Below are positions 1 to 64,000 of a stretch of DNA of 64,000 nucleotides, one piece after another. Each line of letters opens with the position of its first letter. The stretch's first letter is position 1. The notes under the pieces are model-generated. The model did not search any database. It was given only the letters and a program-made list of their open reading frames with translations, and was not told the origin of the DNA. This DNA comes from Arenicella chitinivorans (GTDB lineage Bacteria; Pseudomonadota; Gammaproteobacteria; Arenicellales; Arenicellaceae). The position numbers were made by a program, and so were the translations under genes. The stretch covers positions 186,001 to 250,000 of the forward strand of contig NZ_BMXA01000003.1 of the NCBI RefSeq assembly GCF_014651515.1. Reading direction: 5' to 3'.

Positions 1-1065
1 GGACAGGCCCCGGACCGGCGTGAGGCGCGTCGCTTAGCGCGTGATGCCAACGAGGCGACGGTGCAATTGAATGACAATCATGCCATCGAGTTTGATGCTG
101 CGGTTGAGTGGAACTTAGCGTCCATCGCAGCGCCAGTGATGCTGGATGCAGTTGCAAACGAAGTATCGACTTTGTTGCCGGGTCACGGGTTTACCTTAAC
201 TCATGGCGAGGCGCGAATTGCGCAAGGGATTAACCCAGAGGATGCGTGGTTGCGGTCGAAACAAACGATGGCTGGCCCTGCATTAGAGGCAGTCACCGAT
301 GGTGCTATGTATTCGTTTACGCCTTGGGAGATGCAACGAAACGTCGAGCGACGTCGATTCCCTGGTTGGATTGACGCTCGCTCCGGTTGGCCAGCGGCTA
401 AGCATGCTTCGGTTGTGGTTGCGTCCACTGCATTGGATGCCAAGGTGTATAGCCTGTTGGCCAGTAGTGTGCCAGCGCAAACGTTGTTCGAGTCCTACGT
501 CGAGACTGCAAGCTCGTTGTTGTTGATCGCTGAAGATGGGCGCATTCAGACGCATGGCCCGGTGTTTGCGGGCATGGCGACGCGTGCCGACTCGGTTGCG
601 GGTCAGCTGCCCGGGTTTAGCATCGATCTCGAGATTCCAGAGATTAACGAAAGCCCTTATCACCAACCCTATGTCAGTGCCTGGATTTCAGATAAGCAGC
701 AGAAACCGGTGCGGAATCTGTTGCTCTTGGGCGATGAAAAGCGCTGGATGCGCGAACTCAGAGTGTGGTGGCGGCGAATAGGGCGTGCCAATAGCTCAAT
801 TATTGATGGTTTAAGCGGCGCGACGCGTAAGCCCGGACACTACACGATTGCCTGGGATGGACTGGATGATTTTGGTCAGCCGGTGTCCGACCGTGAGTTG
901 ATCCTACACATTGAAGCGAGTCGTGAGCATGGCGGGCGCACCTATAAATCAATTCCCCTGCAACTCGATGCACTGCCCGCAGGCAAGGTGCTCGAACGTG
1001 ATGGCGAGTTGGGGCAAATCAGCATACGTATAGAAGATGCCGCAACGACGGTATCCGCGCGTTAA
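1..1065 (+). CDS. DUF2271 domain protein with ApbE-like N-terminal part (5' partial)
   Basis: The frame is open from base 1, so the gene begins upstream of the window; a GTG at 61 is unlikely to be the real start. The C-terminal ~130 residues match DUF2271: a strand with AWISD, the RELRVWWRR stretch, SGATRKPGHY, AWDGLDDFG and EHGG..YKS, ending in ELGQISI. The part before it has the IDARSGWPA and DAKVYSLLASS stretches, which resemble the end of the ApbE (FAD:protein FMN transferase) fold, but I do not see the full flavin-binding signature, so flavin transfer is not claimed. DUF2271 proteins often sit beside PepSY proteins and TonB receptors in iron/haem loci. Here a TonB receptor follows 66 bp downstream on the same strand, probably in one operon. 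The biochemical role is unknown. Confidence 0.8.
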   Translation, partial: GQAPDRREARRLARDANEATVQLNDNHAIEFDAAVEWNLASIAAPVMLDAVANEVSTLLPGHGFTLTHGEARIAQGINPEDAWLRSKQTMAGPALEAVTDGAMYSFTPWEMQRNVERRRFPGWIDARSGWPAAKHASVVVASTALDAKVYSLLASSVPAQTLFESYVETASSLLLIAEDGRIQTHGPVFAGMATRADSVAGQLPGFSIDLEIPEINESPYHQPYVSAWISDKQQKPVRNLLLLGDEKRWMRELRVWWRRIGRANSSIIDGLSGATRKPGHYTIAWDGLDDFGQPVSDRELILHIEASREHGGRTYKSIPLQLDALPAGKVLERDGELGQISIRIEDAATTVSAR

Positions 1066-1131
1066 TTCTTATACCGACTAGATCGGGTAAGGCGAAAAAC
1101 ATTTTTGAAGTAAGGTTTTGCGGAGATAGCA

Positions 1132-3504
1132 ATGAAATTATATAAACAAGTGAGTGTGTTGAGCACAGCGTTGCTCGGTGCGCAAGTTAGCACTCTGGTC
1201 AGTGCGCAGCAGGCCGATTTTGGCGAAGTGACAGAGTTGCCGAAGTTGGTGGTCGAAGAGGCGCACGAAAACAATGTGTCGCACACCATTCGAAAAATGG
1301 AAGCGTTAGAAATTCAGCGTTTGTCGATCAGTAATATTGAAGACACCACACGTTATATACCTGGTGTGCAAGTGAATGACGGTGGCAATCGTTTTGGAGA
1401 TGATGGCTTTAATATTCGCGGCTTAGAAGGTGATGCCGTGGCAGTCACGGTTGATGGTGTGTCGTTGGGTGAGACTCTGAATCCACCGGATTTCGCGCCG
1501 TATGGTATGTACGGATCGACGCGCGGACAAACTGAGTTAGAGCATGTCAAAGCGGTGACGATTACCAAGGGTCCGAGTGCGGTGACCAATGGCGGCAGCG
1601 CGCTGGCTGGATCGGTGGCCTACACCACGTTGTCGGCGTCTGATCTGTTGCAAACCGTGGAAGGGAATACGTTTTTCGGCATTGAGACCGGTTTTGATTC
1701 GCGTTCGGAAGAATTAATGGTGAGTGCCAAGCTCGCCAACCGAACTGGTCGCCTGGAATCGATGCTGTTGTACACCCTGCGCGATGGCGATGAAATGAAA
1801 TCGCATGATTCGGGTACTGATATCGTCGGTGCAAATCGTGGCCAGGCCGACCCATTCTCAATTGAGTCCGACGCGATTCTGGCGAAGTTCGCATACCAGC
1901 TGACCGATACACAGCGCATAGGTGTGGTGTATGACTCAGTGGATCGCACCGCCGATGGGACACCGCTTTCGCGTAATAGTTCAGAAGCGTACCCAAGCAG
2001 CTACGATAACTTCCAAACTCTGGATGAAAATAACAAGGAACGCTATGGGGTGTTTTACGAGCTAAGCAGCTTAGATAACGCGCTGTTCGATAATCTAACA
2101 GTCGCCTATGACGTGCAGGAATTGTTTAGTTCCGGTTTGACTGCGTTTGAATACTCGGCCGGTGGCGACACGTATCTACGTCAGGAAGATCGCAGTTTTA
2201 CGCAGGAGTCAGATTCCTTAACCGTGGACTTCAGTAAAGGCATTGACGGTGCCGTGCCGCAAACGCTGTCATATGGTTTTGCCTGGGTAACGAAAGATGT
2301 TAGCAATGACCTGTATGACCGCCGGTTTAATGGCGTGACGGTCGATACGGGTTCCCGTGAGGGCTATCCATTTCGCGATCCAAACTGGATTCCAGACACC
2401 GAGGCGGAAACCTTCACAGTCTATGTGGGCGATGAAATTCAATTGAACGACAAGCTTGGGCTGACTGCCGGGGCCCGCTACGACTCAACCTCGTATTCGC
2501 CACGTATTAACGAGTCGTTTTCAGACACCTATGGGAGCAGTGTGAAGGATGCATCGTTCGATGCCTTCGCCGTAGAATTGATTCTCGACTATGAGTTTGT
2601 CGATGGCCATAGTTTGCTCGCGAGTGTAAGCCAGGGCTTAAAAGCGCCAACCGTTCAAGATTTGTTTCTGAATACCAACGGCAGCGCCAGTATTGTTGAT
2701 TTGTACACCGGTCGTGAGTTCGTCGATCTGGATACCGTGGCGAATTCAGACCTGGAATCCGAAGAGTCTACGAGTTTTGAACTGGGCTATAAACTGGAAA
2801 CCAGTAAAGCCAGTTTAACCGTGACGGGTTATCACACCGAATACAGCAACATGATCCAAAATGTGAGTTTGTTCCGAGATTATGGCGCCGAGGTAACCTC
2901 AATGGTGTGCAGTCGTTTTGGCTGTTCGACTGCCGTGGTAACAGGTGATGATTATTATCAGCCACAGAATGTCGGCGAGGTCGACGTCAACGGGATTGAA
3001 GTAGACGCCGTTTATGCCTTCACCGACAACATCTATACCAAGCTGACCTATGCGACGATTGATGGTGAATACAAGGACACCTTGGCAAATGATCACAACG
3101 TCGGCGATAAACTCGAGACCGCCGCGCCCGATTCGGCGACGCTCAGCCTGGGCTTTAATTCGCAGGAGAATGACTTTGGCATTGCACTGCATGCCGTGTG
3201 GTTCGACAAAGTGGATGTGTCAGACGATCTCAGTTTCACGTCACTTAATAACGGTTCTGGGCCTGCTTATTATCCGGACTCATACACCGTTATGGATCTG
3301 TCGGCATTCTATCGAGTCAATGACAAGCTTAGTTTGACTGCGGCAGCGTACAACCTGTTCGACAAAAACTACTTCCGCTGGGAAGTCGTTAACAGTGTTC
3401 GCAATGGCGCTGGTGGCTTTTTCGGCGGCGTGGCCGAACAAGGCTACCAGCGTTATTCAGAGCCAGGCCGGTCGTTCAGCGTGAACTTACAGTATCAGTT
3501 TTAG
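1132..3504 (+). CDS. TonB-dependent receptor, haem/haemoglobin receptor type
   Basis: A 790-residue outer-membrane receptor with an N-terminal signal peptide (cleavage near VSA-QQ, about residue 25), a plug domain at about residues 50-165 and a 22-strand barrel ending in the aromatic signature VNLQYQF. The plug carries the FNIRGLEGD motif and VAVTVDGV, which resemble the TonB haemoglobin/transferrin/lactoferrin receptor family (HmuR/HutA-like). The barrel has LxxGARYD and the QGLKAPTVQDLF stretch typical of that family. The likely role is TonB-driven uptake of haem or another iron complex. It follows the DUF2271 gene and ends at a strong terminator. A Fur box cannot be judged because the operon promoter lies outside the window. 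The substrate is inferred from family resemblance only. Confidence 0.88.
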   Translation: MKLYKQVSVLSTALLGAQVSTLVSAQQADFGEVTELPKLVVEEAHENNVSHTIRKMEALEIQRLSISNIEDTTRYIPGVQVNDGGNRFGDDGFNIRGLEGDAVAVTVDGVSLGETLNPPDFAPYGMYGSTRGQTELEHVKAVTITKGPSAVTNGGSALAGSVAYTTLSASDLLQTVEGNTFFGIETGFDSRSEELMVSAKLANRTGRLESMLLYTLRDGDEMKSHDSGTDIVGANRGQADPFSIESDAILAKFAYQLTDTQRIGVVYDSVDRTADGTPLSRNSSEAYPSSYDNFQTLDENNKERYGVFYELSSLDNALFDNLTVAYDVQELFSSGLTAFEYSAGGDTYLRQEDRSFTQESDSLTVDFSKGIDGAVPQTLSYGFAWVTKDVSNDLYDRRFNGVTVDTGSREGYPFRDPNWIPDTEAETFTVYVGDEIQLNDKLGLTAGARYDSTSYSPRINESFSDTYGSSVKDASFDAFAVELILDYEFVDGHSLLASVSQGLKAPTVQDLFLNTNGSASIVDLYTGREFVDLDTVANSDLESEESTSFELGYKLETSKASLTVTGYHTEYSNMIQNVSLFRDYGAEVTSMVCSRFGCSTAVVTGDDYYQPQNVGEVDVNGIEVDAVYAFTDNIYTKLTYATIDGEYKDTLANDHNVGDKLETAAPDSATLSLGFNSQENDFGIALHAVWFDKVDVSDDLSFTSLNNGSGPAYYPDSYTVMDLSAFYRVNDKLSLTAAAYNLFDKNYFRWEVVNSVRNGAGGFFGGVAEQGYQRYSEPGRSFSVNLQYQF

Positions 3505-3532
3505 GTTTGGTCAATATGGTTGACCATTAGTG

Positions 3533-3570
3533 AAAGCCGCGCTCTGGGTGGAAGTAGAGCGCGGCTTTTT
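3533..3570. terminator. Bidirectional intrinsic terminator
   Basis: A 13-bp perfect stem (3533-3545 with 3556-3568, core AGCCGCGCTCT) is flanked by A and T runs on both sides, so it can end the TonB receptor on + and the convergent oxygenase-like gene on -. The stop codon of the minus gene lies in the T tract at 3569-3571. A near-copy of this hairpin occurs at 6905-6940. Confidence 0.85.
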
Positions 3571-3919
3571 ATTTGTGCGTGAGCCAACCAATACTGAATA
3601 CGTAACGAACCCCAGCTTCAATTTTACTGACGGAGTGCAAGGATGTATCTGGTCGGAAAAATTTAATTCTACGAGTCTCGAAGATGGGGGCCTCGTAATT
3701 GAATACACCTTCTTCGCGGGCATTTCTGAGTACGATATTCAGCCGGTAATGCTGTCCGTCGTCTACCTCGTCTTTGTGCTCTGGAACACAACTTCCGGTA
3801 GGAAATCGCAGTAAGTAAATGTCGAATCGGATTGGCCAATGTGCGCCACCGAGGAATAGTTTATCGTACCCCGAAGCTTGTCTTCCGCCCCGCCATTTGA
3901 ACAACCTACGCACTGACAT
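3569..3919 (-). CDS. Small 2OG-Fe(II) oxygenase-like protein
   Basis: A 116-residue protein with the core of the double-stranded beta-helix oxygenase fold: HKD (HxD metal ligands, about residue 48), YRLNIVLRN as the next strand, then LHSVSKIEAGVRYVFSIGW, which supplies the distal His and the Arg that normally binds 2-oxoglutarate. These elements fit a compact Fe(II)/2-oxoglutarate dioxygenase. The protein is short for the superfamily, and the first ~30 residues carry no recognisable domain. It lies 10 bp downstream of the LysE remnant on the same strand and is transcribed towards the terminator at 3533-3570. The substrate is unknown. No strong ribosome-binding site is visible before the ATG, so the exact start is tentative. 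Confidence 0.6.
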   Translation of the reverse strand: MSVRRLFKWRGGRQASGYDKLFLGGAHWPIRFDIYLLRFPTGSCVPEHKDEVDDGQHYRLNIVLRNAREEGVFNYEAPIFETRRIKFFRPDTSLHSVSKIEAGVRYVFSIGWLTHK

Positions 3920-3929
3920 TTGGTTTCGT

Positions 3930-4331
3930 TTATGGCTGATGCATAAACGCTACTACAACACCCGACGAGATAAATGTGATCCCGGCGCCGATGTTTAACC
4001 CTGCAACAAGGGCCGGTCTATTTTTGAACCAAGTTGAAAGCTGAGAAGAAAGTATCCCCATCAGGCTAAAGCCCGTCGCTGTTAGCAATGCAAACCAAGC
4101 GGCATAGATTACCATCTGAGTGCTGACCGGATCGAGTAATGGATTAACTAATTGAACCACGAACGCGAGCACGAATAAACCAGGTTTTGGGTTCAATGCG
4201 GTTGACAAAAAACCTATATAGAACACCGTCGTGCGCGGTCGGCGTTGCGTTGTTTCAACTGAGAACAAGCTTTTGATGCTTAGCGCCTGAATCCCGAGCC
4301 AAACAAGATGGATTGTCATAACCATTGTCAT
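3930..4331 (-). pseudogene. LysE/RhtB amino-acid exporter, N-terminally truncated remnant
   Basis: The 133-residue frame matches the C-terminal two thirds of LysE/RhtB-type exporters: WLGIQAL, then GFLSTALNPKPGLFVLAF, the family's hallmark helix with the NPK motif, and two further membrane helices. Normal members have about 205 residues and begin with the export helix and a PGP motif. Here about 65 residues are missing, and an in-frame stop (TAA) lies about 12 codons before the first ATG. The upstream DNA does not encode the missing part in another frame (the adjoining 4255-4449 minus frame has no LysE character). I read this as a 5'-deleted gene, probably non-functional. A short functional protein cannot be excluded. 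Confidence 0.65.
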
Positions 4332-4516
4332 ATTTTTGTATGACCATAAATGAATGTATTGGTATTACCAAAAGACATATATGGTATGACCAGAATGTAT
4401 GATAGTGTTGGTCAAGTGTCAACAAACTCCCATCTGCGTAGTAAAACAATAAAAATTGTTGATGGTTTGGATGGCACTTTAAATTCCAACTAACCCTATT
4501 ATTGGAGGAGCATAAA

Positions 4517-5707
4517 ATGGAGAAAATCTACTTATTATCGAGGGCCTTTAAATCGGTAGGCTTGCTAATGTCGTTGTTGTACTTCTCAGCCGTGTCGGCG
4601 GCTGTGGTTCAACCGGTTTCTGTCACCGCGTCGTCTCATGATGGCAATGTGCCAGCAAATACCCTGGACGGCAGCCTGTCTACCCGTTGGTCTGCCAATG
4701 GAAATGGACAGTGGATTCAGTACGACTTGGGCAGCACTTATACTGTCGATAATCTCAGAATCGCGTTTTATAAAGGCAATCAACGAACCGCAAATGTCGA
4801 TATTCAGTTATCGTCTAATGCGTCGTCTTGGAATACAGTGTGGTCTGGTACGCAGCCAGTATCCACCACTAGTCTGCAAAACTTTGAGTTGACCGATACA
4901 TCGGCTCGGTACGTTCGTATTGTGGGTTATGGGAATACATCCAACAGCTGGAATAGTCTCACTGAAGTGGACATCTACGTCACGGGTTCCGGTTCTGGCG
5001 GTGGTGGCGGTGGTGGCGGTGGTGGCGGTGGTAACAGCGCCATCCCTCAGCTTTTGCTCAGTACCATGGACGATTCAGAAGGTGGTAGCCCAGTACAAGG
5101 AAATGCGTTGGTCTTTAATGCACTTCAGGCCCAGTACACCACACCCAATGGGAATGGGTGGCGACACGAAATGAAAATTCCGCCAGCAGACCGTTTACCG
5201 ATGAATCAGACCTATGAGTTACTGCAAGCGGATTATAAAGTCGATCTCTCGGATGGTGGCAAAATGATCGTTGCGCAATATCATGCAAGCGGATTAGGCA
5301 CCACCATGAAGGTCTATGTGTCGGACACCAACGAATCCGGTTTCTTTGATAGCACGCACACCAACGGCATTTTCGATGTGTATGTGCGCATGCGAAATAC
5401 CAGCGGCACAGAGCTTAAATTCCCACTGGGTACGATCGAATCGGGTGATACTTTCAACCTTAGAGTCGAGAATAATTACGGAAGTTTGACGGTGAGCGCT
5501 TTAGGCACAACACAACAAATGACCGTGCAGACCAGTAGTGCCGATTACCTGAAATTCGGTAATTACTTGCAATCACAAAACCCTAACGGGAATGTCAATT
5601 GCGGTACCAAGGGTGATTCAAGTTCATTTGCCGCATGTTACAACAGCTTCAATATCAATACCGCAGTGGTCACCATGACCAACATTACTTACCAACGAAT
5701 TGAATAA
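4517..5707 (+). CDS. Secreted CBM32-like + alginate-lyase (PL7-type) enzyme
   Basis: About 396 residues. The ATG at 4517 follows a clear GGAGGAG site; a TTG 15 bases earlier lies within that site and is rejected. Order: signal peptide (cleavage near AVSAAV, about residue 30); an F5/8 type C/discoidin (CBM32-like) domain at about 32-150 with LDGSLSTRWSA and WIQYDLG; a pure glycine linker of about 12 residues; then a ~220-residue jelly-roll. The catalytic half shows RHEMK, AQYH and YLKFGNYLQSQ, matching the three PL7/alginate-lyase-2 motifs (RxExR, QxH, YxKxGxYxQ) with Tyr in the middle QxH position. The likely action is cleavage of alginate or a related polyuronate outside the cell. The gene stands alone with its own terminator. 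Family-level confidence is good; the exact substrate is inferred. Confidence 0.8.
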   Translation: MEKIYLLSRAFKSVGLLMSLLYFSAVSAAVVQPVSVTASSHDGNVPANTLDGSLSTRWSANGNGQWIQYDLGSTYTVDNLRIAFYKGNQRTANVDIQLSSNASSWNTVWSGTQPVSTTSLQNFELTDTSARYVRIVGYGNTSNSWNSLTEVDIYVTGSGSGGGGGGGGGGGGNSAIPQLLLSTMDDSEGGSPVQGNALVFNALQAQYTTPNGNGWRHEMKIPPADRLPMNQTYELLQADYKVDLSDGGKMIVAQYHASGLGTTMKVYVSDTNESGFFDSTHTNGIFDVYVRMRNTSGTELKFPLGTIESGDTFNLRVENNYGSLTVSALGTTQQMTVQTSSADYLKFGNYLQSQNPNGNVNCGTKGDSSSFAACYNSFNINTAVVTMTNITYQRIE

Positions 5708-5734
5708 TTGATCGTGTTAGATAAGTAGTTCGGA

Positions 5735-5766
5735 GGGGCAGCGCCATTGTGGTGTTGCCCTTTTTA
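5735..5766 (+). terminator. Intrinsic terminator after CBM32-lyase
   Basis: A 10-bp stem with two wobble pairs (5736-5745 with 5751-5760) is followed by TTTTT, 30 bases after the stop codon. Confidence 0.75.
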
Positions 5767-5784
5767 CTCGAGAGCCAAGCTACG

Positions 5785-6090
5785 TTAGTTGCTTTCGTAA
5801 ATCGCAAAGGAGCTGCCGTGGTTCAAGGCTTCTTCGAAATACGGTTGAAACTTGACGCTATGAGGTGAGTTGAGCGACTCAATTTTGAGCTGGTTTCCCT
5901 GTAAGTCTCTAATTTGAGTAAAGCCAAATTTTGCAATTTCGATTTCCGCACTACCAAAGTCCAAGGTGGCATCTGTTTGATATAGGAAGATAATACACTT
6001 GTGTAGTTTGCCGATCTCCGAATAGCGGTACTCATACTCGGGCGAACCATCAAATACACCTTCGAAGCCGTAACAGAATACAGTGCTCAT
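5785..6090 (-). CDS. Hypothetical protein
   Basis: A 101-residue frame with no family that I recognise. It has no signal peptide or membrane segment. Composition is mixed and slightly acidic, with alternating strand-like stretches (CIIFLYQTD, AEIEIAKFGF), suggesting a small beta-rich cytoplasmic protein. Codon use resembles neighbouring genes, and AAGAAAA lies just before the ATG. It sits 52 bp downstream of the TerB-like gene on the same strand and might share its transcript. Function is unknown. Confidence 0.5.
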   Translation of the reverse strand: MSTVFCYGFEGVFDGSPEYEYRYSEIGKLHKCIIFLYQTDATLDFGSAEIEIAKFGFTQIRDLQGNQLKIESLNSPHSVKFQPYFEEALNHGSSFAIYESN

Positions 6091-6142
6091 TTTTCTTAGC
6101 TCGATAATGTATCAGTTGCATCTTAGTGACGAAGTCGCTCAA

Positions 6143-6676
6143 TCACCATCCGGCCTTGGCATTGAATAGCTTGTCGAACTCGCCGCTGACCTTGCTGACG
6201 AATCGCTCTTTTTCTTTTAGGTTGCTTTGGTTGATGTCTTTGATTGAGTTGAGTAAGAACATCACCGAGCGTGCCTGTTCCTCCGAAAATTTATCCAGTG
6301 ATCGGTTCATCACTTTTTCGGGTTTCGCAATGGCATCTTCGCCATCACCAAAAATATAGATACTCGACATCAGCAAGTCTGAGGCTTCTTTTTCCGATCT
6401 ACCGAGCTCGCTTTGAAACAAAGTGAGGAGTGTTTGCTTTTCATCGCTACTGATTTCACCATCGATTTTAGCAACCGAGGTTGCCAGCATGGCGGCCACT
6501 TCCAGCGGTCCCTCTAACGAAAACACCGGGTTGCCTTCATACTTTTTACGCCATGCTCTTCGGCGACGCCAGGTGAATGGATTGAGCCAGCCAATGTCGA
6601 TTCCAGCGTCCGCTAAACGATTAAAAAGGACCAATATGGTGACGATCAAGCCAAGGACGCCGACGATAATGTGCAT
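6143..6676 (-). CDS. Membrane-anchored TerB-like domain protein
   Basis: About 177 residues. The ATG at 6676 is preceded by an AGGAAA site; an upstream in-frame ATG (6724) has none. The protein begins with one membrane helix (IIVGVLGLIVTILVLFN), then a basic patch (WRRRRAWRKK), then an acidic helical domain. The LEVAAMLATSVAKIDGEISSDEK stretch with the acidic DGEIS loop is the TerB (tellurite-resistance B) signature, a helical bundle that binds divalent metal. No ter operon surrounds it. TerB-like domains are common in stress-linked inner-membrane proteins, so a tellurite role should not be assumed. No regulatory sequence was recognised upstream. Confidence 0.65.
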   Translation of the reverse strand: MHIIVGVLGLIVTILVLFNRLADAGIDIGWLNPFTWRRRRAWRKKYEGNPVFSLEGPLEVAAMLATSVAKIDGEISSDEKQTLLTLFQSELGRSEKEASDLLMSSIYIFGDGEDAIAKPEKVMNRSLDKFSEEQARSVMFLLNSIKDINQSNLKEKERFVSKVSGEFDKLFNAKAGW

Positions 6677-6904
6677 AGTAGATTTCCTGTTGCGTTGGTT
6701 AGGCGATTGGGAGCGGTCGCGCAAACACCTGATGAGTTTGCTAACACTGTTCGGTTGGAGGTTCCAGTTTCCCTCTGGTTAGAAAGTAAAACCGGTCCAA
6801 TCTTAAAATATAAAAGGCGACTTCACCAAGCCTAATGCTGAATAAAAACGGCAGGAACCTTGAACGACTATGTGCGATGAGCCGGAAGTAACAAACCGCA
6901 AATT

Positions 6905-6940
6905 AAAAGCCGCACTCTGTAAACACAGAGCGCGGCTTTT
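6905..6940. terminator. Intrinsic terminator downstream of ald
   Basis: The stem AAAAGCCGCxCTCTGT/ACAGAGxGCGGCTTTT has a short AAAC loop and lies 30 bases past the ald stop on the minus strand. T runs on both strands make it potentially bidirectional. The right arm AGAGCGCGGCTTTT is identical to that of the terminator at 3533-3570. Confidence 0.8.
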
Positions 6941-6969
6941 GCCTTCCTTGGCTATGTCCTGAATTACAA

Positions 6970-8085
6970 CTAGAGGATCAGAGAGGCGGGGTCGGTGTAT
7001 TCTAACCCTTGCGCATCGGCGACGGCTTTGTAGGTCAGTTTGCCGTCGTGTACGTTGAGACCGTTCAGCAGATCTTTGTTTTGTTGCATAGCTGCTTTCC
7101 AGCCGTGGTTGGCCATCGCCAATGAGAATGGCAGGGTGGCATTGTTCAATGCATACGTTGATGTTTGTGGCACGGCACCTGGCATATTGGCAACGCAGTA
7201 GTGCACGACACCGTCCACCACGAAAGTGGGGTCTTGGTGCGTGGTGGGCTTGGACGTCTCTAGGCAGCCACCTTGGTCAATTGCCACGTCCACAACCACG
7301 GAGCCGGGTTTCATTTTACCGATGATCTCGCGGGTAATCAGTTTGGGCGCGTTAGCACCTGGTATCAAAACTGCGCCGATGACCAGATCTGATTCAATTG
7401 CGTAACGCTCAATCGATTCTGTGGTGGAGTAGACGCAGTTAGCTTTGCCTTGAAATTCGATGTCGAGTTCGCGCAATTTAGAAATCGAGCGATCCAGAAT
7501 GGTTACATTAGCGCCCATGCCGCGTGCGATATAGGCCGCGTTCTGGCCAACCACACCGCCGCCAATGACCAATACTTTGGCTGGCTCGGTGCCAGGTACG
7601 CCGCCCATCAATACACCGCAGCCGCCTTGTGCGCGTTCAAGGCAGTGAGCGCCCGCTTGCGCCGCCAGGCGACCGGCAACTTCACTCATTGGCGCTAATA
7701 GTGGCAGCGTGTTGCCCGGGCCAGTGACGGTTTCATAGGCAACCGCAGTGACGCCGGATTCGAGTAATAGTTTGGTTTGTTCTGGGTCTGGTGCCAGGTG
7801 CAGATAGGTGAATAAGAGTTGTCCGCGACTCAGTTGCTTGCACTCCTGAGGCTGTGGCTCTTTCACTTTAATGATCATTTCGCTTTCGGCAAAGATGGCT
7901 TCGTTGCTGTCTGCGATTTTGGCTCCCATGGAACGATACACATCGTCGGTCAGGCCAATGCCTGCGGCAGCGCCGGTGGCAATGGTGACTTCATGCCCGT
8001 TGGCAATGAGTTCCTTTGCACTCGCGGGGCTGAGTCCTACACGGTACTCGTGATTCTTAATTTCCTTTGGCACACCGATTTTCAT
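6970..8085 (-). CDS. ald: Alanine dehydrogenase
   Basis: A 371-residue NAD-dependent L-alanine dehydrogenase, which interconverts L-alanine with pyruvate and ammonium in the cytoplasm. It begins MKIGVPKEIKNHEYRVG, the family start. Substrate and catalytic residues are in place: Arg15, Lys75 in IIKVKEP, His96 in YLHLAP and Asp in VDVAIDQGG. The Rossmann NAD site is VLVIGGGVVGQNAA at about residues 169-182. Length is standard. It is transcribed divergently from the Lrp-type regulator at 8266, with 180 bp between them containing two inverted repeats, so regulation by that protein is likely. Together with sdaA nearby it turns alanine and serine into pyruvate. Confidence 0.95.
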   Translation of the reverse strand: MKIGVPKEIKNHEYRVGLSPASAKELIANGHEVTIATGAAAGIGLTDDVYRSMGAKIADSNEAIFAESEMIIKVKEPQPQECKQLSRGQLLFTYLHLAPDPEQTKLLLESGVTAVAYETVTGPGNTLPLLAPMSEVAGRLAAQAGAHCLERAQGGCGVLMGGVPGTEPAKVLVIGGGVVGQNAAYIARGMGANVTILDRSISKLRELDIEFQGKANCVYSTTESIERYAIESDLVIGAVLIPGANAPKLITREIIGKMKPGSVVVDVAIDQGGCLETSKPTTHQDPTFVVDGVVHYCVANMPGAVPQTSTYALNNATLPFSLAMANHGWKAAMQQNKDLLNGLNVHDGKLTYKAVADAQGLEYTDPASLIL

Positions 8086-8183
8086 GCTGATTTCCTCAAT
8101 TTAAGGGATGTGAGATTACTTGCTGGTAATTTTATCGACAGCGCAGGCGCTTGGTAAGCGATAAATTATCTATATTCTTCTTG

Positions 8184-8241
8184 AAACGACAAATATTATC
8201 GTTTTGAGAGTGCCTCATGGTGATATCATCTGATTCACCAT
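8184..8241. promoter_or_regulatory. Candidate operators between ald and the Lrp-type regulator
   Basis: Two dyads lie in the divergent promoter region: AAACGA (8184-8189) with TCGTTT (8199-8204) around an AAATATT centre, and ATGGTGA (8217-8223) with TCACCAT (8235-8241). AT-rich dyads of this size are typical Lrp/AsnC targets. Binding is inferred, not shown. Confidence 0.45.
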
Positions 8242-8265
8242 AAATGACCAGTAATATTCAATTCT

Positions 8266-8745
8266 ATGGAGTATTCCGACGAGCCCAATAAGCTTGATAA
8301 ATACGATCGCCGTATTTTGGCAGCGTTGCAGTTAGACGGCCGAATTTCGTATACGGATTTGGGTAAAAAAGTTGGCTTGACCACCACACCCTGTATTGAG
8401 CGCGTGCGCAAACTAGAACGTGCCGGGTATATAGAGGGGTATTCCGCACGCCTGAGTGCCAAGCAATTGGATGCGGGTCTGGTGGTGTTTGTCCAAATCA
8501 GCCTAGATCGCTCAAGTAAACAAACCTTTGAGGAGTTTCGATTGGCGATTCAAAACCTGGATCATGTGCAAGAGTGTTATCTGGTAACTGGGAGTTTTGA
8601 TTTTCTGGTGAAAGCGCGGGTTCGTGACATGCGGGCTTACCGAGACTTTTTGGAAGAACAATTATTGGCCGTGCCAGGTGTCTACGGTTCAACCAGTATC
8701 GCCGCAATGGAAACGGTGAAAGAAACACTGGCAATTCGGGTATAG
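8266..8745 (+). CDS. Lrp/AsnC family transcriptional regulator
   Basis: A 159-residue protein with an N-terminal winged helix-turn-helix (LDKYDRRILAALQLDGRISYTDLGKKVGLTTTPCIERVRKLE, residues ~10-50 read in two parts) and a C-terminal RAM/Lrp ligand-binding domain (QECYLVTGSFDFLVKARV). It binds DNA as dimers to octamers and usually senses an amino acid. It is divergent from ald and 45 bp upstream of sdaA, so it probably controls alanine and serine use. It could be called lrp by similarity to enteric Lrp, but with only local context the global regulator cannot be separated from a specific AldR/BkdR-like paralogue, so no symbol is given. Confidence 0.88.
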   Translation: MEYSDEPNKLDKYDRRILAALQLDGRISYTDLGKKVGLTTTPCIERVRKLERAGYIEGYSARLSAKQLDAGLVVFVQISLDRSSKQTFEEFRLAIQNLDHVQECYLVTGSFDFLVKARVRDMRAYRDFLEEQLLAVPGVYGSTSIAAMETVKETLAIRV

Positions 8746-8790
8746 TGCGAACTAATTTCAACCAACTTTGCAACGACGCAACAGGGCATT

Positions 8791-10182
8791 ATGAGTATTA
8801 GCGCTTTCGATTTGTTTTCCATCGGGATTGGTCCATCCAGCTCACACACGGTCGGGCCGATGCGCGCTGCCAAGATGTTCGTGGATGGATTAGTTGACGC
8901 CGGTCAATTGCCTCAGGTGGTGCGGATTAAGGTTGAATTATTTGGGTCATTGGGTGCAACCGGTAAAGGTCACGGCTCGCCGAAAGCGGTGGTGCTTGGC
9001 CTGCTTGGTGAGACTCCAGAATCAGTGGACGTAAGCACTGCGCTGTCTCGCTATGAGCACATTAAGCAAGAGGGCACGTTGAATCTGGCGGGCTCAAAAC
9101 AAATTAAGTTTGATCGCGATGCAGATCTGATTCTGCATTTTCGAAAGTCGTTGCCGACACACAGTAATGGCATGACCTTTGCCGCGTATGATGCGGAGCA
9201 AAATGAATTGCGGGCGAAAACCTACTATTCGGTCGGCGGTGGCTTTGTGGTGCCGGATGGAGTGGAGATGGTATCGCAAGACACCACCGAGTTGCGCTTC
9301 CCGTTTGGTTCGGCAGCGGATTTATTGGCCTTGTGTGATGAGCACCAAATGTCGATCTCAGACCTAATGCTGGAGAACGAACAAGCTTGGCGTAGTCCGC
9401 AAGAGATTGAAGCACAGCTATTGGCGATTTGGTCGGTGATGCAAGAATGTGTTAACACCGGTCTGCACAACCAGGGCGTGTTGCCGGGTGGACTCAAAGT
9501 TCAGCGACGCGCACGAGAATTGCATCAAAAACTCTTGGCTGCACCAGAGCGTTCGTTATCGGATCCGCTCGCGGTGTTGGACTGGGTGACCTTGTACGCG
9601 TTGGCAGTCAACGAAGAGAATGCTGCTGGTGGGCGGGTCGTGACCGCGCCAACGAACGGTGCCGCCGGAATTATTCCAGCGGTTCTACATTACTACACGC
9701 GTTTTACACACGGTGCGAATGAGCGTGGCGTAATGCGCTTTTTGCTCACGGCAGCGGCGATTGGAATCCTGTATAAACGCAATGCGTCGATCAGTGGCGC
9801 AGAAGTTGGGTGTCAAGGCGAGGTTGGTTCGGCGTGCTCTATGGCGGCTGGGGCATTGACCGAAGTGCTGGGGGGAACGCCCAGTCAAGTGGAAAACGCC
9901 GCCGAGATTGCAATGGAACACAACCTCGGATTGACCTGTGATCCGATTGGTGGATTGGTGCAAGTGCCCTGTATTGAACGTAATGCGATGGCGTCGGTAA
10001 AAGCTATCCATGCGGCGCGGATTGCACTAAAAGGGGACGGGTCGCACTATGTGTCGCTGGATAAAGTGATCAAAACGATGCGTCTAACGGGCAAGGATAT
10101 GAAGGACAAATACAAGGAAACGGCACGTGGTGGCTTGGCTGTTAACGTAATCGAAGTCCCTGTCAGCGTGGTAGAGTGCTAA
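8791..10182 (+). CDS. sdaA: L-serine ammonia-lyase (iron-sulfur, single chain)
   Basis: A 463-residue L-serine dehydratase, converting L-serine to pyruvate and ammonium. The N-terminal domain starts with [20 protein letters not shown], the beta-domain motif, and the catalytic alpha-domain follows from about residue 190. Cysteines expected to hold the [4Fe-4S] cluster are present in [10 protein letters not shown] and VPCIERN, and [12 protein letters not shown] is intact. Length fits the single-chain type. It lies 45 bp after the Lrp-type regulator, probably co-transcribed. The first NtrC site of the glnA control region starts 3 bases after its stop codon. Confidence 0.95.
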
Positions 10183-10184
10183 AA

Positions 10185-10201
10185 TGCACCATATTGGTGC
10201 T
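10185..10201. promoter_or_regulatory. NtrC binding site 1 (glnA enhancer)
   Basis: TGCACCATATTGGTGCT matches the NtrC consensus TGCACC-N5-GGTGCA at all but the last base. Its centre lies about 150 bases upstream of the predicted sigma-54 start point, a normal enhancer distance. Confidence 0.85.
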
Positions 10202-10214
10202 CAATAGTTTATAA

Positions 10215-10231
10215 TGCACCGTTTTGGTGCT
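10215..10231. promoter_or_regulatory. NtrC binding site 2 (glnA enhancer)
   Basis: TGCACCGTTTTGGTGCT, centred 30 bp (about three helical turns) from site 1. This same-face tandem arrangement is that of the enteric glnAp2 enhancer. Confidence 0.85.
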
Positions 10232-10315
10232 ATCCATGCTTTGGTGATTAAAAGCGCGTCGTCGCTTGGGCACCGTATTCATTGACGCTTCAACATATTT
10301 CAAGTTCTGGAAAGT

Positions 10316-10331
10316 TGGCACAATGCTTGCT
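10316..10331 (+). promoter_or_regulatory. Sigma-54 promoter of glnA
   Basis: TGGCAC-N5-TTGCT has the invariant GG (10317-10318) and GC (10329-10330) separated by exactly 10 bases. The predicted start point is about 10342. The two NtrC sites lie about 120 and 150 bp upstream. Confidence 0.85.
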
Positions 10332-10340
10332 CATCATTTC

Positions 10341-10379
10341 CTGCCCGAGCTCAGTGCACAGAGCTACAGGCAGTTTTTT
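10341..10379 (+). terminator. Terminator-like hairpin in glnA leader (possible attenuator)
   Basis: CTGCC (10341-10345) pairs with GGCAG (10369-10373) and the inner AGCTC (10348-10352) with GAGCT (10361-10365), with TTTTTT directly after at 10374-10379. It either stops read-through from sdaA or acts as an attenuator on the sigma-54 transcript, which would start at its first base. Confidence 0.6.
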
Positions 10380-10562
10380 CAACGGCACGTTGAAGCATGG
10401 TTGTAGATGTTAAAACGTTAAGCATTTGCAGTACCACTCACCGGCATCGGTTGTACGTCGAAGTGAGCTAGCCATGCTTCAACCGTTGGAAGCAGGCGAG
10501 AGGCGATCATTTCAACGGTGGTCAACTAATCAATTTAAACCAAAAGTTATTGAGGTAAGGAA

Positions 10563-11972
10563 ATGTCAGTCAAAGACGTTTTAAAGCAGATTAAAGACGA
10601 AGATGTGAAGTACGTGGATTTTCGTTTTACCGACACGCGCGGCAAAGAACAACACGTTACGGTTCCGACCAGCGTAATTGATGAAGATACGTTCGAAGAA
10701 GGTAAAATGTTCGACGGTTCGTCAGTCGCTGGCTGGAAAGGAATTAATGAGTCCGACATGATTCTCATGCCAGAGGCAGAGTCTGCAGTGATTGACCCAT
10801 TCTTCCAAGATAAAACTTTGAATATCCGCTGTGATATCGTTGAGCCATCCACAATGAGTGGCTATGAACGTGACCCACGTTCGATCGCGAAACGTGCGGA
10901 AGCCTATTTAAAAGAAACCGGTATCGGCGATGCGGCCTACTTTGGTCCTGAAAACGAGTTCTTCGTATTCGACGACGTGCGGTTTGCCACTGAGCCTCGT
11001 GGGGCTTTCTACGAGATCGATTCAGCCGAAGCTTTCTGGAACTCAGAGAAGCCTTATGAAGGCGGTAATATGGCGCACCGTCCAGGTTTAAAAGGCGGTT
11101 ACTTCCCAGTACCACCCGTTGATTCACTGCATGATCTGCGTTCTGCGATGTGCCAATCTGCTGAGGCGATGGGTGTGCCAACCGAAGTCCATCACCACGA
11201 GGTAGCGACTGGCGGTCAATGCGAAATCGGTACTATCTTTAACACCTTGGTTCGTAAAGCCGACGAAGTACAGATTTTCAAATATGCGGTCCACAATACA
11301 GCGCATATGTTCGGCAAAACCGCGACATTTATGCCCAAGCCAATCGTTGGTGATAACGGTTCCGGTATGCACGTGCATCAATCGATCTTCAAAGATGGCG
11401 AGAACACTTTTGCTGGCGACGGCTATGGTGGTTTGAGCGAAACCGCGCTTTACTATATTGGTGGTATTTTCAAGCACGCCAAAGCAATCAACGCGTTTGC
11501 AAACGCATCGACCAATAGCTACAAGCGTTTGGTGCCTGGTTTCGAAGCGCCTGTATTGCTGGCTTACTCAGCACGCAATCGTTCCGCATCTTGCCGTATT
11601 CCTTATGTTACTAATCCAAAAGGTCGTCGTATCGAAATCCGTTTCCCGGATTCCACAGCAAACCCATATCTGGCATTCACCGCGATGTTGATGGCCGGTT
11701 TGGACGGCATCCAAAACAAGATTCATCCAGGTGAAGCTGCGGATGAGGATTTGTACGAGTTGCCTGCCGCTGAGCAAGCCAAGATTCCAACCGTCGCTGC
11801 CGGTCTGGATTACGCACTGGCTGCATTGGATGCCGATCGTGAGTTCTTGCTGGCTGGCGGTGTATTCAGTGACAGTGCGATCGACGGCTACTTGGAGTTG
11901 AAACAAGCAGAAGTTGACGCGTTGCGTATGAATACGCACCCAATTGAGTTCCAAATGTCATACAGCTGTTAA
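10563..11972 (+). CDS. glnA: Glutamine synthetase type I
   Basis: A 469-residue dodecameric glutamine synthetase (glutamate + ammonium + ATP to glutamine). It begins with the beta-grasp domain ([17 protein letters not shown]). The catalytic domain has [22 protein letters not shown] (metal and substrate His) and [10 protein letters not shown] (ATP and glutamate site). The adenylylation loop is intact, with the target Tyr in EDLYELP near residue 398, so control by GlnE/GlnB is expected. Regulation at the promoter is by sigma-54 and NtrC. A terminator separates it from glnL, so the glnL-glnG pair probably also uses its own promoter. Confidence 0.98.
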
Positions 11973-11984
11973 ACGGTTGACCGT

Positions 11985-12024
11985 CCGAGAGTGCTTGTCT
12001 TATAACGAGCACTCTCGGGGTTTT
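11985..12024 (+). terminator. Intrinsic terminator after glnA
   Basis: An 11-bp perfect stem CCGAGAGTGCT (11985-11995) with AGCACTCTCGG (12008-12018) is followed by GGTTTT. It lies 12 bases after the glnA stop codon and probably reduces, rather than abolishes, read-through into glnL. Confidence 0.85.
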
Positions 12025-12137
12025 AGTATAACCCTGCATTTGTCGCCTGTTCGCAGGCATGGCTGGTCCAGGGATGACCTGCTGATTGAAAAGTATTGTG
12101 GTCCAAAGTTTTACCCTGGGGTAAATTTAGATACGGA

Positions 12138-12154
12138 TGCACCAAAATGGTGCA
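12138..12154. promoter_or_regulatory. NtrC binding site upstream of glnL
   Basis: TGCACCAAAATGGTGCA is a perfect palindrome and full NtrC consensus, 46 bp before the glnL start. No sigma-54 promoter was seen between it and the gene, so as in enteric glnL it probably represses a sigma-70 promoter. Confidence 0.8.
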
Positions 12155-12199
12155 TAGAGACATCATAACCGAGATTTAGTTCAACTTTAGTAAGGTACT

Positions 12200-13264
12200 G
12201 TGGATAGCAAACTTCTCATCGAGAGCCTTGAATGTGCTCTGCTGTTGATCGACCCGAATGGGTTAGTTGAGCAAGTCAACATCGCTGCGGAAACCTTGTT
12301 TTGCCAGAGTCGACGTTACCTGATCGGTACACCGGTTAGTCAGTTGATTCCGGATGAGATGGTGCAGTCTTGTCTGGAGAAATGCAGTAGTCAGAACGCC
12401 AAATTTACGCTGCGTGAGGTCGAGTTGCCGACCGCGGACGCTACCGCACTGGTCGATATGACACTGTCGTGCATTTTGGTGCCTAAGAGTACACGTTCCG
12501 CGACGTTGATGGAGATTAATTCGATCAATCGCATTTCGCGGTTCATGAAAGAAAAAAATCAATTGGAACGGCAGCAATCATTCCGTTTGATGATGCGTGG
12601 ATTGGCGCATGAAATTAAGAATCCGCTTGGCGGTATTCGCGGCGCAGCGCAGCTGTTGTACCGCGAAATACAAGACCCATCACGTAAAGAATTAACCGAG
12701 ATACTCATTAAAGAAGCAGACCGATTAACACGCTTGGTGGATCGTGTTATGGGTTCTCGTGAACAGCTAAAGCCGGTTCGCCTCAACATTCATGAGGTAC
12801 TCGAGCATGTTGTGCATCTGGTCAGTGTGAAGCACAGCAAGCGCCTCGTTGTGAACCGCATCTATGATCCGGCCTTGCCAGAGGTCAACGTGGACCGAGA
12901 GCAGATGATTCAAGCTGTGTTGAATATCGTCGGCAATGCCATTGAAGCGCAGGAGGGCAAGCGGTTTGTCACTTTAGGGTTGATTACCAAGTTCGAGCGC
13001 TTTGTGACGATAAATCAGGTGATGCATCGACAGGCGTTAAAAATAAAGATCTGGGACGAAGGTCCAGGTGTGCAGGAAGAGATGAAAGAAATTTTGTTTG
13101 ATCCGTTGATTACCGGACGACCAGAAGGCAGTGGGTTGGGGCTGTCGATTACCCAGGAGATCGTACAACGTCATAATGGGGTTGTTCAGTTAGAGGATTA
13201 TCACGGAAAAACGTGTTTCTCGATTTATTTGCCGTATCCATACGAGGGGGATGACGATGCATAA
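12200..13264 (+). CDS. glnL: Nitrogen sensor histidine kinase NtrB
   Basis: 354 residues starting at a GTG with TAAGG seven bases upstream. Order: PAS domain (about 5-110, LLLIDPNGLVEQVNIAAETLF), HisKA with the phospho-acceptor His in GLAHEIKNPLGGIRGAAQLL (His about 137), then HATPase (VLNIVGNAIEA as N box, DEGPGV, GSGLGLSI as G boxes). It phosphorylates and dephosphorylates GlnG according to PII state, without membrane segments, so it is cytosolic. It overlaps glnG by 8 bases, giving translational coupling. A perfect NtrC site lies upstream. Confidence 0.95.
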   Translation: MDSKLLIESLECALLLIDPNGLVEQVNIAAETLFCQSRRYLIGTPVSQLIPDEMVQSCLEKCSSQNAKFTLREVELPTADATALVDMTLSCILVPKSTRSATLMEINSINRISRFMKEKNQLERQQSFRLMMRGLAHEIKNPLGGIRGAAQLLYREIQDPSRKELTEILIKEADRLTRLVDRVMGSREQLKPVRLNIHEVLEHVVHLVSVKHSKRLVVNRIYDPALPEVNVDREQMIQAVLNIVGNAIEAQEGKRFVTLGLITKFERFVTINQVMHRQALKIKIWDEGPGVQEEMKEILFDPLITGRPEGSGLGLSITQEIVQRHNGVVQLEDYHGKTCFSIYLPYPYEGDDDA

Positions 13265-14639
13265 TATCTGGATAGTGGATGACGACTCATCGATTCGATG
13301 GGTACTGGCGCGTGCTTTACGCGCAGAAGGTTTCGAGGTGCGTGACTTTGAAGACGCAGAGAGTGCGTTGCAGGCGCTGGACAGTGCCACGCCAGATGTG
13401 TTGATGACCGACATCCGAATGCCAGGGATCAGCGGTCTCGAACTGGCGCAACAGTTGCATGAGCAGCTGCCGCACGTGCCGTGTATTGTAATGACTGCGC
13501 ATACTGACCTTGACAGTGCACTGGCTTCGTATGAGAGCGGTGCCTTTGAGTATTTACCCAAACCGTTCGATTTGGATGAGGCAGTGCGACTCGTACGTCG
13601 TGCTGTGGAACCGAAAGAAGGTGCCCGGGTTGCGGATGAAGCACCGGATAAAGAAGTCGAGATCATTGGCGAGGCACCGGCGATGCAAGAGGTGTTTCGT
13701 GCGATCGGTCGTTTAGCTAAGTCCAATATTAATGTCATGATCTGCGGCCAATCGGGTACCGGTAAGGAGCTGGTGGCTAACGCGTTGCATCGTCACAGTC
13801 CACGTGCATCCAAACCATTCGTGGCAATCAACATTGCTGCAATTCCTGGCGAATTATTAGAATCCGAATTGTTCGGGCATGAAAAGGGCGCGTTTACTGG
13901 TGCGCAGGCACAGCGTAAGGGCCGCTTTGAGCAAGCCAATGGTGGCACCTTGTTTTTGGATGAAATTGGTGAGATGAGCGCCGAGCTACAAACTCGTTTG
14001 CTACGCGTACTGTCCGATAAACGTTTTTACCGGGTTGGCGGCCGTGACCTGATTTCCGTTGATGTGCGCGTGTTGGCGGCCACCAACCGTAATCTGGAAA
14101 AACAAGTGCAGGAAGGTCATTTTCGGGAGGATTTGTATCACCGCTTGAATGTTATTCGAATCGATTTGCCGGCACTGCGCGAACGAGCCGAAGATGTGCC
14201 GTTACTGTCGAAACGATTTTTGCGTGCCAGTGCCGATGAGTTGCAGGTGGATATGAAGGTGTTGTCGGACGAAGCTTTGCAGCGCATGATGGCATATGAC
14301 TGGCCAGGAAATGTGCGGCAATTGGAAAACATTTGTCGGTGGATCACGGTGATGGCACCGGCGCTAAAAGTTGGTGTCGAAGATCTGCCCAAGGAAGTGC
14401 TGGGTGAGCCGGCGGAAGGACGTGCAGTCAACTGGGAGTCGGCTTTGGCAAAGGTAGTCCAACAACAATTAAACATTGGCAAGAAGGACGTACTGAGCGA
14501 TTTGGTGAAGCGTTTTGAAAGCACTCTGCTGAAAGTGGCGCTGGATCACACTGGCGGTCACCGACAAAACGCAGCAAAATTGCTTGGTTGGGGTAGAAAT
14601 ACGCTGACCCGGAAATTGAAAGAGTTGGAAATCGAGTAA
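13257..14639 (+). CDS. glnG: Nitrogen response regulator NtrC
   Basis: 460 residues. The ATG at 13257 is six bases after GAGGGGG; the in-frame ATG at 13251 abuts that site with no spacing, so 13257 is preferred. Receiver domain with acidic pocket DDDSSIRWVL and phospho-acceptor Asp in MTDIRMPG (about 54). AAA+ domain with Walker A GQSGTGKE, the sigma-54 contact motif GAFTGA, Walker B GGTLFLDEIGEM and the arginine-finger region. C-terminal Fis-type helix-turn-helix (HRQNAAKLLGWGRNTLTRKL). It activates glnA from the enhancer sites at 10185 and 10215. Confidence 0.96.
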   Translation: MHNIWIVDDDSSIRWVLARALRAEGFEVRDFEDAESALQALDSATPDVLMTDIRMPGISGLELAQQLHEQLPHVPCIVMTAHTDLDSALASYESGAFEYLPKPFDLDEAVRLVRRAVEPKEGARVADEAPDKEVEIIGEAPAMQEVFRAIGRLAKSNINVMICGQSGTGKELVANALHRHSPRASKPFVAINIAAIPGELLESELFGHEKGAFTGAQAQRKGRFEQANGGTLFLDEIGEMSAELQTRLLRVLSDKRFYRVGGRDLISVDVRVLAATNRNLEKQVQEGHFREDLYHRLNVIRIDLPALRERAEDVPLLSKRFLRASADELQVDMKVLSDEALQRMMAYDWPGNVRQLENICRWITVMAPALKVGVEDLPKEVLGEPAEGRAVNWESALAKVVQQQLNIGKKDVLSDLVKRFESTLLKVALDHTGGHRQNAAKLLGWGRNTLTRKLKELEIE

Positions 14640-14728
14640 AGGCCCTCGAATTTGGCGTGATGAAGCCGGTCAAAATGGCTGCGGCGTGTGTATAATCACG
14701 CTATCTGCGCACCTACATTCTAGTTTTT

Positions 14729-15412
14729 ATGACGTTTTTAACTCGTTTTCGATTGCACTGGATTTTTGCTTTGTTTCTGCTCGGCGTTGCGGCCAATGGA
14801 CACGCACAAACTCGCTATGTTACGGATGAATTTGAGATCATGCTGCGGACGGGTCCGAGTGTTCAGAATAAAATTGTTAAAGCGCTGAAAAGTGGTACCC
14901 GACTTGAAGTACTGCGCTTGGATGCTGGTAACGGGCATAGCCAAGTACAGACCTCACGCGGCGAAATCGGGTACGTGCTCACGCGGTTTTTGAGTCAGAA
15001 CCCATCTGCACGTAACCGAGTGCGCTATCTCGAGGAACAACTAGAGCAGTTGAAATCCAAGCCCGGCGAACTGCAGTCTTTGTTAGTTAACAGTCAAGAA
15101 GAGAATCAGGAGCTGATTCGCTTGAACACCGAGTTGACTGATCAATTGCAGAAAGCCACCACTGAATTAACTGAGATTCAGCGGATTTCTGGTGATTCCG
15201 TAAAGCTTGCGCAAAAGGCCGCAAAGCTTGAAACCGAAGTACAGCAACTGTTGTTGCAGCTGGACGATATTCGAATTCAGAATGAGACCTTGAAGGATCA
15301 AAGCGCCAAACGCTGGTATGTTCTCGGCGGCGGGACGGTATTCCTTGGGCTATTGTTGGGCTGGATTCTGTCGATCGCTAAACGACCACGCCGAAACTCC
15401 TGGGGAGCATAG
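14729..15412 (+). CDS. TIGR04211-type SH3 domain protein (YgiM-like)
   Basis: 227 residues: signal peptide (cleavage near GHA-QTRY, about 26), bacterial SH3 domain (RYVTDEFEIMLRTGPS to GYVLTRFL, about 27-92), a long coiled coil (about 95-190, rich in L, Q and E), and one C-terminal membrane helix (VLGGGTVFLGLLLGWIL) followed by a basic cytoplasmic tail. This is the layout of the YgiM/TIGR04211 family, with a periplasmic SH3 head tethered to the inner membrane. The function in the family is not settled. It is 4 bp before the membrane AraC regulator, so the two may be co-transcribed. Confidence 0.85.
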   Translation: MTFLTRFRLHWIFALFLLGVAANGHAQTRYVTDEFEIMLRTGPSVQNKIVKALKSGTRLEVLRLDAGNGHSQVQTSRGEIGYVLTRFLSQNPSARNRVRYLEEQLEQLKSKPGELQSLLVNSQEENQELIRLNTELTDQLQKATTELTEIQRISGDSVKLAQKAAKLETEVQQLLLQLDDIRIQNETLKDQSAKRWYVLGGGTVFLGLLLGWILSIAKRPRRNSWGA

Positions 15413-15415
15413 AGC

Positions 15416-16426
15416 TTGCTCGAGTACGCCAATATCGTACTTCGCCTGCTTTCGATATCGCAGGTATTGCTGTTCATCTTGCTGTTGCTCTGTTCCGACA
15501 ACCCTAAACGTGTGCGTGGCGTTGGTATCCTGTTGATGCTGGGTATTGTCGCCTACCTCGGCATGAGTTTAATCGACGATTACACGCCGTTGGGGAGTGA
15601 TGTCTTATTCCTCTGGTATTTGTCCGCGATTACGCCCAGTCTGATGTTGTTGTTTGTGTGGTTTATATTCGAGGAAAATTGCCATCCCCCGGTTTGGGTC
15701 ATTGCGCTGGTGAGTACCTCAATTCTTGCATCTTTATACTACCAGTTCACCGACATCGGCTTGCCGGGTTCGCCATGGTGGTTGCAAGCTTTAAAGACTG
15801 GAATCGCCGCAGTCGCTATCTTTGTCGTTTGGCGTGGTCGCGACAATGATCTCGTCGAAATGCGCGCTAAAATTCGCAATGTTTTTATTTTTGCGCTCAC
15901 ATTAATGGCGTTTATCGTTATCAGTGTTGAAGTGCTGACAAGTTTTAATCCGCCGATTGCACTTGATGTGCTGACCAGTTTGGCAATTTTTGTTTTCTCG
16001 TTCACATTGAATTACTTTGTAATTCGACTCAACCCCTCGCTCCAATTGCTGACCCCGCCGTTACCTGTGCAGCCAGCGACGGAAGATCCAATGATGCAAT
16101 CATTGTTGGATAAAATGCAGCGTGAACGCCTGTACGCCGATCATGATCTACGGGTCGGCACATTGGCGAAGATCATGAATATGCCGGAATACAAATTGCG
16201 CCAAAAGATCAATCAGGAGTTGGGGTACCGTAATTTCAATCAATTTGTGAATCGGTATCGCATCGAAGAGGCCGGGGTCAAGCTGCGCGAGGATACGCGT
16301 GTGCCGGTATTGAGTATTGCATTGGACGTTGGCTTCCGGTCTATCTCTTCGTTTAACACCGCGTTCCAGGAGCATTTCGGTGTCTCGCCAACCAAATACC
16401 GCGCCGAGCTTCTTTCGAATAATTAA
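15416..16426 (+). CDS. Membrane-bound AraC-type transcriptional regulator
   Basis: 336 residues from a TTG start with GGGGAG nine bases upstream. The N-terminal ~210 residues contain about seven hydrophobic helices (for example QVLLFILLLLCS, VFIFALTLMAFIVISV), and the C-terminal ~100 residues form an AraC double helix-turn-helix: LRVGTLAKIMNMPEYKLRQKI, then VLSIALDVGFRSISSFNTAF and the PTKYR end motif. The fusion suggests a regulator that senses a signal in or across the inner membrane and acts on DNA directly. Target genes are unknown; the SH3 protein 4 bp upstream and the secreted protein downstream are candidates by position only. Confidence 0.85.
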   Translation: MLEYANIVLRLLSISQVLLFILLLLCSDNPKRVRGVGILLMLGIVAYLGMSLIDDYTPLGSDVLFLWYLSAITPSLMLLFVWFIFEENCHPPVWVIALVSTSILASLYYQFTDIGLPGSPWWLQALKTGIAAVAIFVVWRGRDNDLVEMRAKIRNVFIFALTLMAFIVISVEVLTSFNPPIALDVLTSLAIFVFSFTLNYFVIRLNPSLQLLTPPLPVQPATEDPMMQSLLDKMQRERLYADHDLRVGTLAKIMNMPEYKLRQKINQELGYRNFNQFVNRYRIEEAGVKLREDTRVPVLSIALDVGFRSISSFNTAFQEHFGVSPTKYRAELLSNN

Positions 16427-16564
16427 AAACTCTGCCGAATTTTAAAATTCAGTAGGGTTAACGAGTATTTCGGCAGAATTGCTATTCTGAAAAGAGTCAA
16501 ATGCAAGCTGGTTGATTGAGTGAATGCTCAATCCGGTTTCTCACTCTTACTCCTGGTAGCACAA

Positions 16565-16891
16565 ATGACACACACAACTAAACAACGAATTTCTGGCTTG
16601 ATCTTGGCTGCATCGCTTCTTATGTCTGCGAGTGCCGGCGCGGCGGTAAAACGGACTGACAATGAGATGTTGGCTGATTGCATCGACAGTGTAAATGCTC
16701 AATACCAAAACATTGATAGCGTAAAAGCGGCCAATATCACATCACGACGTAACTTCTTCAAGGCGCGACTGCGTGTGGTTGCCAATGGTGAGCGTTCCAG
16801 CATGACCTGCGTGATCCGTGGCGACCAAGCGTTGGCGTTGAGTTGCAAAAGTGCCAACAGCTGCCCAGCCAGTGTTGTGGCGGCTAACTGA
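16565..16891 (+). CDS. Small secreted hypothetical protein with cysteines
   Basis: About 108 residues from the ATG at 16565, which directly begins a classical signal peptide (basic TKQR, hydrophobic LILAASLLM, cleavage near AGA-AVK); the in-frame ATG at 16520 would add 15 residues ahead of it. The mature part of about 80 residues has four cysteines (ADCIDS, MTCVI, LSCKS, NSCPAS), consistent with two disulfides in the periplasm. The protein is otherwise basic and Ser/Asn-rich. I recognise no family. A strong terminator follows, so it ends its own transcript. Confidence 0.6.
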   Translation: MTHTTKQRISGLILAASLLMSASAGAAVKRTDNEMLADCIDSVNAQYQNIDSVKAANITSRRNFFKARLRVVANGERSSMTCVIRGDQALALSCKSANSCPASVVAAN

Positions 16892-16906
16892 TTATTGATT
16901 TATTTA

Positions 16907-17428
16907 CTACGACCCTTGTAATAGGTCTTGGCCGAAGGTGACATCACCTTCGGCTTTTTTTTGCCAACGAGTGAGATACAGATGTCCTTCGAAAGGCAAC
17001 AGGTCGGGGTAGTCGGTCTCAGTGAAACCGAGTCTGCGGTAAACCTTGAGTGCAGGCAAGTTGTGGGCGTTGACGAAAAGACTTGCCTGCCGTACGCCAA
17101 GATGAAGGCACCCAGTGCCGCACAAGTATTCGACTAGTAGCGTGATCAGCCCCCGTCCGCGATATTCGGGGTTGACAACAAGTCGAGCGAGGTGGCAGAA
17201 ATTCAAGCGATTATAGAATTGCCCAAACGCGACTAGTTCGCCATCCCGGTTGGTCATGGCGATACAGTTGAGCGGTTCCAAACAGGCGTCCTTTGCGAAA
17301 CTGGCGGCAGTGAAGGGGAAGCGAAAACCTGGCCCGGCCCAATTCCGGACATCCTGTTCAGTCTGGAACCAGCACATCAATGTGTCGAGCAGTCGTAGTT
17401 CGAATGGTCTACATCGAAACTGCTGCAC
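16907..17428 (-). CDS. GNAT family N-acetyltransferase
   Basis: A 173-residue protein with the GNAT core: acceptor-side strand GELVAFGQFY, then ARLVVNPEYRGRGLITLLVEYL, containing the acetyl-CoA pyrophosphate loop (RGRG) at about residue 97, and NLPALKVYRRLGFTETDY, the motif B/C region. It transfers an acetyl group to an unknown amine. It starts 16 bp after hemH on the same strand, so it is probably the last gene of a nadA-hemH-GNAT transcript. Its final codons overlap the plus-strand terminator at 16931. Confidence 0.85.
   Translation of the reverse strand: MQQFRCRPFELRLLDTLMCWFQTEQDVRNWAGPGFRFPFTAASFAKDACLEPLNCIAMTNRDGELVAFGQFYNRLNFCHLARLVVNPEYRGRGLITLLVEYLCGTGCLHLGVRQASLFVNAHNLPALKVYRRLGFTETDYPDLLPFEGHLYLTRWQKKAEGDVTFGQDLLQGS
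16931..16962 (+). terminator. Intrinsic terminator after secreted protein gene
   Basis: A 10-bp perfect stem GCCGAAGGTG (16931-16940) with CACCTTCGGC (16945-16954) is followed by eight T. It lies inside the 3' end of the convergent GNAT gene, so it is coding on the other strand. Confidence 0.85.
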
Positions 17429-17444
17429 AATGAGTTTTAACTCC

Positions 17445-18449
17445 CTACGTCTGGCTGTGCTGATGGACGATATCCGCCATCAAAGCAGCGTGTGCAGGTG
17501 AGTCGTTCAAGCAGGAAATATAGCGGTAGTCTTCGCCGCCAGCCTTCATAAAGTACTCCTTATTTTCACCTTCAATTTCTTCCAGCGTCTCAAGACAATC
17601 CGCACTGAAACCAGGGCAGATCATGTCCACGGATTTGATACCTTGTGCAGGCAGCGACTTAAGTGTTTCATCGCAATAAGGTTGTAGCCACTCTTGTGCG
17701 CCAAAGCGAGACTGGAATACCAACATCCATTCGTCGTCTTTGAGCGCAAGCTTTTTAGCGATAGCGAGAGCGGTTGCCTGGCATTGTTGCTGGTAGGGGT
17801 CGCCTTTGGTGATGTACTTTTTGGGCACGCCATGAAACGACATGATGAGCTTCTGTGCTCGGCCGAATGTGTCCCAGTGGGATTTGACCGAGTCCGCAAT
17901 GGCTTGAATGTATGCGGGTTGGTCATAGTAATGACTTACGAACTTTAAATTCGGAACCCATCTAAATTTTTGCAGCGCCTTAGCGACCGCATCGAAGGTC
18001 GAGCCGTTGGTGCTGCCGCTGTATTGCGGGTACAGCGGAATGACAATGAGATTGTTGGTTCCGGCATTATGTAGTTTGCGTAGTTTCTCTTCAACGCTGG
18101 GCTGACCGTATCGCATGGCAATCTCAACCTGGTACTCATCGCCCAATAGCGTGGCGGTCTTATCGCCCAAGCCCTGTGTGTTGATAAGTAAAGGTGAGCC
18201 TTCTTCAGTCCATATTTCGCGATAAGTTGCGGCGCTTTTATGGGCGCGAAAATTAATGATGATCCCTTTCACCAGTATGGTGCGAAACAGGGCGGGTAGC
18301 TCGATGACTCGAGGGTCCATCAAAAACTCTGACAAGTAGTCTCGCAGCCTTGGGCAAATTGGTTTGGCGGGTGTCCCCAGATTTACTAATAGTACGCCAG
18401 TGCGTGATTGGCGATTATGCAGGTCAGATTCCTGGCCGTAATATTTCAT
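17445..18449 (-). CDS. hemH: Ferrochelatase
   Basis: A 334-residue ferrochelatase that inserts Fe(II) into protoporphyrin IX, the last step of protohaem synthesis, at the inner face of the membrane. Seen are LLVNLGTPAKP at the start, the LIVIPLYPQYSGSTNGST stretch, the catalytic His in SFHGVPKKYITKGDPY, FQSRFG..EWLQPY and CPGFSADCLETLEEI near the end. Length is typical. It follows nadA by 56 bp and precedes a GNAT gene by 16 bp. Haem is needed for the bo3 oxidase encoded about 6 kb away. Confidence 0.96.
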   Translation of the reverse strand: MKYYGQESDLHNRQSRTGVLLVNLGTPAKPICPRLRDYLSEFLMDPRVIELPALFRTILVKGIIINFRAHKSAATYREIWTEEGSPLLINTQGLGDKTATLLGDEYQVEIAMRYGQPSVEEKLRKLHNAGTNNLIVIPLYPQYSGSTNGSTFDAVAKALQKFRWVPNLKFVSHYYDQPAYIQAIADSVKSHWDTFGRAQKLIMSFHGVPKKYITKGDPYQQQCQATALAIAKKLALKDDEWMLVFQSRFGAQEWLQPYCDETLKSLPAQGIKSVDMICPGFSADCLETLEEIEGENKEYFMKAGGEDYRYISCLNDSPAHAALMADIVHQHSQT

Positions 18450-18505
18450 AGCAACGATGTGGAGTCGATGAGACGGGTGATAAGCGAAATAAACGACAGT
18501 GACGG

Positions 18506-19597
18506 CTAGGCGTCGCCACTGACTTTCATGCCGGGACGGATATGTGTATTCGCAAAATCGACCATGCGTTTCAGCGACCGCTCTGCTTTAGTGCGTACCG
18601 ATTCTTCAATACTTATCTCGTTGTCGCCAGTCTCCAATACATGCTCCAGCCGTTGTAAGTCGTTCATTTTCATCCAGGGGCATTGCGCACAACTTTTACA
18701 TGTTGCGCCACTACCCGCAGTGGGAGCCGCGATAAACTCTTTGTCGGGAGAATATTCTTTCATCTTGTGAAAGATGCCATCTTCAGTGGCGACGATGAAC
18801 TTCTTATTCGGCAATTCACGTGTAGCATTCAAAATCTTACTGGTTGACCCGACCACATCAGCTAGATCAACAACGCTCATCGGTGACTCAGGGTGAACTA
18901 ACACTGCGGCATCGGGGTGTTGTTTTTTCATCTCCAGGAGCGCCTCAGCCTTGAACTCTTCATGGACGATACAAGAGCCCTGCCACATGATCATGTCGGC
19001 ACCGGTCTCTTTCTGGATATACGAGCCGAGGAAACGGTCAGGCCCCCAGATGATTTTTTCGCCGCGATCACGAAGATAAGTACAAATCTCTAATGCAATT
19101 GAGGACGTCACAACCCAATCGGCACGCGCCTTAACTTCAGCGCTGGTGTTGGCGTACACCACCACCGTGCGGTCCGGATGTTCGTCGCAGAATGCGGAGA
19201 ACTCGTCAATAGGGCAGCCGATATCGAGTGAGCACTCAGCCTCCTTGTCGAGCAGTAAAACCCGCTTGTTAGGACTCAATATCTTTGACGTCTCGGCCAT
19301 GAATTTGACGCCAGCTACGATAATCGTACTGGCTTCATGTTCGTAGGCGTAACGTGCCATTTCCAGAGAGTCGGCCACCTTGCCACCGCTTTCTTCTGCA
19401 AGATCTTGCAAGTCTTCGTCAACATAATAGTGAGAAACCAGAATGGCATCCTGCTCTTTCATTAAGCGCAACAGTTTTTGCCGCAAGTCTTGTTCCGCGG
19501 TTTCGCCGAGCGCACTGTGCGTGATCGAACGGGCCTGAGCTGCGGTCAAATCAATCTCGTTTTCGAGACTCTTGGGTATGTCGATGGCTTTAGACAT
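18506..19597 (-). CDS. nadA: Quinolinate synthase
   Basis: About 363 residues. The ATG at 19597 follows GGAGGG; the earlier TTG (19609) lies at the edge of that site. NadA condenses iminoaspartate with dihydroxyacetone phosphate to quinolinate in NAD synthesis. Family motifs are [27 protein letters not shown] and [16 protein letters not shown], read in parts, and the three [4Fe-4S] cysteines in [19 protein letters not shown] and [13 protein letters not shown]. It is the first gene of the nadA-hemH-GNAT group. nadB and nadC are not in the window. Confidence 0.96.
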
Positions 19598-19687
19598 TAC
19601 GCCCTCCAATTACAAGCGTGTTTAGACCGCGTAATCGTACCACAGCTTGTCTCATAGTCGCGTTACGAAACGGCCGGGGGAACAACG

Positions 19688-19716
19688 AAAAAAGCCACCG
19701 TAAAGGTGGCTTTTTC
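19688..19716 (-). terminator. Intrinsic terminator after H1-like gene
   Basis: The stem GCCACC (19694-19699) with GGTGGC (19705-19710) is extended by A/T runs on both sides. It lies about 20 bases past the stop of the H1-like gene on the minus strand and separates it from nadA. Confidence 0.8.
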
Positions 19717-19733
19717 AAAGAATCGTTTAAAAC

Positions 19734-20510
19734 CTAAAACGGCCTCGGGATTGTCAGCCCAGCTTTTTTGCCGAGTTTTTTCTTAGAGGCCTTTTTGGTG
19801 ACCTTTTTAGTAGCCTTTTTCTTGGATGCTTTTTTAGTGACCTTTTTGGCAGCCTTTTTCTTAGAAGCTTTTTTGGTGACCTTTTTAGCAGCCTTTTTCT
19901 TGGATGCTTTTTTGGCTACCTTTTTAGCAGCCTTTTTCTTAGAAGCCTTTTTGGTGACCTTTTTAGCAGCCTTTTTCTTAGAAGCCTTTTTGGTGACCTT
20001 TTTAGTAGCCTTTTTCTTGGATGCTTTTTTGGTGACCTTTTTAGCAGCCTTTTTCTTAGAAGCTTTTTTGGTGACCTTTTTAGCAGCCTTTTTCTTGGGT
20101 GCTTTTTTGGTGACCTTTTTAGCAGCCTTTTTCTTGGGTGCTTTTTTGGTGACCTTTTTAGCAGCCTTTTTCTTGGATGCTTTTTTGGTGACCTTTTTAG
20201 TAGCCTTTTTCTTGGATGCTTTTTTGGCTACCTTTTTAGCAGCCTTTTTCTTGGATGCTTTTTTGGCTACCTTTTTAGCAGCCTTTTTCTTAGAAGCCTT
20301 TTTGGTGACCTTTTTAGCAGCCTTTTTCTTGGGTGCTTTTTTGGTGACCTTTTTAGCAGCCTTTTTCTTGGATGCTTTTTTGGCTACCTTTTTAGCAGCC
20401 TTTTTCTTAGCAGCCTTTTTGGCTACTTTCTTGCTGCTCTTTTTAACAGCCTTGGTTTCCTCTGCGGCAACTACCTTCTTGGCTTTCTTTTTTGTTTTCT
20501 TTGTGGCCAT
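19734..20510 (-). CDS. Histone H1-like lysine/alanine-rich DNA-binding protein
   Basis: 258 residues, almost wholly Lys, Ala, Val, Thr and Ser. After a 34-residue start (MATKKTKKKAKK...) come 16 perfect-length units of 13 residues, KKKA(A/T)KKV(A/T)KKA(S/P), then a short tail ending GLTIPRPF. This is the composition of eukaryotic H1 tails and of bacterial AlgP/HctB/Bph-type nucleoid proteins, which bind DNA without sequence preference and compact it. There is no globular domain. The repeats make its length prone to change between strains. It has its own terminator. The reverse strand is also open across the gene, but that is a by-product of the repeats. Confidence 0.85.
   Translation of the reverse strand: MATKKTKKKAKKVVAAEETKAVKKSSKKVAKKAAKKKAAKKVAKKASKKKAAKKVTKKAPKKKAAKKVTKKASKKKAAKKVAKKASKKKAAKKVAKKASKKKATKKVTKKASKKKAAKKVTKKAPKKKAAKKVTKKAPKKKAAKKVTKKASKKKAAKKVTKKASKKKATKKVTKKASKKKAAKKVTKKASKKKAAKKVAKKASKKKAAKKVTKKASKKKAAKKVTKKASKKKATKKVTKKASKKKLGKKAGLTIPRPF
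19785..20408. repeat. 39-bp tandem coding repeat, 16 units
   Basis: Sixteen head-to-tail 39-bp units encode the 13-residue repeat of the H1-like protein. Units differ at three codon positions: Ala/Thr at 5, Ala/Thr at 9 and Ser/Pro at 13. Identical combinations recur in blocks, for example the Thr-Thr-Ser unit at positions 6, 11 and 16, exactly five units apart, which suggests duplication of five-unit blocks. Confidence 0.9.
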
Positions 20511-20710
20511 CTAAGATTTCTCCCATTGGCTTGAGCACGGGGCTCAAGATTGGTTGGTGTAGACCCGTAGCAATTGTGCTCAGGATACAGCTTCCGTCAA
20601 ATATAGATGAAGGCAATCAAAAGTCAAGTAATGGGCTGATTCGCGCTAGTGTGCCGCGATTAGGTCGGTATAATGTCGAACTCTTGAAATTCTAAATTGT
20701 GTAGATTCTT

Positions 20711-21733
20711 ATGTCTGAATTTTTGCTCTCATACGGAATGTTTGTCGCAAAGGTCGTTACTGGTTTGATTGCTTTGATGTTTGCTGTGGCCATCGTTGCC
20801 GGCGCTCGTAATAAAAAGGAAGATAGCTCTGAGCTCAAAGTGACCAATCTGAACGAAAAGTATCAACAACTTAAAAATGCTGTGTTGTCTGCGGTATTAG
20901 ATAAAAAGCACTTTAAACAGCATTTGAAGGATGAAGCCAAAGCGGCCAAAAAGGCACAGGCCGGAAAAGGCGAGGCAAAGCCGAAGTTGTTTGTATTAGA
21001 GTTTGAAGGTGACATCCGGGCTTCTCAGGTCGAGACGCTCAGAGATGAGATTACGGCAATGTTGAGCATCGCTAAGCCGGAAGATCAGGTCCTGCTTAAG
21101 TTGGATAATTCCGGTGGTGTGGTGCACGAACATGGATTGGCTGCGTCGCAATTGCAACGCATCAAGGACGCAAAATTGGGTTTTACTGTGTCAGTCGATA
21201 AAGTGGCTGCCAGTGGCGGCTACATGATGGCGTGCGTCGCAGATAAAATTGTGTCAGCTCCTTTTGCGATTCTGGGGTCCATTGGCGTATTGGCTCAACT
21301 ACCCAACTTCAATCGTATGTTGGACAAAGCAGGTATTGATTTCGAACAACATACTGCAGGCGAATACAAGCGTACGGTCACAATGTTTGGCAAGAATAGC
21401 GACAAGGAGCGAGAAAAACTGAAGCAGGAGCTACAAGACACGCATCACCTGTTTCGTGAGTTTGTCCAACGTCACCGTGAGAACCTGGATATGGACAAGG
21501 TGGCCACAGGTGAGCACTGGTATGGCACACAGGCGTTAGAGTTAAACCTAGTAGACGAATTAATCACCAGCGATGATTATCTGATTAACGCATTGGATCA
21601 GTTTGATATTTTTGAGCTGAAGATGGAGACCAAAAAGGGCATCCAGGAGAAGCTGTTGGGGGGCTTGTTTTCGAGTGTCAGTGAAGCTCGTTCCAGATTG
21701 GCGGATGCGCAGAATATTTCGAAATATCATTAA
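20711..21733 (+). CDS. sohB: Inner-membrane protease SohB
   Basis: A 340-residue signal-peptide-peptidase-like (S49) serine protease. An N-terminal membrane helix (VVTGLIALMFAVAIVAGA) and a charged linker precede the protease domain. The catalytic Ser is in DKVAASGGYMMACVADKI (about residue 170), and the Lys general base is in AGEYKRTVTMFGKN (about 222). The LDNSGGVVHEHGLAASQL stretch is SohB-specific. The active site is expected on the periplasmic side. It stands alone downstream of the divergent H1-like gene. Its substrates are not known in detail. Confidence 0.95.
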   Translation: MSEFLLSYGMFVAKVVTGLIALMFAVAIVAGARNKKEDSSELKVTNLNEKYQQLKNAVLSAVLDKKHFKQHLKDEAKAAKKAQAGKGEAKPKLFVLEFEGDIRASQVETLRDEITAMLSIAKPEDQVLLKLDNSGGVVHEHGLAASQLQRIKDAKLGFTVSVDKVAASGGYMMACVADKIVSAPFAILGSIGVLAQLPNFNRMLDKAGIDFEQHTAGEYKRTVTMFGKNSDKEREKLKQELQDTHHLFREFVQRHRENLDMDKVATGEHWYGTQALELNLVDELITSDDYLINALDQFDIFELKMETKKGIQEKLLGGLFSSVSEARSRLADAQNISKYH

Positions 21734-21802
21734 ATTACAGCTGATCGTGCGGCACTCTTTGCTGGGAAAAAAATCAGCCATGCTCTAAAGTAATACTGAG
21801 GG

Positions 21803-22075
21803 ATGACGTTATTATTTGTGTGTGTGGATAACGTCCATTCGAGAAAACTTTATATGCTGGTATACCGCCGGCTGGTATGGGTGATACACGTGGCAAGCAC
21901 GAACAAACTTCTTGGAAACGAAAGTGACCGAGTGTCGATTGAAGCAGCGAAAGTTGCGACCGCGCAGATGGATGGTAAGCAAAAGCGCGTCGTACAACAT
22001 AAGCACTGGATGCAAGTGATGGGCGAAGGGCAATCGACACCCGATAAAACTTACCAACGTAGCAAATCTAATTAA
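21803..22075 (+). CDS. Small hypothetical protein, start uncertain
   Basis: The frame gives at most 90 residues. The last ~55 (from GNESDRV) have coding-like codon use and a hydrophilic, basic composition, while the first 30 look non-coding and include a repeated CTGGTAT. A GTG at 21881 or 21890 would give a more credible ~61-64 residue protein; the ATG at 21803 abuts GAGGG with no spacing. No family is recognised and there are no membrane segments. A strong terminator follows 10 bases after the stop, which supports a real transcript here. Confidence 0.4.
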   Translation: MTLLFVCVDNVHSRKLYMLVYRRLVWVIHVASTNKLLGNESDRVSIEAAKVATAQMDGKQKRVVQHKHWMQVMGEGQSTPDKTYQRSKSN

Positions 22076-22084
22076 ATTAAATTC

Positions 22085-22122
22085 AAAACGACCGCTGGCG
22101 GCTCCGTCGCGGTCGTTTTGTT
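22085..22122. terminator. Intrinsic terminator
   Basis: An 11-bp perfect stem AAAACGACCGC (22085-22095) with GCGGTCGTTTT (22109-22119). It ends the transcript covering the small gene before it. From there to 22314 I see no gene, only a dyad TTCCTA/TAGGAA around 22136-22152. Confidence 0.8.
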
Positions 22123-22314
22123 TAGCCTTTCTAGTTCCTACTAGTTAGGAATCTTCCTTAGCGGCTTGGATGCTGCTCGCCGACGTCATTCTGATCGGCT
22201 TGATCTCGATTCCACAGCGATGTCCTCCCGGGCGCTCTATATGCGCCCCGCTTGTGTCGTTCACACAGAAACGGGTAGACTGCGGACAGTCGAAATAACT
22301 GGGGTATTGCCAGT

Positions 22315-22899
22315 ATGAAACTGTCAACCAAAATCGAAACCTTTGTGGCGCACTTCGGCGAGATGGGTAGCCGCTGGGGATTTAATCGAACTGTCGGTCA
22401 GATGTATGCCTTGCTAATGGTCTACAGTCGACCACTGAATGCGGACGAAATAGCCGAAATGCTCAGCATCTCGCGTTCAAATGTCAGCATGGGGCTCAAG
22501 GAATTACAGTCTTGGCGCTTATTGAAGCTGACGCATTACCCCGGTGATCGTAAGGAATACTACAGCACACTGGATGACATTATCGAAGTGGCGCGTATTG
22601 TGTTGGAAGAGCGGCATAAGCGAGAAGTTGCCCCAACGCTGACCATGTTGCGCGATGAAATCATGCGTGAGCCAGCGTCGGATGAAGGTAAGTATGCGCA
22701 GGATCGTATGATCGAGATTTATGAGCTGATCGACAGCGTGTCAAAAATGGTCGACGAATTGGTGGCTTTGAGCACATCGGACCTAGGTAAGATGATGAAA
22801 ATGGGCTCAACGGTTGCTGGTGTGTTTGCTTTTAAAGACAAGGTGTTGGGGCGTGGTAGAAAAGAAGGCACCGCAGCGCTAACCGATGAACTTGAGTAG
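22315..22899 (+). CDS. GbsR/MarR-type transcriptional regulator
   Basis: A 194-residue winged-helix protein of the GbsR family: GEMGSRWGFNRTVGQMYALL, then LNADEIAEMLSISRSNVSMGLKELQSWRLLK (recognition helix) and the wing with HYPGDRKEYY. The C-terminal half is helical and probably dimerises. Family members respond to small ligands such as choline in osmoprotectant loci, but others control unrelated genes, and no choline genes are present. It overlaps the downstream FecB-like gene by 14 bases, so the two are translated together. Confidence 0.85.
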   Translation: MKLSTKIETFVAHFGEMGSRWGFNRTVGQMYALLMVYSRPLNADEIAEMLSISRSNVSMGLKELQSWRLLKLTHYPGDRKEYYSTLDDIIEVARIVLEERHKREVAPTLTMLRDEIMREPASDEGKYAQDRMIEIYELIDSVSKMVDELVALSTSDLGKMMKMGSTVAGVFAFKDKVLGRGRKEGTAALTDELE

Positions 22900-23854
22900 A
22901 GCCGGGATGCAACGTTGTTTGCGTAGAATTCTTCTACTCCATTGCTTGGGGGGCGTAATTGTCTGCAGTATCGGTCTTAGTGTTGTCAGCGCCGCGATCG
23001 AAATAACTGACTCGCATGGCATTCACCGTTTCGAGTCACCGCCAAGCCGCGTAGTTGTCCTCAATTGGGCGCTGGCTGAAAATATGCTGGCGCTTGGTGA
23101 GGTGCCGATTGGCATGGCGGATATTGCCACTTTTCAGCAACACGCGGCGACCGTCGACGTGTCAGAGAATACGCAAGACGTTGGCACGCGGCTGAGTCCC
23201 GATTTAAAACGAATTAAGTCACTGCAACCAGACGTCATCCTTATCGGGTATTCTCAGCGCGCCTTGATGCGCCCGCTATCGAACATCGCGCCGGTGGTCT
23301 ATTTTAAAAACTTTGGCAAACGTTACCAACATGCAGAAAAGTCCCGCGCGCGGTTTCTGGAGTTAGCAAAGCTCTTCGACAAAACTGCTTTGGCAGAATC
23401 ACTGTTGCAGAGAGCTGAACAGGCATCGGCACAATTGCGTGCGAGCATTGATGTTTCGGATCGTCAGTTGGTGCTGAGGATCGTGGCGCCGAGTGAGCGG
23501 CATGCCGAACAGGCAGTGCTATTTGGCAGTAATTCGATGCCGTACTACGCTGCTGAACTCTTGGGCCTGTCGGTCGTCAGTGCGGTGGAGAATGACCAAT
23601 ACGGCACCCATGCCGTGACCTGGGCGCAACTAGCGGAGCTTGAATCCGTGATTCAAGATAGTGAGCAGAACATCATTATTTGTCCCATCTTTCTGTCTTC
23701 GTACGCTAGCCCGGTTGCGGTCGCGCGATCAAAATTTGCCCCGAATTCGACACGGCATGCACCCGAATATCAAAATGCTTTTGGTGGTGCGTTGTCGATT
23801 TACACGTTGGCGGAGGCCTTTGCACCCATTGTGCAAGCGTGTTTGTTGCAATAA
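22886..23854 (+). CDS. FecB/FhuD-type periplasmic binding protein (orphan)
   Basis: 322 residues: a signal peptide (hydrophobic stretch about 12-34, cleavage near VSAA), then the class III binding-protein fold: ITDSHGIHRFESPPSRVVVLNWALAENMLALGEVPIGMAD, read in parts, DVGTRLSPDLKRIKSLQPDVILIG as the hinge region, and GHxx-free C-lobe ending TLAEAFAPIV. This is the siderophore/cobalamin-type family that delivers ligand to an ABC importer. No permease or ATPase gene is adjacent, so it may serve a transporter elsewhere. The start overlaps the regulator gene. The substrate is inferred to be an iron chelate. Confidence 0.8.
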   Translation: MNLSRAGMQRCLRRILLLHCLGGVIVCSIGLSVVSAAIEITDSHGIHRFESPPSRVVVLNWALAENMLALGEVPIGMADIATFQQHAATVDVSENTQDVGTRLSPDLKRIKSLQPDVILIGYSQRALMRPLSNIAPVVYFKNFGKRYQHAEKSRARFLELAKLFDKTALAESLLQRAEQASAQLRASIDVSDRQLVLRIVAPSERHAEQAVLFGSNSMPYYAAELLGLSVVSAVENDQYGTHAVTWAQLAELESVIQDSEQNIIICPIFLSSYASPVAVARSKFAPNSTRHAPEYQNAFGGALSIYTLAEAFAPIVQACLLQ

Positions 23855-24055
23855 TAACCGGTAGCGCTCAACGGATTGGCGTTATCTAACCCTCTGACCT
23901 GCCTCGAATATTTCTCTGGGTTATTGCTGATATTGATCTTATTCACGCAAAATCATGTGTCTTCACTTGCCTAACACATTGTTTTGCTTAAAATTTCACA
24001 AATTTCTGAAATTACAGTAATAAGATAAAGCCGTTCGAAGCGGTTCTGGTTCCCA

Positions 24056-24904
24056 ATGTTACGAAACTTATTGAAGTTGGCCTGCGCTGCCGGGCTGTTG
24101 CTGACACTCAGCGCCTGCGATTTTCTGCTCTTCGATCCCAAAGGGCCGATAGCCGCAGAGCAAATGGAGCTGATTATCCTTTCTTTTGCCGTCATGCTCA
24201 TCGTAGTGATACCGGTGTTCGTGATGACCTTTGTGTTCGCCATTAAGTACCGTGCAGGCAACGACAAGGCGGACTACCGGCCACTGTGGGAGCACTCTAA
24301 TTTGGTTGAGATCGTGGTCTGGTCTGTGCCGCTCGTGATTATTGTGGTACTGGGCATCATCACCTATCGCACCTCTTTCTCGCTGGACCCGCGGCAGCCG
24401 ATCGCTTCCGAGCAGCAAACCATGCGAATTCAGGTTGTTGCTCTGGATTGGAAGTGGCTGTTCATTTATCCGGAACAGGAAATTGCCACTGTGAACGAAC
24501 TTGCGCTGCCGGTGGATACGCCTGTGGAATTCCTGATTACCTCGGACACAGTCATGAACTCATTTTTTGTGCCGCAGCTCGGTAGCATGATTTACGCCAT
24601 GGCCGGAATGGAGAATCAACTGAACCTGATTGCGGATGAAACCGGCGTGTATCGAGGTTTGTCGGCAAATTACAGTGGGTTTGGTTTCTCTGGAATGAAA
24701 TTCAAAGCGCACGTTAAGACGGAAGCTGAGTTCAAGCAATGGATCGCGGAAGTGAAGCGTGCTGCTAACCCTTTAAGCGAGCAGGCTTACCAACTGCTCA
24801 GCGTCAAGAGCAAAGACCACCCGGTCGAATACTACTCCTCGGTGAATCCGCTGATGTTTAATCGAATTATTGAAAAGTACACGGGAGAGCAAAATGGCGA
24901 ATAG
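24056..24904 (+). CDS. cyoA: Ubiquinol oxidase bo3 subunit II
   Basis: 282 residues: lipoprotein signal with lipobox LSAC (Cys about 21), two membrane helices ([19 protein letters not shown] and [19 protein letters not shown]), then a cupredoxin domain with [11 protein letters not shown] and [15 protein letters not shown]. The CuA ligands (CxxxC and distal His/Met set) of cytochrome c oxidases are missing, as expected for a quinol oxidase. It is the first gene of cyoABCD-sco. The 200-bp upstream gap holds no gene; I could not assign a specific regulator site there. Confidence 0.95.
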
Positions 24905-26978
24905 TGCGACTATTGTGACCAACCCTGATCCAATCTGGGGCAAGTTAACCCTCGACTCGATTCCGTTTCACGACCCAATTATTCTGACCACGGCGTTGGT
25001 GGTCATTATGGTTGGTGGCGGCGTGTTTGGTGCCATTATGTACTACGGTAAGCTGCGTTATCTGTGGGATGAATGGCTGACCAGTGTCGATCATAAAAAG
25101 ATCGGAATTATGTACATCATTGCGGCGTTTATCATGCTGATACGCGGCTTTTCGGATGCCCTGTTGATGCGTTCACAGCAAGCCTTGGCCGTATCTGAAT
25201 CCTCTGGAGTAGGGTATCTACCGCCGGAGCACTATGACCAGATTTTTACTGCGCACGGCGTGATCATGATCTTCTTTGTGGCAATGCCATTGATCGTGGG
25301 CTTGATGAATCTGGTGGTACCGCTGCAAATTGGCGCGCGTGATGTCGCTTTTCCATTCTTGAACTCTCTGAGTTTCTGGCTCTTCGTGGTGGGGGCTATG
25401 TTGGTCAATGCCTCGCTGGTGGTGGGCGAGTTTGCGGCCACCGGCTGGTTAGCGTATCCGCCGTTATCCGGGCTTGAATACAGCCCTTGGGTCGGCGTGG
25501 ATTATTGGCTGTGGGCATTGCAGATATCCGGGGTCGGAACGTTACTGAGCGGCGTTAACTTCTTCGTGACCATCATTCGCATGCGGGCGCCGGGCATGAG
25601 CCTGATGAAGATGCCAGTATTTACCTGGACCTCTTTGTGCGCCAACGTGTTGATCATTCTGGCGTTTCCAATTCTGACCGTGACCATCACCTTGTTGACC
25701 TTGGATCGGTATATTGGAACCAACTTTTTTACCAATGAGTTGGGCGGGAATCAGATGATGTACGTCAATCTGATTTGGGCCTGGGGACACCCTGAAGTGT
25801 ATATTCTGATTTTGCCGGCGTTCGGCATATTCTCAGAGGTGACGGCCACTTTTTCACGCAAGCGGTTGTTTGGGTACACCTCGTTAGTGTGGGCAACGGC
25901 CTGCATCATGTTCCTGTCATTCATTGTGTGGTTGCATCACTTCTTTACGATGGGGGCTGGTGCTAGTGTGAACGCCTTCTTTGGTATCGCTACGATGGTT
26001 ATTTCGATACCGACCGGGGTGAAAATTTTCAACTGGTTGTTCACCATGTACAAAGGTCGGGTCACCTTTGACTCGCCAATGTGGTGGACCTGCGCATTCC
26101 TGATTACCTTTACGATTGGGGGGATGACTGGTGTGATGCTGGCGATCCCGGCGGCCAACTTTGTGTTGCACAACAGTCTGTTTTTGGTGGCGCACTTTCA
26201 CAATGTGATTATTGGCGGTGCGTTATTTGGCTACTTTGCTGGACTCACTTACTGGTTTCCGAAGGCAACGGGTTTCAAACTTAACGAGACGCTTGGTAAG
26301 TGGGCGGCAGCGCTCTGGACCATCGGTTTCTTCTTGGCATTCATGCCGTTGTACGTATTGGGTTTTATGGGCATGACACGCCGTTTGAATTATTACGACA
26401 ACCCAGTCTGGAATGACTGGCTATTGGTGGCCGGTGTCGGCGCGCTGGTGATCTTGGTGGCAATCTGTGTGCAGTTCTATCAAATTTTTGCCAGTATCCG
26501 TGATCGTAAGCAAAACCTCGATGTCACCGGTGATCCTTGGGGCGGGCGAACGCTGGAGTGGGCGACGTCATCGCCACCACCGTTTTACAATTTTGCGCGC
26601 ACACCTCAGGTGGTGGATCGCGATCAATTCCAATATATGAAGGACCACGACTTGGCCTTTAAGCAGCCAGCAGACTACCAGCGGATTCATATGCCGAAGA
26701 ATACGTGGGCGGGCATCGTGATTGCTGTGTTGTCCGGCATCATGGGCTTCGCCATGATCTGGCACGTATGGTGGCTGGCAATTGTAAGCACCCTGGCCAT
26801 GTTCGGTAGCTTCATCGTCTATACCTTCCAGAAAAACAAGGATTACTACGTTGAGGTAGACGAGGTGAAAGCCATCGAGAACGCGTACTACGCGCGCATA
26901 AAACACACATCGAAAAGTGATACACAAGGTGAGGAAACTGAAACCGAGCCGGGTGTGCCACTGTCAATGCCAGCATAG
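24894..26978 (+). CDS. cyoB: Ubiquinol oxidase bo3 subunit I
   Basis: About 694 residues from the ATG at 24894 (GGGAG upstream), overlapping cyoA by 11 bases; an in-frame ATG at 24870 is less likely. This is the haem-copper core that oxidises ubiquinol, reduces oxygen to water and pumps protons. Haem and CuB ligands are in [29 protein letters not shown] (His-Tyr cross-link region), [11 protein letters not shown] and [12 protein letters not shown]. The quinone-linked [12 protein letters not shown] stretch near residue 70 is the bo3-specific N-terminal helix. [18 protein letters not shown] near the end is also characteristic. Confidence 0.97.
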
Positions 26979-26987
26979 GGGTTAGTT

Positions 26988-27611
26988 ATGTCGACGATAG
27001 AAATACAACACGAGGCGGGCTACACAGGCTTTGTGAGTGAGGAACACCACCACGATTACGCGGGTGATACCTTGCTTGGCTTCTGGATTTACATCATGAG
27101 TGACTGCATTCTGTTCGCAACCCTGTTTGCGACCTATGCGGTACTGAGCGGTAGCTTCGCAGGTGGACTCACACCAGCTGATTTATTCGACTTGAATTTT
27201 GTGGCGGTGGAAACCGGGCTCTTGCTATTCAGTAGTTTCACCTTTGGCATGGCCATGTTGGGCGCACAGCAAAAGAATATGACGCAGTTATTGCTGTGGC
27301 TGGGGATTACGTTTGCCTTGGGTGGTGGCTTCTTAAGTATGGAATTGTATGAGTTCTATCACTTTTCGCACGAAGGTGCTGGTCCGACTTCCAGCGCCTA
27401 CTGGTCAGCTTTCTACGCTTTGGTGGGCACGCACGGTCTACACGTGTTCGCCGGGATGTTCTGGATGGTCATCCTGGTAATTCATATTTTGAAAGATGGT
27501 ATCACCGCCGAGAATCACACGCGTTTGTCGTGTCTCAGTTTGTTTTGGCACTTTCTCGATATTATCTGGATCTGTGTATTCAGTATGGTTTATTTGATGG
27601 GGGTAATGTAA
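26988..27611 (+). CDS. cyoC: Ubiquinol oxidase bo3 subunit III
   Basis: A 207-residue membrane protein with five helices, normal for quinol-oxidase subunit III. It has GFWIYIMSDCILFATLFATY at the first helix and ALVGTHGLHVFAGMFWM with the conserved His pair region. It starts 9 bases after cyoB, and its TAA overlaps the cyoD ATG by one base (TAATG). It stabilises subunit I and the proton route. Confidence 0.95.
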   Translation: MSTIEIQHEAGYTGFVSEEHHHDYAGDTLLGFWIYIMSDCILFATLFATYAVLSGSFAGGLTPADLFDLNFVAVETGLLLFSSFTFGMAMLGAQQKNMTQLLLWLGITFALGGGFLSMELYEFYHFSHEGAGPTSSAYWSAFYALVGTHGLHVFAGMFWMVILVIHILKDGITAENHTRLSCLSLFWHFLDIIWICVFSMVYLMGVM

Positions 27612-27940
27612 TGGCGACGCAAACTCACGGTGGTGCGGCCCACGGCAGCGTTAAAGAATATGTGTGGGGCCTCATCTGGTCCATTGTGCTGACCGCAATT
27701 CCATTTGCACTGGTGATGTCCGGATCATTCAGCAATGGTCTGACACTGGCAATTATCCTGCTGTGCGCAATTGCACAGGTATTCGTGCAGCTCGTGTTCT
27801 TTCTGCATATGAATGGCGACTCCGATCAGTTGTGGAATACGACGTCGGGGGTCTTCATTGTGCTGATTGTGGCGATCGTTGTTCTTGGCTCGATTTGGAT
27901 CATGCAGCACTTGAATCACAATATGTTGATGGGTCATTAA
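27611..27940 (+). CDS. cyoD: Ubiquinol oxidase bo3 subunit IV
   Basis: 109 residues from the ATG at 27611 that overlaps the cyoC stop. It has three membrane helices (IWSIVLTAIPFALVMSG, LAIILLCAIAQVFVQLVFFLH, VFIVLIVAIVVLGSIWIM) and the conserved QVFVQLVFFLHMN stretch. It is the small subunit needed for assembly of the CuB site. A longer upstream in-frame extension (27530) lies inside cyoC and is rejected. Confidence 0.93.
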   Translation: MATQTHGGAAHGSVKEYVWGLIWSIVLTAIPFALVMSGSFSNGLTLAIILLCAIAQVFVQLVFFLHMNGDSDQLWNTTSGVFIVLIVAIVVLGSIWIMQHLNHNMLMGH

Positions 27941-27942
27941 GC

Positions 27943-28569
27943 ATGAGCGGGCAAGGGCAGGTTTCACAGCGCGCCATCAAGCTAACAGTCATCGGCGTTT
28001 TTCTGGCGCTGGGCGTGGTGGTCGGTTTGTTCTTTCTAACCGTGGACGCGGACTTTGATAACCCCAAGCGTTCATTCGCCGATCTGGGCGGTGATTTCAC
28101 ATTGCAGTCGACTGAGGGCCCAGTGTCCCTCCGTGATTTCCACGGCAAAGTGGTGGTTATGTATTTTGGGTTTTTGAGCTGCCCCGAGGTCTGTCCTAAC
28201 TCAATGGGTGTGATCAGTACCGCGCTAAACCGTTTGTCCGAAGACCAGTTGGCGTCGACACAAGCTTTGTTGATCAGCGTTGACCCCGCACGTGACAGCG
28301 TCGATGCGTTGGCCGAGCATGCGCGGTTTTACCATCCGAATGTGATCGGTTTAACCGGCACGACGCAGAGCATCGATCAGGTCACCGAGCAATATGGCGC
28401 TTACTACAATATTTCAGAGATTGAGTCGCAACGCGAAGACTACGGCGTTGAGCATTCGTCGCGGTATTACGTGATTGATCAACGTGGAAAACTAATCACG
28501 GCAATGCGGCACAGCACTACGCCGAATGAACTTTATACACAATTATCCGAACTTCTGAGCCAAGGTTAA
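27943..28569 (+). CDS. SCO1/SenC family copper chaperone
   Basis: 208 residues from the ATG at 27943, two bases after cyoD. An N-terminal membrane anchor (LTVIGVFLALGVVVGLFFL) is followed by a thioredoxin-fold domain with the copper-binding CPEVC motif (about residue 84) and the partner His in VEHSSRYYVID. Sco proteins deliver copper to terminal oxidases. Here the gene takes the place that cyoE (haem O synthase) holds in many cyo operons; as CyoA lacks CuA, the target would be CuB of CyoB. This is an inference from position. A much longer in-frame upstream extension overlaps cyoD and is rejected. Confidence 0.9.
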   Translation: MSGQGQVSQRAIKLTVIGVFLALGVVVGLFFLTVDADFDNPKRSFADLGGDFTLQSTEGPVSLRDFHGKVVVMYFGFLSCPEVCPNSMGVISTALNRLSEDQLASTQALLISVDPARDSVDALAEHARFYHPNVIGLTGTTQSIDQVTEQYGAYYNISEIESQREDYGVEHSSRYYVIDQRGKLITAMRHSTTPNELYTQLSELLSQG

Positions 28570-28574
28570 CAGTC

Positions 28575-29756
28575 ATGGTGTTTATCAAACAATATTATCG
28601 ACCGAATCGCTACTCCGTTATGTTCGCTGGGGTTTGTGCTCTGGTGTTAACAATGGGGATCGCACGTTACGCATTTACCCCAATGATTCCGTATATGCAA
28701 GACCAAACTGGGATGTCCGAAGGCCTGGCAGGCTGGTTGGCTGGGTGGAGCTATATTGGCTATCTGGTTGGGTTGTTTATGGTTTGGTTAATGCGGGACC
28801 TGCGCTTGAAGGATTACTTTTTTCGCTATGGTTTGTTTATTGCGGTTTTTACCACGGCGATTATGGCGTTTCACGACCATCGCCTGGTGTGGTATCTGAG
28901 TCGATTCTTCGCCGGTATTTCGACCGCGTTGGGTTTCATGCTCGGAACCGGTCTCGTGTTGAAATGGTTGTTGCACAATAACCAGAAGCAGGAGATGGGT
29001 CTGCACTTCGCGGGTGTTGGGACTGGGATTGTGGTGGGTGCGATCGTGGTCGATTTTGCCGCCAACAGTCTATTTGGTGGTTTGGGCTGGCGTGGTCAGT
29101 GGCTGGCACTAGCGGGTGTGGGTGCTTTACTGTTAGTGCCCGCGTTCTTGTTGATGCCGTTTCCGGCATCGGAACAAATAGAAGAGTCGGCGCGCATCAA
29201 TCGTACGGAAGAACCATCCAAGCGTTGGTTGACGTTACTGACCATCGCTTACGTCTGTGCCGGATTTAGTAACACTGTCAATATCACGTTTACTTCGCTG
29301 ATTACCGAATACATTCCGTTGGAGAATCAAGGCACGCTTATGTGGTTGTTTGTCGGACTGGCGGCAGCACCAGCGCCATTTGTGTGGGATCGAATCGCGC
29401 GTAAGGTCGGGTATCTCAATGCGATTCGTGCGGCCTTTGCGGTCAATATTGCGAGTAACTTCTTGATGACTGCGTCAGTCTCCTACGCGGCTATTGTGAT
29501 CAGCTCCTTGAGCTTTGGTTTCGCGTTTATGGGGATTGTTTCATTGACCTTGACTATCATCGGTAATAAGTATCGTTACCGTGCTACGCAGGTGATGGCG
29601 CAGCTAACGCTGGGCTACTGTATTGCGCAAATCATCTCGCCAATTATGGCGGGTGTGATTGCCGAACAGAGTGGCAGCTTTAATCTAGCCTTGTTTGTGG
29701 TTAGTGGGATTATGGTGCTCGGTATGCTCTGCCTAAGTTTAATGCATCGAGAGTAG
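28575..29756 (+). CDS. YbfB/YjiJ family MFS transporter
   Basis: A 393-residue major-facilitator protein with 12 predicted helices. The first helix has LTMGIARYAFTPMIPYM, followed by AGWLAGWSYIGYLVGLF, characteristic of the YbfB/YjiJ group. Substrates in this group are mostly unknown. It starts 5 bp after the sco gene and is therefore likely in the cyo operon, which could point to a role in respiratory metal or metabolite handling, but nothing in the sequence proves it. It is convergent with the PHP gene, 4 bp apart. Confidence 0.85.
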   Translation: MVFIKQYYRPNRYSVMFAGVCALVLTMGIARYAFTPMIPYMQDQTGMSEGLAGWLAGWSYIGYLVGLFMVWLMRDLRLKDYFFRYGLFIAVFTTAIMAFHDHRLVWYLSRFFAGISTALGFMLGTGLVLKWLLHNNQKQEMGLHFAGVGTGIVVGAIVVDFAANSLFGGLGWRGQWLALAGVGALLLVPAFLLMPFPASEQIEESARINRTEEPSKRWLTLLTIAYVCAGFSNTVNITFTSLITEYIPLENQGTLMWLFVGLAAAPAPFVWDRIARKVGYLNAIRAAFAVNIASNFLMTASVSYAAIVISSLSFGFAFMGIVSLTLTIIGNKYRYRATQVMAQLTLGYCIAQIISPIMAGVIAEQSGSFNLALFVVSGIMVLGMLCLSLMHRE

Positions 29757-29760
29757 CGCG

Positions 29761-32523
29761 TTAGAGGCCTGGTGGTGTCCAGACACCATCGGCGTTGACA
29801 TCCACATAGATGGGGTTGCTAAACGCGTAAGGCGTCAGACCGGGATAGACGTCGAGGTACGCCGGAGTTGGTTCACCGCTAGCTTCCAGCGTGACAAACG
29901 CATCTTGGTCAAACTCCATGGGTATTAGCAATTTATGTTCTGTCTTGCCGGGCGTGAGATCATATTCCTCAATGGTGACCCCATTGACCTGCAATCGCAC
30001 TTGGTTGAGAGGAATCCAGTCCACCGATTGGATAGTGACATCAAGTTGCGCCCGCTCAGCCTGCACGGTGCCTCCCATGCTCACGCCATTGAGTTTAACT
30101 TCTAACATTGGCCCGGTAGTGCCGTAGGCGTCTCCCCGTTTGAGGGACTTGAGGAATTCAGACTGATTGAAGTGGGGTACGCGATCATCGCTGATCTTTA
30201 CCATGGTTCTGGGAACAGCGACTTGCACGTCACTGCCATGTGAATCACTGTTCGCAGTGCCAACAAGGCGATAGCCCTGTTTTACGAAAGACAGCCAGTC
30301 CTGTCGAATGGCCTGAATACGCTCTTGATAATGCTCACCACCGGGATTAATGACTTCAATCAAATCAAAGCTAAGGTCACTCAAGCCGGTGTTCTTGTCG
30401 GTTTCGATCAGCAGGTTATTCGGGGAGCTGTGGAGTGGCTGATGCGGATTATACGGATGTCCAGCACTGCCCATGTGATCGAGAAACTGGCCATGATCGA
30501 CAATCTCAGACCAGTTAGAAGGTAGGGTGTCGCCGCTTAAACGCATATCCAATCGTGGGTGATTCAATTGCACGACCACCTCGGGTTCGCGCTGTTTAAC
30601 ATCGTGGATGATCTCGCGCCAACGTCGATTTTCATGGTTAATCATGCCGCGCCGATACGCTAACGGGTCGGGCGTATAAGGGAAAAAATTAGCATGTCCG
30701 CCGGTATAGGGGTTCAGAGCGGTCGGCAATAGGCTGGTTATCTCTGCTGCGGCGATGGCGGTTATCCTATTTGCGACACCCAAGGCCTCGATCTTGGGTT
30801 GAAAATCAACGGGAATGTCGTGCTCACTGGACACCATAACCTCACCATTTTCAGCCACGAAAGTGCGTACGCGCTCCGTTTCTGCAAAAGCATTATCATA
30901 ACTGGCACCAGAGTGAACATGCAGATCGGCAGCGATGTAGCCTGGGGTCTTCAGCTGACGTTTTGGAATGGGAACAATTAGGTCCGTTGTGCTTTCGGCT
31001 CGCACCGAGATGTTCACTGATTCAAGCGAATGTTCTAAGCCGTGAACCGCGTATACTCGATAATCGCCAGGTGCAAGTTCAATATAATTTGGGTCGCTAT
31101 CGACCCCGGCTAGAAATACTTGCGACACAGGCGTTGCCGTGTGGTTCTGGTCACCGTTGCGTACTGAGAAGCCGGTGTAAGTGTCGGTGAAATTCGGATC
31201 AGGCGTGCCGTTTAGGCCCTTAAATACGAGGCGCATAGGATGCCCTTGAGGCAGCCGCAATCGTGGGGCCGGCGGCAGCACCAACATCGGAATAAATTGA
31301 TCGCCTTGCGCCACATTCACCGTTTTCTGCAGTCGGCGACCGGCGCTGGCAACCACGTCCAGTAGATACTGACCAGTGGGGAGCCGGAGCGAAAATTCAC
31401 CGTTGGCTTGTGGGCGGACGTGGGTTATCGGGTTGCCACGTGCATCGCGCACGTGAATCGCAACATCGGGTTCGCTGACCTCTCCGCTCAACGTTGCGGC
31501 ATCGCTGAACAACTGGTCAGTGATTGAGGCGACGTCGCCGTGTCGGCCAACGTAGACGATTTCTTCTGTCTCAAGTATGTCCTCGCCTAGGTCTAGCAGC
31601 AACAACTGCGGCAATTGTAGCCAGCCGATTTGGGAGCCATCGCCGATGTAAAAGGTGTCGCTGAGTACCAGCATTGCATTGGATGAGTCGTCTGCGAGCA
31701 TGAAAAAAGGTACCGAATAGCGGTCTTCGCCATCAACCCGCTCGGCTTTCACCATTCGCCAACCATAGCTGATGCTCTGTACGGCATCAGGTGGGCTGGG
31801 CGTGATGATCATGTCGGCATCGCGTGCCGCCTCGGGGATTGCACTTTGCCCCCGCTCCACAAAGTCTTCATTCTGAAAGCCATTTGACCGCGCGGGGTAT
31901 TGGCTGTTGAACACAAAGGGTTCCAAGGAATGCAGATTAAAGTTTAGACTGGAGTAGAACTTGAGATCCGGCGCATTATGCAATTGCTTTTGAATGTGCA
32001 ACTCGGTGGGTGCTTGCGTCGACAGGGTGTAACGCGTTTGCATCTTAGCCGTGCCTTGGGTGCTGTGGACGATGACCACGGCACTGGCATCCGTCAGTTG
32101 AGTCTCGATACGCTGGGCATCCATCGGCAAGCGTCGACTGCCATTGAGCAGATCGTGAAATGACGCAAAATACTCGTCTTCACGATCACAGAAGCCGAGG
32201 TCAACCAGACTACCACCACGCGTAGAAAACTCACTCTCGTGGTGAACGTCAGAAATGATGGCGCACAAGGTGCCGTTGCTCACAAACCAGTCTCCAATGC
32301 CCCCTATGGCGTCCGGGCCCTGTCGAATCAGGCTGGCCGCATTGTCAGCGGTAATGCGTGTCACAACCAGTGGCGCGTACCTGGCTAGCTCACTGGTCAA
32401 TTGGCTGCCGCTGACCTGCGGTGTATTGGTGGTCGTGGTGTGCGCATGGTCAGAGTGCGCGGACACTACACTGGCCGATAGCCAGAAGCAGGCCGTGAGG
32501 GCCTGGCGAGCACCTGCTGCCAT
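29761..32523 (-). CDS. CehA/McbA family PHP-type metallohydrolase, secreted
   Basis: A 920-residue protein with a signal peptide (cleavage near VVSAHSD, about 21). Residues to about 520 are beta-rich, with a carboxypeptidase-regulatory-like segment (ANGEFSLRLPTGQYLLDVVAS). The PHP-type metal-dependent domain follows at about 520-800: DLHVHSGASYDN, SSEHDIPV, VVQLNHPRLD and NSDSHGSDV carry the metal ligands. Family members hydrolyse esters or carbamates, but most have no known substrate. The start ATG overlaps the prc stop by one base (TAATG), so it is translationally coupled to Prc. Confidence 0.85.
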   Translation of the reverse strand: MAAGARQALTACFWLSASVVSAHSDHAHTTTTNTPQVSGSQLTSELARYAPLVVTRITADNAASLIRQGPDAIGGIGDWFVSNGTLCAIISDVHHESEFSTRGGSLVDLGFCDREDEYFASFHDLLNGSRRLPMDAQRIETQLTDASAVVIVHSTQGTAKMQTRYTLSTQAPTELHIQKQLHNAPDLKFYSSLNFNLHSLEPFVFNSQYPARSNGFQNEDFVERGQSAIPEAARDADMIITPSPPDAVQSISYGWRMVKAERVDGEDRYSVPFFMLADDSSNAMLVLSDTFYIGDGSQIGWLQLPQLLLLDLGEDILETEEIVYVGRHGDVASITDQLFSDAATLSGEVSEPDVAIHVRDARGNPITHVRPQANGEFSLRLPTGQYLLDVVASAGRRLQKTVNVAQGDQFIPMLVLPPAPRLRLPQGHPMRLVFKGLNGTPDPNFTDTYTGFSVRNGDQNHTATPVSQVFLAGVDSDPNYIELAPGDYRVYAVHGLEHSLESVNISVRAESTTDLIVPIPKRQLKTPGYIAADLHVHSGASYDNAFAETERVRTFVAENGEVMVSSEHDIPVDFQPKIEALGVANRITAIAAAEITSLLPTALNPYTGGHANFFPYTPDPLAYRRGMINHENRRWREIIHDVKQREPEVVVQLNHPRLDMRLSGDTLPSNWSEIVDHGQFLDHMGSAGHPYNPHQPLHSSPNNLLIETDKNTGLSDLSFDLIEVINPGGEHYQERIQAIRQDWLSFVKQGYRLVGTANSDSHGSDVQVAVPRTMVKISDDRVPHFNQSEFLKSLKRGDAYGTTGPMLEVKLNGVSMGGTVQAERAQLDVTIQSVDWIPLNQVRLQVNGVTIEEYDLTPGKTEHKLLIPMEFDQDAFVTLEASGEPTPAYLDVYPGLTPYAFSNPIYVDVNADGVWTPPGL

Positions 32524-34655
32524 TATGGGCTGCTTGGCAGGTCGCTGGCCTTGGTGATCACGGCTTTGCTGTACTGGTTCATATCGTTCAGAATTTGTGC
32601 CGCTTCAGTGTGGATGACTGTATTCCAGTGTTCATCGTCACCTGGTAATGGATTGTCTTTGCGTGTCTCCATCGTGACAGCGTCCAAGCCCAGCGACGCA
32701 CGATAGGCATTCAAGTCTTGCAACGATTGACTCTCCTGCTGGTCGCGAGTTTCCTGGCGCTCGGCCATATTCAATGACAACTGCTTTATTTTTTTGTTTT
32801 CCATAATGCGGGCGGCGTTGCGGCGCAGTAGTGTAAATGCGGGAGAACGCTCGGTTCGCATAATATGTTTGGATTTTAAGGTCTCGAGCAGTGTGGTTGG
32901 GAACGAGCCTGCTTGGTAATCAGCCGCTTGGGTTTGCGACCACGGCAGCGCGTTATCGTACGAACGCTCACCAAATTCTGGGTCTTCTTCACCCGAATTC
33001 AACAACAGATCAGGAATCACGCCGCGATGCTGTGTGCTGCTGCCGCTGATACGGAAGAACTGGGCGTTGGTAAATTTAATTTTACTTTTTCGGTCGGTGC
33101 TGCGGTCGCGCAATGCACGCGGATACTGCACTGTGCCTTTTCCGAAAGACCGCTCACCAACGATCAGAGCTCGGCCATAATCCTGCATGGCGCCCGCGAA
33201 AATTTCTGACGCAGATGCGCTGTAACGATCAATCAGAACAACCATGGGGCCATCGTAGACAATGCGAGAGTCGGTATCGCGGTGTACTCGCCGTTGGCCG
33301 GGCTGTGAGCCGACTACCTGTACGACCGGGCCACGTTCGATGAAAAGCCCCGTCAAACTGATCGCTTCATTGAGGTAGCCTCCGCCGTTCCCGCGCAAAT
33401 CGAGAATCAATCCTTCGGCGTCAGATTTTTTAACCTGTTGCAGTAAATGCTCAACGTCGCTGGTGGTGGCCACCAGTTTGCCGCCGCCACGGGCGACCTG
33501 ATCTGCATTGGAGTAGAACGATGGAATACTAATCACCGCGTACTTGCGTTCCAGATTCCCGTCCGGGATTGTCACTTCGCTGAGTTTGGCAGCTTGATCT
33601 TCCAATTGCACAAGATCGCGAACCAGCTCTATTCGAACCGGTGGTGATCCGGGTGCCATGTCGCTCGGCAGAATGTCGAGTCTTACCTTGGTGCCTTTAT
33701 CGCCACGGATCATTTGTACTACGTCATTCAAGCGCCAGCCGATCACATTGATCATTTCGCCGTCTTCTTGGCCGACGGCGATGATTTTGTCCTCGGCTTC
33801 TATCGCACCGCTTTTTTCCGCTGGGCCGCCTTTAAGAATTCGATTGATTACAGTGTAGTCTTCATCCGTGGTCAGTGCGGCACCAATGCCCGTCAATTGC
33901 AGAGACATGCCGATTTCGAAGTTTTCGGCGGTCACGTGCGACATATAGGTGGTGTGTGGGCCATGATCACGGGTGAATGAATTCATGTACCACTCAAACA
34001 CCTCGTCGGCTTTGAGTTGAAAAATCACATCCCGTTGACGTTGGTAACGACGCTTAAGGTTGTCACGGACTTCACTGATCGGCGTTTTCGCCATCAGCTG
34101 TTGCATGGTGTCGTTCTTGATACGTTTCACCCAACGCTGATCGATTTCTTTTTCATTTTCCGCCCAAGTGTAGCTATCGCGATCGATGTTGAGTGTGTCG
34201 TTCTGTGTGTAATCGAAATCCTGTTCGATCAACTGCATAATCTTTTGAGTACGCGCTTCCATCTTGTGGCGGAAGACCTTAAATATATCGAACGCGACCT
34301 GCGCGTCGCGGCGCTTTAGCAGGTCATCGAGCTTATACCGGTAAGGCTCGAACTCGGCGATGTCCTGCTGGGTGAAGAAGACTTTGTTCGGGTCTAAGGT
34401 TTCCAGATACTCTTCAAAAATGCGCGCGGAGTAATTGTCATCCAGGGTCTTGGGCGCATAGTGACCAAACTGCAAAAAATACAGAGTTTTATGAATATCA
34501 AAAGCCAGGTCGGGCGTCATCTTCAATTCTGACTCAGCCACTTCCTGTACGTCGGCGTGGACCAAGGCTGGCAGCATTGCCAAAACGGCAGCACTAACCA
34601 GTGAAATGTGACGAACACCATTACTGAGTGCTTTTATCTGATTTTTTTTCAACAT
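32523..34655 (-). CDS. prc: Tail-specific carboxy-terminal protease Prc
   Basis: About 710 residues from the ATG at 34655 (GGAAAG upstream; the TTG at 34670 lies before that site). Signal peptide (LVSAAVLAMLPALVHA), N-terminal helical domain, PDZ domain (GIGAALTTDEDYTVINRILKGGPAEKSG), then the S41 protease domain with the catalytic Ser in DRYSASASEIFAGAMQDYG and Lys in GERSFGKGTVQ. The C-terminal helical part matches DUF3340. It degrades or trims periplasmic proteins from their C-termini, in enterics together with NlpI, including peptidoglycan hydrolases. It is first in the operon with the PHP hydrolase. Confidence 0.95.
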   Translation of the reverse strand: MLKKNQIKALSNGVRHISLVSAAVLAMLPALVHADVQEVAESELKMTPDLAFDIHKTLYFLQFGHYAPKTLDDNYSARIFEEYLETLDPNKVFFTQQDIAEFEPYRYKLDDLLKRRDAQVAFDIFKVFRHKMEARTQKIMQLIEQDFDYTQNDTLNIDRDSYTWAENEKEIDQRWVKRIKNDTMQQLMAKTPISEVRDNLKRRYQRQRDVIFQLKADEVFEWYMNSFTRDHGPHTTYMSHVTAENFEIGMSLQLTGIGAALTTDEDYTVINRILKGGPAEKSGAIEAEDKIIAVGQEDGEMINVIGWRLNDVVQMIRGDKGTKVRLDILPSDMAPGSPPVRIELVRDLVQLEDQAAKLSEVTIPDGNLERKYAVISIPSFYSNADQVARGGGKLVATTSDVEHLLQQVKKSDAEGLILDLRGNGGGYLNEAISLTGLFIERGPVVQVVGSQPGQRRVHRDTDSRIVYDGPMVVLIDRYSASASEIFAGAMQDYGRALIVGERSFGKGTVQYPRALRDRSTDRKSKIKFTNAQFFRISGSSTQHRGVIPDLLLNSGEEDPEFGERSYDNALPWSQTQAADYQAGSFPTTLLETLKSKHIMRTERSPAFTLLRRNAARIMENKKIKQLSLNMAERQETRDQQESQSLQDLNAYRASLGLDAVTMETRKDNPLPGDDEHWNTVIHTEAAQILNDMNQYSKAVITKASDLPSSP

Positions 34656-34884
34656 GAATCTTTCCAACAAACGACATTATTCTTATGGCCTCCTATTATA
34701 GAGGATGCGTGTATACGACATTTGGTTACTATTTCGAAACGGTAATCCCCCGTGTAACAATGCTCAAGTATGGTTAGCGGAACGCCCGAAGATAGCTGTG
34801 ACTGGGTGCTCGGATGTGAGCTGCTCACGGCATATGTCGTACAATTACCTACACAAACCTAGTTTTACCCTTTTAGAGATCAAG

Positions 34885-35427
34885 ATGGAACCAGAATTAT
34901 TACATTTTACCCTCGTATTTTTGCTCGGCGCCGCCGTTGGCATCGTCATTATGTTATTGGTCAACAAGCTACGCAGTGGCTCAGCAGCGCCGCGAAATGT
35001 CCAGCAGGAGTTTGATAGCTACCAAGCCGAAGTCGAACATCACTTCGAAGAAACATCGAAGAAGTTCAAAAACATGACGGAACAATACCAGGAGTTGTAT
35101 CAGCATCTGTCAATCGGCGCGACCTCACTTTGCCGCCCGGACAGCGTCGCAGCTGCGTTGGCGGACGCGCGTTCGCCAATGGATAAACTGGTGGACTTGT
35201 CGGATTCAGAAGAAAAATCTTCGGCTGATAAACACGTGAACGCTCAGCCTGGCGATGCGCTGGAAGATGCGGTTGTGAAACCGGTCTCAACCGCTGCGCC
35301 GACCATGGCTGACCAAAACATTAATGCCGACGTCGTAGATACGCGCGCGGATGCAGCAAAAAAGCCCGCCGTTGACGCCGAGACGAATGCACCAAAGAAA
35401 CCACCGACTGGTGATAAAAAGGCCTAA
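34885..35427 (+). CDS. YhcB/ZapG (DUF1043) family membrane protein
   Basis: About 180 residues from the ATG at 34885. One N-terminal membrane helix (FTLVFLLGAAVGIVIMLLVNKL), then the conserved QQEFDSYQAEVEHHFEETSKKFKNMTEQYQELYQHL coiled coil (read in parts) and a long low-complexity tail rich in Ala, Asp and Lys. This is the YhcB/DUF1043 layout. In enterics the protein (also named ZapG) takes part in cell-envelope growth and division. The in-frame extension to 34705 has no signal and is rejected. It is divergent from prc. Confidence 0.9.
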   Translation: MEPELLHFTLVFLLGAAVGIVIMLLVNKLRSGSAAPRNVQQEFDSYQAEVEHHFEETSKKFKNMTEQYQELYQHLSIGATSLCRPDSVAAALADARSPMDKLVDLSDSEEKSSADKHVNAQPGDALEDAVVKPVSTAAPTMADQNINADVVDTRADAAKKPAVDAETNAPKKPPTGDKKA

Positions 35428-35444
35428 GCCAGAGCCTTACGTCA

Positions 35445-35471
35445 GAGAAGGTGGTGATCCGCCACCTTCTC
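35445..35471. terminator. Hairpin between yhcB-like and marC-like genes
   Basis: A 10-bp perfect stem GAGAAGGTGG (35445-35454) with CCACCTTCTC (35462-35471) in the convergent gap. It lacks a good T run, so it may be only partly active as a terminator. Confidence 0.5.
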
Positions 35472-35506
35472 GTTCAAATCGTGGGGTACGCTCATGCGGC
35501 GTGTCA

Positions 35507-36106
35507 CTAGCTTTGCGTGGCGATAAAAGTGATAAATTCCGCGATGCCATCCATAAGCATCTGTATTGCAATAGCCACCAGAATCATTCCCATTAGGCGC
35601 TCAATCGCGATGAGCCCGCGGTTGCGCAAAATTTTGGCCAATGGCCCAGCCGCCAATAAAATAACCCCCGTCACAAGCCATGCGGCAAACAAAGCACCAA
35701 GCCATACTGGCCACTTTTCCGGCTCACCATTCATAATCAGCAATAGCGTGGCGAGCGCAGAAGGGCCTGCTACATAGGGGATCGCCAGCGGGACAATAAA
35801 TGGTTCTTCTTCATTTTTGACGTCTGTTTCGTTGGCTGGCGGAAAGATCATTTTGATGGCGATCAAAAATAGAATAATACCGCCAGTGGCTGTTAACGCA
35901 GGCTCCGAAATATGCAGTGCGGACAAAAATGCCTGACCTGAAAACAGGAATATCACCATCACCAAGAGGGCGATTAACAGCTCACGCATAATGACTTTTA
36001 CACGTCTGGCCGGTTCAACATTCTTGAGTGCAGTGAGATACAGCGGGATATTTCCCAGCGGATCCATGACTAAAAATAACAACAGGGCGGCGGAGAGAAA
36101 GGTCAT
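35507..36106 (-). CDS. MarC family membrane protein
   Basis: A 199-residue protein with six membrane helices. It carries LLLFLVMDPLGNIPLYL at the start and FIVPLAIPYVAGPSALATLLLI in the second half, the two internal repeats of the MarC/YhgN family. The function of the family is unresolved; the old link to multiple antibiotic resistance is not supported. It stands alone between the YhcB-type gene and the peptidase gene. Confidence 0.9.
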   Translation of the reverse strand: MTFLSAALLLFLVMDPLGNIPLYLTALKNVEPARRVKVIMRELLIALLVMVIFLFSGQAFLSALHISEPALTATGGIILFLIAIKMIFPPANETDVKNEEEPFIVPLAIPYVAGPSALATLLLIMNGEPEKWPVWLGALFAAWLVTGVILLAAGPLAKILRNRGLIAIERLMGMILVAIAIQMLMDGIAEFITFIATQS

Positions 36107-36257
36107 GATTGGTTGGCTCCTGTGATCAAAATTGGCACGTTATTGGCTCGTCTTGAAAAAAACGCAGAGTGCCACGATGCTGACAGGAGTACAAGCTTTC
36201 CCGGCGTTGCCGGACTCCGGCTCGATCTATCTCAGTTGTCCGTTTGGCTGAGAGAAT

Positions 36258-36291
36258 CGATACCCGAGCAGCATCGGTGGCTCGGGTATCG
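36258..36291 (-). terminator. Hairpin downstream of M2 peptidase gene
   Basis: A 12-bp perfect stem CGATACCCGAGC (36258-36269) with GCTCGGGTATCG (36280-36291) lies 20 bases past the minus-strand stop. The bases after it on that strand (ATTCTCTC) are only moderately T-rich. Confidence 0.6.
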
Positions 36292-36310
36292 ATTTAGCAT
36301 GAAGGTTGAA

Positions 36311-38110
36311 CTACCAGCCGCACTGACGGCCTTGGTTTTGCTCTTTCAGGTAGGCATTTAGCGGAGCGAAGTAATCGATGATCGCACTACCGTCCATCTT
36401 GCGTTGTCCAGTCAGCGCTTCCATAGCATCCGGCCATGGCTTGCTCTGCCCCATAGCCAGCATGTCGCCAAGCGCTTTACCTGCATCTTTGTTTCCGTAG
36501 ATCGAGCATTCATGCAGCGGGCCAGTGTGTCCGGCCTTTTCGCACAGCGCCTTGTGGAACTGGAATTGCATGATGAACGACAGGAAGTAACGCGTATATG
36601 GCGTGTTGCCAGGGATGTGGTACTTTGCACCAGCGTCAAAGTCTGCCTCGGTACGTTCAACCGGTGCGGCGATGCCCTGATACTCGGTACGTAATTCCCA
36701 CCAGCCCTTATTGTAGTCTTCTGGTGCGATTTCACCTGAAAATACTTTCCAGCGCCACTCGTCGATCATTTTGCCAAATGGTAGAAAGGCAATTTTTTCG
36801 AGTGCCAACTTCATCTGTTTGTTGAGGGTTGCCTCTGGGCTTTCTTCAACCTTATCTATAAGACCTTTCGCCTGCAAATAGCTCGGTGTCATCGATAGTT
36901 GTATCGTATCGCCAATGGCTTCGTGGAAACCGTCATGTGCACCGCCTTTAAAGATCGGTGGCAAATCTTTATACATCAGATAGTAGTAGATATGCCCCAG
37001 CTCGTGATGCAGGGTGCCGAATTGCTCTTCGGTGATTTCGACGCATTGTTTGATCCGTGGATCGTTGCCGTTGTCGAGGTCCCAGGCGCTGGCGTGACAG
37101 ACGACGTTACGGTCGCGCGGCTTCTTGATCAGCGAGTTCTCATAGAAGCTTTCTGGCAGTGCGGGCAGACCTAATGAGGTAAAAAAACCCTCGGCTGTTT
37201 GCACCATGCGTTTTTCATCGTAGTTTTGTTCGTTGAGCGCTTTGGTGACATCCAAGGATGCGACGCCCGCATGAGGCTCCATAATCGGGTAAATGTTTTC
37301 CCAGGTCTGTGACCACATGTTACCGAGCAAATGGGCCGGAATGGGTTTATCCAGTGGTACTTTATCGGCACCATACTGTTCACTCAATTTAGCGCGAACG
37401 TGACAGTGCAGTTCATCATAAAACGGCTTAACCTGATCCCATAGGCGGCGTGCTTCGACTGTAAATTCGCTGGGGCTCATGTCGTAATTGGATTTCCACG
37501 CGTCGGCTAAATCCGCGTAGCCAGAGTCTTTTGCGCCCTGATTTGCGAGTTCGACGAAGCGTTGATACTGCTCGCGGTAGGCAGGCGACACTGTACGCCA
37601 GCCGCGCCATACGTCGAGCAGTTCGTCATAGTCACGCGATTCAGCCAGCACTTTCTCCAGTTCCTGAAGTTCACGACATTCACCTGCTTCATTGCAGTAA
37701 CTGCCAGAACCGTACGCGCCTTCCATCTCTGTCAAAACTTGTGCGAGTTCAGCGCGTAATTGCGCATCGTTGGGGGCGGGCGCCGCAGAACCACGTAGCA
37801 TTAACTCGATGGCTCGGGCAGTGGTTGGGTCCATTTTTTGCCCCTTATACTGCTTGGCTTGATTAAACACTTTACTCTCGAATTCGAGTGAGCGTTCGCC
37901 AGCTTTGGCGGCCAGCACACCTGTGTCTTTGGTAATATAGGTGCTGCGAACCCAATAGGCGGCTTCGATTTCCTTGGCCAGTTCTTGACCTTCTTTCTGT
38001 ACTCGTTCGACAAAATCTTTAGCAGATTCTGGTTTGTGGTCGTCCGCCAGCACGGGCGCGCTGCTCAGGCAGGCCGCGATGGCAACACCGATAGATAGTT
38101 TATTTAACAT
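36311..38110 (-). CDS. M2 family dipeptidyl carboxypeptidase (ACE-like)
   Basis: 599 residues with a signal peptide (cleavage near VLADDHK, about 22), so periplasmic. The zinc motif is HHELGH (HExxH, about residue 361) with the third ligand Glu in GFHEAIGD 24 residues on; HIPGNTPYTRYFLSF matches the ACE substrate pocket. Bacterial relatives release C-terminal dipeptides from oligopeptides. The gene starts 9 bp after the POT transporter gene on the same strand, so peptides cut in the periplasm would be imported by the neighbouring carrier. Confidence 0.93.
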   Translation of the reverse strand: MLNKLSIGVAIAACLSSAPVLADDHKPESAKDFVERVQKEGQELAKEIEAAYWVRSTYITKDTGVLAAKAGERSLEFESKVFNQAKQYKGQKMDPTTARAIELMLRGSAAPAPNDAQLRAELAQVLTEMEGAYGSGSYCNEAGECRELQELEKVLAESRDYDELLDVWRGWRTVSPAYREQYQRFVELANQGAKDSGYADLADAWKSNYDMSPSEFTVEARRLWDQVKPFYDELHCHVRAKLSEQYGADKVPLDKPIPAHLLGNMWSQTWENIYPIMEPHAGVASLDVTKALNEQNYDEKRMVQTAEGFFTSLGLPALPESFYENSLIKKPRDRNVVCHASAWDLDNGNDPRIKQCVEITEEQFGTLHHELGHIYYYLMYKDLPPIFKGGAHDGFHEAIGDTIQLSMTPSYLQAKGLIDKVEESPEATLNKQMKLALEKIAFLPFGKMIDEWRWKVFSGEIAPEDYNKGWWELRTEYQGIAAPVERTEADFDAGAKYHIPGNTPYTRYFLSFIMQFQFHKALCEKAGHTGPLHECSIYGNKDAGKALGDMLAMGQSKPWPDAMEALTGQRKMDGSAIIDYFAPLNAYLKEQNQGRQCGW

Positions 38111-38119
38111 GGTTTTCTC

Positions 38120-39676
38120 CTAGCTGTTTTGAGCGTTGGCTTGCTGAACTTCAGTCTCCCAGTTCTTGGAAAACAGGCTAAGCAGTAGGATAACCGCCCC
38201 GATGGCGACGCTGAACAACACAATTTGCATGTACAATCCGGGCATTTCAGACACGTTTTCTGGGTCAAAGTTGCCGGCGAAGATGCCCGCAATGATGTTG
38301 CCGATTGAGTAGGTCAGAACAAACACGCCCATCATTTGTCCAAGGTAGCGTTTTGGTGATAATTTGGACACTGCGCTTAAGGCAATCGGGCTAATAATGA
38401 GTTCGCCACAGGTATGCAAGAAGTAGGTTAGGATCAGCCAGAATGCGGCCGCTTTCATGCCGGTAGCGGCGATTTGGGCGGCGTAGTACATGGCAATAAA
38501 TCCGCTGGCCATAATGATCAAACCAATCGCACATTTAATGCCATAGGCTGGCGACACCATGCGCTGGCCGAGTTTGATCCACATGGCGGCAAAGAACGGT
38601 GAGAGCAGGATGATGAAGGTTGAGTTTGCGGACTGGAACCAAGCGGTGGGAATTTCAGTCAAGCCAAACAAGCCTAATGAGTCGGTGGCGCGATCAGTGT
38701 AGTCGCGAGCGAACAGGTTCAATGTGGAACCGGCTTGTTCGAAACCCGACCAGAAACAGGCCGACGCGATACACACGAGTAGCAGGGCCAACATGCCTTT
38801 TTTCTCAACGGAGTTAAGATTTCCGCCGAAGTAGATCGCACCAAAATAAATGATAAAAACCGCGGTGAAAACCACAGCCACGTACTGCGACAATGAAACC
38901 GGGTTGATCTTTAATAAGCCGGTCATCGTCGCCAGTGTCACAGCTGCCAAGCCGATAATAAACGCAGCAATGGTGGCCCAAGAGCGTTTGTTACCGTTGT
39001 CCGATAATGGTTGGATTGGCGCTGCGCCAACGCCATTCAATGCACCAACGGTCTTTCGGAACTGAATCAAGCCGACACCCATACCGACAGCTGCTGCGCC
39101 AAATGCCCAGTGCGCGCCGAAGCCTTCAGCTTCGTAGAAATAACCGCATACGGTGTAGCCAATTAGCGATCCGATATTGATACCCATGTAATAGATCGCA
39201 TAGCCACTGTCGCGGCGGTTATCCGTTGCGCTGTATAGCTGTCCGACTAATGCACCAATATTAGGCTTCAACAACCCAGTGCCAAGAACCACGAGAATAA
39301 GTCCGATGAAGAATGTCTGGTTGTTCGGTATTGCTAACACAATGTGTCCACACATGATGATGATACCGCCGTACCAAACGGCGCGTTGACTGCCGATCAG
39401 GCGATCAGCCATCCAACCTCCGGGGAGGCCCATAAAATAGACCGACGCGGTGTACAAGCCGTAGATCGCAGTGGCGACGGCTGTTGTAAGTGCTAATCCG
39501 CCTTCGTTAATTGAGGCCGTTAGGAACAGTACTAATAGGCCGCGCATGCCGTAATAACTCATGCGTTCCCACATTTCAGTGAAGAATAAAGTTTTCAGTC
39601 CACGCGGGTGGCCAAAGAACGAGGTATCCATTGTGTTTGAGTCTGGGCTCAAGGCACCTTCGGTAGTTTGATTCAT
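38120..39676 (-). CDS. POT family proton-coupled di/tripeptide transporter
   Basis: About 518 residues from the ATG at 39676 (AGGTAAACC upstream); an in-frame extension to 39823 lacks any site. It has 12-14 helices. The PTR2 signature is present as FFTEMWERMSYYGMRGLLVLF (E-x-x-E/R-x-x-x-Y region) and GGWMADRLIGSQRAVWYGG, with NIGSLIGYTV as the second signature. It imports di- and tripeptides with protons. It is co-transcribed with the periplasmic M2 peptidase and is divergent, across a 1-kb gap, from a TonB receptor. Confidence 0.93.
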   Translation of the reverse strand: MNQTTEGALSPDSNTMDTSFFGHPRGLKTLFFTEMWERMSYYGMRGLLVLFLTASINEGGLALTTAVATAIYGLYTASVYFMGLPGGWMADRLIGSQRAVWYGGIIIMCGHIVLAIPNNQTFFIGLILVVLGTGLLKPNIGALVGQLYSATDNRRDSGYAIYYMGINIGSLIGYTVCGYFYEAEGFGAHWAFGAAAVGMGVGLIQFRKTVGALNGVGAAPIQPLSDNGNKRSWATIAAFIIGLAAVTLATMTGLLKINPVSLSQYVAVVFTAVFIIYFGAIYFGGNLNSVEKKGMLALLLVCIASACFWSGFEQAGSTLNLFARDYTDRATDSLGLFGLTEIPTAWFQSANSTFIILLSPFFAAMWIKLGQRMVSPAYGIKCAIGLIIMASGFIAMYYAAQIAATGMKAAAFWLILTYFLHTCGELIISPIALSAVSKLSPKRYLGQMMGVFVLTYSIGNIIAGIFAGNFDPENVSEMPGLYMQIVLFSVAIGAVILLLSLFSKNWETEVQQANAQNS

Positions 39677-40716
39677 AGGTTTACCTAATTTTGTATTTAT
39701 ATATTTATGGCTCGGCGGGTTACGAAGATTCGTGGAGCTCAACGCCGCACAGAGCTTGATTAAAAGTTTAATTAGCTCGGCCACTTTGCCGCATAAATGC
39801 AGCAGATAGGGCTGCAGAAGCATGAAAATATCATACTTTGATTTTTTTTCCGCCTATCTCAGATCAACACCTTGAATGTGAGTTGCATTGTGAAAGGTTG
39901 GCGGGTATCGCTTTGCAGTCGCGATTCGACGAGGGATTGGCGTCGATTGATGCTGCGGTTTGTAAATACCAAGTGATGATTATGCGGCATGACTGGAACG
40001 CATTCGGGGCGTGCCAATGCTGATAAAAATTCTCAGTATTGTTAACGGTTTGCGTGTCATTTTAGCGTTGAGTGTTGGTCAAAAATCCGCTTCTATAACG
40101 CTCTGTATCACACGCATAATGGCATCGTCCTGAGCGCCTGACGACGACGCGCGTCTTAGAAAATCGCTGGGAATTTAGGGTGGAGCAGGATATACGGTTA
40201 TTGTCATTAATGCCGCATAATATTCTTTATTTATGGGGATAATCGCAGGACATGCTGGGCGGCTTAATGAATTTAGATAAGTGTGCGATTTTAGCAACGC
40301 AATTTGAAGTGAAAAATCGTTCGTTTGATCGCCCGCTCGCCGAATTTTCTTTTTTTATACAATGGTTTAGGTGTAAAAGATTGGGCTTGGATTAGGTGCC
40401 ACCCAGGGTGTGGCGTAATAGACACAGGTTAGCACTTCGAATGCGTGATTTACCACAAATCATATATTGTCTTCTTATCCGGTCTGTAATAAGCTGGTAA
40501 CAAATTAAGGGTGACCAGTGCTTCCACGAGTGTACGTCTCCTTAGTTATTCAGCCACCCGAGTGCGCAATGTTGTGCAGACTCGGGTTTGTGTGTTCTGA
40601 CCCAATTATCAACGCGAGAATTACTTGTTCCCAATCCTACGTTCTGATCCATTGTGTTCGTGCATGCGCGGCTGTGTCCAAAAGTCTTACATAAACCTTA
40701 ATAGAGGAAAGAGTGT
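39677..40716. other. Long intergenic region between POT and TonB receptor genes
   Basis: About 1,040 bp with no convincing gene. Frames of 61 codons (39838-40023) and 47 codons (40252-40395) exist, but codon use is poor. The segment is A/T-richer than its surroundings and must carry the divergent promoters of the transporter and the receptor. A compact hairpin lies at 40556-40587, and an AGAGGAAAGAG ribosome-binding site precedes the receptor ATG. The rest is unexplained. Confidence 0.6.
40556..40587 (+). promoter_or_regulatory. Hairpin in the leader of the TonB receptor
   Basis: ACCCGAGT (40556-40563) pairs with ACTCGGGT (40580-40587), and GCGCAA (40564-40569) with TTGTGC (40572-40577, one wobble), giving a nearly continuous 14-bp stem about 130 bases before the start codon. 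It could be a weak terminator of an upstream transcript or an RNA stability or control element of the receptor mRNA. Confidence 0.4.
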
Positions 40717-43602
40717 ATGAATTACAATAACCCTTTTAGAAAAAGTGCGATTGCGCTAGCGGTAAGTTCTGCAAGCGTATTAGCGAGTGGCTTCAGCGGC
40801 TCAGCTTTCGCGCAAGAAGAAGACGTGGCTGATGCGGCTCAACTTGAAGTTGTTACCGTAACTGGTTCGCGCATTCGTCGTCCAGATTTAGATGGTGCTA
40901 GCCCAGTTACTGTCATCAACCGTCAAGAGTTGCTTGAAACTGGTATCACTGACATCGGTGATCTGATTCAAAGCATGCCTTCAATGTCAGGTTCACCAAT
41001 CGGCACAACTACCAACAACGGTGGTAACGGTGCGGTATTGATTGACCTGCGTGGTTTGGGTACTGCGCGTACTCTGACTCTGGTCAACGGTCAACGTATG
41101 GTAGATGGTGGTGATTTCCAAACTATCCCATCGTCGATGATCGAGCGTGTTGAAATCCTGAAAGACGGTGCATCAGCGGTATACGGTGCAGACGCGGTAT
41201 CAGGCGTAGTAAACATCATCACCCGTAAAGATTTCGAAGGTGTTGAGCTGTCTGCGCAAGTTGCAGAGTGGCAAGATACTGAAGGTGCTGGCCAAACTAC
41301 GTTTGGTTTCATCGCTGGTAACGCCTTTGACGGCGGTAACTTCGTTTTCGGTGCTGAGCACGTAACACAAGACGAAGCTTACCAAGCAGATACTCCTTGG
41401 GAGTACATGAAAGATTCTTACTACATCTATCCAGAAGGTTGTGAGAATAATCTGCTTGAGCCATACCCAACTGGTTGTTTCCGCATTGGTTCTTCGCGTA
41501 TCCCTGAAGGTCGTTTTGGCTTCTTGTCACAAGGTACTTTCACCACGGCTAGCGTTGCAGAAGCACCATACCAAGCTGCTTTGATGACGCCATTCGATGG
41601 TCGTAACTACAACTACGCACCAGTCAACTACATGCAAACGCCGTATGAGCGTACTAACATTTTTGCTGAAGCCAACTTTGATTTGACCGATTCAGTTCGT
41701 TTCAAAACTGAGTTGCGCGGTAACTTCCGTGAATCAGCGCAAGAGTTGGCACCATTGCCATACGCGACTGGCCCAACAGGTGATCCAGGCTACCGTGGTA
41801 ACTTCAACGGCACAGCGTACAATGGTGTTTCTGAGCAGAACTACTACTTGCGTCAAGCGGTTGACCGTTACAATGCGGCAACCGGTGCTGGCCTAGTTTA
41901 TGAGCCAGTGGTTGATGTGCGTCGTCGTCAAATTGAAACGACTCGTCGTTTTGAGCAAGAAATCACTCAGTTCCAATTCGTTACTGCACTGGAAGGTGAG
42001 TTCAACGACATGAACTGGAGTGTTTTCATGAACCAAGGTTACCGTGTTCGTGATGACGTTGACTATGGTCAATTCTCAGGCAACCGTTTGTCCAATGCAT
42101 TAGGCCCATCGGCTGACTTGGATGGCGATGGACGCCCAGAATGTTACGGCAACGTAAATGACCCAAGCACCTTAATTCAAGGCTGTGTGCCATTGAATCT
42201 GTTTGGTGGCGGTACTGTGGTTCGTAACACTGGTGAAATCACTGGTACGTCTCTGACTCAAGACATGGTTGATTACGTGTCTGTTGACTTGGTTGATCAG
42301 TACAAAAACCGTCAAACTGTGATTGGTGCTGATATCGCCGGTTCCATGTTTGAACTACCTGCTGGTGAAGTTGGTTGGGCTGTTGGTTACCAATACTGGG
42401 ATCAAAGCTTCTCATATACACCAGACTCAGCGAAAGCTTTGGGTGCGGCCACCGGTAACGTTGGTGCAGGAACTAATGGTGATCTGACCAGTAACTCAGT
42501 ATTTGCTGAGGTATCGGTTCCTCTACTAGATAACGGCACGCAAAACTTGTACATCGACGCGGGCGTTCGTTACGACGATTACGATGCGTTTGATGCTGAA
42601 ACAACGTGGCAAGCAAAAATCAACTTCCAAGTATTGGATGATGTGAAATTGCGTGCGACTGCGGGTTCAGTATACCGTGCTCCTACCATCAGCAACCTGT
42701 TTGGTGGTTTGGTTGACAGCTTCCCAACTGCGAATGACCCATGTTCATTGTCTGGTAGCGCTGCTATCGCTCCAGGTTGTGCGCAAGTTGCACCGCAAAC
42801 GGATTCTCAGCTGCGTTCGAATGTTGGTGGTAACCCAAATCTACGTCCTGAATCTGGTGAAACATTCACCGCAGGTGTAGTTTGGACTCCAAACTTTGAG
42901 AACAGCGATTTGTCAATCACGTTGGACTACTGGGACATCACACTGGATGACGGTATTTCAAGCTTGGGTGCACAAGCCATTCTGGATGACTGTTATGTTA
43001 ACCTGAACCAAGATGCGTGCTTATTGGTAACACGTAACCCAGACTACTCTGTTGGTTTGATCTTGGATGCGCCTTTGAACCTGACCGAAGAAACAGCGAA
43101 AGGTATCGACTTCGAAGCGCGTTATAACTTCAGCACTGACATCGGTCAGTTCGAAGCATCGTTCTTGTTGGCGCACACGCTTGAGCGTGGCTTCCGTCCT
43201 ACAGCGAATGATCCAATTGATGATTTTGCCGGACGTTACACACTGGGCGAAGCTTTTGCTGAGAACAAGTTCAATGCACGTCTACAATGGAGCCGCAACG
43301 ACCTGTCTATTGGCTGGTTGGGTGAGTACATTGGCAAGTTAGAAGCTGATACCAACTGTAACTGTGGTGTAGGTAACCGCCCAGATGGTTCATACGTACA
43401 AGACATCGATGCGCAAATGTATCATGACTTGGTTGTGAACTACACGGTAGGCGACACTGGTTTAAGTGTTGCTGGCGGTGTCACTAACTTGACTGACGAA
43501 GAGCCACCTTACATTGACTCAGGCTTCAACGGTAACACTGACCCAGCGACATACCGTCTGTTCGGTCGTGGTTACTACCTGCGTCTAAACTGGAAGTTCT
43601 AA
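40717..43602 (+). CDS. Large TonB-dependent receptor (probable peptide-locus receptor)
   Basis: 961 residues: signal peptide (cleavage near AFAQEED, about 33), TonB-box-like VVTVTGSRIRRPD, plug with DLRGLGTARTLTLVNGQRM and ILKDGASAVYGADAVSGVVNIITRK, and a large barrel ending RLNWKF. It is of the type with GSRIRR start common in Alteromonadales and Xanthomonadales. Codon use is strongly biased towards a small set (GGT, CGT, GAA, GTT), more than in its neighbours, which suggests very high expression. It is divergent from the POT-M2 pair, so peptide uptake is a fair inference. Its substrate is not shown by sequence. Confidence 0.88.
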   Translation: MNYNNPFRKSAIALAVSSASVLASGFSGSAFAQEEDVADAAQLEVVTVTGSRIRRPDLDGASPVTVINRQELLETGITDIGDLIQSMPSMSGSPIGTTTNNGGNGAVLIDLRGLGTARTLTLVNGQRMVDGGDFQTIPSSMIERVEILKDGASAVYGADAVSGVVNIITRKDFEGVELSAQVAEWQDTEGAGQTTFGFIAGNAFDGGNFVFGAEHVTQDEAYQADTPWEYMKDSYYIYPEGCENNLLEPYPTGCFRIGSSRIPEGRFGFLSQGTFTTASVAEAPYQAALMTPFDGRNYNYAPVNYMQTPYERTNIFAEANFDLTDSVRFKTELRGNFRESAQELAPLPYATGPTGDPGYRGNFNGTAYNGVSEQNYYLRQAVDRYNAATGAGLVYEPVVDVRRRQIETTRRFEQEITQFQFVTALEGEFNDMNWSVFMNQGYRVRDDVDYGQFSGNRLSNALGPSADLDGDGRPECYGNVNDPSTLIQGCVPLNLFGGGTVVRNTGEITGTSLTQDMVDYVSVDLVDQYKNRQTVIGADIAGSMFELPAGEVGWAVGYQYWDQSFSYTPDSAKALGAATGNVGAGTNGDLTSNSVFAEVSVPLLDNGTQNLYIDAGVRYDDYDAFDAETTWQAKINFQVLDDVKLRATAGSVYRAPTISNLFGGLVDSFPTANDPCSLSGSAAIAPGCAQVAPQTDSQLRSNVGGNPNLRPESGETFTAGVVWTPNFENSDLSITLDYWDITLDDGISSLGAQAILDDCYVNLNQDACLLVTRNPDYSVGLILDAPLNLTEETAKGIDFEARYNFSTDIGQFEASFLLAHTLERGFRPTANDPIDDFAGRYTLGEAFAENKFNARLQWSRNDLSIGWLGEYIGKLEADTNCNCGVGNRPDGSYVQDIDAQMYHDLVVNYTVGDTGLSVAGGVTNLTDEEPPYIDSGFNGNTDPATYRLFGRGYYLRLNWKF

Positions 43603-43641
43603 TCAGTTGACCAAAATCTAGAATAATTAGAGTAATGATTA

Positions 43642-43669
43642 AGGGCTGCCAATTGGCAGCCCTTTTTTT
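43642..43669 (+). terminator. Intrinsic terminator after TonB receptor
   Basis: A 9-bp stem AGGGCTGCC with GGCAGCCCT and an AATT loop is followed by seven T, 40 bases after the stop codon. Confidence 0.9.
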
Positions 43670-43747
43670 CTGTTTAGTGAGTAACGTTTGGGTCACTCGA
43701 TTGACGTCGAAATGATCGCCGTCATACTCTAGTTCATTCGGCGCACT

Positions 43748-44152
43748 TTATGCTGCCCACAGAGAATCTTGTTCTACCAGTTCTAGCAGTGATGTAGATT
43801 GCGCTACTAGGGAATCGGCAAGAACGTTGTCTACGGTGTCATTATCGTAGAGCCTTTGCGCGTCCAATTGCCATTTCAGCGCAAAATGACGGGCCGCTTC
43901 TCGTGGCGTTAGCGCGACGTCCTCGGCGGCAAAGTGTACAAGTTCGTTGGAGTTCGCGAACCAGATTGTTTGAGTGTGACTGGTAGAAGTTCGGACCTTG
44001 CCGATCATGATAGAGAAAGGAAAAATCCAGCTTGGTTTCGCTTCCGCGATTTGACTCTCGATGACGTTACGAGCAGCCAAAGTGTGAACCGATTGAGCCA
44101 AGGTTTTGTTTACCCAGTCGGTTATCTCAGGTTTGTCGCTAATTGATTTCAT
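43748..44152 (-). CDS. DUF4826 family protein
   Basis: 134 residues with no signal peptide. The opening ITDWVNKTLAQSVHTLAARNVIES, the central IMIGKV strand, AARHFALKWQLDAQRL and the closing LLELVEQDSLW follow the DUF4826 pattern seen in marine gammaproteobacteria (WV... at the start, RHFxLxWQL in the middle, Leu-rich end). No function is known for the family. It starts 3 bp after the methyltransferase gene on the same strand, so the two are almost certainly co-transcribed. Confidence 0.7.
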   Translation of the reverse strand: MKSISDKPEITDWVNKTLAQSVHTLAARNVIESQIAEAKPSWIFPFSIMIGKVRTSTSHTQTIWFANSNELVHFAAEDVALTPREAARHFALKWQLDAQRLYDNDTVDNVLADSLVAQSTSLLELVEQDSLWAA

Positions 44153-44155
44153 GAT

Positions 44156-45124
44156 TTAATTCTTTACCGCAGTAAGTGCCCATGCAAGTGGGCGATTGGT
44201 GTCATTTGGCATTAGAGGACCGGCTTGCTGTAACGTTAAGCCTTGTCCGTGAAGGCGTTCGCAAAGACGATGAAACTGTGCTTCATCGATTGCTGCATCC
44301 AACATGGATTGCATTCTGACGCTGTACGCGTCTGCCTCGCGTTGCATCGCGTCTAACCAGTTGTTAAGTTCGCTAGCGTCGTAGTTGAGGAAGCTTGCGT
44401 GGATCTTGCCAGTGGTCAGGTACAAGTGCTCGAGAAAATCAGCCGCAACAAGGTCACCACCTTGCTGAACCGCGTTTTCAATACTGCGCATTGCAGGCTG
44501 TAAATCGGCACCGGCTTGATCATAAGCGCGTCGGTCGTTGCCATCGGCGGCAGCGAACCCGGCGTTAAAAAAAGCTTGTGCGAGCGGTAAGAATCGCGAT
44601 TCTTTAAGCGTGGTCAACAGTGCTAGATTGCGTCGGCATTCGCCTGCAATGCTTCCGCCCGTGTAGTGTAGTAAAACGCGTAGTGTGCCTTGTGGCGCGA
44701 GGGTTCGGACTGCCTCGTCAAACGCCCTTTGACCAGCATACTCGATTCCAAACTGACTGAGCACGACGTCGAATTGGCCATCGTCAAACTGTGTGTCCGC
44801 GGCATCGCCGAGCACAGTTTTCACGTCAGTAAAGCGCTCACCGATATGTTGGATCGCCGCTTCCGATGAATCCAAACACGTCACCGCAATCTGTTCGCTT
44901 TGCGGGCTGTTACGCAGCATGTCGATTAATGCGCCATGTCCACTGGCTAAATCAAGTAATTGCAGTGGCATTGGTTTGTTTACGAGTTCTGAGAAGAAGG
45001 TATACCAGTATGTTTGGATACTTGGGTGGTTGGCGCCGCTGTCTGAAAAAGCATGTGCGGAGTCAGAGTTCTGCCAAAAAGTGTCCCAGCTGGAGATCTG
45101 CTGGGTAGAGTTATCAGTGGTCAT
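44156..45124 (-). CDS. Class I SAM-dependent methyltransferase
   Basis: 322 residues. The SAM-binding motif I is LLDLASGHGALIDML (about 59-73), followed by CLDSSEAAI (acidic ribose contact) and VLSQFGIEYA as motif IV. The C-terminal ~150 residues are helical and of unknown substrate. It is the first gene of a two-gene unit with DUF4826 and is divergent, with 75 bp between, from the TPR-sulfotransferase pair, so joint control is possible. The methyl acceptor is unknown. Confidence 0.88.
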   Translation of the reverse strand: MTTDNSTQQISSWDTFWQNSDSAHAFSDSGANHPSIQTYWYTFFSELVNKPMPLQLLDLASGHGALIDMLRNSPQSEQIAVTCLDSSEAAIQHIGERFTDVKTVLGDAADTQFDDGQFDVVLSQFGIEYAGQRAFDEAVRTLAPQGTLRVLLHYTGGSIAGECRRNLALLTTLKESRFLPLAQAFFNAGFAAADGNDRRAYDQAGADLQPAMRSIENAVQQGGDLVAADFLEHLYLTTGKIHASFLNYDASELNNWLDAMQREADAYSVRMQSMLDAAIDEAQFHRLCERLHGQGLTLQQAGPLMPNDTNRPLAWALTAVKN

Positions 45125-45199
45125 GGGCTTAGATAAATAGCGCTGTTCGGTACCCGTGTTATGTTACCATTTCACACCGATTCAGATCAGATCTTTGCG

Positions 45200-46777
45200 A
45201 TGAATAACCACGTAAATTCTTTGAGTAAGGCAGCGCGTCAAGCGGCGATGAATCGAGATTGGAGCGCGGTGATGCAGTACGCTGGCCAGATTCTCAATGT
45301 CGAACCTAATTCCCCCGAGGGACTCTTTTTGCGCGGACTTTCTAGCCGCGCACAGGGTCATGCTGACGCCGCGATCAGCGCGCTGCAGGCGGCGTTCTCA
45401 CAGGACCCGGCCCGTTACGACGCAGCGGTTGAGTTGGCCGCGATCTATTCACTACAACGCCAAAATAGCAAGGCAGCCGACTTGTTAGAGCGGGTCGTCC
45501 CCTTGCTAAATAACAGTCCCAGATATTTGGATTTGGCCGGCACGGTTTACACCGAGATCGGTCTAATAGATAAAGCGTATCCATTGTTTGTGAAAGCCGC
45601 TGAGATTCAACCCGGTATCGATGTCTTTGAAGCAAACCTGGCGACCTGCAGTGTCTATCTTGGTAAGATCGACGAGGGCATCGCACTGTATGAAAGCTTG
45701 CTGCAACGCAACCCGTCACATCGCAAGAACCATTATCAATTATCACGTCTGAGAAAGGCAGAGAATGAGACGCATATTGCGCAGATGCAGGACCTTTTGC
45801 TGGATCCTAACGTGGACCCGCGGCGAAATGTGCCGCTTTTATTTGCAATCGCAAAGGAGCTCGAAGATCTCCAGCGATGGCCAGAGAGCTTTACCTATTA
45901 TCAACGCGGTTGCGACGCGATTTCGCAACAACTAAGCTATCGCGTCGAAGATGATGTTGCGTTGATTGATCAACTTATCGAGACCTGCTCTGAGCAGTGG
46001 GTAGCAGATCAGAATTTAGCGCACGATAAGGCCGAACCAACGCCGATTTTTATTGTGGGTTTGCCGAGAACTGGCACCACACTGGTTGAACGCATCATCT
46101 CTAGTCATAGCGAAGTTGAAAGCCTCGGTGAAACCCTATTTTTGCCACGCATCTTACAGTCACTGGGTTCGCAAGTCGGTGGCAAGCCCTTATCCGCTCA
46201 GACTATTAGAGATCTTGGAAAAAAAGACTTGAGTGGCTTACCGGGTGCGTACTTGAATCAAGTCGGGTATCGATTGCAGGGAGCACCCATGTTTATAGAA
46301 AAATTGCCCTTCAATTTTCTTTATGCTGGGTTTGTTGCTAAAACCTGGCCCCATGCAAAGTTTGTACATCTAGTTCGTCAACCCATGGATGCGTGTTTTT
46401 CGATGTACAAGCAAGTTTTTACCGGCGCTTACCCGTACTCGTATCGGCTGGCGGATTTAGGGCGCTATTACGTGGCGTATGATCGTCTGCGTCAGCATTG
46501 GCAGCGGGTTCTCGGTGATCGTTTTATCGAGGTGGAATATGAAGCGCTGGTTACCGACCAAGCGGCGCAAACGACTGACTTGTTGCGTAGCTTGTCGCTC
46601 GAGTACGAACCTCAATGCCTACAGTTTGAACGTAACCAAGCGCCAAGCGCGACAGCGAGCTCGGTGCAGGTGCGAAGTGGCGTCCACTCGGGGTCTGTGA
46701 ATAAATGGCGACGATACGAAGCCGAGTTAGCCCCCTTACGCGCAGTGCTTGAGGCAAACGGCATAACGGTTGGTTGA
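45200..46777 (+). CDS. TPR-repeat sulfotransferase, copy 1
   Basis: About 525 residues from the ATG at 45200 (no strong ribosome-binding site; the extension to 45161 is rejected). The N-terminal ~260 residues are TPR repeats (for example AMNRDWSAVMQYAGQILNVEP). The C-terminal ~260 form a Sulfotransfer_3-type domain: 5' PAPS loop IFIVGLPRTGTTLVERIISSHSEV (read in parts), then KFVHLVRQPMDACFSMYKQVF as the 3' phosphate loop, and SVQVRSGVHSGSVNKWRRYEAEL near the end. It would transfer sulfate from PAPS to a protein, peptide or glycan. Its stop overlaps the next gene's ATG by one base. Confidence 0.85.
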   Translation: MNNHVNSLSKAARQAAMNRDWSAVMQYAGQILNVEPNSPEGLFLRGLSSRAQGHADAAISALQAAFSQDPARYDAAVELAAIYSLQRQNSKAADLLERVVPLLNNSPRYLDLAGTVYTEIGLIDKAYPLFVKAAEIQPGIDVFEANLATCSVYLGKIDEGIALYESLLQRNPSHRKNHYQLSRLRKAENETHIAQMQDLLLDPNVDPRRNVPLLFAIAKELEDLQRWPESFTYYQRGCDAISQQLSYRVEDDVALIDQLIETCSEQWVADQNLAHDKAEPTPIFIVGLPRTGTTLVERIISSHSEVESLGETLFLPRILQSLGSQVGGKPLSAQTIRDLGKKDLSGLPGAYLNQVGYRLQGAPMFIEKLPFNFLYAGFVAKTWPHAKFVHLVRQPMDACFSMYKQVFTGAYPYSYRLADLGRYYVAYDRLRQHWQRVLGDRFIEVEYEALVTDQAAQTTDLLRSLSLEYEPQCLQFERNQAPSATASSVQVRSGVHSGSVNKWRRYEAELAPLRAVLEANGITVG

Positions 46778-48372
46778 TGCGTGTGAATCAAGTCTCTGTG
46801 CTAGAGCTGAGTCGGCGTGCGCGTCTAGCCGTAAGTCAACGTCACTGGGCTGCTGTCGAAACGGCCGCCAACTCTATTTTGCGCATCGACGAGCATAGCG
46901 CAGAAGGGTGGTTCTTATCTGGTTTGTATCAACAGTCGCAACGGCAGCTGGGTGCGGCTATGCATGCTTTCGAATACGCTTGGCAGTTAGCGCCGGAGCG
47001 CTATGATGCGGCGATCGAATTGGCAGGTTTGAAGCGACAACAATTACACCATGCGGAAGCGGTCCAGATCCTGCAACAAGTTGGTCCATTGTGCCACCAG
47101 AGCTCGTTATACAGTCATAAAGCTGCGCAGATTTACACCCGTCTGGGTTTGCATGAAAGCGCAAATCCATTTTACCGACGAGCGGTTGCGATTCAGCCTG
47201 ACGCGGCGTCGTTAAAAGCCAGTTTGGCCACCAATACCACACTGCTAGGCAACATCGATGAAGCTCGTTTGCTGTTAAACGACCTACTGCACCGTTACCC
47301 CAAACATCAGCGCCATCACTGGGAACTAGCTGCACTGAGGTCCGCCCAGGACGATCATCATTTACGGCAGATGCAGCAGCTTCTTGAGGCTTCTGATGAG
47401 CCGGACGAACGTAATATATTTTTACTGTACGCAATTGGCAAAGAGTCCGAAGACCTCGAACGTTGGGAATCCGCCTTTGATTGTTATCAACGTGCCGGTG
47501 CGGCAGCAGTGAGACTGGCCAGCGCGTCGGGTTATCAGATCGGTCAAGATACGGCACCCTTGGATGCGCTTCCTTCACTCTGTAGTCGAGACTGGTGTGC
47601 GCAACATGTCACATCGAGCGCTTCGAAAGACAATGAGCTAACCCCGATTTTTGTGGTTGGATTGCCGCGGACCGGCACTACCTTGGTCGAACGTATTTTG
47701 AGTAGCCACTCGAATGTGGATAGCGCTGACGAGACCTTCTTTTTGCCAATTGCACTACGTCAGGCTATTCAATCGACAGACTACACCAACCCGGATTTGA
47801 CCGTTGCTGATCTGACCCGCGTGGCTGAAACCTCGCTCAGAGAGGTGGCAAAAACGTACAGTGATCTAGTTCGATATCGACTCGATGGAGCGCAATATTT
47901 CGTCGATAAATACCCGCTCAACTTTAAAAACCTTGGGTTTATCTGTGCGGCATTTCCGAACGCAAAAATTGTTTTGCTTGATCGACATCCGATGGATGCG
48001 TGTTTCGCATTATTTAAACAGCCGTATTTCAACTTTGCATATCGTTTGGATCATCTAGCGGATTATTACCTTGCTTATGATCGGTTAAGACGCCATTGGC
48101 TCGCGAGTTTAGGAGAACGGATAACGTCAGTGAACTACGAGGCACTCGTGACAGAACCGCAGCGAGAAATTGCCCGGCTGTTGGATAAACTTGAGTTGCC
48201 GATTGAGCAGGCTTGCTTCGATTTTCACACCAACCAGTCCGCGAGTGCAACCGCTAGCTCAGTGCAAGTCAGAGAGGCAATGCACCGTCGCTCGGTGCAG
48301 AAGTGGGTCAATTGGGAGCGCCAGCTGGCGCCATTGAGTGCATCTCTATTGGCCGCCGGTGTATCAGTCTAG
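46777..48372 (+). CDS. TPR-repeat sulfotransferase, copy 2
   Basis: About 531 residues starting at an ATG that shares its A with the TGA of copy 1. It is a diverged paralogue with the same plan: TPR half (HWAAVETAANSILRIDEHSAEGWFLSG, read in parts), PAPS loop IFVVGLPRTGTTLVERILSSHSNV, 3' loop KIVLLDRHPMDACFALFKQPYF, and SSVQVREAMHRRSVQKWVNWERQL at the end. Catalytic residues appear intact in both copies, so both may be active on different acceptors or work as a heteromer. The order copy 1, copy 2, then the variant protein is on one strand, 52 bp apart at the second gap. Confidence 0.85.
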   Translation: MRVNQVSVLELSRRARLAVSQRHWAAVETAANSILRIDEHSAEGWFLSGLYQQSQRQLGAAMHAFEYAWQLAPERYDAAIELAGLKRQQLHHAEAVQILQQVGPLCHQSSLYSHKAAQIYTRLGLHESANPFYRRAVAIQPDAASLKASLATNTTLLGNIDEARLLLNDLLHRYPKHQRHHWELAALRSAQDDHHLRQMQQLLEASDEPDERNIFLLYAIGKESEDLERWESAFDCYQRAGAAAVRLASASGYQIGQDTAPLDALPSLCSRDWCAQHVTSSASKDNELTPIFVVGLPRTGTTLVERILSSHSNVDSADETFFLPIALRQAIQSTDYTNPDLTVADLTRVAETSLREVAKTYSDLVRYRLDGAQYFVDKYPLNFKNLGFICAAFPNAKIVLLDRHPMDACFALFKQPYFNFAYRLDHLADYYLAYDRLRRHWLASLGERITSVNYEALVTEPQREIARLLDKLELPIEQACFDFHTNQSASATASSVQVREAMHRRSVQKWVNWERQLAPLSASLLAAGVSV

Positions 48373-48424
48373 TTGAGCCCAAATGTCACGAATCGGATTA
48401 CGCAGATAAAGTCAGCAACGAATT

Positions 48425-49495
48425 ATGAAATTAACCCCCTCGCAAACCGAAATTGCTATTCCGAATTTATTATTCGATCCTGAGTTCTATGTTTTTGATA
48501 TTGAACCGTTGGCAGGTCGATATAAGTTTTTGATGATGTCGGAAGAGAACTTGCGGTTGTGTCCATTCATTGATATTCGTGCCGAACCGCTTGCGCAAGC
48601 GAGTTTCTATCTGGATGCCGGTCAGGTGGAATCGTTGGAGGCGAACCACGATATGGTTCGACCAGCAGTTCACTACATCTTTCATCATGCGTTCGTATGC
48701 TCGACCTTAATGGCGCGTGGTTTGGATCAGTTGCCTCAATTCATTAGCTTGAAGGAGCCGTGGATTTTGCGGCGATTGGCAGACATTAAGCGATCTGATC
48801 ATGCCGGTGAGCTTGCTCAGGGTGAGCGGTGGCGAACGATGTTTTTAACCGCTAACCGATTATTAGCTAAGCGTTATCGATCAGGCCATAATGTGGTGGT
48901 AAAGGCTACCAATGTATCGAATAATCTCATCTCCGATACGCTCGATTATCTCCCCGCGAGCAAGATTGTGTATATGTACTCAGGGTTGAAAGACTTTTTG
49001 GTCTCGAACCTAAAGAAGCCCGCAGAAACACGCGAAAAAATGCCATGGTTACTACAGCAGTTCTTAAAAGATGCTGACTTTAGTTTGCTTCTAGGCCGCA
49101 TACAGCCCGTCAACCAACTCACTTTTTTGCAGGTGTGCGCGTTGATTTGGTTAACCAATATGTCGGTAATTGAGCAGCACCTGCGTGGTGCAAACGGTCG
49201 TCGAATTCTGTTACTGGAGATGACTGACTTTTTACTGCAGACCCCGGAAACATTAGCTCAGATGGTTAAGCATTTTGAGCAACCGGTAGCGTCGGCTGAG
49301 TTGCAAGCGCTCGCGCAATCAGACACTTTTCAACGTGATGCGAAAAACAGTGAGGCCAAGTATTCTGCCGAGCAAAAGCGGATCGAGAAACAAGCGCTAC
49401 TGGACGCATACGGTGGTCAAATCGACGCCGTAATGGACTGGTCTGCGCCCCTGGTTGCATTGCTTTCGCTCGATACCTACGCCAAGCTTGATTAA
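48425..49495 (+). CDS. Sulfotransferase-like P-loop protein (variant)
   Basis: 356 residues without signal or membrane helices. After a beta-rich N-terminus comes FHHAFVCSTLMARGLD, followed by SLKEPWILRRLADI, which resembles the P-loop and acceptor region of sulfotransferase relatives that carry the unusual H-x-A-F-x-x-S-T loop. VVVKATNVSNNL and SKIVYMYSGLKDFLVSNL fit later strands of that fold. The classical GxPRxGTT loop of the two genes upstream is absent. It lies on their strand, 52 bp after copy 2. Function is probably sulfate transfer or an accessory role, but this is an inference. Confidence 0.6.
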   Translation: MKLTPSQTEIAIPNLLFDPEFYVFDIEPLAGRYKFLMMSEENLRLCPFIDIRAEPLAQASFYLDAGQVESLEANHDMVRPAVHYIFHHAFVCSTLMARGLDQLPQFISLKEPWILRRLADIKRSDHAGELAQGERWRTMFLTANRLLAKRYRSGHNVVVKATNVSNNLISDTLDYLPASKIVYMYSGLKDFLVSNLKKPAETREKMPWLLQQFLKDADFSLLLGRIQPVNQLTFLQVCALIWLTNMSVIEQHLRGANGRRILLLEMTDFLLQTPETLAQMVKHFEQPVASAELQALAQSDTFQRDAKNSEAKYSAEQKRIEKQALLDAYGGQIDAVMDWSAPLVALLSLDTYAKLD

Positions 49496-49499
49496 CGTC

Positions 49500-50270
49500 T
49501 CAATCCAGATCTGGCCGCGCAATTGCAGGATCAGATCTGAGCCAGCCAGTGATTGAATAGCGGTTTGCGTTCACAAAGGGGGCCACGGGCGAGACGCTGT
49601 GCAGAACTGGGACTCGAAACAGTGTCATGGTATTAAACCCCGGATACCAAGTCTCAGACGCATTCTCATTTGGTCCATTAAAAAAATTGGTGCCGCCGCC
49701 CCAGTTTGGAGACCAGTGAGGACAGAAGTTAAATACGACGGCATACTTTCGCTGTCCGCTTGGGTTGGCTTCGCGTTTATCACCAAAGTCATCGTGTATA
49801 TTTAAAAAATGCCCTTTTTGATAACACGTCGCGCTTGGATTCATTTTCACTAAGCTTTTATCTTTAGTAAGTGCTCGGGCATAGTTCAAAAATTCGCTGC
49901 TGTTTAAGAACGTTGCTATTTGGTACAACATCGCCTGTTCATCAAGTTGTTGGCGTAAGATGGCATTGATGATGGGATAAAATTTATAGATAAATTGATA
50001 TTCGTCAGACGCGCGTGAATACACGTCTTGATAAATCGCTGACTCCTCCTGCTCACTGAGTGTCTCAAGCTCAAAGGCATCCAGTGCATGCGCAGTCCCG
50101 GCTTCACCACTGTATGCTAAGTGCCAAGGGGTCTCGTGCTGGAGAGTTCGGTGGATAGCGTTGGCAGCCTCTTCAGTAAACAGGTTAGGCACCCGTACTC
50201 TACCTGTGTTTTCGAGTTGCGTAACGTGGCTGGGGTCGAGCTCAGGGCGCTGTAGTGCAAGGCGTGGCAT
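49500..50270 (-). CDS. 2OG-Fe(II) oxygenase (prolyl-hydroxylase-like)
   Basis: About 256 residues from the ATG at 50270; an in-frame GTG at 50312 would add 14 residues, and no clear ribosome-binding site decides between them. The core has GHFLNIHDDFGDK (HxD metal ligands), KYAVVFNFCPHWSPNWGGGTNFF, then FNTMTLFRVPVLHSVSPVAPFVN with the distal His and NRYSITGWLRSD with the 2-oxoglutarate-binding Arg. These fit the prolyl-4-hydroxylase/Ofd1-like branch. It is convergent with the sulfotransferase-like gene, 4 bp apart. It could hydroxylate a protein or peptide; the partner is not known. Confidence 0.88.
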   Translation of the reverse strand: MPRLALQRPELDPSHVTQLENTGRVRVPNLFTEEAANAIHRTLQHETPWHLAYSGEAGTAHALDAFELETLSEQEESAIYQDVYSRASDEYQFIYKFYPIINAILRQQLDEQAMLYQIATFLNSSEFLNYARALTKDKSLVKMNPSATCYQKGHFLNIHDDFGDKREANPSGQRKYAVVFNFCPHWSPNWGGGTNFFNGPNENASETWYPGFNTMTLFRVPVLHSVSPVAPFVNANRYSITGWLRSDPAIARPDLD

Positions 50271-50417
50271 ATTTGATCGAGAGCAAACTAATTCAACGCC
50301 GCATTTTCGCACGCTTTTTGTTGAGCGTAAAATGGGAAAAAACTGAACTTTTTGCGCAGGAAACAGTGAATTGCAACGTTAAACTAATACACAAGCAATT
50401 AATTAAGGAGTTTATCC

Positions 50418-50810
50418 ATGAAAAAATTTAATGTCGTAAGTGTCCTAGCTGGCCTGTCGGTTGCTCTGACTGGGCCAACGTTTGCACAAGAACAAGCCGC
50501 TGAAGATTTTCCAGACGGTCCTCCGCGACATCATGAGTTGAAGCATCACAAAAAGAAGCGTGATCGTATGCATGAGTACATGATGAAGAAGGTGGATACC
50601 AATGAAGATGGTCAGATCGATTTGTCTGAGTATCTCGCCAACGCTGAGCAACGCTTCAAAAACATGGATCTCAATGGCGATGGCTATGTAACTCGTGAGG
50701 AACAAAAAGAAGCCGGGAAGATCATGCGTGAGAAACACCGTGAAATGCGAGAGAAAATGCGCGCTGAACGAAAAGCAGCGCGTAAGGCAGCTGAAGGCGA
50801 CAGCGAATAA
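50418..50810 (+). CDS. Secreted EF-hand calcium-binding protein
   Basis: 130 residues with a signal peptide (cleavage near TFAQEQ, about 23) and AAGGAG upstream of the ATG. A His-rich stretch (PPRHHELKHHKKK) is followed by two EF-hand loops, DTNEDGQIDLSE and DLNGDGYVTREE, both with the Asp/Asn, Gly and Glu positions intact, then a highly charged Arg/Lys/Glu helix. It would bind Ca2+ in the periplasm and perhaps transition metals through the His cluster. It is 13 bp before the ECF sigma gene and likely in its operon, so a sensor or a target of the sigma factor is plausible. Confidence 0.85.
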   Translation: MKKFNVVSVLAGLSVALTGPTFAQEQAAEDFPDGPPRHHELKHHKKKRDRMHEYMMKKVDTNEDGQIDLSEYLANAEQRFKNMDLNGDGYVTREEQKEAGKIMREKHREMREKMRAERKAARKAAEGDSE

Positions 50811-50823
50811 TCGGTCTGTTTGA

Positions 50824-51465
50824 ATGTCGGCGTACGCCCAATTTGATGATCGGCGTTTGTTTGAGCTGATTCGGTCGGGTAACCATGATGCATTTACGCA
50901 ATTGGTTACCCGCTACACGGACCAGTTTTTCGCGCTGGCTTATCGAACGCTGGGGAGCGTGGAAGACGCACGAGATGTCGTACAGCAAGCGTTTGTAAAC
51001 TTGTGGGTCCGACCGCATATGTGGCGACCGGACAAAGCCAAGTTCACAACCTGGTTTTATCGTGTGATTCTTAACGCGTGTCACGACCAACTTCGTCGCG
51101 GCGCTAAAACCGCGACGGTCGAGCCGGCTGAATTCGATCGCGCCGTGGGTGAGACGTTTATGGAGTCGCACTCAGCAACGAAGGATGTAGCTGACACGGT
51201 TGCAGAGCGTCAACATACGGAATGGCAACGTCATTCCTTACGCCGTTGGATCGCTGAGCTGCCGAGTGCGCAACGTGATGCGCTCACGCTTGTGGTGCAA
51301 TCTGAACTGCCTCAGCGAGAAGCCGCCGAGGTTCTTGGGGTCAGCGTTAAAGCGCTCGAGTCCTTATTGATCCGCGCCAAGCGAAACCTAGCGCAGCAGT
51401 TGGCCGTGGAACAATCTAAGCAGCGTAGAGATAGCCCATTGCTGCGTAATATATTGAGTCAATAA
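50824..51465 (+). CDS. ECF-type RNA polymerase sigma factor
   Basis: 213 residues. Region 2 is seen as FTQLVTRYTDQFFALAYRTLGSVEDARDVVQQAFVNLW and KFTTWFYRVILNACHDQLRR (read in parts), and region 4 as LPSAQRDALTLVVQ to QREAAEVLGVSVKALESLLIRAKRNL. There is no region 1.1 or 3, so it belongs to the ECF group. Genes before and after it on the same strand, an EF-hand protein and a short membrane protein, are consistent with an envelope-signal circuit. Target promoters are unknown. Confidence 0.93.
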   Translation: MSAYAQFDDRRLFELIRSGNHDAFTQLVTRYTDQFFALAYRTLGSVEDARDVVQQAFVNLWVRPHMWRPDKAKFTTWFYRVILNACHDQLRRGAKTATVEPAEFDRAVGETFMESHSATKDVADTVAERQHTEWQRHSLRRWIAELPSAQRDALTLVVQSELPQREAAEVLGVSVKALESLLIRAKRNLAQQLAVEQSKQRRDSPLLRNILSQ

Positions 51466-51475
51466 CGGGGGGCGT

Positions 51476-51841
51476 ATGAGCGAGTCAAACTCTACCATTG
51501 AAATGTTAATCAAGCAGAGCAGTCAGGATGTGCCTGATGCAGCATCGCTGCAAATGCAAATACTTGAACGCACGCGTCATCTGCCTCAGAGCGTACCTCG
51601 CCAGTTGGAGCAGCCCAGTGCTAAGGCACGCAAATCTACGGTTCGTCGTTGGTGGAATCCATTGCTGGCCACGACAGCCGTGACGGTATTGGCGATTGGG
51701 GTCTTGGGTGATCGCCAGGATTGGTATCGCGACGTGCCATCAGTACACATGACTGCGGTAAACGACACCGGTGACGCATATCAGCTGGAGTTGCAAGAGC
51801 TTCTGATTCTGGAAGATGATCGCTTGTTTGCCCAGTTGTGA
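51476..51841 (+). CDS. Small single-pass membrane protein, likely anti-sigma factor
   Basis: 121 residues. The first ~60 are hydrophilic and presumably cytoplasmic, then one membrane helix (PLLATTAVTVLAIGVLG, about 62-78), then a periplasmic tail of about 40 residues ending EDDRLFAQL. It starts 10 bases after the sigma gene, the usual place for an anti-sigma factor, but no zinc HxxxCxxC motif is present and the sequence matches no family that I know. The role is inferred from topology and position only. Confidence 0.65.
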   Translation: MSESNSTIEMLIKQSSQDVPDAASLQMQILERTRHLPQSVPRQLEQPSAKARKSTVRRWWNPLLATTAVTVLAIGVLGDRQDWYRDVPSVHMTAVNDTGDAYQLELQELLILEDDRLFAQL

Positions 51842-51854
51842 GCTCGGTCTTGGC

Positions 51855-53030
51855 CTAGCGTTTGGGGGTGAAGACTAATCTGCCAGGGTTGTTTTCGAGT
51901 CGATAATCGTATTCTTGAGCAAGCGCGCTGAGTACGTCGGTTCCGAGCAGGCCGTCATAGTGCTCAAGGTCAATTTCGGCGACTAACACACGGTTCAAGG
52001 TAAACTGGCCCAAGGTTATTTGATTCAGAGAGTAAACTGAAGCCTGGCGCTGCCCGTTGGCCGTAGCCAACCAAATTTTTTGCCCGGTAGGGGGTAAGTT
52101 CAGGGCACGAATCGTTGCTTTGCTAAGTGCGGTAATCGAGGCCCCGGTGTCGAGCAGCAGAGTAGTTGGTTGTTGATTGAGTGACACGCGCACCAGCATA
52201 CTTGACCCTTGAATTTCCAGCGGAACCTCGACTTCATCATTGCGAGCTTGGTCGCTTGACTTGCGTTCAATTGTGTCGAGCGCGTGCTCGGCAATGGCAC
52301 CAAAATCGGGGTCGTAACGTAATTCCTCATACAACAGACGGGCTCGATTCAGGTCGCCTAAATGCAGGTTGGCGTGCGCCAATTCCAAACGAAATCGAGT
52401 AACGCCGGGATGCAAATCTACCAACTGCTGATACAACAGCTGGATGCCCGAGAGATCTCCGTTACGTTCTAATTCGTTGCGCAGATAGGCGCTGGTGCGC
52501 ACTAACGCAGAGAAAGCCGCTTCTTGAGCATCCGGCTCGACCTCGAGCTGGCTTAAGCGAAGGTATGCCTTATGTGCCTCGTGCCAGTGGCGATCACGTT
52601 CGGCGTGTCGCGCATAGGCTTGCCAGCTTAGGTTGTCGTCAAATAACTCAGCGGTGAGGGCCAGCCGATCCAGAGCGTTGGGTTGGGTAACATCGATGGC
52701 CAACAATTGTTGTTTAATCGCATTGAGTTCAGAACTGGAGAGTGCCGAATAGTGTGATAAAACATAGTTTTTGATCTGTGCCAGGTTGCCGTCTGATAAC
52801 CAGGTTCGAATATTGGAGTGTTGGATTGGTAACGGATCGTGATTATCGTCTGTTTCAGGCAACGTCACCACCGGTGTGGCACGGTGTGGCATCGGCACTT
52901 GGCCATTCGGGGTCAGCAACTCTTTATTGTGAGTCTGCGATTTCGTTTTCGAATCCAGTGTCGGCCGATCGCATGCTCCGAGCATACTTAAACAGGTCAG
53001 CAGGTAGATAGTCGGCAGCGTACGTTTCAT
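51855..53030 (-). CDS. Lipoprotein with TPR and retropepsin-like aspartic protease domain
   Basis: About 391 residues from the ATG at 53030; the extension to 53120 is rejected because the signal starts MKRTLPTIYLLTCLSMLGAC with lipobox LGAC. A helical TPR-like section (about 60-240, AHKAYLRLSQLEVEPDAQEAA) precedes a C-terminal clan AA domain: LLLDTGASITALSK with the catalytic DTG, and DGLLGTDVLSAL with the hydrophobic GTD/GxD motif. Such domains act as dimers like viral proteases. It probably sits in the periplasm. It is convergent with the sigma/anti-sigma unit, 13 bp apart, and divergent from the thiolase. Substrate unknown. Confidence 0.8.
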   Translation of the reverse strand: MKRTLPTIYLLTCLSMLGACDRPTLDSKTKSQTHNKELLTPNGQVPMPHRATPVVTLPETDDNHDPLPIQHSNIRTWLSDGNLAQIKNYVLSHYSALSSSELNAIKQQLLAIDVTQPNALDRLALTAELFDDNLSWQAYARHAERDRHWHEAHKAYLRLSQLEVEPDAQEAAFSALVRTSAYLRNELERNGDLSGIQLLYQQLVDLHPGVTRFRLELAHANLHLGDLNRARLLYEELRYDPDFGAIAEHALDTIERKSSDQARNDEVEVPLEIQGSSMLVRVSLNQQPTTLLLDTGASITALSKATIRALNLPPTGQKIWLATANGQRQASVYSLNQITLGQFTLNRVLVAEIDLEHYDGLLGTDVLSALAQEYDYRLENNPGRLVFTPKR

Positions 53031-53152
53031 GACGCGACGATAACATAAACAAATAGTGATCATGTTGTTTGTTAGGTGGTCACCGTGTGAGCGGATTGGT
53101 ACTATCTGCTGCAGTATCATTTCGGTCCCCCATACAAAATTTGGAGTATTTC

Positions 53153-54334
53153 ATGTTGAACGAAGTCTTTATCGTCAGTGCCGTGCGCACGGCAATCGGT
53201 AGTTTTGGTGGCAGTTTGAAGGGAGTGTCGCCCGCGGACTTAGGCGCTCACGTAAGTCGTGAAGCCGTAAAGCGCGCTGGTGTGGACATCAATTCAATCG
53301 GCTCCAATGTCGTCGGGCATGTCATGCGGACCGATGTTAAAGATGCCTATATGGCACGACGTGTGGCGCTGCAGGCTGAGTTGCCAATCCATACGCAATC
53401 GCTCACCCTGAACCGTTTGTGCGGTTCGGGCTTGGAGGCAGTCACATTTGCAGCCCAACAACTGCAACTGGGTGAAGTCGGTGTTGCCGTTGCCGGTGGT
53501 ACGGAGTCGATGAGTTCCGCCGCGCATCTATTGACGACCAACCGCTGGGGGCAACGGATGGGCGATGGCACGATTCAAGATGAATTGACGGGCGGTTTGA
53601 CCGACCCGTTTGGTGTGGGGCACATGGGGATTACTGCTGAAAATCTGGCAGAGAAATACGTGATATCTCGAGAAGAGCAAGACGCGTTTGCGCTTGCGTC
53701 ACAGCACCGTGCGATCGCTGCCATTGAGGCCGGTCATTTTGCGTCTCAAATCACACCGTATGAAATCGCCACGCGCAAAGGCTCTGTGGTCTTCGACACC
53801 GATGAGGATCCGAGGGCGGACACCACGGCTGAGCGACTGGGGAGCTTGCGAGCAGTGTTCAAAGACGGAGGTTCAGTCACCGCGGGCAATGCATCTGGTA
53901 TCAACGACGGCGCAGCAATGGTCGTGCTTGCAACGCAGGAGCAGGTGACACAGCAGCGTTTGAAGCCGATGGCGCGCGTGGTGTCCTATGGCCGCTGTGG
54001 GGTGCCAAACGAAATCATGGGGATTGGCCCTGTCGGCGCAACTAAGATGGCTTTATCGCGGGCGGGTTTGTCGGTAGCTGACTTGGATGTGATTGAATCC
54101 AACGAAGCATTTGCTGCACAGGCGTTGTCGGTGGCCAAAGAGCTTGATTTCCCAGCAGACAAAACCAATCCGAATGGGGGTGCAATAGCTTTGGGTCATC
54201 CAGTTGGGGCCAGCGGCGCCGTGATTCTGACAAAGCTTATTTACGAGCTTCATCGAGTCGGTGGCAAATATGGTTTGGCGACATTGTGTATTGGTGGTGG
54301 CCAAGGCATCGCGATGATCGTTGAGGCAGTTTAA
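53153..54334 (+). CDS. Acetyl-CoA C-acyltransferase (thiolase)
   Basis: 393 residues from the ATG at 53153 (TTGGAG upstream; the extension to 53069 is rejected). The acyl-carrying Cys is in LNRLCGSGLEAV (about 88), the NEAFAAQAL stretch follows at about 315, the catalytic His in ALGHPVGASGA (about 348), and the second Cys in LCIGGGQGIAM. The length and the VRTAIGSFGGSL start fit the acetyl-CoA acetyltransferase/beta-ketothiolase class. It may act in ketone-body or polyhydroxybutyrate synthesis or in beta-oxidation; no partner genes are adjacent, so a symbol is not assigned. Confidence 0.93.
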   Translation: MLNEVFIVSAVRTAIGSFGGSLKGVSPADLGAHVSREAVKRAGVDINSIGSNVVGHVMRTDVKDAYMARRVALQAELPIHTQSLTLNRLCGSGLEAVTFAAQQLQLGEVGVAVAGGTESMSSAAHLLTTNRWGQRMGDGTIQDELTGGLTDPFGVGHMGITAENLAEKYVISREEQDAFALASQHRAIAAIEAGHFASQITPYEIATRKGSVVFDTDEDPRADTTAERLGSLRAVFKDGGSVTAGNASGINDGAAMVVLATQEQVTQQRLKPMARVVSYGRCGVPNEIMGIGPVGATKMALSRAGLSVADLDVIESNEAFAAQALSVAKELDFPADKTNPNGGAIALGHPVGASGAVILTKLIYELHRVGGKYGLATLCIGGGQGIAMIVEAV

Positions 54335-54414
54335 GCTGATTTAAGCACCAAGGTTAGGGCCGCGATTTGGCGTGACTGGTTGCACTTGCTCATCAGAAAG
54401 CTCACAATTCGCGT

Positions 54415-55437
54415 ATGAGTAATCGCCCTCCTATTACAGCTCGTAATCCGCGCGTGGATCTGTTGCGCGGATGGCTCATTTTGTTGGTGATTGTTGGGCA
54501 TATTGTGCTTGGCTCAGTGCATGAACAGTTTGTGCGCTACGCGATTTATGCGTTCCATATGCCGCTGTTTATTGGACTGACGGGTTATCTACTCAACCCC
54601 GATAAACTGGCCAGCAGTTCATTGATCGCCGTCGGTGCGCGATACTGGTGGCGAGTCGGATTGCCATTTTTAATTGCCTTTGCTTGCTTCACCGGAATCC
54701 TGCTTTTGCATGCGCAACAGGAAGGGCGCTTTAGTTCAAGCTTGGTGTTGGGTTATCTGGTTACGCCTTATTATCACCTCTGGTTTGTCCCAACGCTGAT
54801 TCTGTGGGTGTTTGGGTTTTGGTTGGCGCTCAAACTGCGTTTTCCATTGATCTTAGCGCTGCTGGGCAGCGTGTTTATCACCGCAGTCTGGAGTATGTTC
54901 GCTGGTGTTTCGCTGCCCCATATCGTCGCGCTGTTGGTGAGCAAAAAAGTTGTCTACTTTTTCAGTTTCTTCTTGTTGGGTGCATGGCTGCGTACAGACG
55001 CGGGTGTGCGCTGGTTGCGGTCTATGACGGTGATTAACGCGATTCCACCGGCCATTATCTTGATCAGCGCTGCGGTCTATCTGATGCATATCGGGCCTGA
55101 GAAGTCGGTGCTTAAGGGTGGTGCGTGGTTAATGATGAATTGTGTGTTGATTTTGGTCAGCATCAAGTGGATTCAAACACGTCTGTCGGCCAAAGCGAAC
55201 AAGACTGTGCGGCGTGGTTTGATGAGTAATACGCTGGTCGCCATGGGGCGAGTGTCGCTGCCGATTTACTTGTGGCATGTGGTGCCGATGTTTCTCCTCA
55301 AGGGCTGGGATATTCACCAGACTCAGCCTTGGATCTATTATCTAGTTAGCGTCGTAGGCGCGAGCTTGATTGTCGCAGCCTTGCTAAAGATGGAAGGCAA
55401 AAACCGGCTGATGGATCGGCTTGTCTATGGTATTTAA
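54415..55437 (+). CDS. Acyltransferase family 3 membrane protein
   Basis: A 340-residue multi-spanning protein with about ten helices. The family start RVDLLRGWLILLVIVGHIVLGS has the conserved Arg and His, followed by FHMPLFIGLTGYLL; ISIKWIQT to PIYLWHVVPMFLLKG are late family features. Such enzymes move acyl groups, often acetyl or succinyl, onto sugars of surface polysaccharides. No polysaccharide genes are next to it. It is 80 bp after the thiolase. Confidence 0.85.
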   Translation: MSNRPPITARNPRVDLLRGWLILLVIVGHIVLGSVHEQFVRYAIYAFHMPLFIGLTGYLLNPDKLASSSLIAVGARYWWRVGLPFLIAFACFTGILLLHAQQEGRFSSSLVLGYLVTPYYHLWFVPTLILWVFGFWLALKLRFPLILALLGSVFITAVWSMFAGVSLPHIVALLVSKKVVYFFSFFLLGAWLRTDAGVRWLRSMTVINAIPPAIILISAAVYLMHIGPEKSVLKGGAWLMMNCVLILVSIKWIQTRLSAKANKTVRRGLMSNTLVAMGRVSLPIYLWHVVPMFLLKGWDIHQTQPWIYYLVSVVGASLIVAALLKMEGKNRLMDRLVYGI

Positions 55438-55463
55438 CGGGTCTGATAGGCAGTACAACTAGG

Positions 55464-55504
55464 CATAAAAAAAGCGCTTCGGTTTAGGGCCGAAGCGCTT
55501 AAAA
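55464..55504 (-). terminator. Intrinsic terminator (minus-strand orientation)
   Basis: An 11-bp perfect stem (55472-55482 with 55490-55500, core AGCGCTTCGG) has a seven-T run only on the minus strand. It ends transcription coming from greB about 200 bp away. On the plus strand the flanking A run makes it a poor terminator for the acyltransferase gene. Confidence 0.7.
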
Positions 55505-55706
55505 CAAACTAAATAGTGTAGGGGTGGGGTATATTTAGCTTGGTTTTCAAATGAAAAACAACATGTCTCAGCGGCTCGTTCATTCCGCGTCGACGTCTCC
55601 TTTATACCAAAAAAAAACCAACTTCACACGACTAATTTACACCTGTAACGAAATTTTAATAAATTTGACGCCAAATCAAGACAGTTTTTCGTTGCAATTG
55701 AGGCTG

Positions 55707-56198
55707 TCAGACGTAGTCAATCTGCAAAATCACATAGTGAACAGGCTTGTCGGCAATATTGATGCTGATTTCATCGTCGACTTGTTTTTTTAGCAGAGAT
55801 TTAGCCAGCGGTGAATCGATACTGATATCGCCAGCAGCAGTGTTTGTTTCGTCTGGACCGACGATTCGGTACTGATGCAGCTTACCTTGCTCATCTTCGA
55901 GCTCGACACGCGCGCCAAAGAATATCCTGCTGTGATCCCCGACCTGAGATACCACTTGCAGGTCTGGCATCCGTTTTTGCAAATAGCGTATGCGTCGATC
56001 GATGCCTGCCTGCTCTTTCTTGCGGTAGATGTACTCTGCATTCTCGCTACGGTCGCCCTCCGCGGCAGCAGCGGCGAGCGCGTCGTTCACGATACGGCGT
56101 TTGGCCCAGAGCGCTTTAATTTCTTTCTCTAATGCCGCATAACCTTCTGGGGTTATGATGGCGGTTGATCGAGGTTGGGGTGGTCGCCAGCGACTCAT
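55707..56198 (-). CDS. greB: Transcription elongation factor GreB
   Basis: 163 residues from the ATG at 56198 with GGAGAAT upstream; the longer frame to 56225 has no site. The N-terminal coiled coil (TPEGYAALEKEIKALWAKRRIVNDALAAAAAEGDRSENAEYIYRKKEQ, read in parts) carries the acidic tip DRSENAEY that helps cleave RNA in stalled polymerase. The C-terminal FKBP-like domain has FGARVELEDEQGK and SIDSPLAKSLL. RRIRYLQKRM and the basic RKKEQ patch point to GreB rather than GreA. It is divergent from recQ, with 84 bp between them. Confidence 0.93.
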   Translation of the reverse strand: MSRWRPPQPRSTAIITPEGYAALEKEIKALWAKRRIVNDALAAAAAEGDRSENAEYIYRKKEQAGIDRRIRYLQKRMPDLQVVSQVGDHSRIFFGARVELEDEQGKLHQYRIVGPDETNTAAGDISIDSPLAKSLLKKQVDDEISINIADKPVHYVILQIDYV

Positions 56199-56282
56199 AA
56201 TTCTCCTTGAATACAGTGCGTGCAAGCGGCATACTCGTGCTCCGATGAGCGCACTGAAACACTATCAATAATACGGATCATT

Positions 56283-58076
56283 ATGATAAACCGTGCGGAA
56301 GATATTTTAAAACATACCTTTGGGTACGCGGCCTTTCGTGGGTCGCAACGTGAGATCATTAATACGGTGCTTTCTGGGCACGATGCATTGGTGTTAATGC
56401 CAACCGGTGGTGGAAAGTCTCTGTGTTATCAAATTCCCGGTTTGGTCCGCCCTGGGATGGCCATCGTGGTATCGCCGCTAATCGCGTTGATGCAGGATCA
56501 GGTGTCCGCATTACAACAACTGGGCATCCGTGCCGCCTATCTCAATTCAATGTTGTCTCGCGAAGAGGCAGGTCTAACACTGCGTGCGATACATGACCAG
56601 GAGTTAGATGTGTTGTATATAGCCCCCGAGCGACTATTGCAGGATGCTACCTTAGATCGTTTGGTTAATATCCCTATTTCGTTGATCGCGATTGATGAAG
56701 CGCATTGTGTCTCGCAGTGGGGGCATGATTTTCGTGCAGACTATCTGGGGCTAAATGTGCTGCGTCACGCATTTCCCGGTGTGCCACGAGTGGCGCTGAC
56801 CGCGACCGCTGATCAACGCTCACGCGATGAAATTGTTGCGCGGTTGGACCTTTATCAACCTGAAGTGTTTGTCAGTAGTTTTGATCGTCCTAATATTCGT
56901 TATGTCGTGAAGGGGAAAGGCGACGCTAAAGCGCAGTTACTGGCGTTTTTACAGGACTTTAAATCTCAGGCTGGGATTGTCTATTGTATGTCGCGCAACC
57001 GAGTGGATGGCATTGCGGCCTGGCTGGCTGGGCGCGGGTTCAAGGCGCTGCCCTACCACGCTGGTTTAAGCGCCGAGGAGCGTCAAGCCCATCAGCAGCG
57101 TTTTCTGCGCGAAGAGGGTGTGATCATGGTGGCGACCATTGCTTTTGGGATGGGCATTGATAAACCGGATGTGCGTTTTGTAGCGCATTTGGATCTGCCC
57201 AAAAGTCTGGAAGCGTACTACCAGGAGACGGGTCGTGCGGGTCGAGATGGCCAACCCAGCGTCGCTTGGATGGTGTACGGTCTACAGGATGTGGTGCGGA
57301 TCGGCAAGATGGTTCAGGATTCGTCAGCCAATGAGCAGTTTAAACGTATTGAGCGTGCGAAGATTGACAGCTTGTTGGCGTGGTGTGAATCAACCACCTG
57401 CCGGCGTCGCGCATTGCTACGGTATTTTGGTGAGGAAAGTGATACCGCATGTGGAAACTGCGATGTGTGTATGAATCCCCCCAAAACTTGGGATGCCACG
57501 GAAGCGGCGCAGAAACTGTTGTCCAATATCTATCGCACAGGCCAGCGGTTTGGAGCCGGGCACGTCATTGATGTGCTGCGTGGTAAGAAGACCGACAAAG
57601 TGGCGCAGTTTGGTCACCACAGCCTCAGTACGTTTGGTATTGGGGTGGATCTGGGCGATCAACAGTGGCGTTCGATCATTCGCCAACTCTTGGTTCAGGG
57701 GTATTTGAGCGTGAACGAACAAGCCTATGGTGCAATCCAGTTGACCGAAAAAGCCCGCGCGCTGTTGCGCGGAGAAGTGGCGCTGTTCTTGCGTCAGGAT
57801 GCCATGAACGTCAAACCCAATCGACCCCGTCGTGCGTCAACACAGGTGGCCGTTGCTGACAATGATTTGTGGGAGGCCCTGAAGGCGTGTCGAAAAGAGC
57901 TGGCCGACGCATTGGGGGTGCCGCCATTTCATGTGTTCCACGATGCCACGTTGATGGAGATGATGGAATATCGACCGGCCGATGACCAGGAGCTGCTATC
58001 GATCAATGGTGTGGGTCAGGTGAAGCTGGAAAAATTTGGTCGGGACTTTTTAGAGGTTATTGCCGAATTCACTTAG
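56283..58076 (+). CDS. recQ: ATP-dependent DNA helicase RecQ
   Basis: About 597 residues from the ATG at 56283; the frame extends to 56220, but homologues begin near [18 protein letters not shown]. Walker A is [14 protein letters not shown], the DEAH box is [20 protein letters not shown], and motif VI is [15 protein letters not shown]. The zinc-binding RQC domain has C..RR..LLRYFGE followed by CGNCDVC. An HRDC domain ends the protein ([22 protein letters not shown]). It unwinds DNA 3'-5' in recombination repair. It ends 5 bp before the convergent GntR gene. Confidence 0.96.
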
Positions 58077-58081
58077 ACACA

Positions 58082-58834
58082 CTAAAAGTTGACCACTTCG
58101 CCAATTGAAAACCGCTCTCTGAGTTGTGCTGCTTTGCGGCGGGTTTCTTCAACTGCCTCGCGTTCAGATGCGTCATGCATGGCTTCTAATAGGTCCGAAA
58201 AGTGACTACGCATGGCACGCCGGGCTTCCGATGCGTTGCCATCGGCAATCGCGTCGTAAATTGCGGTGTGGTCGGCAATGCGGGTACTGGCGTCTGCCGC
58301 ACACACAGACTGATGGGCATGGTGAATGTAGTCGATGTTTTCCTGAATGTCCCAGAGGTACTGGATCTGCTTCATGATCACACGGTTGTGCGTTGCTTCT
58401 GCAATCACCTTGTGAAACCGTCGGTCGGCACCGGACGACGAGATGTCTTCGACGCCTTCGGCCTCAAGGTCGTTTAATGCAGCAGCGAGTTCCTTCAGTT
58501 CATCTTCGGAGATCATTCTGGCGGCCAAGGCGGCAGCTTCGCCTTCGATCAGAACTCGGGCTTCCAGCAATTCAAACGCACTGATTCCGCGGCTGAAATC
58601 ATCGTTGGTTGGGTTGTTATCCAATACGTAAACACCAGAGTTTGGTTTCACAGCAACTTTTTCTTTTGCTTCAAGGGCAATAATCGCTTCACGTATGGTA
58701 GGTCGACTGACATTGAAACGTTCAGACAATTCGCGTTCAGTCGGTAACCGACTGCCCACCGGAAACTCCCCTGATTGGATCAGGCTAGAGATTTCTTTGA
58801 ATACAGAGAGATAAAGTCGTTTTTTATTGGCCAT
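58082..58834 (-). CDS. GntR family regulator with FCD domain
   Basis: 250 residues: N-terminal winged helix (PVGSRLPTERELSERFNVSRPTIREAIIALEAKEKVAVKPNSGVYV, read in parts) and C-terminal FCD ligand domain with metal-ligand His in FHKVIAEATHN and MRSHFSDLLEAMH. FadR-type regulators usually repress sugar-acid or uronate genes and release DNA when bound to the acid. It is divergent from the alginate TonB receptor, and three TTGT-N3-ACAA-like sites lie between them, so it likely controls itself and the alginate genes. The inducer is probably a uronate derivative such as a 2-keto-3-deoxy acid, by inference. Confidence 0.88.
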   Translation of the reverse strand: MANKKRLYLSVFKEISSLIQSGEFPVGSRLPTERELSERFNVSRPTIREAIIALEAKEKVAVKPNSGVYVLDNNPTNDDFSRGISAFELLEARVLIEGEAAALAARMISEDELKELAAALNDLEAEGVEDISSSGADRRFHKVIAEATHNRVIMKQIQYLWDIQENIDYIHHAHQSVCAADASTRIADHTAIYDAIADGNASEARRAMRSHFSDLLEAMHDASEREAVEETRRKAAQLRERFSIGEVVNF

Positions 58835-59162
58835 AGCATCCGCAACCGGTCGAAACTCAATTCGCTAACTATAGCACCAACTTTCTCTTTGTAAGACAAT
58901 TTCTTTCAAATTCCACGGTTTTTGTTTGACATTATGGCTAATAGATCGGTGAAGAGGGCGGTCTGCTGATCAGTGAAAGTCACCTAAGAGATTGATATTG
59001 TTTAGTAATATTCGATCAAGCTCATTGTAAGACGATATTGTCATACTATATATTCGACAATCGTGTGGATATTGGTTGTAATTGTTTTAATATTTTGTCA
59101 GTATTATTTGTGCTATCGGAGGATGGCATGTAAGACAAAATTACAACAACGAGAATAATACA
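58835..59162. promoter_or_regulatory. Divergent control region with three GntR-type operators
   Basis: The 328-bp gap holds no gene. TTGTAAGACAA (58889-58899) is a perfect TTGT-N3-ACAA dyad beside the regulator gene, TTGTAAGACGA lies at 59025-59035, and ATGTAAGACAA at 59128-59138, just ahead of the receptor start. The common core is TGTAAGAC. The last site lies between the presumed promoter and the start codon, a position suited to repression. Confidence 0.7.
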
Positions 59163-62159
59163 ATGACATCAAACACGAGGAGAGTCGCACAGCCGGGATG
59201 TGGGTTGTGGACTAAAAAGACGGTGGTCGCGAGTGCGATCACGGCTATGCTTGGGGTTTCTCAAGTCACCACATCATTTGCGCAATCCGATTCGGCACAG
59301 AATGGAGAAAAGGTAATAGAGGAAGTTGTCGTAACCGGTATTCGAGGTTCGCTGCGTGGCGCGTTGGAAGAAAAGCGTCAGTCCGACAATTTAGTCGAAG
59401 TTATTCGTGCTGAAGATATCGGTAAATTGCCTGACCAAAATTTAGCCGAGGTGCTCGAGAATGTCACCGGTATTCAAATTACCCGTGAGGCGGGTGTTGG
59501 TACGGGCGTTCAGATTCGTGGTACCAATGCAAATCGAACCGAAATCAATGGCGTTTCAACGGTTGGTTCCGGTTCCGGTCGCAGCGGGATTGATTTCGAA
59601 GACGTTTCCGCCGCGATTATCGCAGCCGTGGAAGTCACTAAAGCCCCTGAGGCTAAAACGATCGAAGGGTCTGTTGGCGGCACCATTAATCTGCGTACCA
59701 TCCGTCCTTTGGAATTACAAGAGCCGCTTGCTGTTGTTCGCGTTCAGGGTGAAAACAGTAGTCTTTCCACGGACAGCACCTTTACGCCGCGTTTGTCTGG
59801 CACTTATGGTACTAACTGGGAGAATGACGCGGGTAGCTGGGGTATCGTGGCCAGTGCGAGTTATTCTGAACAGGACGTAACGGCATTTCGCCCTCGTGCT
59901 GACCGAGATAACTTGGTTGCTGCTGACAGTGGTGCAGCCAGCGCGCAAAGTTTTGACTTTATGCCGATCCAATTCCTAATCCAGGATTACGACAACCTCG
60001 AGTATGAAACGACCAACTTCGCTGGAACCCTGGAATGGGCACCCAACGACGATGTGAAGTTTTATCTCGATGCGATTATTAATGACCAGGAACGCCTGCA
60101 AGAGAGCTCACGCATTCAAGCGTCCGGGATCTCTGATCTGCGTAATGTCGCCGCGCCAGCCACGTTTGAAACCGTTAATTTTGGTTCTCTTGAAGGGTCT
60201 AATGGCGTACAGAATCTTGGTTCGATTCAAGCTGCATTGACTGGCATCATTCCAATTGAAGAAGGGGGTGGTGACGGAAATCTGCGGTTCTCCGGCGATA
60301 CGGGTTCGCGTATTTCCGAGAGTGAAATATTCCGTTTAGGTACGGACTGGCACATAACTGATCGACTAACGGCAAAGTTTGAGCTGTCGACGTCCAGCAA
60401 TGATACATCCACGCCAAGTTTTAATACGACACTTAACTTTATCAACCCGAACGCGCCAACTAACTCGTCGAACGAGAATGGCACGCCGTTCGTTTATGAT
60501 TTGACTGGTGGTTCGCTGACTTGGGGCATTGCACAAAATGCCGAAGGGGGACCTTCAACCGCGCAATTGCTTGATCCGGCGAATGTTGTCCTGCGGGATG
60601 TTCAACAATCGCAAAATCGAGCAGAGAATGCGGAAGATGCATTTCGAACTGATTTTACTCTTGACCTAGATTGGTCCGGAATAACATCACTAGACTTCGG
60701 GTTTCGACGCAATGAAACGTCCAGTTTGCGTGACCAGATCACCTCAAGTGTGGGTCTGAGATCGTTGGATGATGCGCCACGAGGAAATCTGTTTTCCAGT
60801 GTCCTGACTGCAGGGCCTAATAATTTCAACGAGGCGGATGGCCGTGAGTTGTATGTGCCGGATTTTCTGGTGATTGACCCTGAACTGGTTAACTCAGACC
60901 CGCAAGCCGTGCTCGCAGTATTGAACTCTGCTATTGCGGCCAACAATGCGATTACCGGTTCGGACCGAGAGCCGATCAGCTCACCAACATCCAGTACCAG
61001 CGCGTTCTTCGATATTGAAGAAGAGACGAATGCCTTGTATGCGCAGGCGAATTTCGAAGCGGGTATCTTCCGTGGTAACGTGGGTGTTCGATATCTTGAG
61101 ACCGATATCACGTCTAATGCCTTTGCGGAGTTAAATGGTGTGGTGTCGCCCACATCGTCAACGAGCTCGTACGACTTTGTGTTGCCTAGAATTAATCTGG
61201 CAGCCAATGTGCGTGACGACTTGGTTGTGCGTGCCGGCTGGGGTAAAGACATTCGTCGACCAAATTTTGATGATTTATCATCGGCGTTTACTTTCAGCAC
61301 CAGCCCAAATCCGGCGGTGGAGTTAGGAAATCCGGCCTTGGAGCCAGAAGAGGTCACTTCGTTTGATGTCTCAGCTGAATGGTATTTTGCACCATCAAGT
61401 GTGTTCAGTGTTGGCTATTTCAACAAGAAACGTACCGGTCTGTTCGTACGCAACGAGGAAAGCCCGTTCGAGGATCCAGTCACTGGCTTTCGAGATATCA
61501 CTGCCCCGTGTGAGCAAGGTGGGATTTTCAATCCGATCGCGGATATCAATGTGTTTGGCCCGGTTGGTGTGGGTGTATGTGTGCCCTCATCGCAAACAAT
61601 TAACGGCGCCGGTGAAACCACGCAAGATGGTTTCGAATTCGCGTTTCAATACGACTTGGCTGATTTTGAAGACCAACTTGGTTGGGCGTCTGGCTTTGGT
61701 GTGATCGCGAACTACACCATCCAAGAGTTCAGCGGCGGTGACTCTTATCTGAGTGCGACCAGTCGTGCGAGCGATGTGTTTGAATCGCTGGGCAACACTG
61801 ATGTAGATCTACGTGCACAATTGATTGACCTATCTGAAAACTCGTACAACTTTACGCTCTACTACGAGAAGTACGGTTTATCGGCCAGAATGCGCTATAC
61901 ATGGCGTGAAGCATACCGATCAGAGGATTTTGGTAGCACTTCGAGCTTTCCATGGGGCTTTCCAGTGGTGCAAGAAGATCGTGGTCAGTTGAACGCCAGC
62001 ATTAGTTATGATGTCAACGAGAACCTAAATGTCGGTATAGAGGCAGTCAATCTGACCGAGGAAGAAGTGACGCAGTCGTGTGTGAATGAGGGTGCACTTT
62101 TGTGCTTTCAAGGCTTAACGGATCGTCGGATTACCATCGGTGCTACGTATCGATTTTGA
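59163..62159 (+). CDS. TonB-dependent receptor, TonB-Xanth-Caul type (alginate locus)
   Basis: 998 residues with a signal peptide (cleavage near SFAQSD, about 41). The TonB-Xanth-Caul family hallmarks are present: IEEVVVTGIRGSLRGALEEKRQSDNLVEVI, then EDIGKLPDQNLAEVLENVTGIQITRE and QIRGTNANRTEINGV, read in parts. The barrel has WGKDIRRPNFDDLS and ends RRITIGATYRF. Members of this family take up large oligosaccharides. The location between a GntR regulator with operators and a PL6 lyase makes alginate oligosaccharide the likely substrate. It ends at a strong terminator before PL6. Confidence 0.92.
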   Translation: MTSNTRRVAQPGCGLWTKKTVVASAITAMLGVSQVTTSFAQSDSAQNGEKVIEEVVVTGIRGSLRGALEEKRQSDNLVEVIRAEDIGKLPDQNLAEVLENVTGIQITREAGVGTGVQIRGTNANRTEINGVSTVGSGSGRSGIDFEDVSAAIIAAVEVTKAPEAKTIEGSVGGTINLRTIRPLELQEPLAVVRVQGENSSLSTDSTFTPRLSGTYGTNWENDAGSWGIVASASYSEQDVTAFRPRADRDNLVAADSGAASAQSFDFMPIQFLIQDYDNLEYETTNFAGTLEWAPNDDVKFYLDAIINDQERLQESSRIQASGISDLRNVAAPATFETVNFGSLEGSNGVQNLGSIQAALTGIIPIEEGGGDGNLRFSGDTGSRISESEIFRLGTDWHITDRLTAKFELSTSSNDTSTPSFNTTLNFINPNAPTNSSNENGTPFVYDLTGGSLTWGIAQNAEGGPSTAQLLDPANVVLRDVQQSQNRAENAEDAFRTDFTLDLDWSGITSLDFGFRRNETSSLRDQITSSVGLRSLDDAPRGNLFSSVLTAGPNNFNEADGRELYVPDFLVIDPELVNSDPQAVLAVLNSAIAANNAITGSDREPISSPTSSTSAFFDIEEETNALYAQANFEAGIFRGNVGVRYLETDITSNAFAELNGVVSPTSSTSSYDFVLPRINLAANVRDDLVVRAGWGKDIRRPNFDDLSSAFTFSTSPNPAVELGNPALEPEEVTSFDVSAEWYFAPSSVFSVGYFNKKRTGLFVRNEESPFEDPVTGFRDITAPCEQGGIFNPIADINVFGPVGVGVCVPSSQTINGAGETTQDGFEFAFQYDLADFEDQLGWASGFGVIANYTIQEFSGGDSYLSATSRASDVFESLGNTDVDLRAQLIDLSENSYNFTLYYEKYGLSARMRYTWREAYRSEDFGSTSSFPWGFPVVQEDRGQLNASISYDVNENLNVGIEAVNLTEEEVTQSCVNEGALLCFQGLTDRRITIGATYRF

Positions 62160-62178
62160 TCTCGTGATGTGAGCCTGA

Positions 62179-62222
62179 GCAAAAGGGTGCTGTTGTCATG
62201 GTGGCACCCTTTTGCTTTTTTA
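62179..62222 (+). terminator. Intrinsic terminator between TonB receptor and PL6 gene
   Basis: A 12-bp perfect stem GCAAAAGGGTGC (62179-62190) with GCACCCTTTTGC (62204-62215) is followed by six T. It would limit read-through into the lyase gene, lowering enzyme relative to receptor. Confidence 0.85.
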
Positions 62223-62272
62223 CGGCGAGCAAACAAGTAAGTCCAGGTTTTAGTTAAACATCGAGAGTCCAC

Positions 62273-64000
62273 GTGAAGAAAATTACATTCGCAATTATTG
62301 TTTTGCTTGCGCTATCCACAAGCCCGGTGATTGCAGAAACGAAGTTGGTAGACGACATCGCTGCGTACCAAGTCGCACTCAATGAGGTGCAGCCAGGCGA
62401 TACTATTCTGCTCAAGAACGGAGAATGGGCTGATTTTGAGATCCTGTTTGAAGCGCTAGGCACGGCCGACAAACCCATACGGTTGGCGGCACAGACACCA
62501 GGTAAAGTGTTTATCACTGGTCAGTCAAATCTGCGATTGGCGGGTGAATACCTCGAAGTTTCGGGGTTGGTTTTCAAGAATGGTTACACGCCAACGAGCA
62601 GTGTAATCGCCTTTCGCCGAGACGAACAACACGTGGCAAACAATTCACGCGTTACCGCTACGGTGATTGATGGATTTAATAATCCTGAACGGTATGAAAA
62701 CGAGAGTTGGGTAATGCTGTATGGCAAGCACAATCGTTTTGATCATAATCACCTTGTGGGTAAAAGCACTCGTGGTGTGACTTTGGCAGTCCGGCTCAAT
62801 TCTGCGGCCAGTCAGCAAAACCACCATCGTATTGATCACAACTACTTTGGTCCGCGCCCGATTTTAGGTTCCAATGGTGGTGAAACACTGCGGATCGGAA
62901 CCAGCCACTATTCACTGACTGAATCGAACACGGTCGTGGAGAACAACTACTTTGATCGATGTGATGGTGAGTTAGAGATCATCTCAAACAAAGCGGGCGG
63001 TAATAAATTCATTGGTAATGTATTTTACCAATCGCGAGGCACGCTGACGATGCGCCATGGCAACGACACCTTGGTAGAAAAGAATGTGTTTCTTGGCAAC
63101 GGTGCAGATCATACCGGCGGTATTCGCGTTATCAATAAGCGCCAAACCGTACGAAACAACTATTTACAAGACCTTAAAGGTTATCGCTTCGGCGGCGCGT
63201 TAGTGGTGATGAACGGGGTGCCGAATTCAAAGATAAATCGGTATCACCAGGTGGAAGATTCCGTGATCGAGAACAACACCTTTGTGAACTCAGATCACAT
63301 TCAAATTGCCGCAGGCAGCGATTTTGAACGCACAGCTGTGCCGGTGCGGACAGGGTTCAAGAATAATTTGATTTATGTGGAGTCAGAACAAGACCCATTT
63401 ACCATCTACGATGATGTCAGTGGCATCACTTGGGAAAACAATTTGATCAATACTGCGGTTGATCAGCGATTGGCTGATGGATTCGTTGTTCGACAAATTA
63501 ATCCAGCGGCTGCGGCGAACGGGCTGCAATACCCGAAGGGCGAAGACGGTAGCACGCAGACCTATGGTGTCAGTCGTGATCTAACCGTGTTAGATAAGTC
63601 GCAAACTGGAGTGGACTGGTATCCAAAGCTTACTCAAAAACCACGATTCGATCATGGTGCGACACATCAGGTACGCCCCGGGCTGGATACGTTGGCAACC
63701 GCTGCGCGAAATGCCAGTGATGGGGATGTGTTGTTGCTTTCAGAGGGTGAGTATCAGATTAGTCGCATTATCCATTTAGATAAGGCGATTACGGTTCAAG
63801 CGCAAGCGCCGGGTAATGTGACGATCCGCTACGAGCGTGCGGCGCTATTTGAACTGGGCGAAGGCGGCAGCCTTAAACTGGATGGTGTTCGCATATCTGG
63901 GAGCGCGGCCCCTGATAGCGCAGGAAACAGCGTAGTGCGAACGCAACGCCGGTCGATGCTCAATAACTATGAGTTGGTTGTACAGAACAGCGAGGTTGTT
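62273..64000 (+). CDS. PL6 family alginate lyase (3' partial)
   Basis: The frame from the GTG at 62273 (GAGAG upstream) stays open to the last base, at least 576 codons, so the gene continues beyond the window. The signal peptide ends near VIAETK (about 21). A right-handed parallel beta-helix follows, with repeated N-N-x-F/Y turns such as ENNYFDR and RNNYL. The catalytic PL6 residues are in EIISNKAGGNKFIGN (Lys) and LTMRHGNDTLVEKN (Arg), with the calcium-site region around GGETLRIGTS. It cleaves alginate by beta-elimination. A second beta-helix-like section starts near residue 460 (DTLATAARNASDGDVLLLSEG), so it may be a two-domain enzyme. Confidence 0.92.
   Translation, partial: MKKITFAIIVLLALSTSPVIAETKLVDDIAAYQVALNEVQPGDTILLKNGEWADFEILFEALGTADKPIRLAAQTPGKVFITGQSNLRLAGEYLEVSGLVFKNGYTPTSSVIAFRRDEQHVANNSRVTATVIDGFNNPERYENESWVMLYGKHNRFDHNHLVGKSTRGVTLAVRLNSAASQQNHHRIDHNYFGPRPILGSNGGETLRIGTSHYSLTESNTVVENNYFDRCDGELEIISNKAGGNKFIGNVFYQSRGTLTMRHGNDTLVEKNVFLGNGADHTGGIRVINKRQTVRNNYLQDLKGYRFGGALVVMNGVPNSKINRYHQVEDSVIENNTFVNSDHIQIAAGSDFERTAVPVRTGFKNNLIYVESEQDPFTIYDDVSGITWENNLINTAVDQRLADGFVVRQINPAAAANGLQYPKGEDGSTQTYGVSRDLTVLDKSQTGVDWYPKLTQKPRFDHGATHQVRPGLDTLATAARNASDGDVLLLSEGEYQISRIIHLDKAITVQAQAPGNVTIRYERAALFELGEGGSLKLDGVRISGSAAPDSAGNSVVRTQRRSMLNNYELVVQNSEVV

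Follow-up and report, generated by a model that had tools for sequence, protein, structure and literature searches.

In the stretch of Arenicella chitinivorans DNA analyzed here (64,000 nucleotides, referred to below as the window), a gene encoding a TonB-dependent receptor (TBDR) is followed by a compact cassette of enzyme genes, two of which specify TPR-sulfotransferases, a family whose members are genomic partners of TBDRs in receptor-rich genomes. The cassette is tentatively proposed to represent a receptor-linked polypeptide tailoring system whose most likely substrate is the cognate TBDR prior to export, a reading to which we give slightly less than even weight. Two recurrent gene pairings converge at the window receptor, namely, that of TPR-sulfotransferases with TBDRs and that of the variant sulfotransferase ST3 with 2-oxoglutarate (2OG) oxygenases. 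The genes concerned are as follows.

40717 to 43602, + strand: TBDR of 961 amino acids, the proposed substrate (Pfam plug PF07715, 2.5e-22; barrel PF00593, 1.3e-29)
43748 to 44152, - strand: DUF4826 protein of 134 amino acids (Pfam, 1.3e-12)
44156 to 45124, - strand: class I methyltransferase of 322 amino acids (Pfam PF08241, 3.5e-13)
45161 to 46777, + strand: TST1, a TPR-sulfotransferase with a predicted TPST-like catalytic domain (Pfam Sulfotransfer_3 plus TPR, 4.9e-46; profile; predicted fold)
46774 to 48372, + strand: TST2, a TPR-sulfotransferase with a TTG start at 46774 or an ATG start at 46777 (Pfam Sulfotransfer_3 plus TPR, 6.4e-42; alignment)
48425 to 49495, + strand: ST3, a variant sulfotransferase by predicted fold and a partner of 2OG oxygenases by its gene neighbors
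49500 to 50270, - strand: OXY, a 2OG-Fe(II) oxygenase related to OGFOD1/Tpa1 (PF13661, 5.3e-18; alignment; profile)

The open reading frame list and the Pfam assignments bear out the arrangement described in the initial annotation, comprising tandem TPR-sulfotransferases, ST3, a divergent methyltransferase/DUF4826 pair, and a convergent oxygenase. Gene calls and profiles were generated with custom scripts, and intergenic distances were measured between open frames rather than start codons. The TST1 and TST2 frames overlap by 1 to 4 bases in that list, depending on the start codon chosen, while ST3 and OXY (open frame 49500 to 50312, with an ATG start at 50270) converge with a spacing of 4 bases. 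The same annotation had tied this group of group-transfer enzymes to the TBDR, an association which proved to be real according to the Pfam assignments and the recurrence of kindred cassettes; because these are encountered again at the equivalent position of other Arenicella genomes, and also in other taxa, the gene set is considered to exceed chance. Arenicella relatives harbor larger cassettes at this site, which include a TPR-2OG oxygenase and a TPR-AspH hydroxylase, and similar cassettes are present in Colwellia, HTCC2148, and sphingomonads. The DUF4826 protein is retained beside the receptor and methyltransferase at L103, relatives of the methyltransferase recur within the cassettes of related genomes, G009 carries a close receptor accompanied by the methyltransferase only, and G013 possesses a receptor at the same site with none of the cassette enzymes; the G009 and G013 cases weigh against the receptor-tailoring reading. 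The EF-hand and sigma genes were not counted among the cassette components, as they are retained at L114, where the enzymes are absent.

Across the genus, 29 of 40 TPR-sulfotransferase genes had receptor sequence no more than 1.5 kb away; the 40 genes are not independent, since many are mutual orthologues. When genes cut by contig ends were set aside, a TBDR adjoined 26 of 32 TPR-sulfotransferases versus none of 14 short-frame sulfotransferases, the latter being defined by a frame of less than 420 amino acids with the locus given, such that the absence of TPRs is inferred from length (the flank is shortened for two of these controls, L275 and L283, the second of which also matches the TPR-sulfotransferase profile weakly). 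The search yielded 63 TPR-sulfotransferase matches in the genus, with 40 places examined and the remainder consisting of main-locus matches, the C9 gene of the window's own genome (L026), and a few fragments; the 40 genes counted correspond to 39 of the 40 examined places plus L026, the weak-scoring L156 and second copies in L126 and L134 having been dropped. The association also holds in the reverse direction, as 28 of the 35 receptors in one clade have the enzyme within 3.5 kb, and both genus genomes that lack a TPR-sulfotransferase also lack that clade. Receptor and TPR-sulfotransferase trees correlate with an r of 0.954 over 19 pairs (0 of 5,000 permutations as high), although this agreement counts for little because linked genes of related species agree anyway.

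At the level of the phylum, 75 genera gave a match, of which 40 were examined, with one gene per genus taken from the best matches listed. A TPR-sulfotransferase was situated within 3 kb of a TBDR in 21 of 26 receptor-rich genera, where about 1.6 were expected (the value of 1.58 ignores gene length, and the true expectation could be about double), compared to 0 of 14 in receptor-poor genera; the cutoff of 20 receptors that separates the two groups was chosen once the counts per genome (0 to 6, or 21 and more) had been seen. As all 14 receptor-poor genomes examined carry the enzyme without a nearby receptor, the TPR-sulfotransferase family must have other substrates too.

The immediate surroundings of the window receptor, which is flanked by a POT peptide transporter and an M2 peptidase, bear on an explanation that we consider improbable, in which the enzymes act on a nutrient imported by the receptor as part of a catabolic or detoxifying pathway. 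Relatives of the transporter and peptidase adjoin the receptor at L112 (the transporter also at L104 and L114), and BCCT, GMC oxidoreductase, and GBBH-like TauD genes adjoin some enzyme-receptor pairs. However, the transporter persists without the enzymes at L114 and with the methyltransferase alone at L104, the TPR-sulfotransferase accompanies receptors of several clades, and the enzyme-receptor pairs remain constant while the genes around them change. The use of PAPS would, moreover, be costly for catabolism.

The predicted model of the TST1 sulfotransferase domain most closely resembles TPST1 (5wri/5wrj; Z 23.1, 2.5 Å over 237 residues), and by this modeling TST1 is a TPST-like sulfotransferase fold. 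TST2 is 49% identical to TST1 within this domain. A 10-row alignment revealed a PRSGTT-like PAPS loop and a Glu column (P13, R14, G16, T18, and E35) that are invariant or nearly so, and in the profile comparison the nucleotide loop and conserved Glu column align to TPST1; E35 is presumably the catalytic Glu. TST thus shares its fold, nucleotide loop, and Glu column with TPST1/TPST2, from which it differs in being bacterial, in its added TPR superhelix, in having no membrane anchor that we could see, and in lacking an evident acidic-tyrosine substrate. The TPR part of the TST1 model resembles that of O-GlcNAc transferase (Z about 18.9), which likewise places a TPR superhelix ahead of a protein-directed group-transfer domain; the two differ in transfer domain and chemistry, and the likeness is one of analogy rather than membership. 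Decoration of a surface glycan or lipid, with the receptor adjoining for regulatory reasons, is quite improbable given that the TST1 fold lies far closer to TPSTs than to the next non-TPST sulfotransferase (Z 18.1), that a glycosyltransferase is absent among the scanned cluster genes of the window, and that TPR-sulfotransferases adjoin receptors as frequently as described above. Sugars are, nonetheless, frequent sulfotransferase substrates, the family is also found in receptor-poor genomes, and heparan sulfotransferases rank second to TPSTs in the fold comparison of ST3 (Z 13.6).

The product of ST3 matched no Pfam family above the cutoff. Its predicted model (pLDDT 83.8) adopts a sulfotransferase fold, with protein-tyrosine sulfotransferases as the best matches (Z 15.1, 231 residues, 3.6 Å); Foldseek similarly placed sulfotransferases at the top, retinol dehydratase first, with low TM-scores of 0.53 or less. 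On the basis of the modeled fold, ST3 is a member of the sulfotransferase superfamily. The canonical PAPS loop carries an Arg, whereas the alignment of ST3 displays Cys or Val-Cys at this position alongside invariant S93 and T94, and the activity of ST3 is uncertain for this reason. The genomic partners of ST3 are 2OG oxygenases: outside the genus, a gene for such an enzyme, of one of several types, directly adjoins ST3 at 8 of the 11 places. Together with the receptor counts given above for the genus (26/32) and across genera (21/26), this result upholds the gene set in the co-occurrence check on which the initial annotation had staked it.

OXY had been described as prolyl-hydroxylase-like, a description with which its profile agrees: although the single sequence returned nothing useful against solved structures, the profile matched OGFOD1/Tpa1 over the catalytic domain (1.5e-11, for OGFOD1, and 1.4e-8), and the HxD...H...R residues H153, D155, H218, and R231 are invariant in an eight-row alignment. 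OGFOD1/Tpa1 proteins have a two-domain build. OXY differs from these in consisting of approximately 250 to 256 amino acids with one Pfam oxygenase domain, the second domain being absent (solved relatives measure 562 to 647 amino acids), and in its linkage to sulfotransferases. Among 65 OXY loci (73 minus the 8 belonging to genus genomes already counted), neighbors comprised a TBDR at 28, a TPR-2OG oxygenase at 23, the methyltransferase at 10, TST at 7, AspH at 6, and ST3 at 4; 32 of the 73 were without any other cassette profile, some of these being on short contigs, a count that weighs against the receptor-tailoring reading. PKHD-type hydroxylases are known to adjoin iron receptors, as in PiuC-PiuA and YbiX-Fiu, and these pairs correspond to the window cassette in that a 2OG oxygenase gene adjoins a TBDR gene, and differ from it in being without sulfotransferases. 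A PKHD hydroxylase and receptors appear in one regulon table of PMC4176598, which does not itself link them; a word search of PMC1790865 returned none of the terms sulfotransferase, hydroxylase, or oxygenase.

According to the proposed receptor-tailoring mechanism, the cassette enzymes would act in the cytosol, a location judged by eye, where the TPR superhelix may grip unfolded polypeptide and deliver it to the TPST-like domain for sulfation of hydroxyl side chains. OXY would hydroxylate a side chain and ST3 would sulfate the newly formed hydroxyl, with the methyltransferase possibly contributing a further mark. The modified cognate receptor would then undergo Sec export, and the charged groups on its loops or plug could shape ligand binding. 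Gene linkage, on which this scheme draws, is not in itself proof of a chemical reaction. That many Pseudomonadota genera modify their TBDRs through such TPR-guided sulfation of the unfolded receptor in the cytosol, combined with a hydroxylate-then-sulfate relay of ST3 and an oxygenase, is a possible yet doubtful generalization. Sulfate acts as a leaving group in the structurally related enzymes CurM and retinol dehydratase, and in a bolder form of the proposal, built on this analogy, sulfation could lead to dehydrated or cross-linked residues.

Hydroxylation plus sulfation of a protein, a peptide, or the receptor's loops had been suggested from the outset. Among solved structures, both the sulfotransferase domains and the oxygenase do have protein-modifying enzymes as their nearest relatives, while receptor loops as the substrate drew no support from a test of acidic-context tyrosines, which averaged 2.66 per protein in 29 linked receptors versus 2.82 in 39 controls (P = 0.82); such tyrosines are, by this comparison, unsupported as sulfation sites of linked receptors, and no switch in them tracked enzyme presence in the receptors compared. 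The motif R.I..K was detected in 24 of the 29 linked receptors and in none of the 39 controls, and motifs of this type were rejected as a modification signal because they derive from one receptor clade. Proline content, at 4.36% in linked receptors versus 3.59% in controls (P = 8e-5), is likewise confounded by receptor clade.

Alternatively, the enzymes may modify a peptide or small molecule, such as a siderophore-like ligand or RiPP, that is secreted and then re-imported by the receptor. TBDRs do import such ligands, ST3-AspH pairs also adjoin receptors (L247, L249, and L250), and a SPASM radical SAM gene follows ST3-OXY at L021; in addition, a lasso B2 protein, AspH, and sulfotransferases carry neighboring cluster numbers in a single table of PMC10040529. 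This explanation is regarded as rather unlikely, as the window cluster offers little room for a precursor gene, its widest gap being about 145 bases (43603 to 43747), and a peptide exporter is absent among the genes scanned from 36311 to 51841, although a precursor gene may lie elsewhere. The tyrosine sulfotransferase RaxST of Xanthomonas acts on an exported polypeptide, RaxX, as set out in PMC4216712 and PMC6637879. It resembles the receptor-tailoring reading in being a bacterial sulfotransferase with an exported polypeptide as its substrate, a role that is proposed for the cassette. The RaxST-RaxX system pairs a small peptide with an operon for type I secretion, whereas the window presents a receptor, TPR domains, an oxygenase, and a methyltransferase; neither a Rax-like precursor peptide nor type I secretion genes occur among the open reading frames listed and scanned in the same interval, tiny frames lying outside the scan.

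The individual enzyme families are known; a cassette that combines sulfation with hydroxylation and is linked to receptors of the outer membrane appears to be a new kind of system, as judged from genomic linkage and from searches of an open-access library, which turned up no description of it. Were receptors the substrate, a major class of uptake receptor would bear unseen chemistry that could determine its range of ligands, and a function would emerge for the TPR-sulfotransferases that are widespread in receptor-rich bacteria. Were a ligand the substrate, these genes would indicate a new family of molecules, both sulfated and hydroxylated, that TonB receptors import.

The window receptor had also been credited with codon use typical of very high expression. 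Its codon bias is strong, with an Nc of 38.2 that is the second lowest among the 47 called genes of at least 120 codons in the window, and high expression may be read from this bias. The lowest Nc belongs to a + strand frame at 19768 to 20514, which lies antisense to a Lys/Ala-rich repeat open reading frame, and the cassette enzymes display ordinary codon usage (Nc 51.7 to 55.3).

The genome of the gammaproteobacterium Arenicella chitinivorans (4.03 Mb in 17 contigs) harbors, at 40717-50270 of the window, a TonB-dependent receptor gene accompanied by an oppositely oriented DUF4826-methyltransferase pair, two overlapping TPR-sulfotransferase genes, and a variant sulfotransferase gene with a convergent oxygenase gene:

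40717..43602 (+), TonB-dependent receptor, 961 aa
43748..44152 (-), DUF4826 protein
44156..45124 (-), class I methyltransferase
45161..46777 (+), TPR-sulfotransferase, TST1
46774..48372 (+), TPR-sulfotransferase, TST2
48425..49495 (+), variant sulfotransferase, ST3
49500..50270 (-), 2OG-Fe(II) oxygenase, OXY

The strong codon bias attributed to the receptor in the initial annotation was recovered by a codon-usage measure and is absent from the enzyme genes. The receptor is flanked at 36311-39823 (-) by genes for an M2 (ACE-like) peptidase and a POT peptide transporter, relatives of which both lie beside a receptor at locus L112, the transporter relative also occurring at L104 and L114. The sole AspH-type hydroxylase match in this genome (G000:C2:197124-197603) is located far from the cassette.

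In the predicted model of TST1 (pLDDT 84.5), a TPR superhelix precedes a sulfotransferase domain, which aligns with human TPST1 (Z 23.1, 237 residues, 2.5 Å), and a profile of the TST domain family matches TPST1 at 7.7e-26; the modeled TPR part resembles that of O-GlcNAc transferase. ST3 matched no Pfam family above cut-off, and its designation as a variant sulfotransferase-like protein is borne out by its predicted fold (pLDDT 83.8), which matches TPST structures (Z 15.1, 231 residues, 3.6 Å) and, somewhat less closely, NDST (Z 13.6). Foldseek searches with this model returned low TM-scores, retinol dehydratase occupying the first row. By alignment, ST3 possesses a Cys at the nucleotide loop position at which canonical sulfotransferases have Arg. 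OXY matches OGFOD1 (1.5e-11) and Tpa1 in profile searches and, by alignment, retains the HxD...H...R residues.

The neighborhood search recommended at the outset showed that the cassette recurs in other Arenicella genomes and in other taxa. In other Arenicella genomes, the equivalent chromosomal site is occupied by larger cassettes, which combine a receptor and a methyltransferase with a TPR-2OG oxygenase (PF13759, 5.9e-18), a TPR-AspH hydroxylase (PF05118, 4.3e-39), TPR-sulfotransferases and OXY (one or two of each), and at most two ST3. The site in genome G001 holds two TPR-sulfotransferases, a receptor, DUF4826, and a methyltransferase, that in G009 only a receptor and a methyltransferase, and that in G013 a receptor and no enzymes; the receptors of the window, G001, and G009 form one clade, separate from those of the larger cassettes. 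An OXY-profile search of GTDB genomes yielded 73 loci, in taxa including Colwellia, HTCC2148, Steroidobacteraceae, and many sphingomonads, among which a receptor (31), TPR-2OG oxygenase (28, with a receptor also present in 24), methyltransferase (16), TPST-like sulfotransferase (14), AspH (12), and ST3 (7) were observed; 32 of the 73, some on short contigs, had neither a receptor nor any other cassette member. In Colwellia loci L078 and L082 (approximately 11900-15580), DUF3450, ExbB-type, ExbD, and TonB genes come after the cassette, while the HTCC2148 cassette includes a SapC protein (L056:7196-7984; PF07277, 3.7e-59). A secreted-looking protein of approximately 155 to 190 aa with a C..D..RL.CYD motif, for which no Pfam family was found in the two members tested, occurs near the receptor (L061:2240-2812, L055:15850-16278, and L246:7571-8038, among others); its cluster covers 17 loci.

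Across the genus (18 genomes, approximately 61 Mb, 481 plug domains), receptor sequence lies within 1.5 kb of 29/40 TPR-sulfotransferase genes outside the main locus (26/32 when genes truncated at contig ends are excluded), compared with 0/14 short-frame sulfotransferases (Fisher 1.6e-7, counting as independent genes of which many are orthologues). The linked receptors fall in several clades. Conversely, a TPR-sulfotransferase lies within 3.5 kb of 28/35 receptors belonging to one clade, the seven misses comprising four at contig ends and three real ones; that clade is also missing from both genomes in which no TPR-sulfotransferase was matched. In a phylum scan, the domain was present in 125/299 genomes, and neighborhoods were examined in 40 genera, represented by 26 receptor-rich and 14 receptor-poor genomes. 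A receptor lies within 3 kb of the TPR-sulfotransferase in 21/26 receptor-rich genomes (approximately 1.6 expected), and within 140 bases in 20 of those 21, versus 0/14 receptor-poor genomes; the TPR-sulfotransferase is thus a habitual, non-exclusive receptor partner. The pair is constant while other neighbors vary. At L121, L125, L126, L130, and L132, a Sulfotransfer_2 protein adjoins it, most of these loci also encoding a BCCT transporter, a GMC oxidoreductase, and a GBBH-like TauD dioxygenase. In both G006 (L123, L239) and G016 (L137, L238), a TPR-sulfotransferase and a receptor occur unlinked; they occupy related parts of the two trees and are possibly pairs that were separated in the genome but retained.

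ST3 is rare (11/397 genomes); outside the genus, 8 of its 11 places (10 genomes) have a 2OG oxygenase as direct neighbor.

Direct neighbors of ST3 (neighbor; loci; scope)
AspH; L245, L247, L249, L250; outside genus
TauD; L248; outside genus
PF13640 protein; L251, L254; outside genus
OXY; L252; outside genus
No 2OG oxygenase; L244, L246, L253; outside genus
OXY or AspH; window, L019, L020, L021, L022, L023; Arenicella
TauD; L018, L025; Arenicella
No oxygenase; L024; Arenicella

Because a single sulfotransferase type accompanies varying oxygenases, this arrangement suggests that ST3 sulfates a hydroxyl made by its partner. At L021:9543-12392, a SPASM radical SAM protein follows ST3 and OXY, a hint of a peptide substrate.

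A functional link between cassette and receptors is considered highly probable. The substrate would be a polypeptide supplied by the receptor locus, most simply the receptor prior to export, given the protein-modifying relatives of the enzymes, the TPR domains on several of them, their cytosolic cofactors, and the constant receptor pairing. That the substrate is a polypeptide is reasonably likely; its identity with the receptor is proposed tentatively, at slightly less than even chances. Acidic-context tyrosines show no excess in linked receptors (2.66 per protein versus 2.82 in controls) and no switching with enzyme presence among the receptors compared, so modified receptor sites, if any, would be non-canonical for TPST, or Ser/Thr, or hydroxylated residues. 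The presence of the TPR-sulfotransferase in receptor-poor genomes also counts against a receptor-only role. The main rival substrate is a ligand or RiPP, in keeping with a table in PMC10040529 in which AspH and sulfotransferases are entered alongside lasso-type entries.

Oxygenase genes adjoining iron receptors are already known, and some of these neighborhoods may be mentioned in a survey of peptide-modifying dioxygenases published in 2010. Among the matches listed by full-text searches of an open-access library, no report was found of sulfotransferases partnering TonB receptors, nor of such a cassette. Bacterial tyrosine sulfation is itself known for RaxST (PMC4216712; PMC6637879).

Elsewhere in the window, the ORF with the lowest Nc (19768-20514, +) is a false gene call antisense to a Lys/Ala-rich repeat ORF (19734-20510, -; 258 aa) composed of KKAAKKVTKKASK units and histone H1-like by eye.
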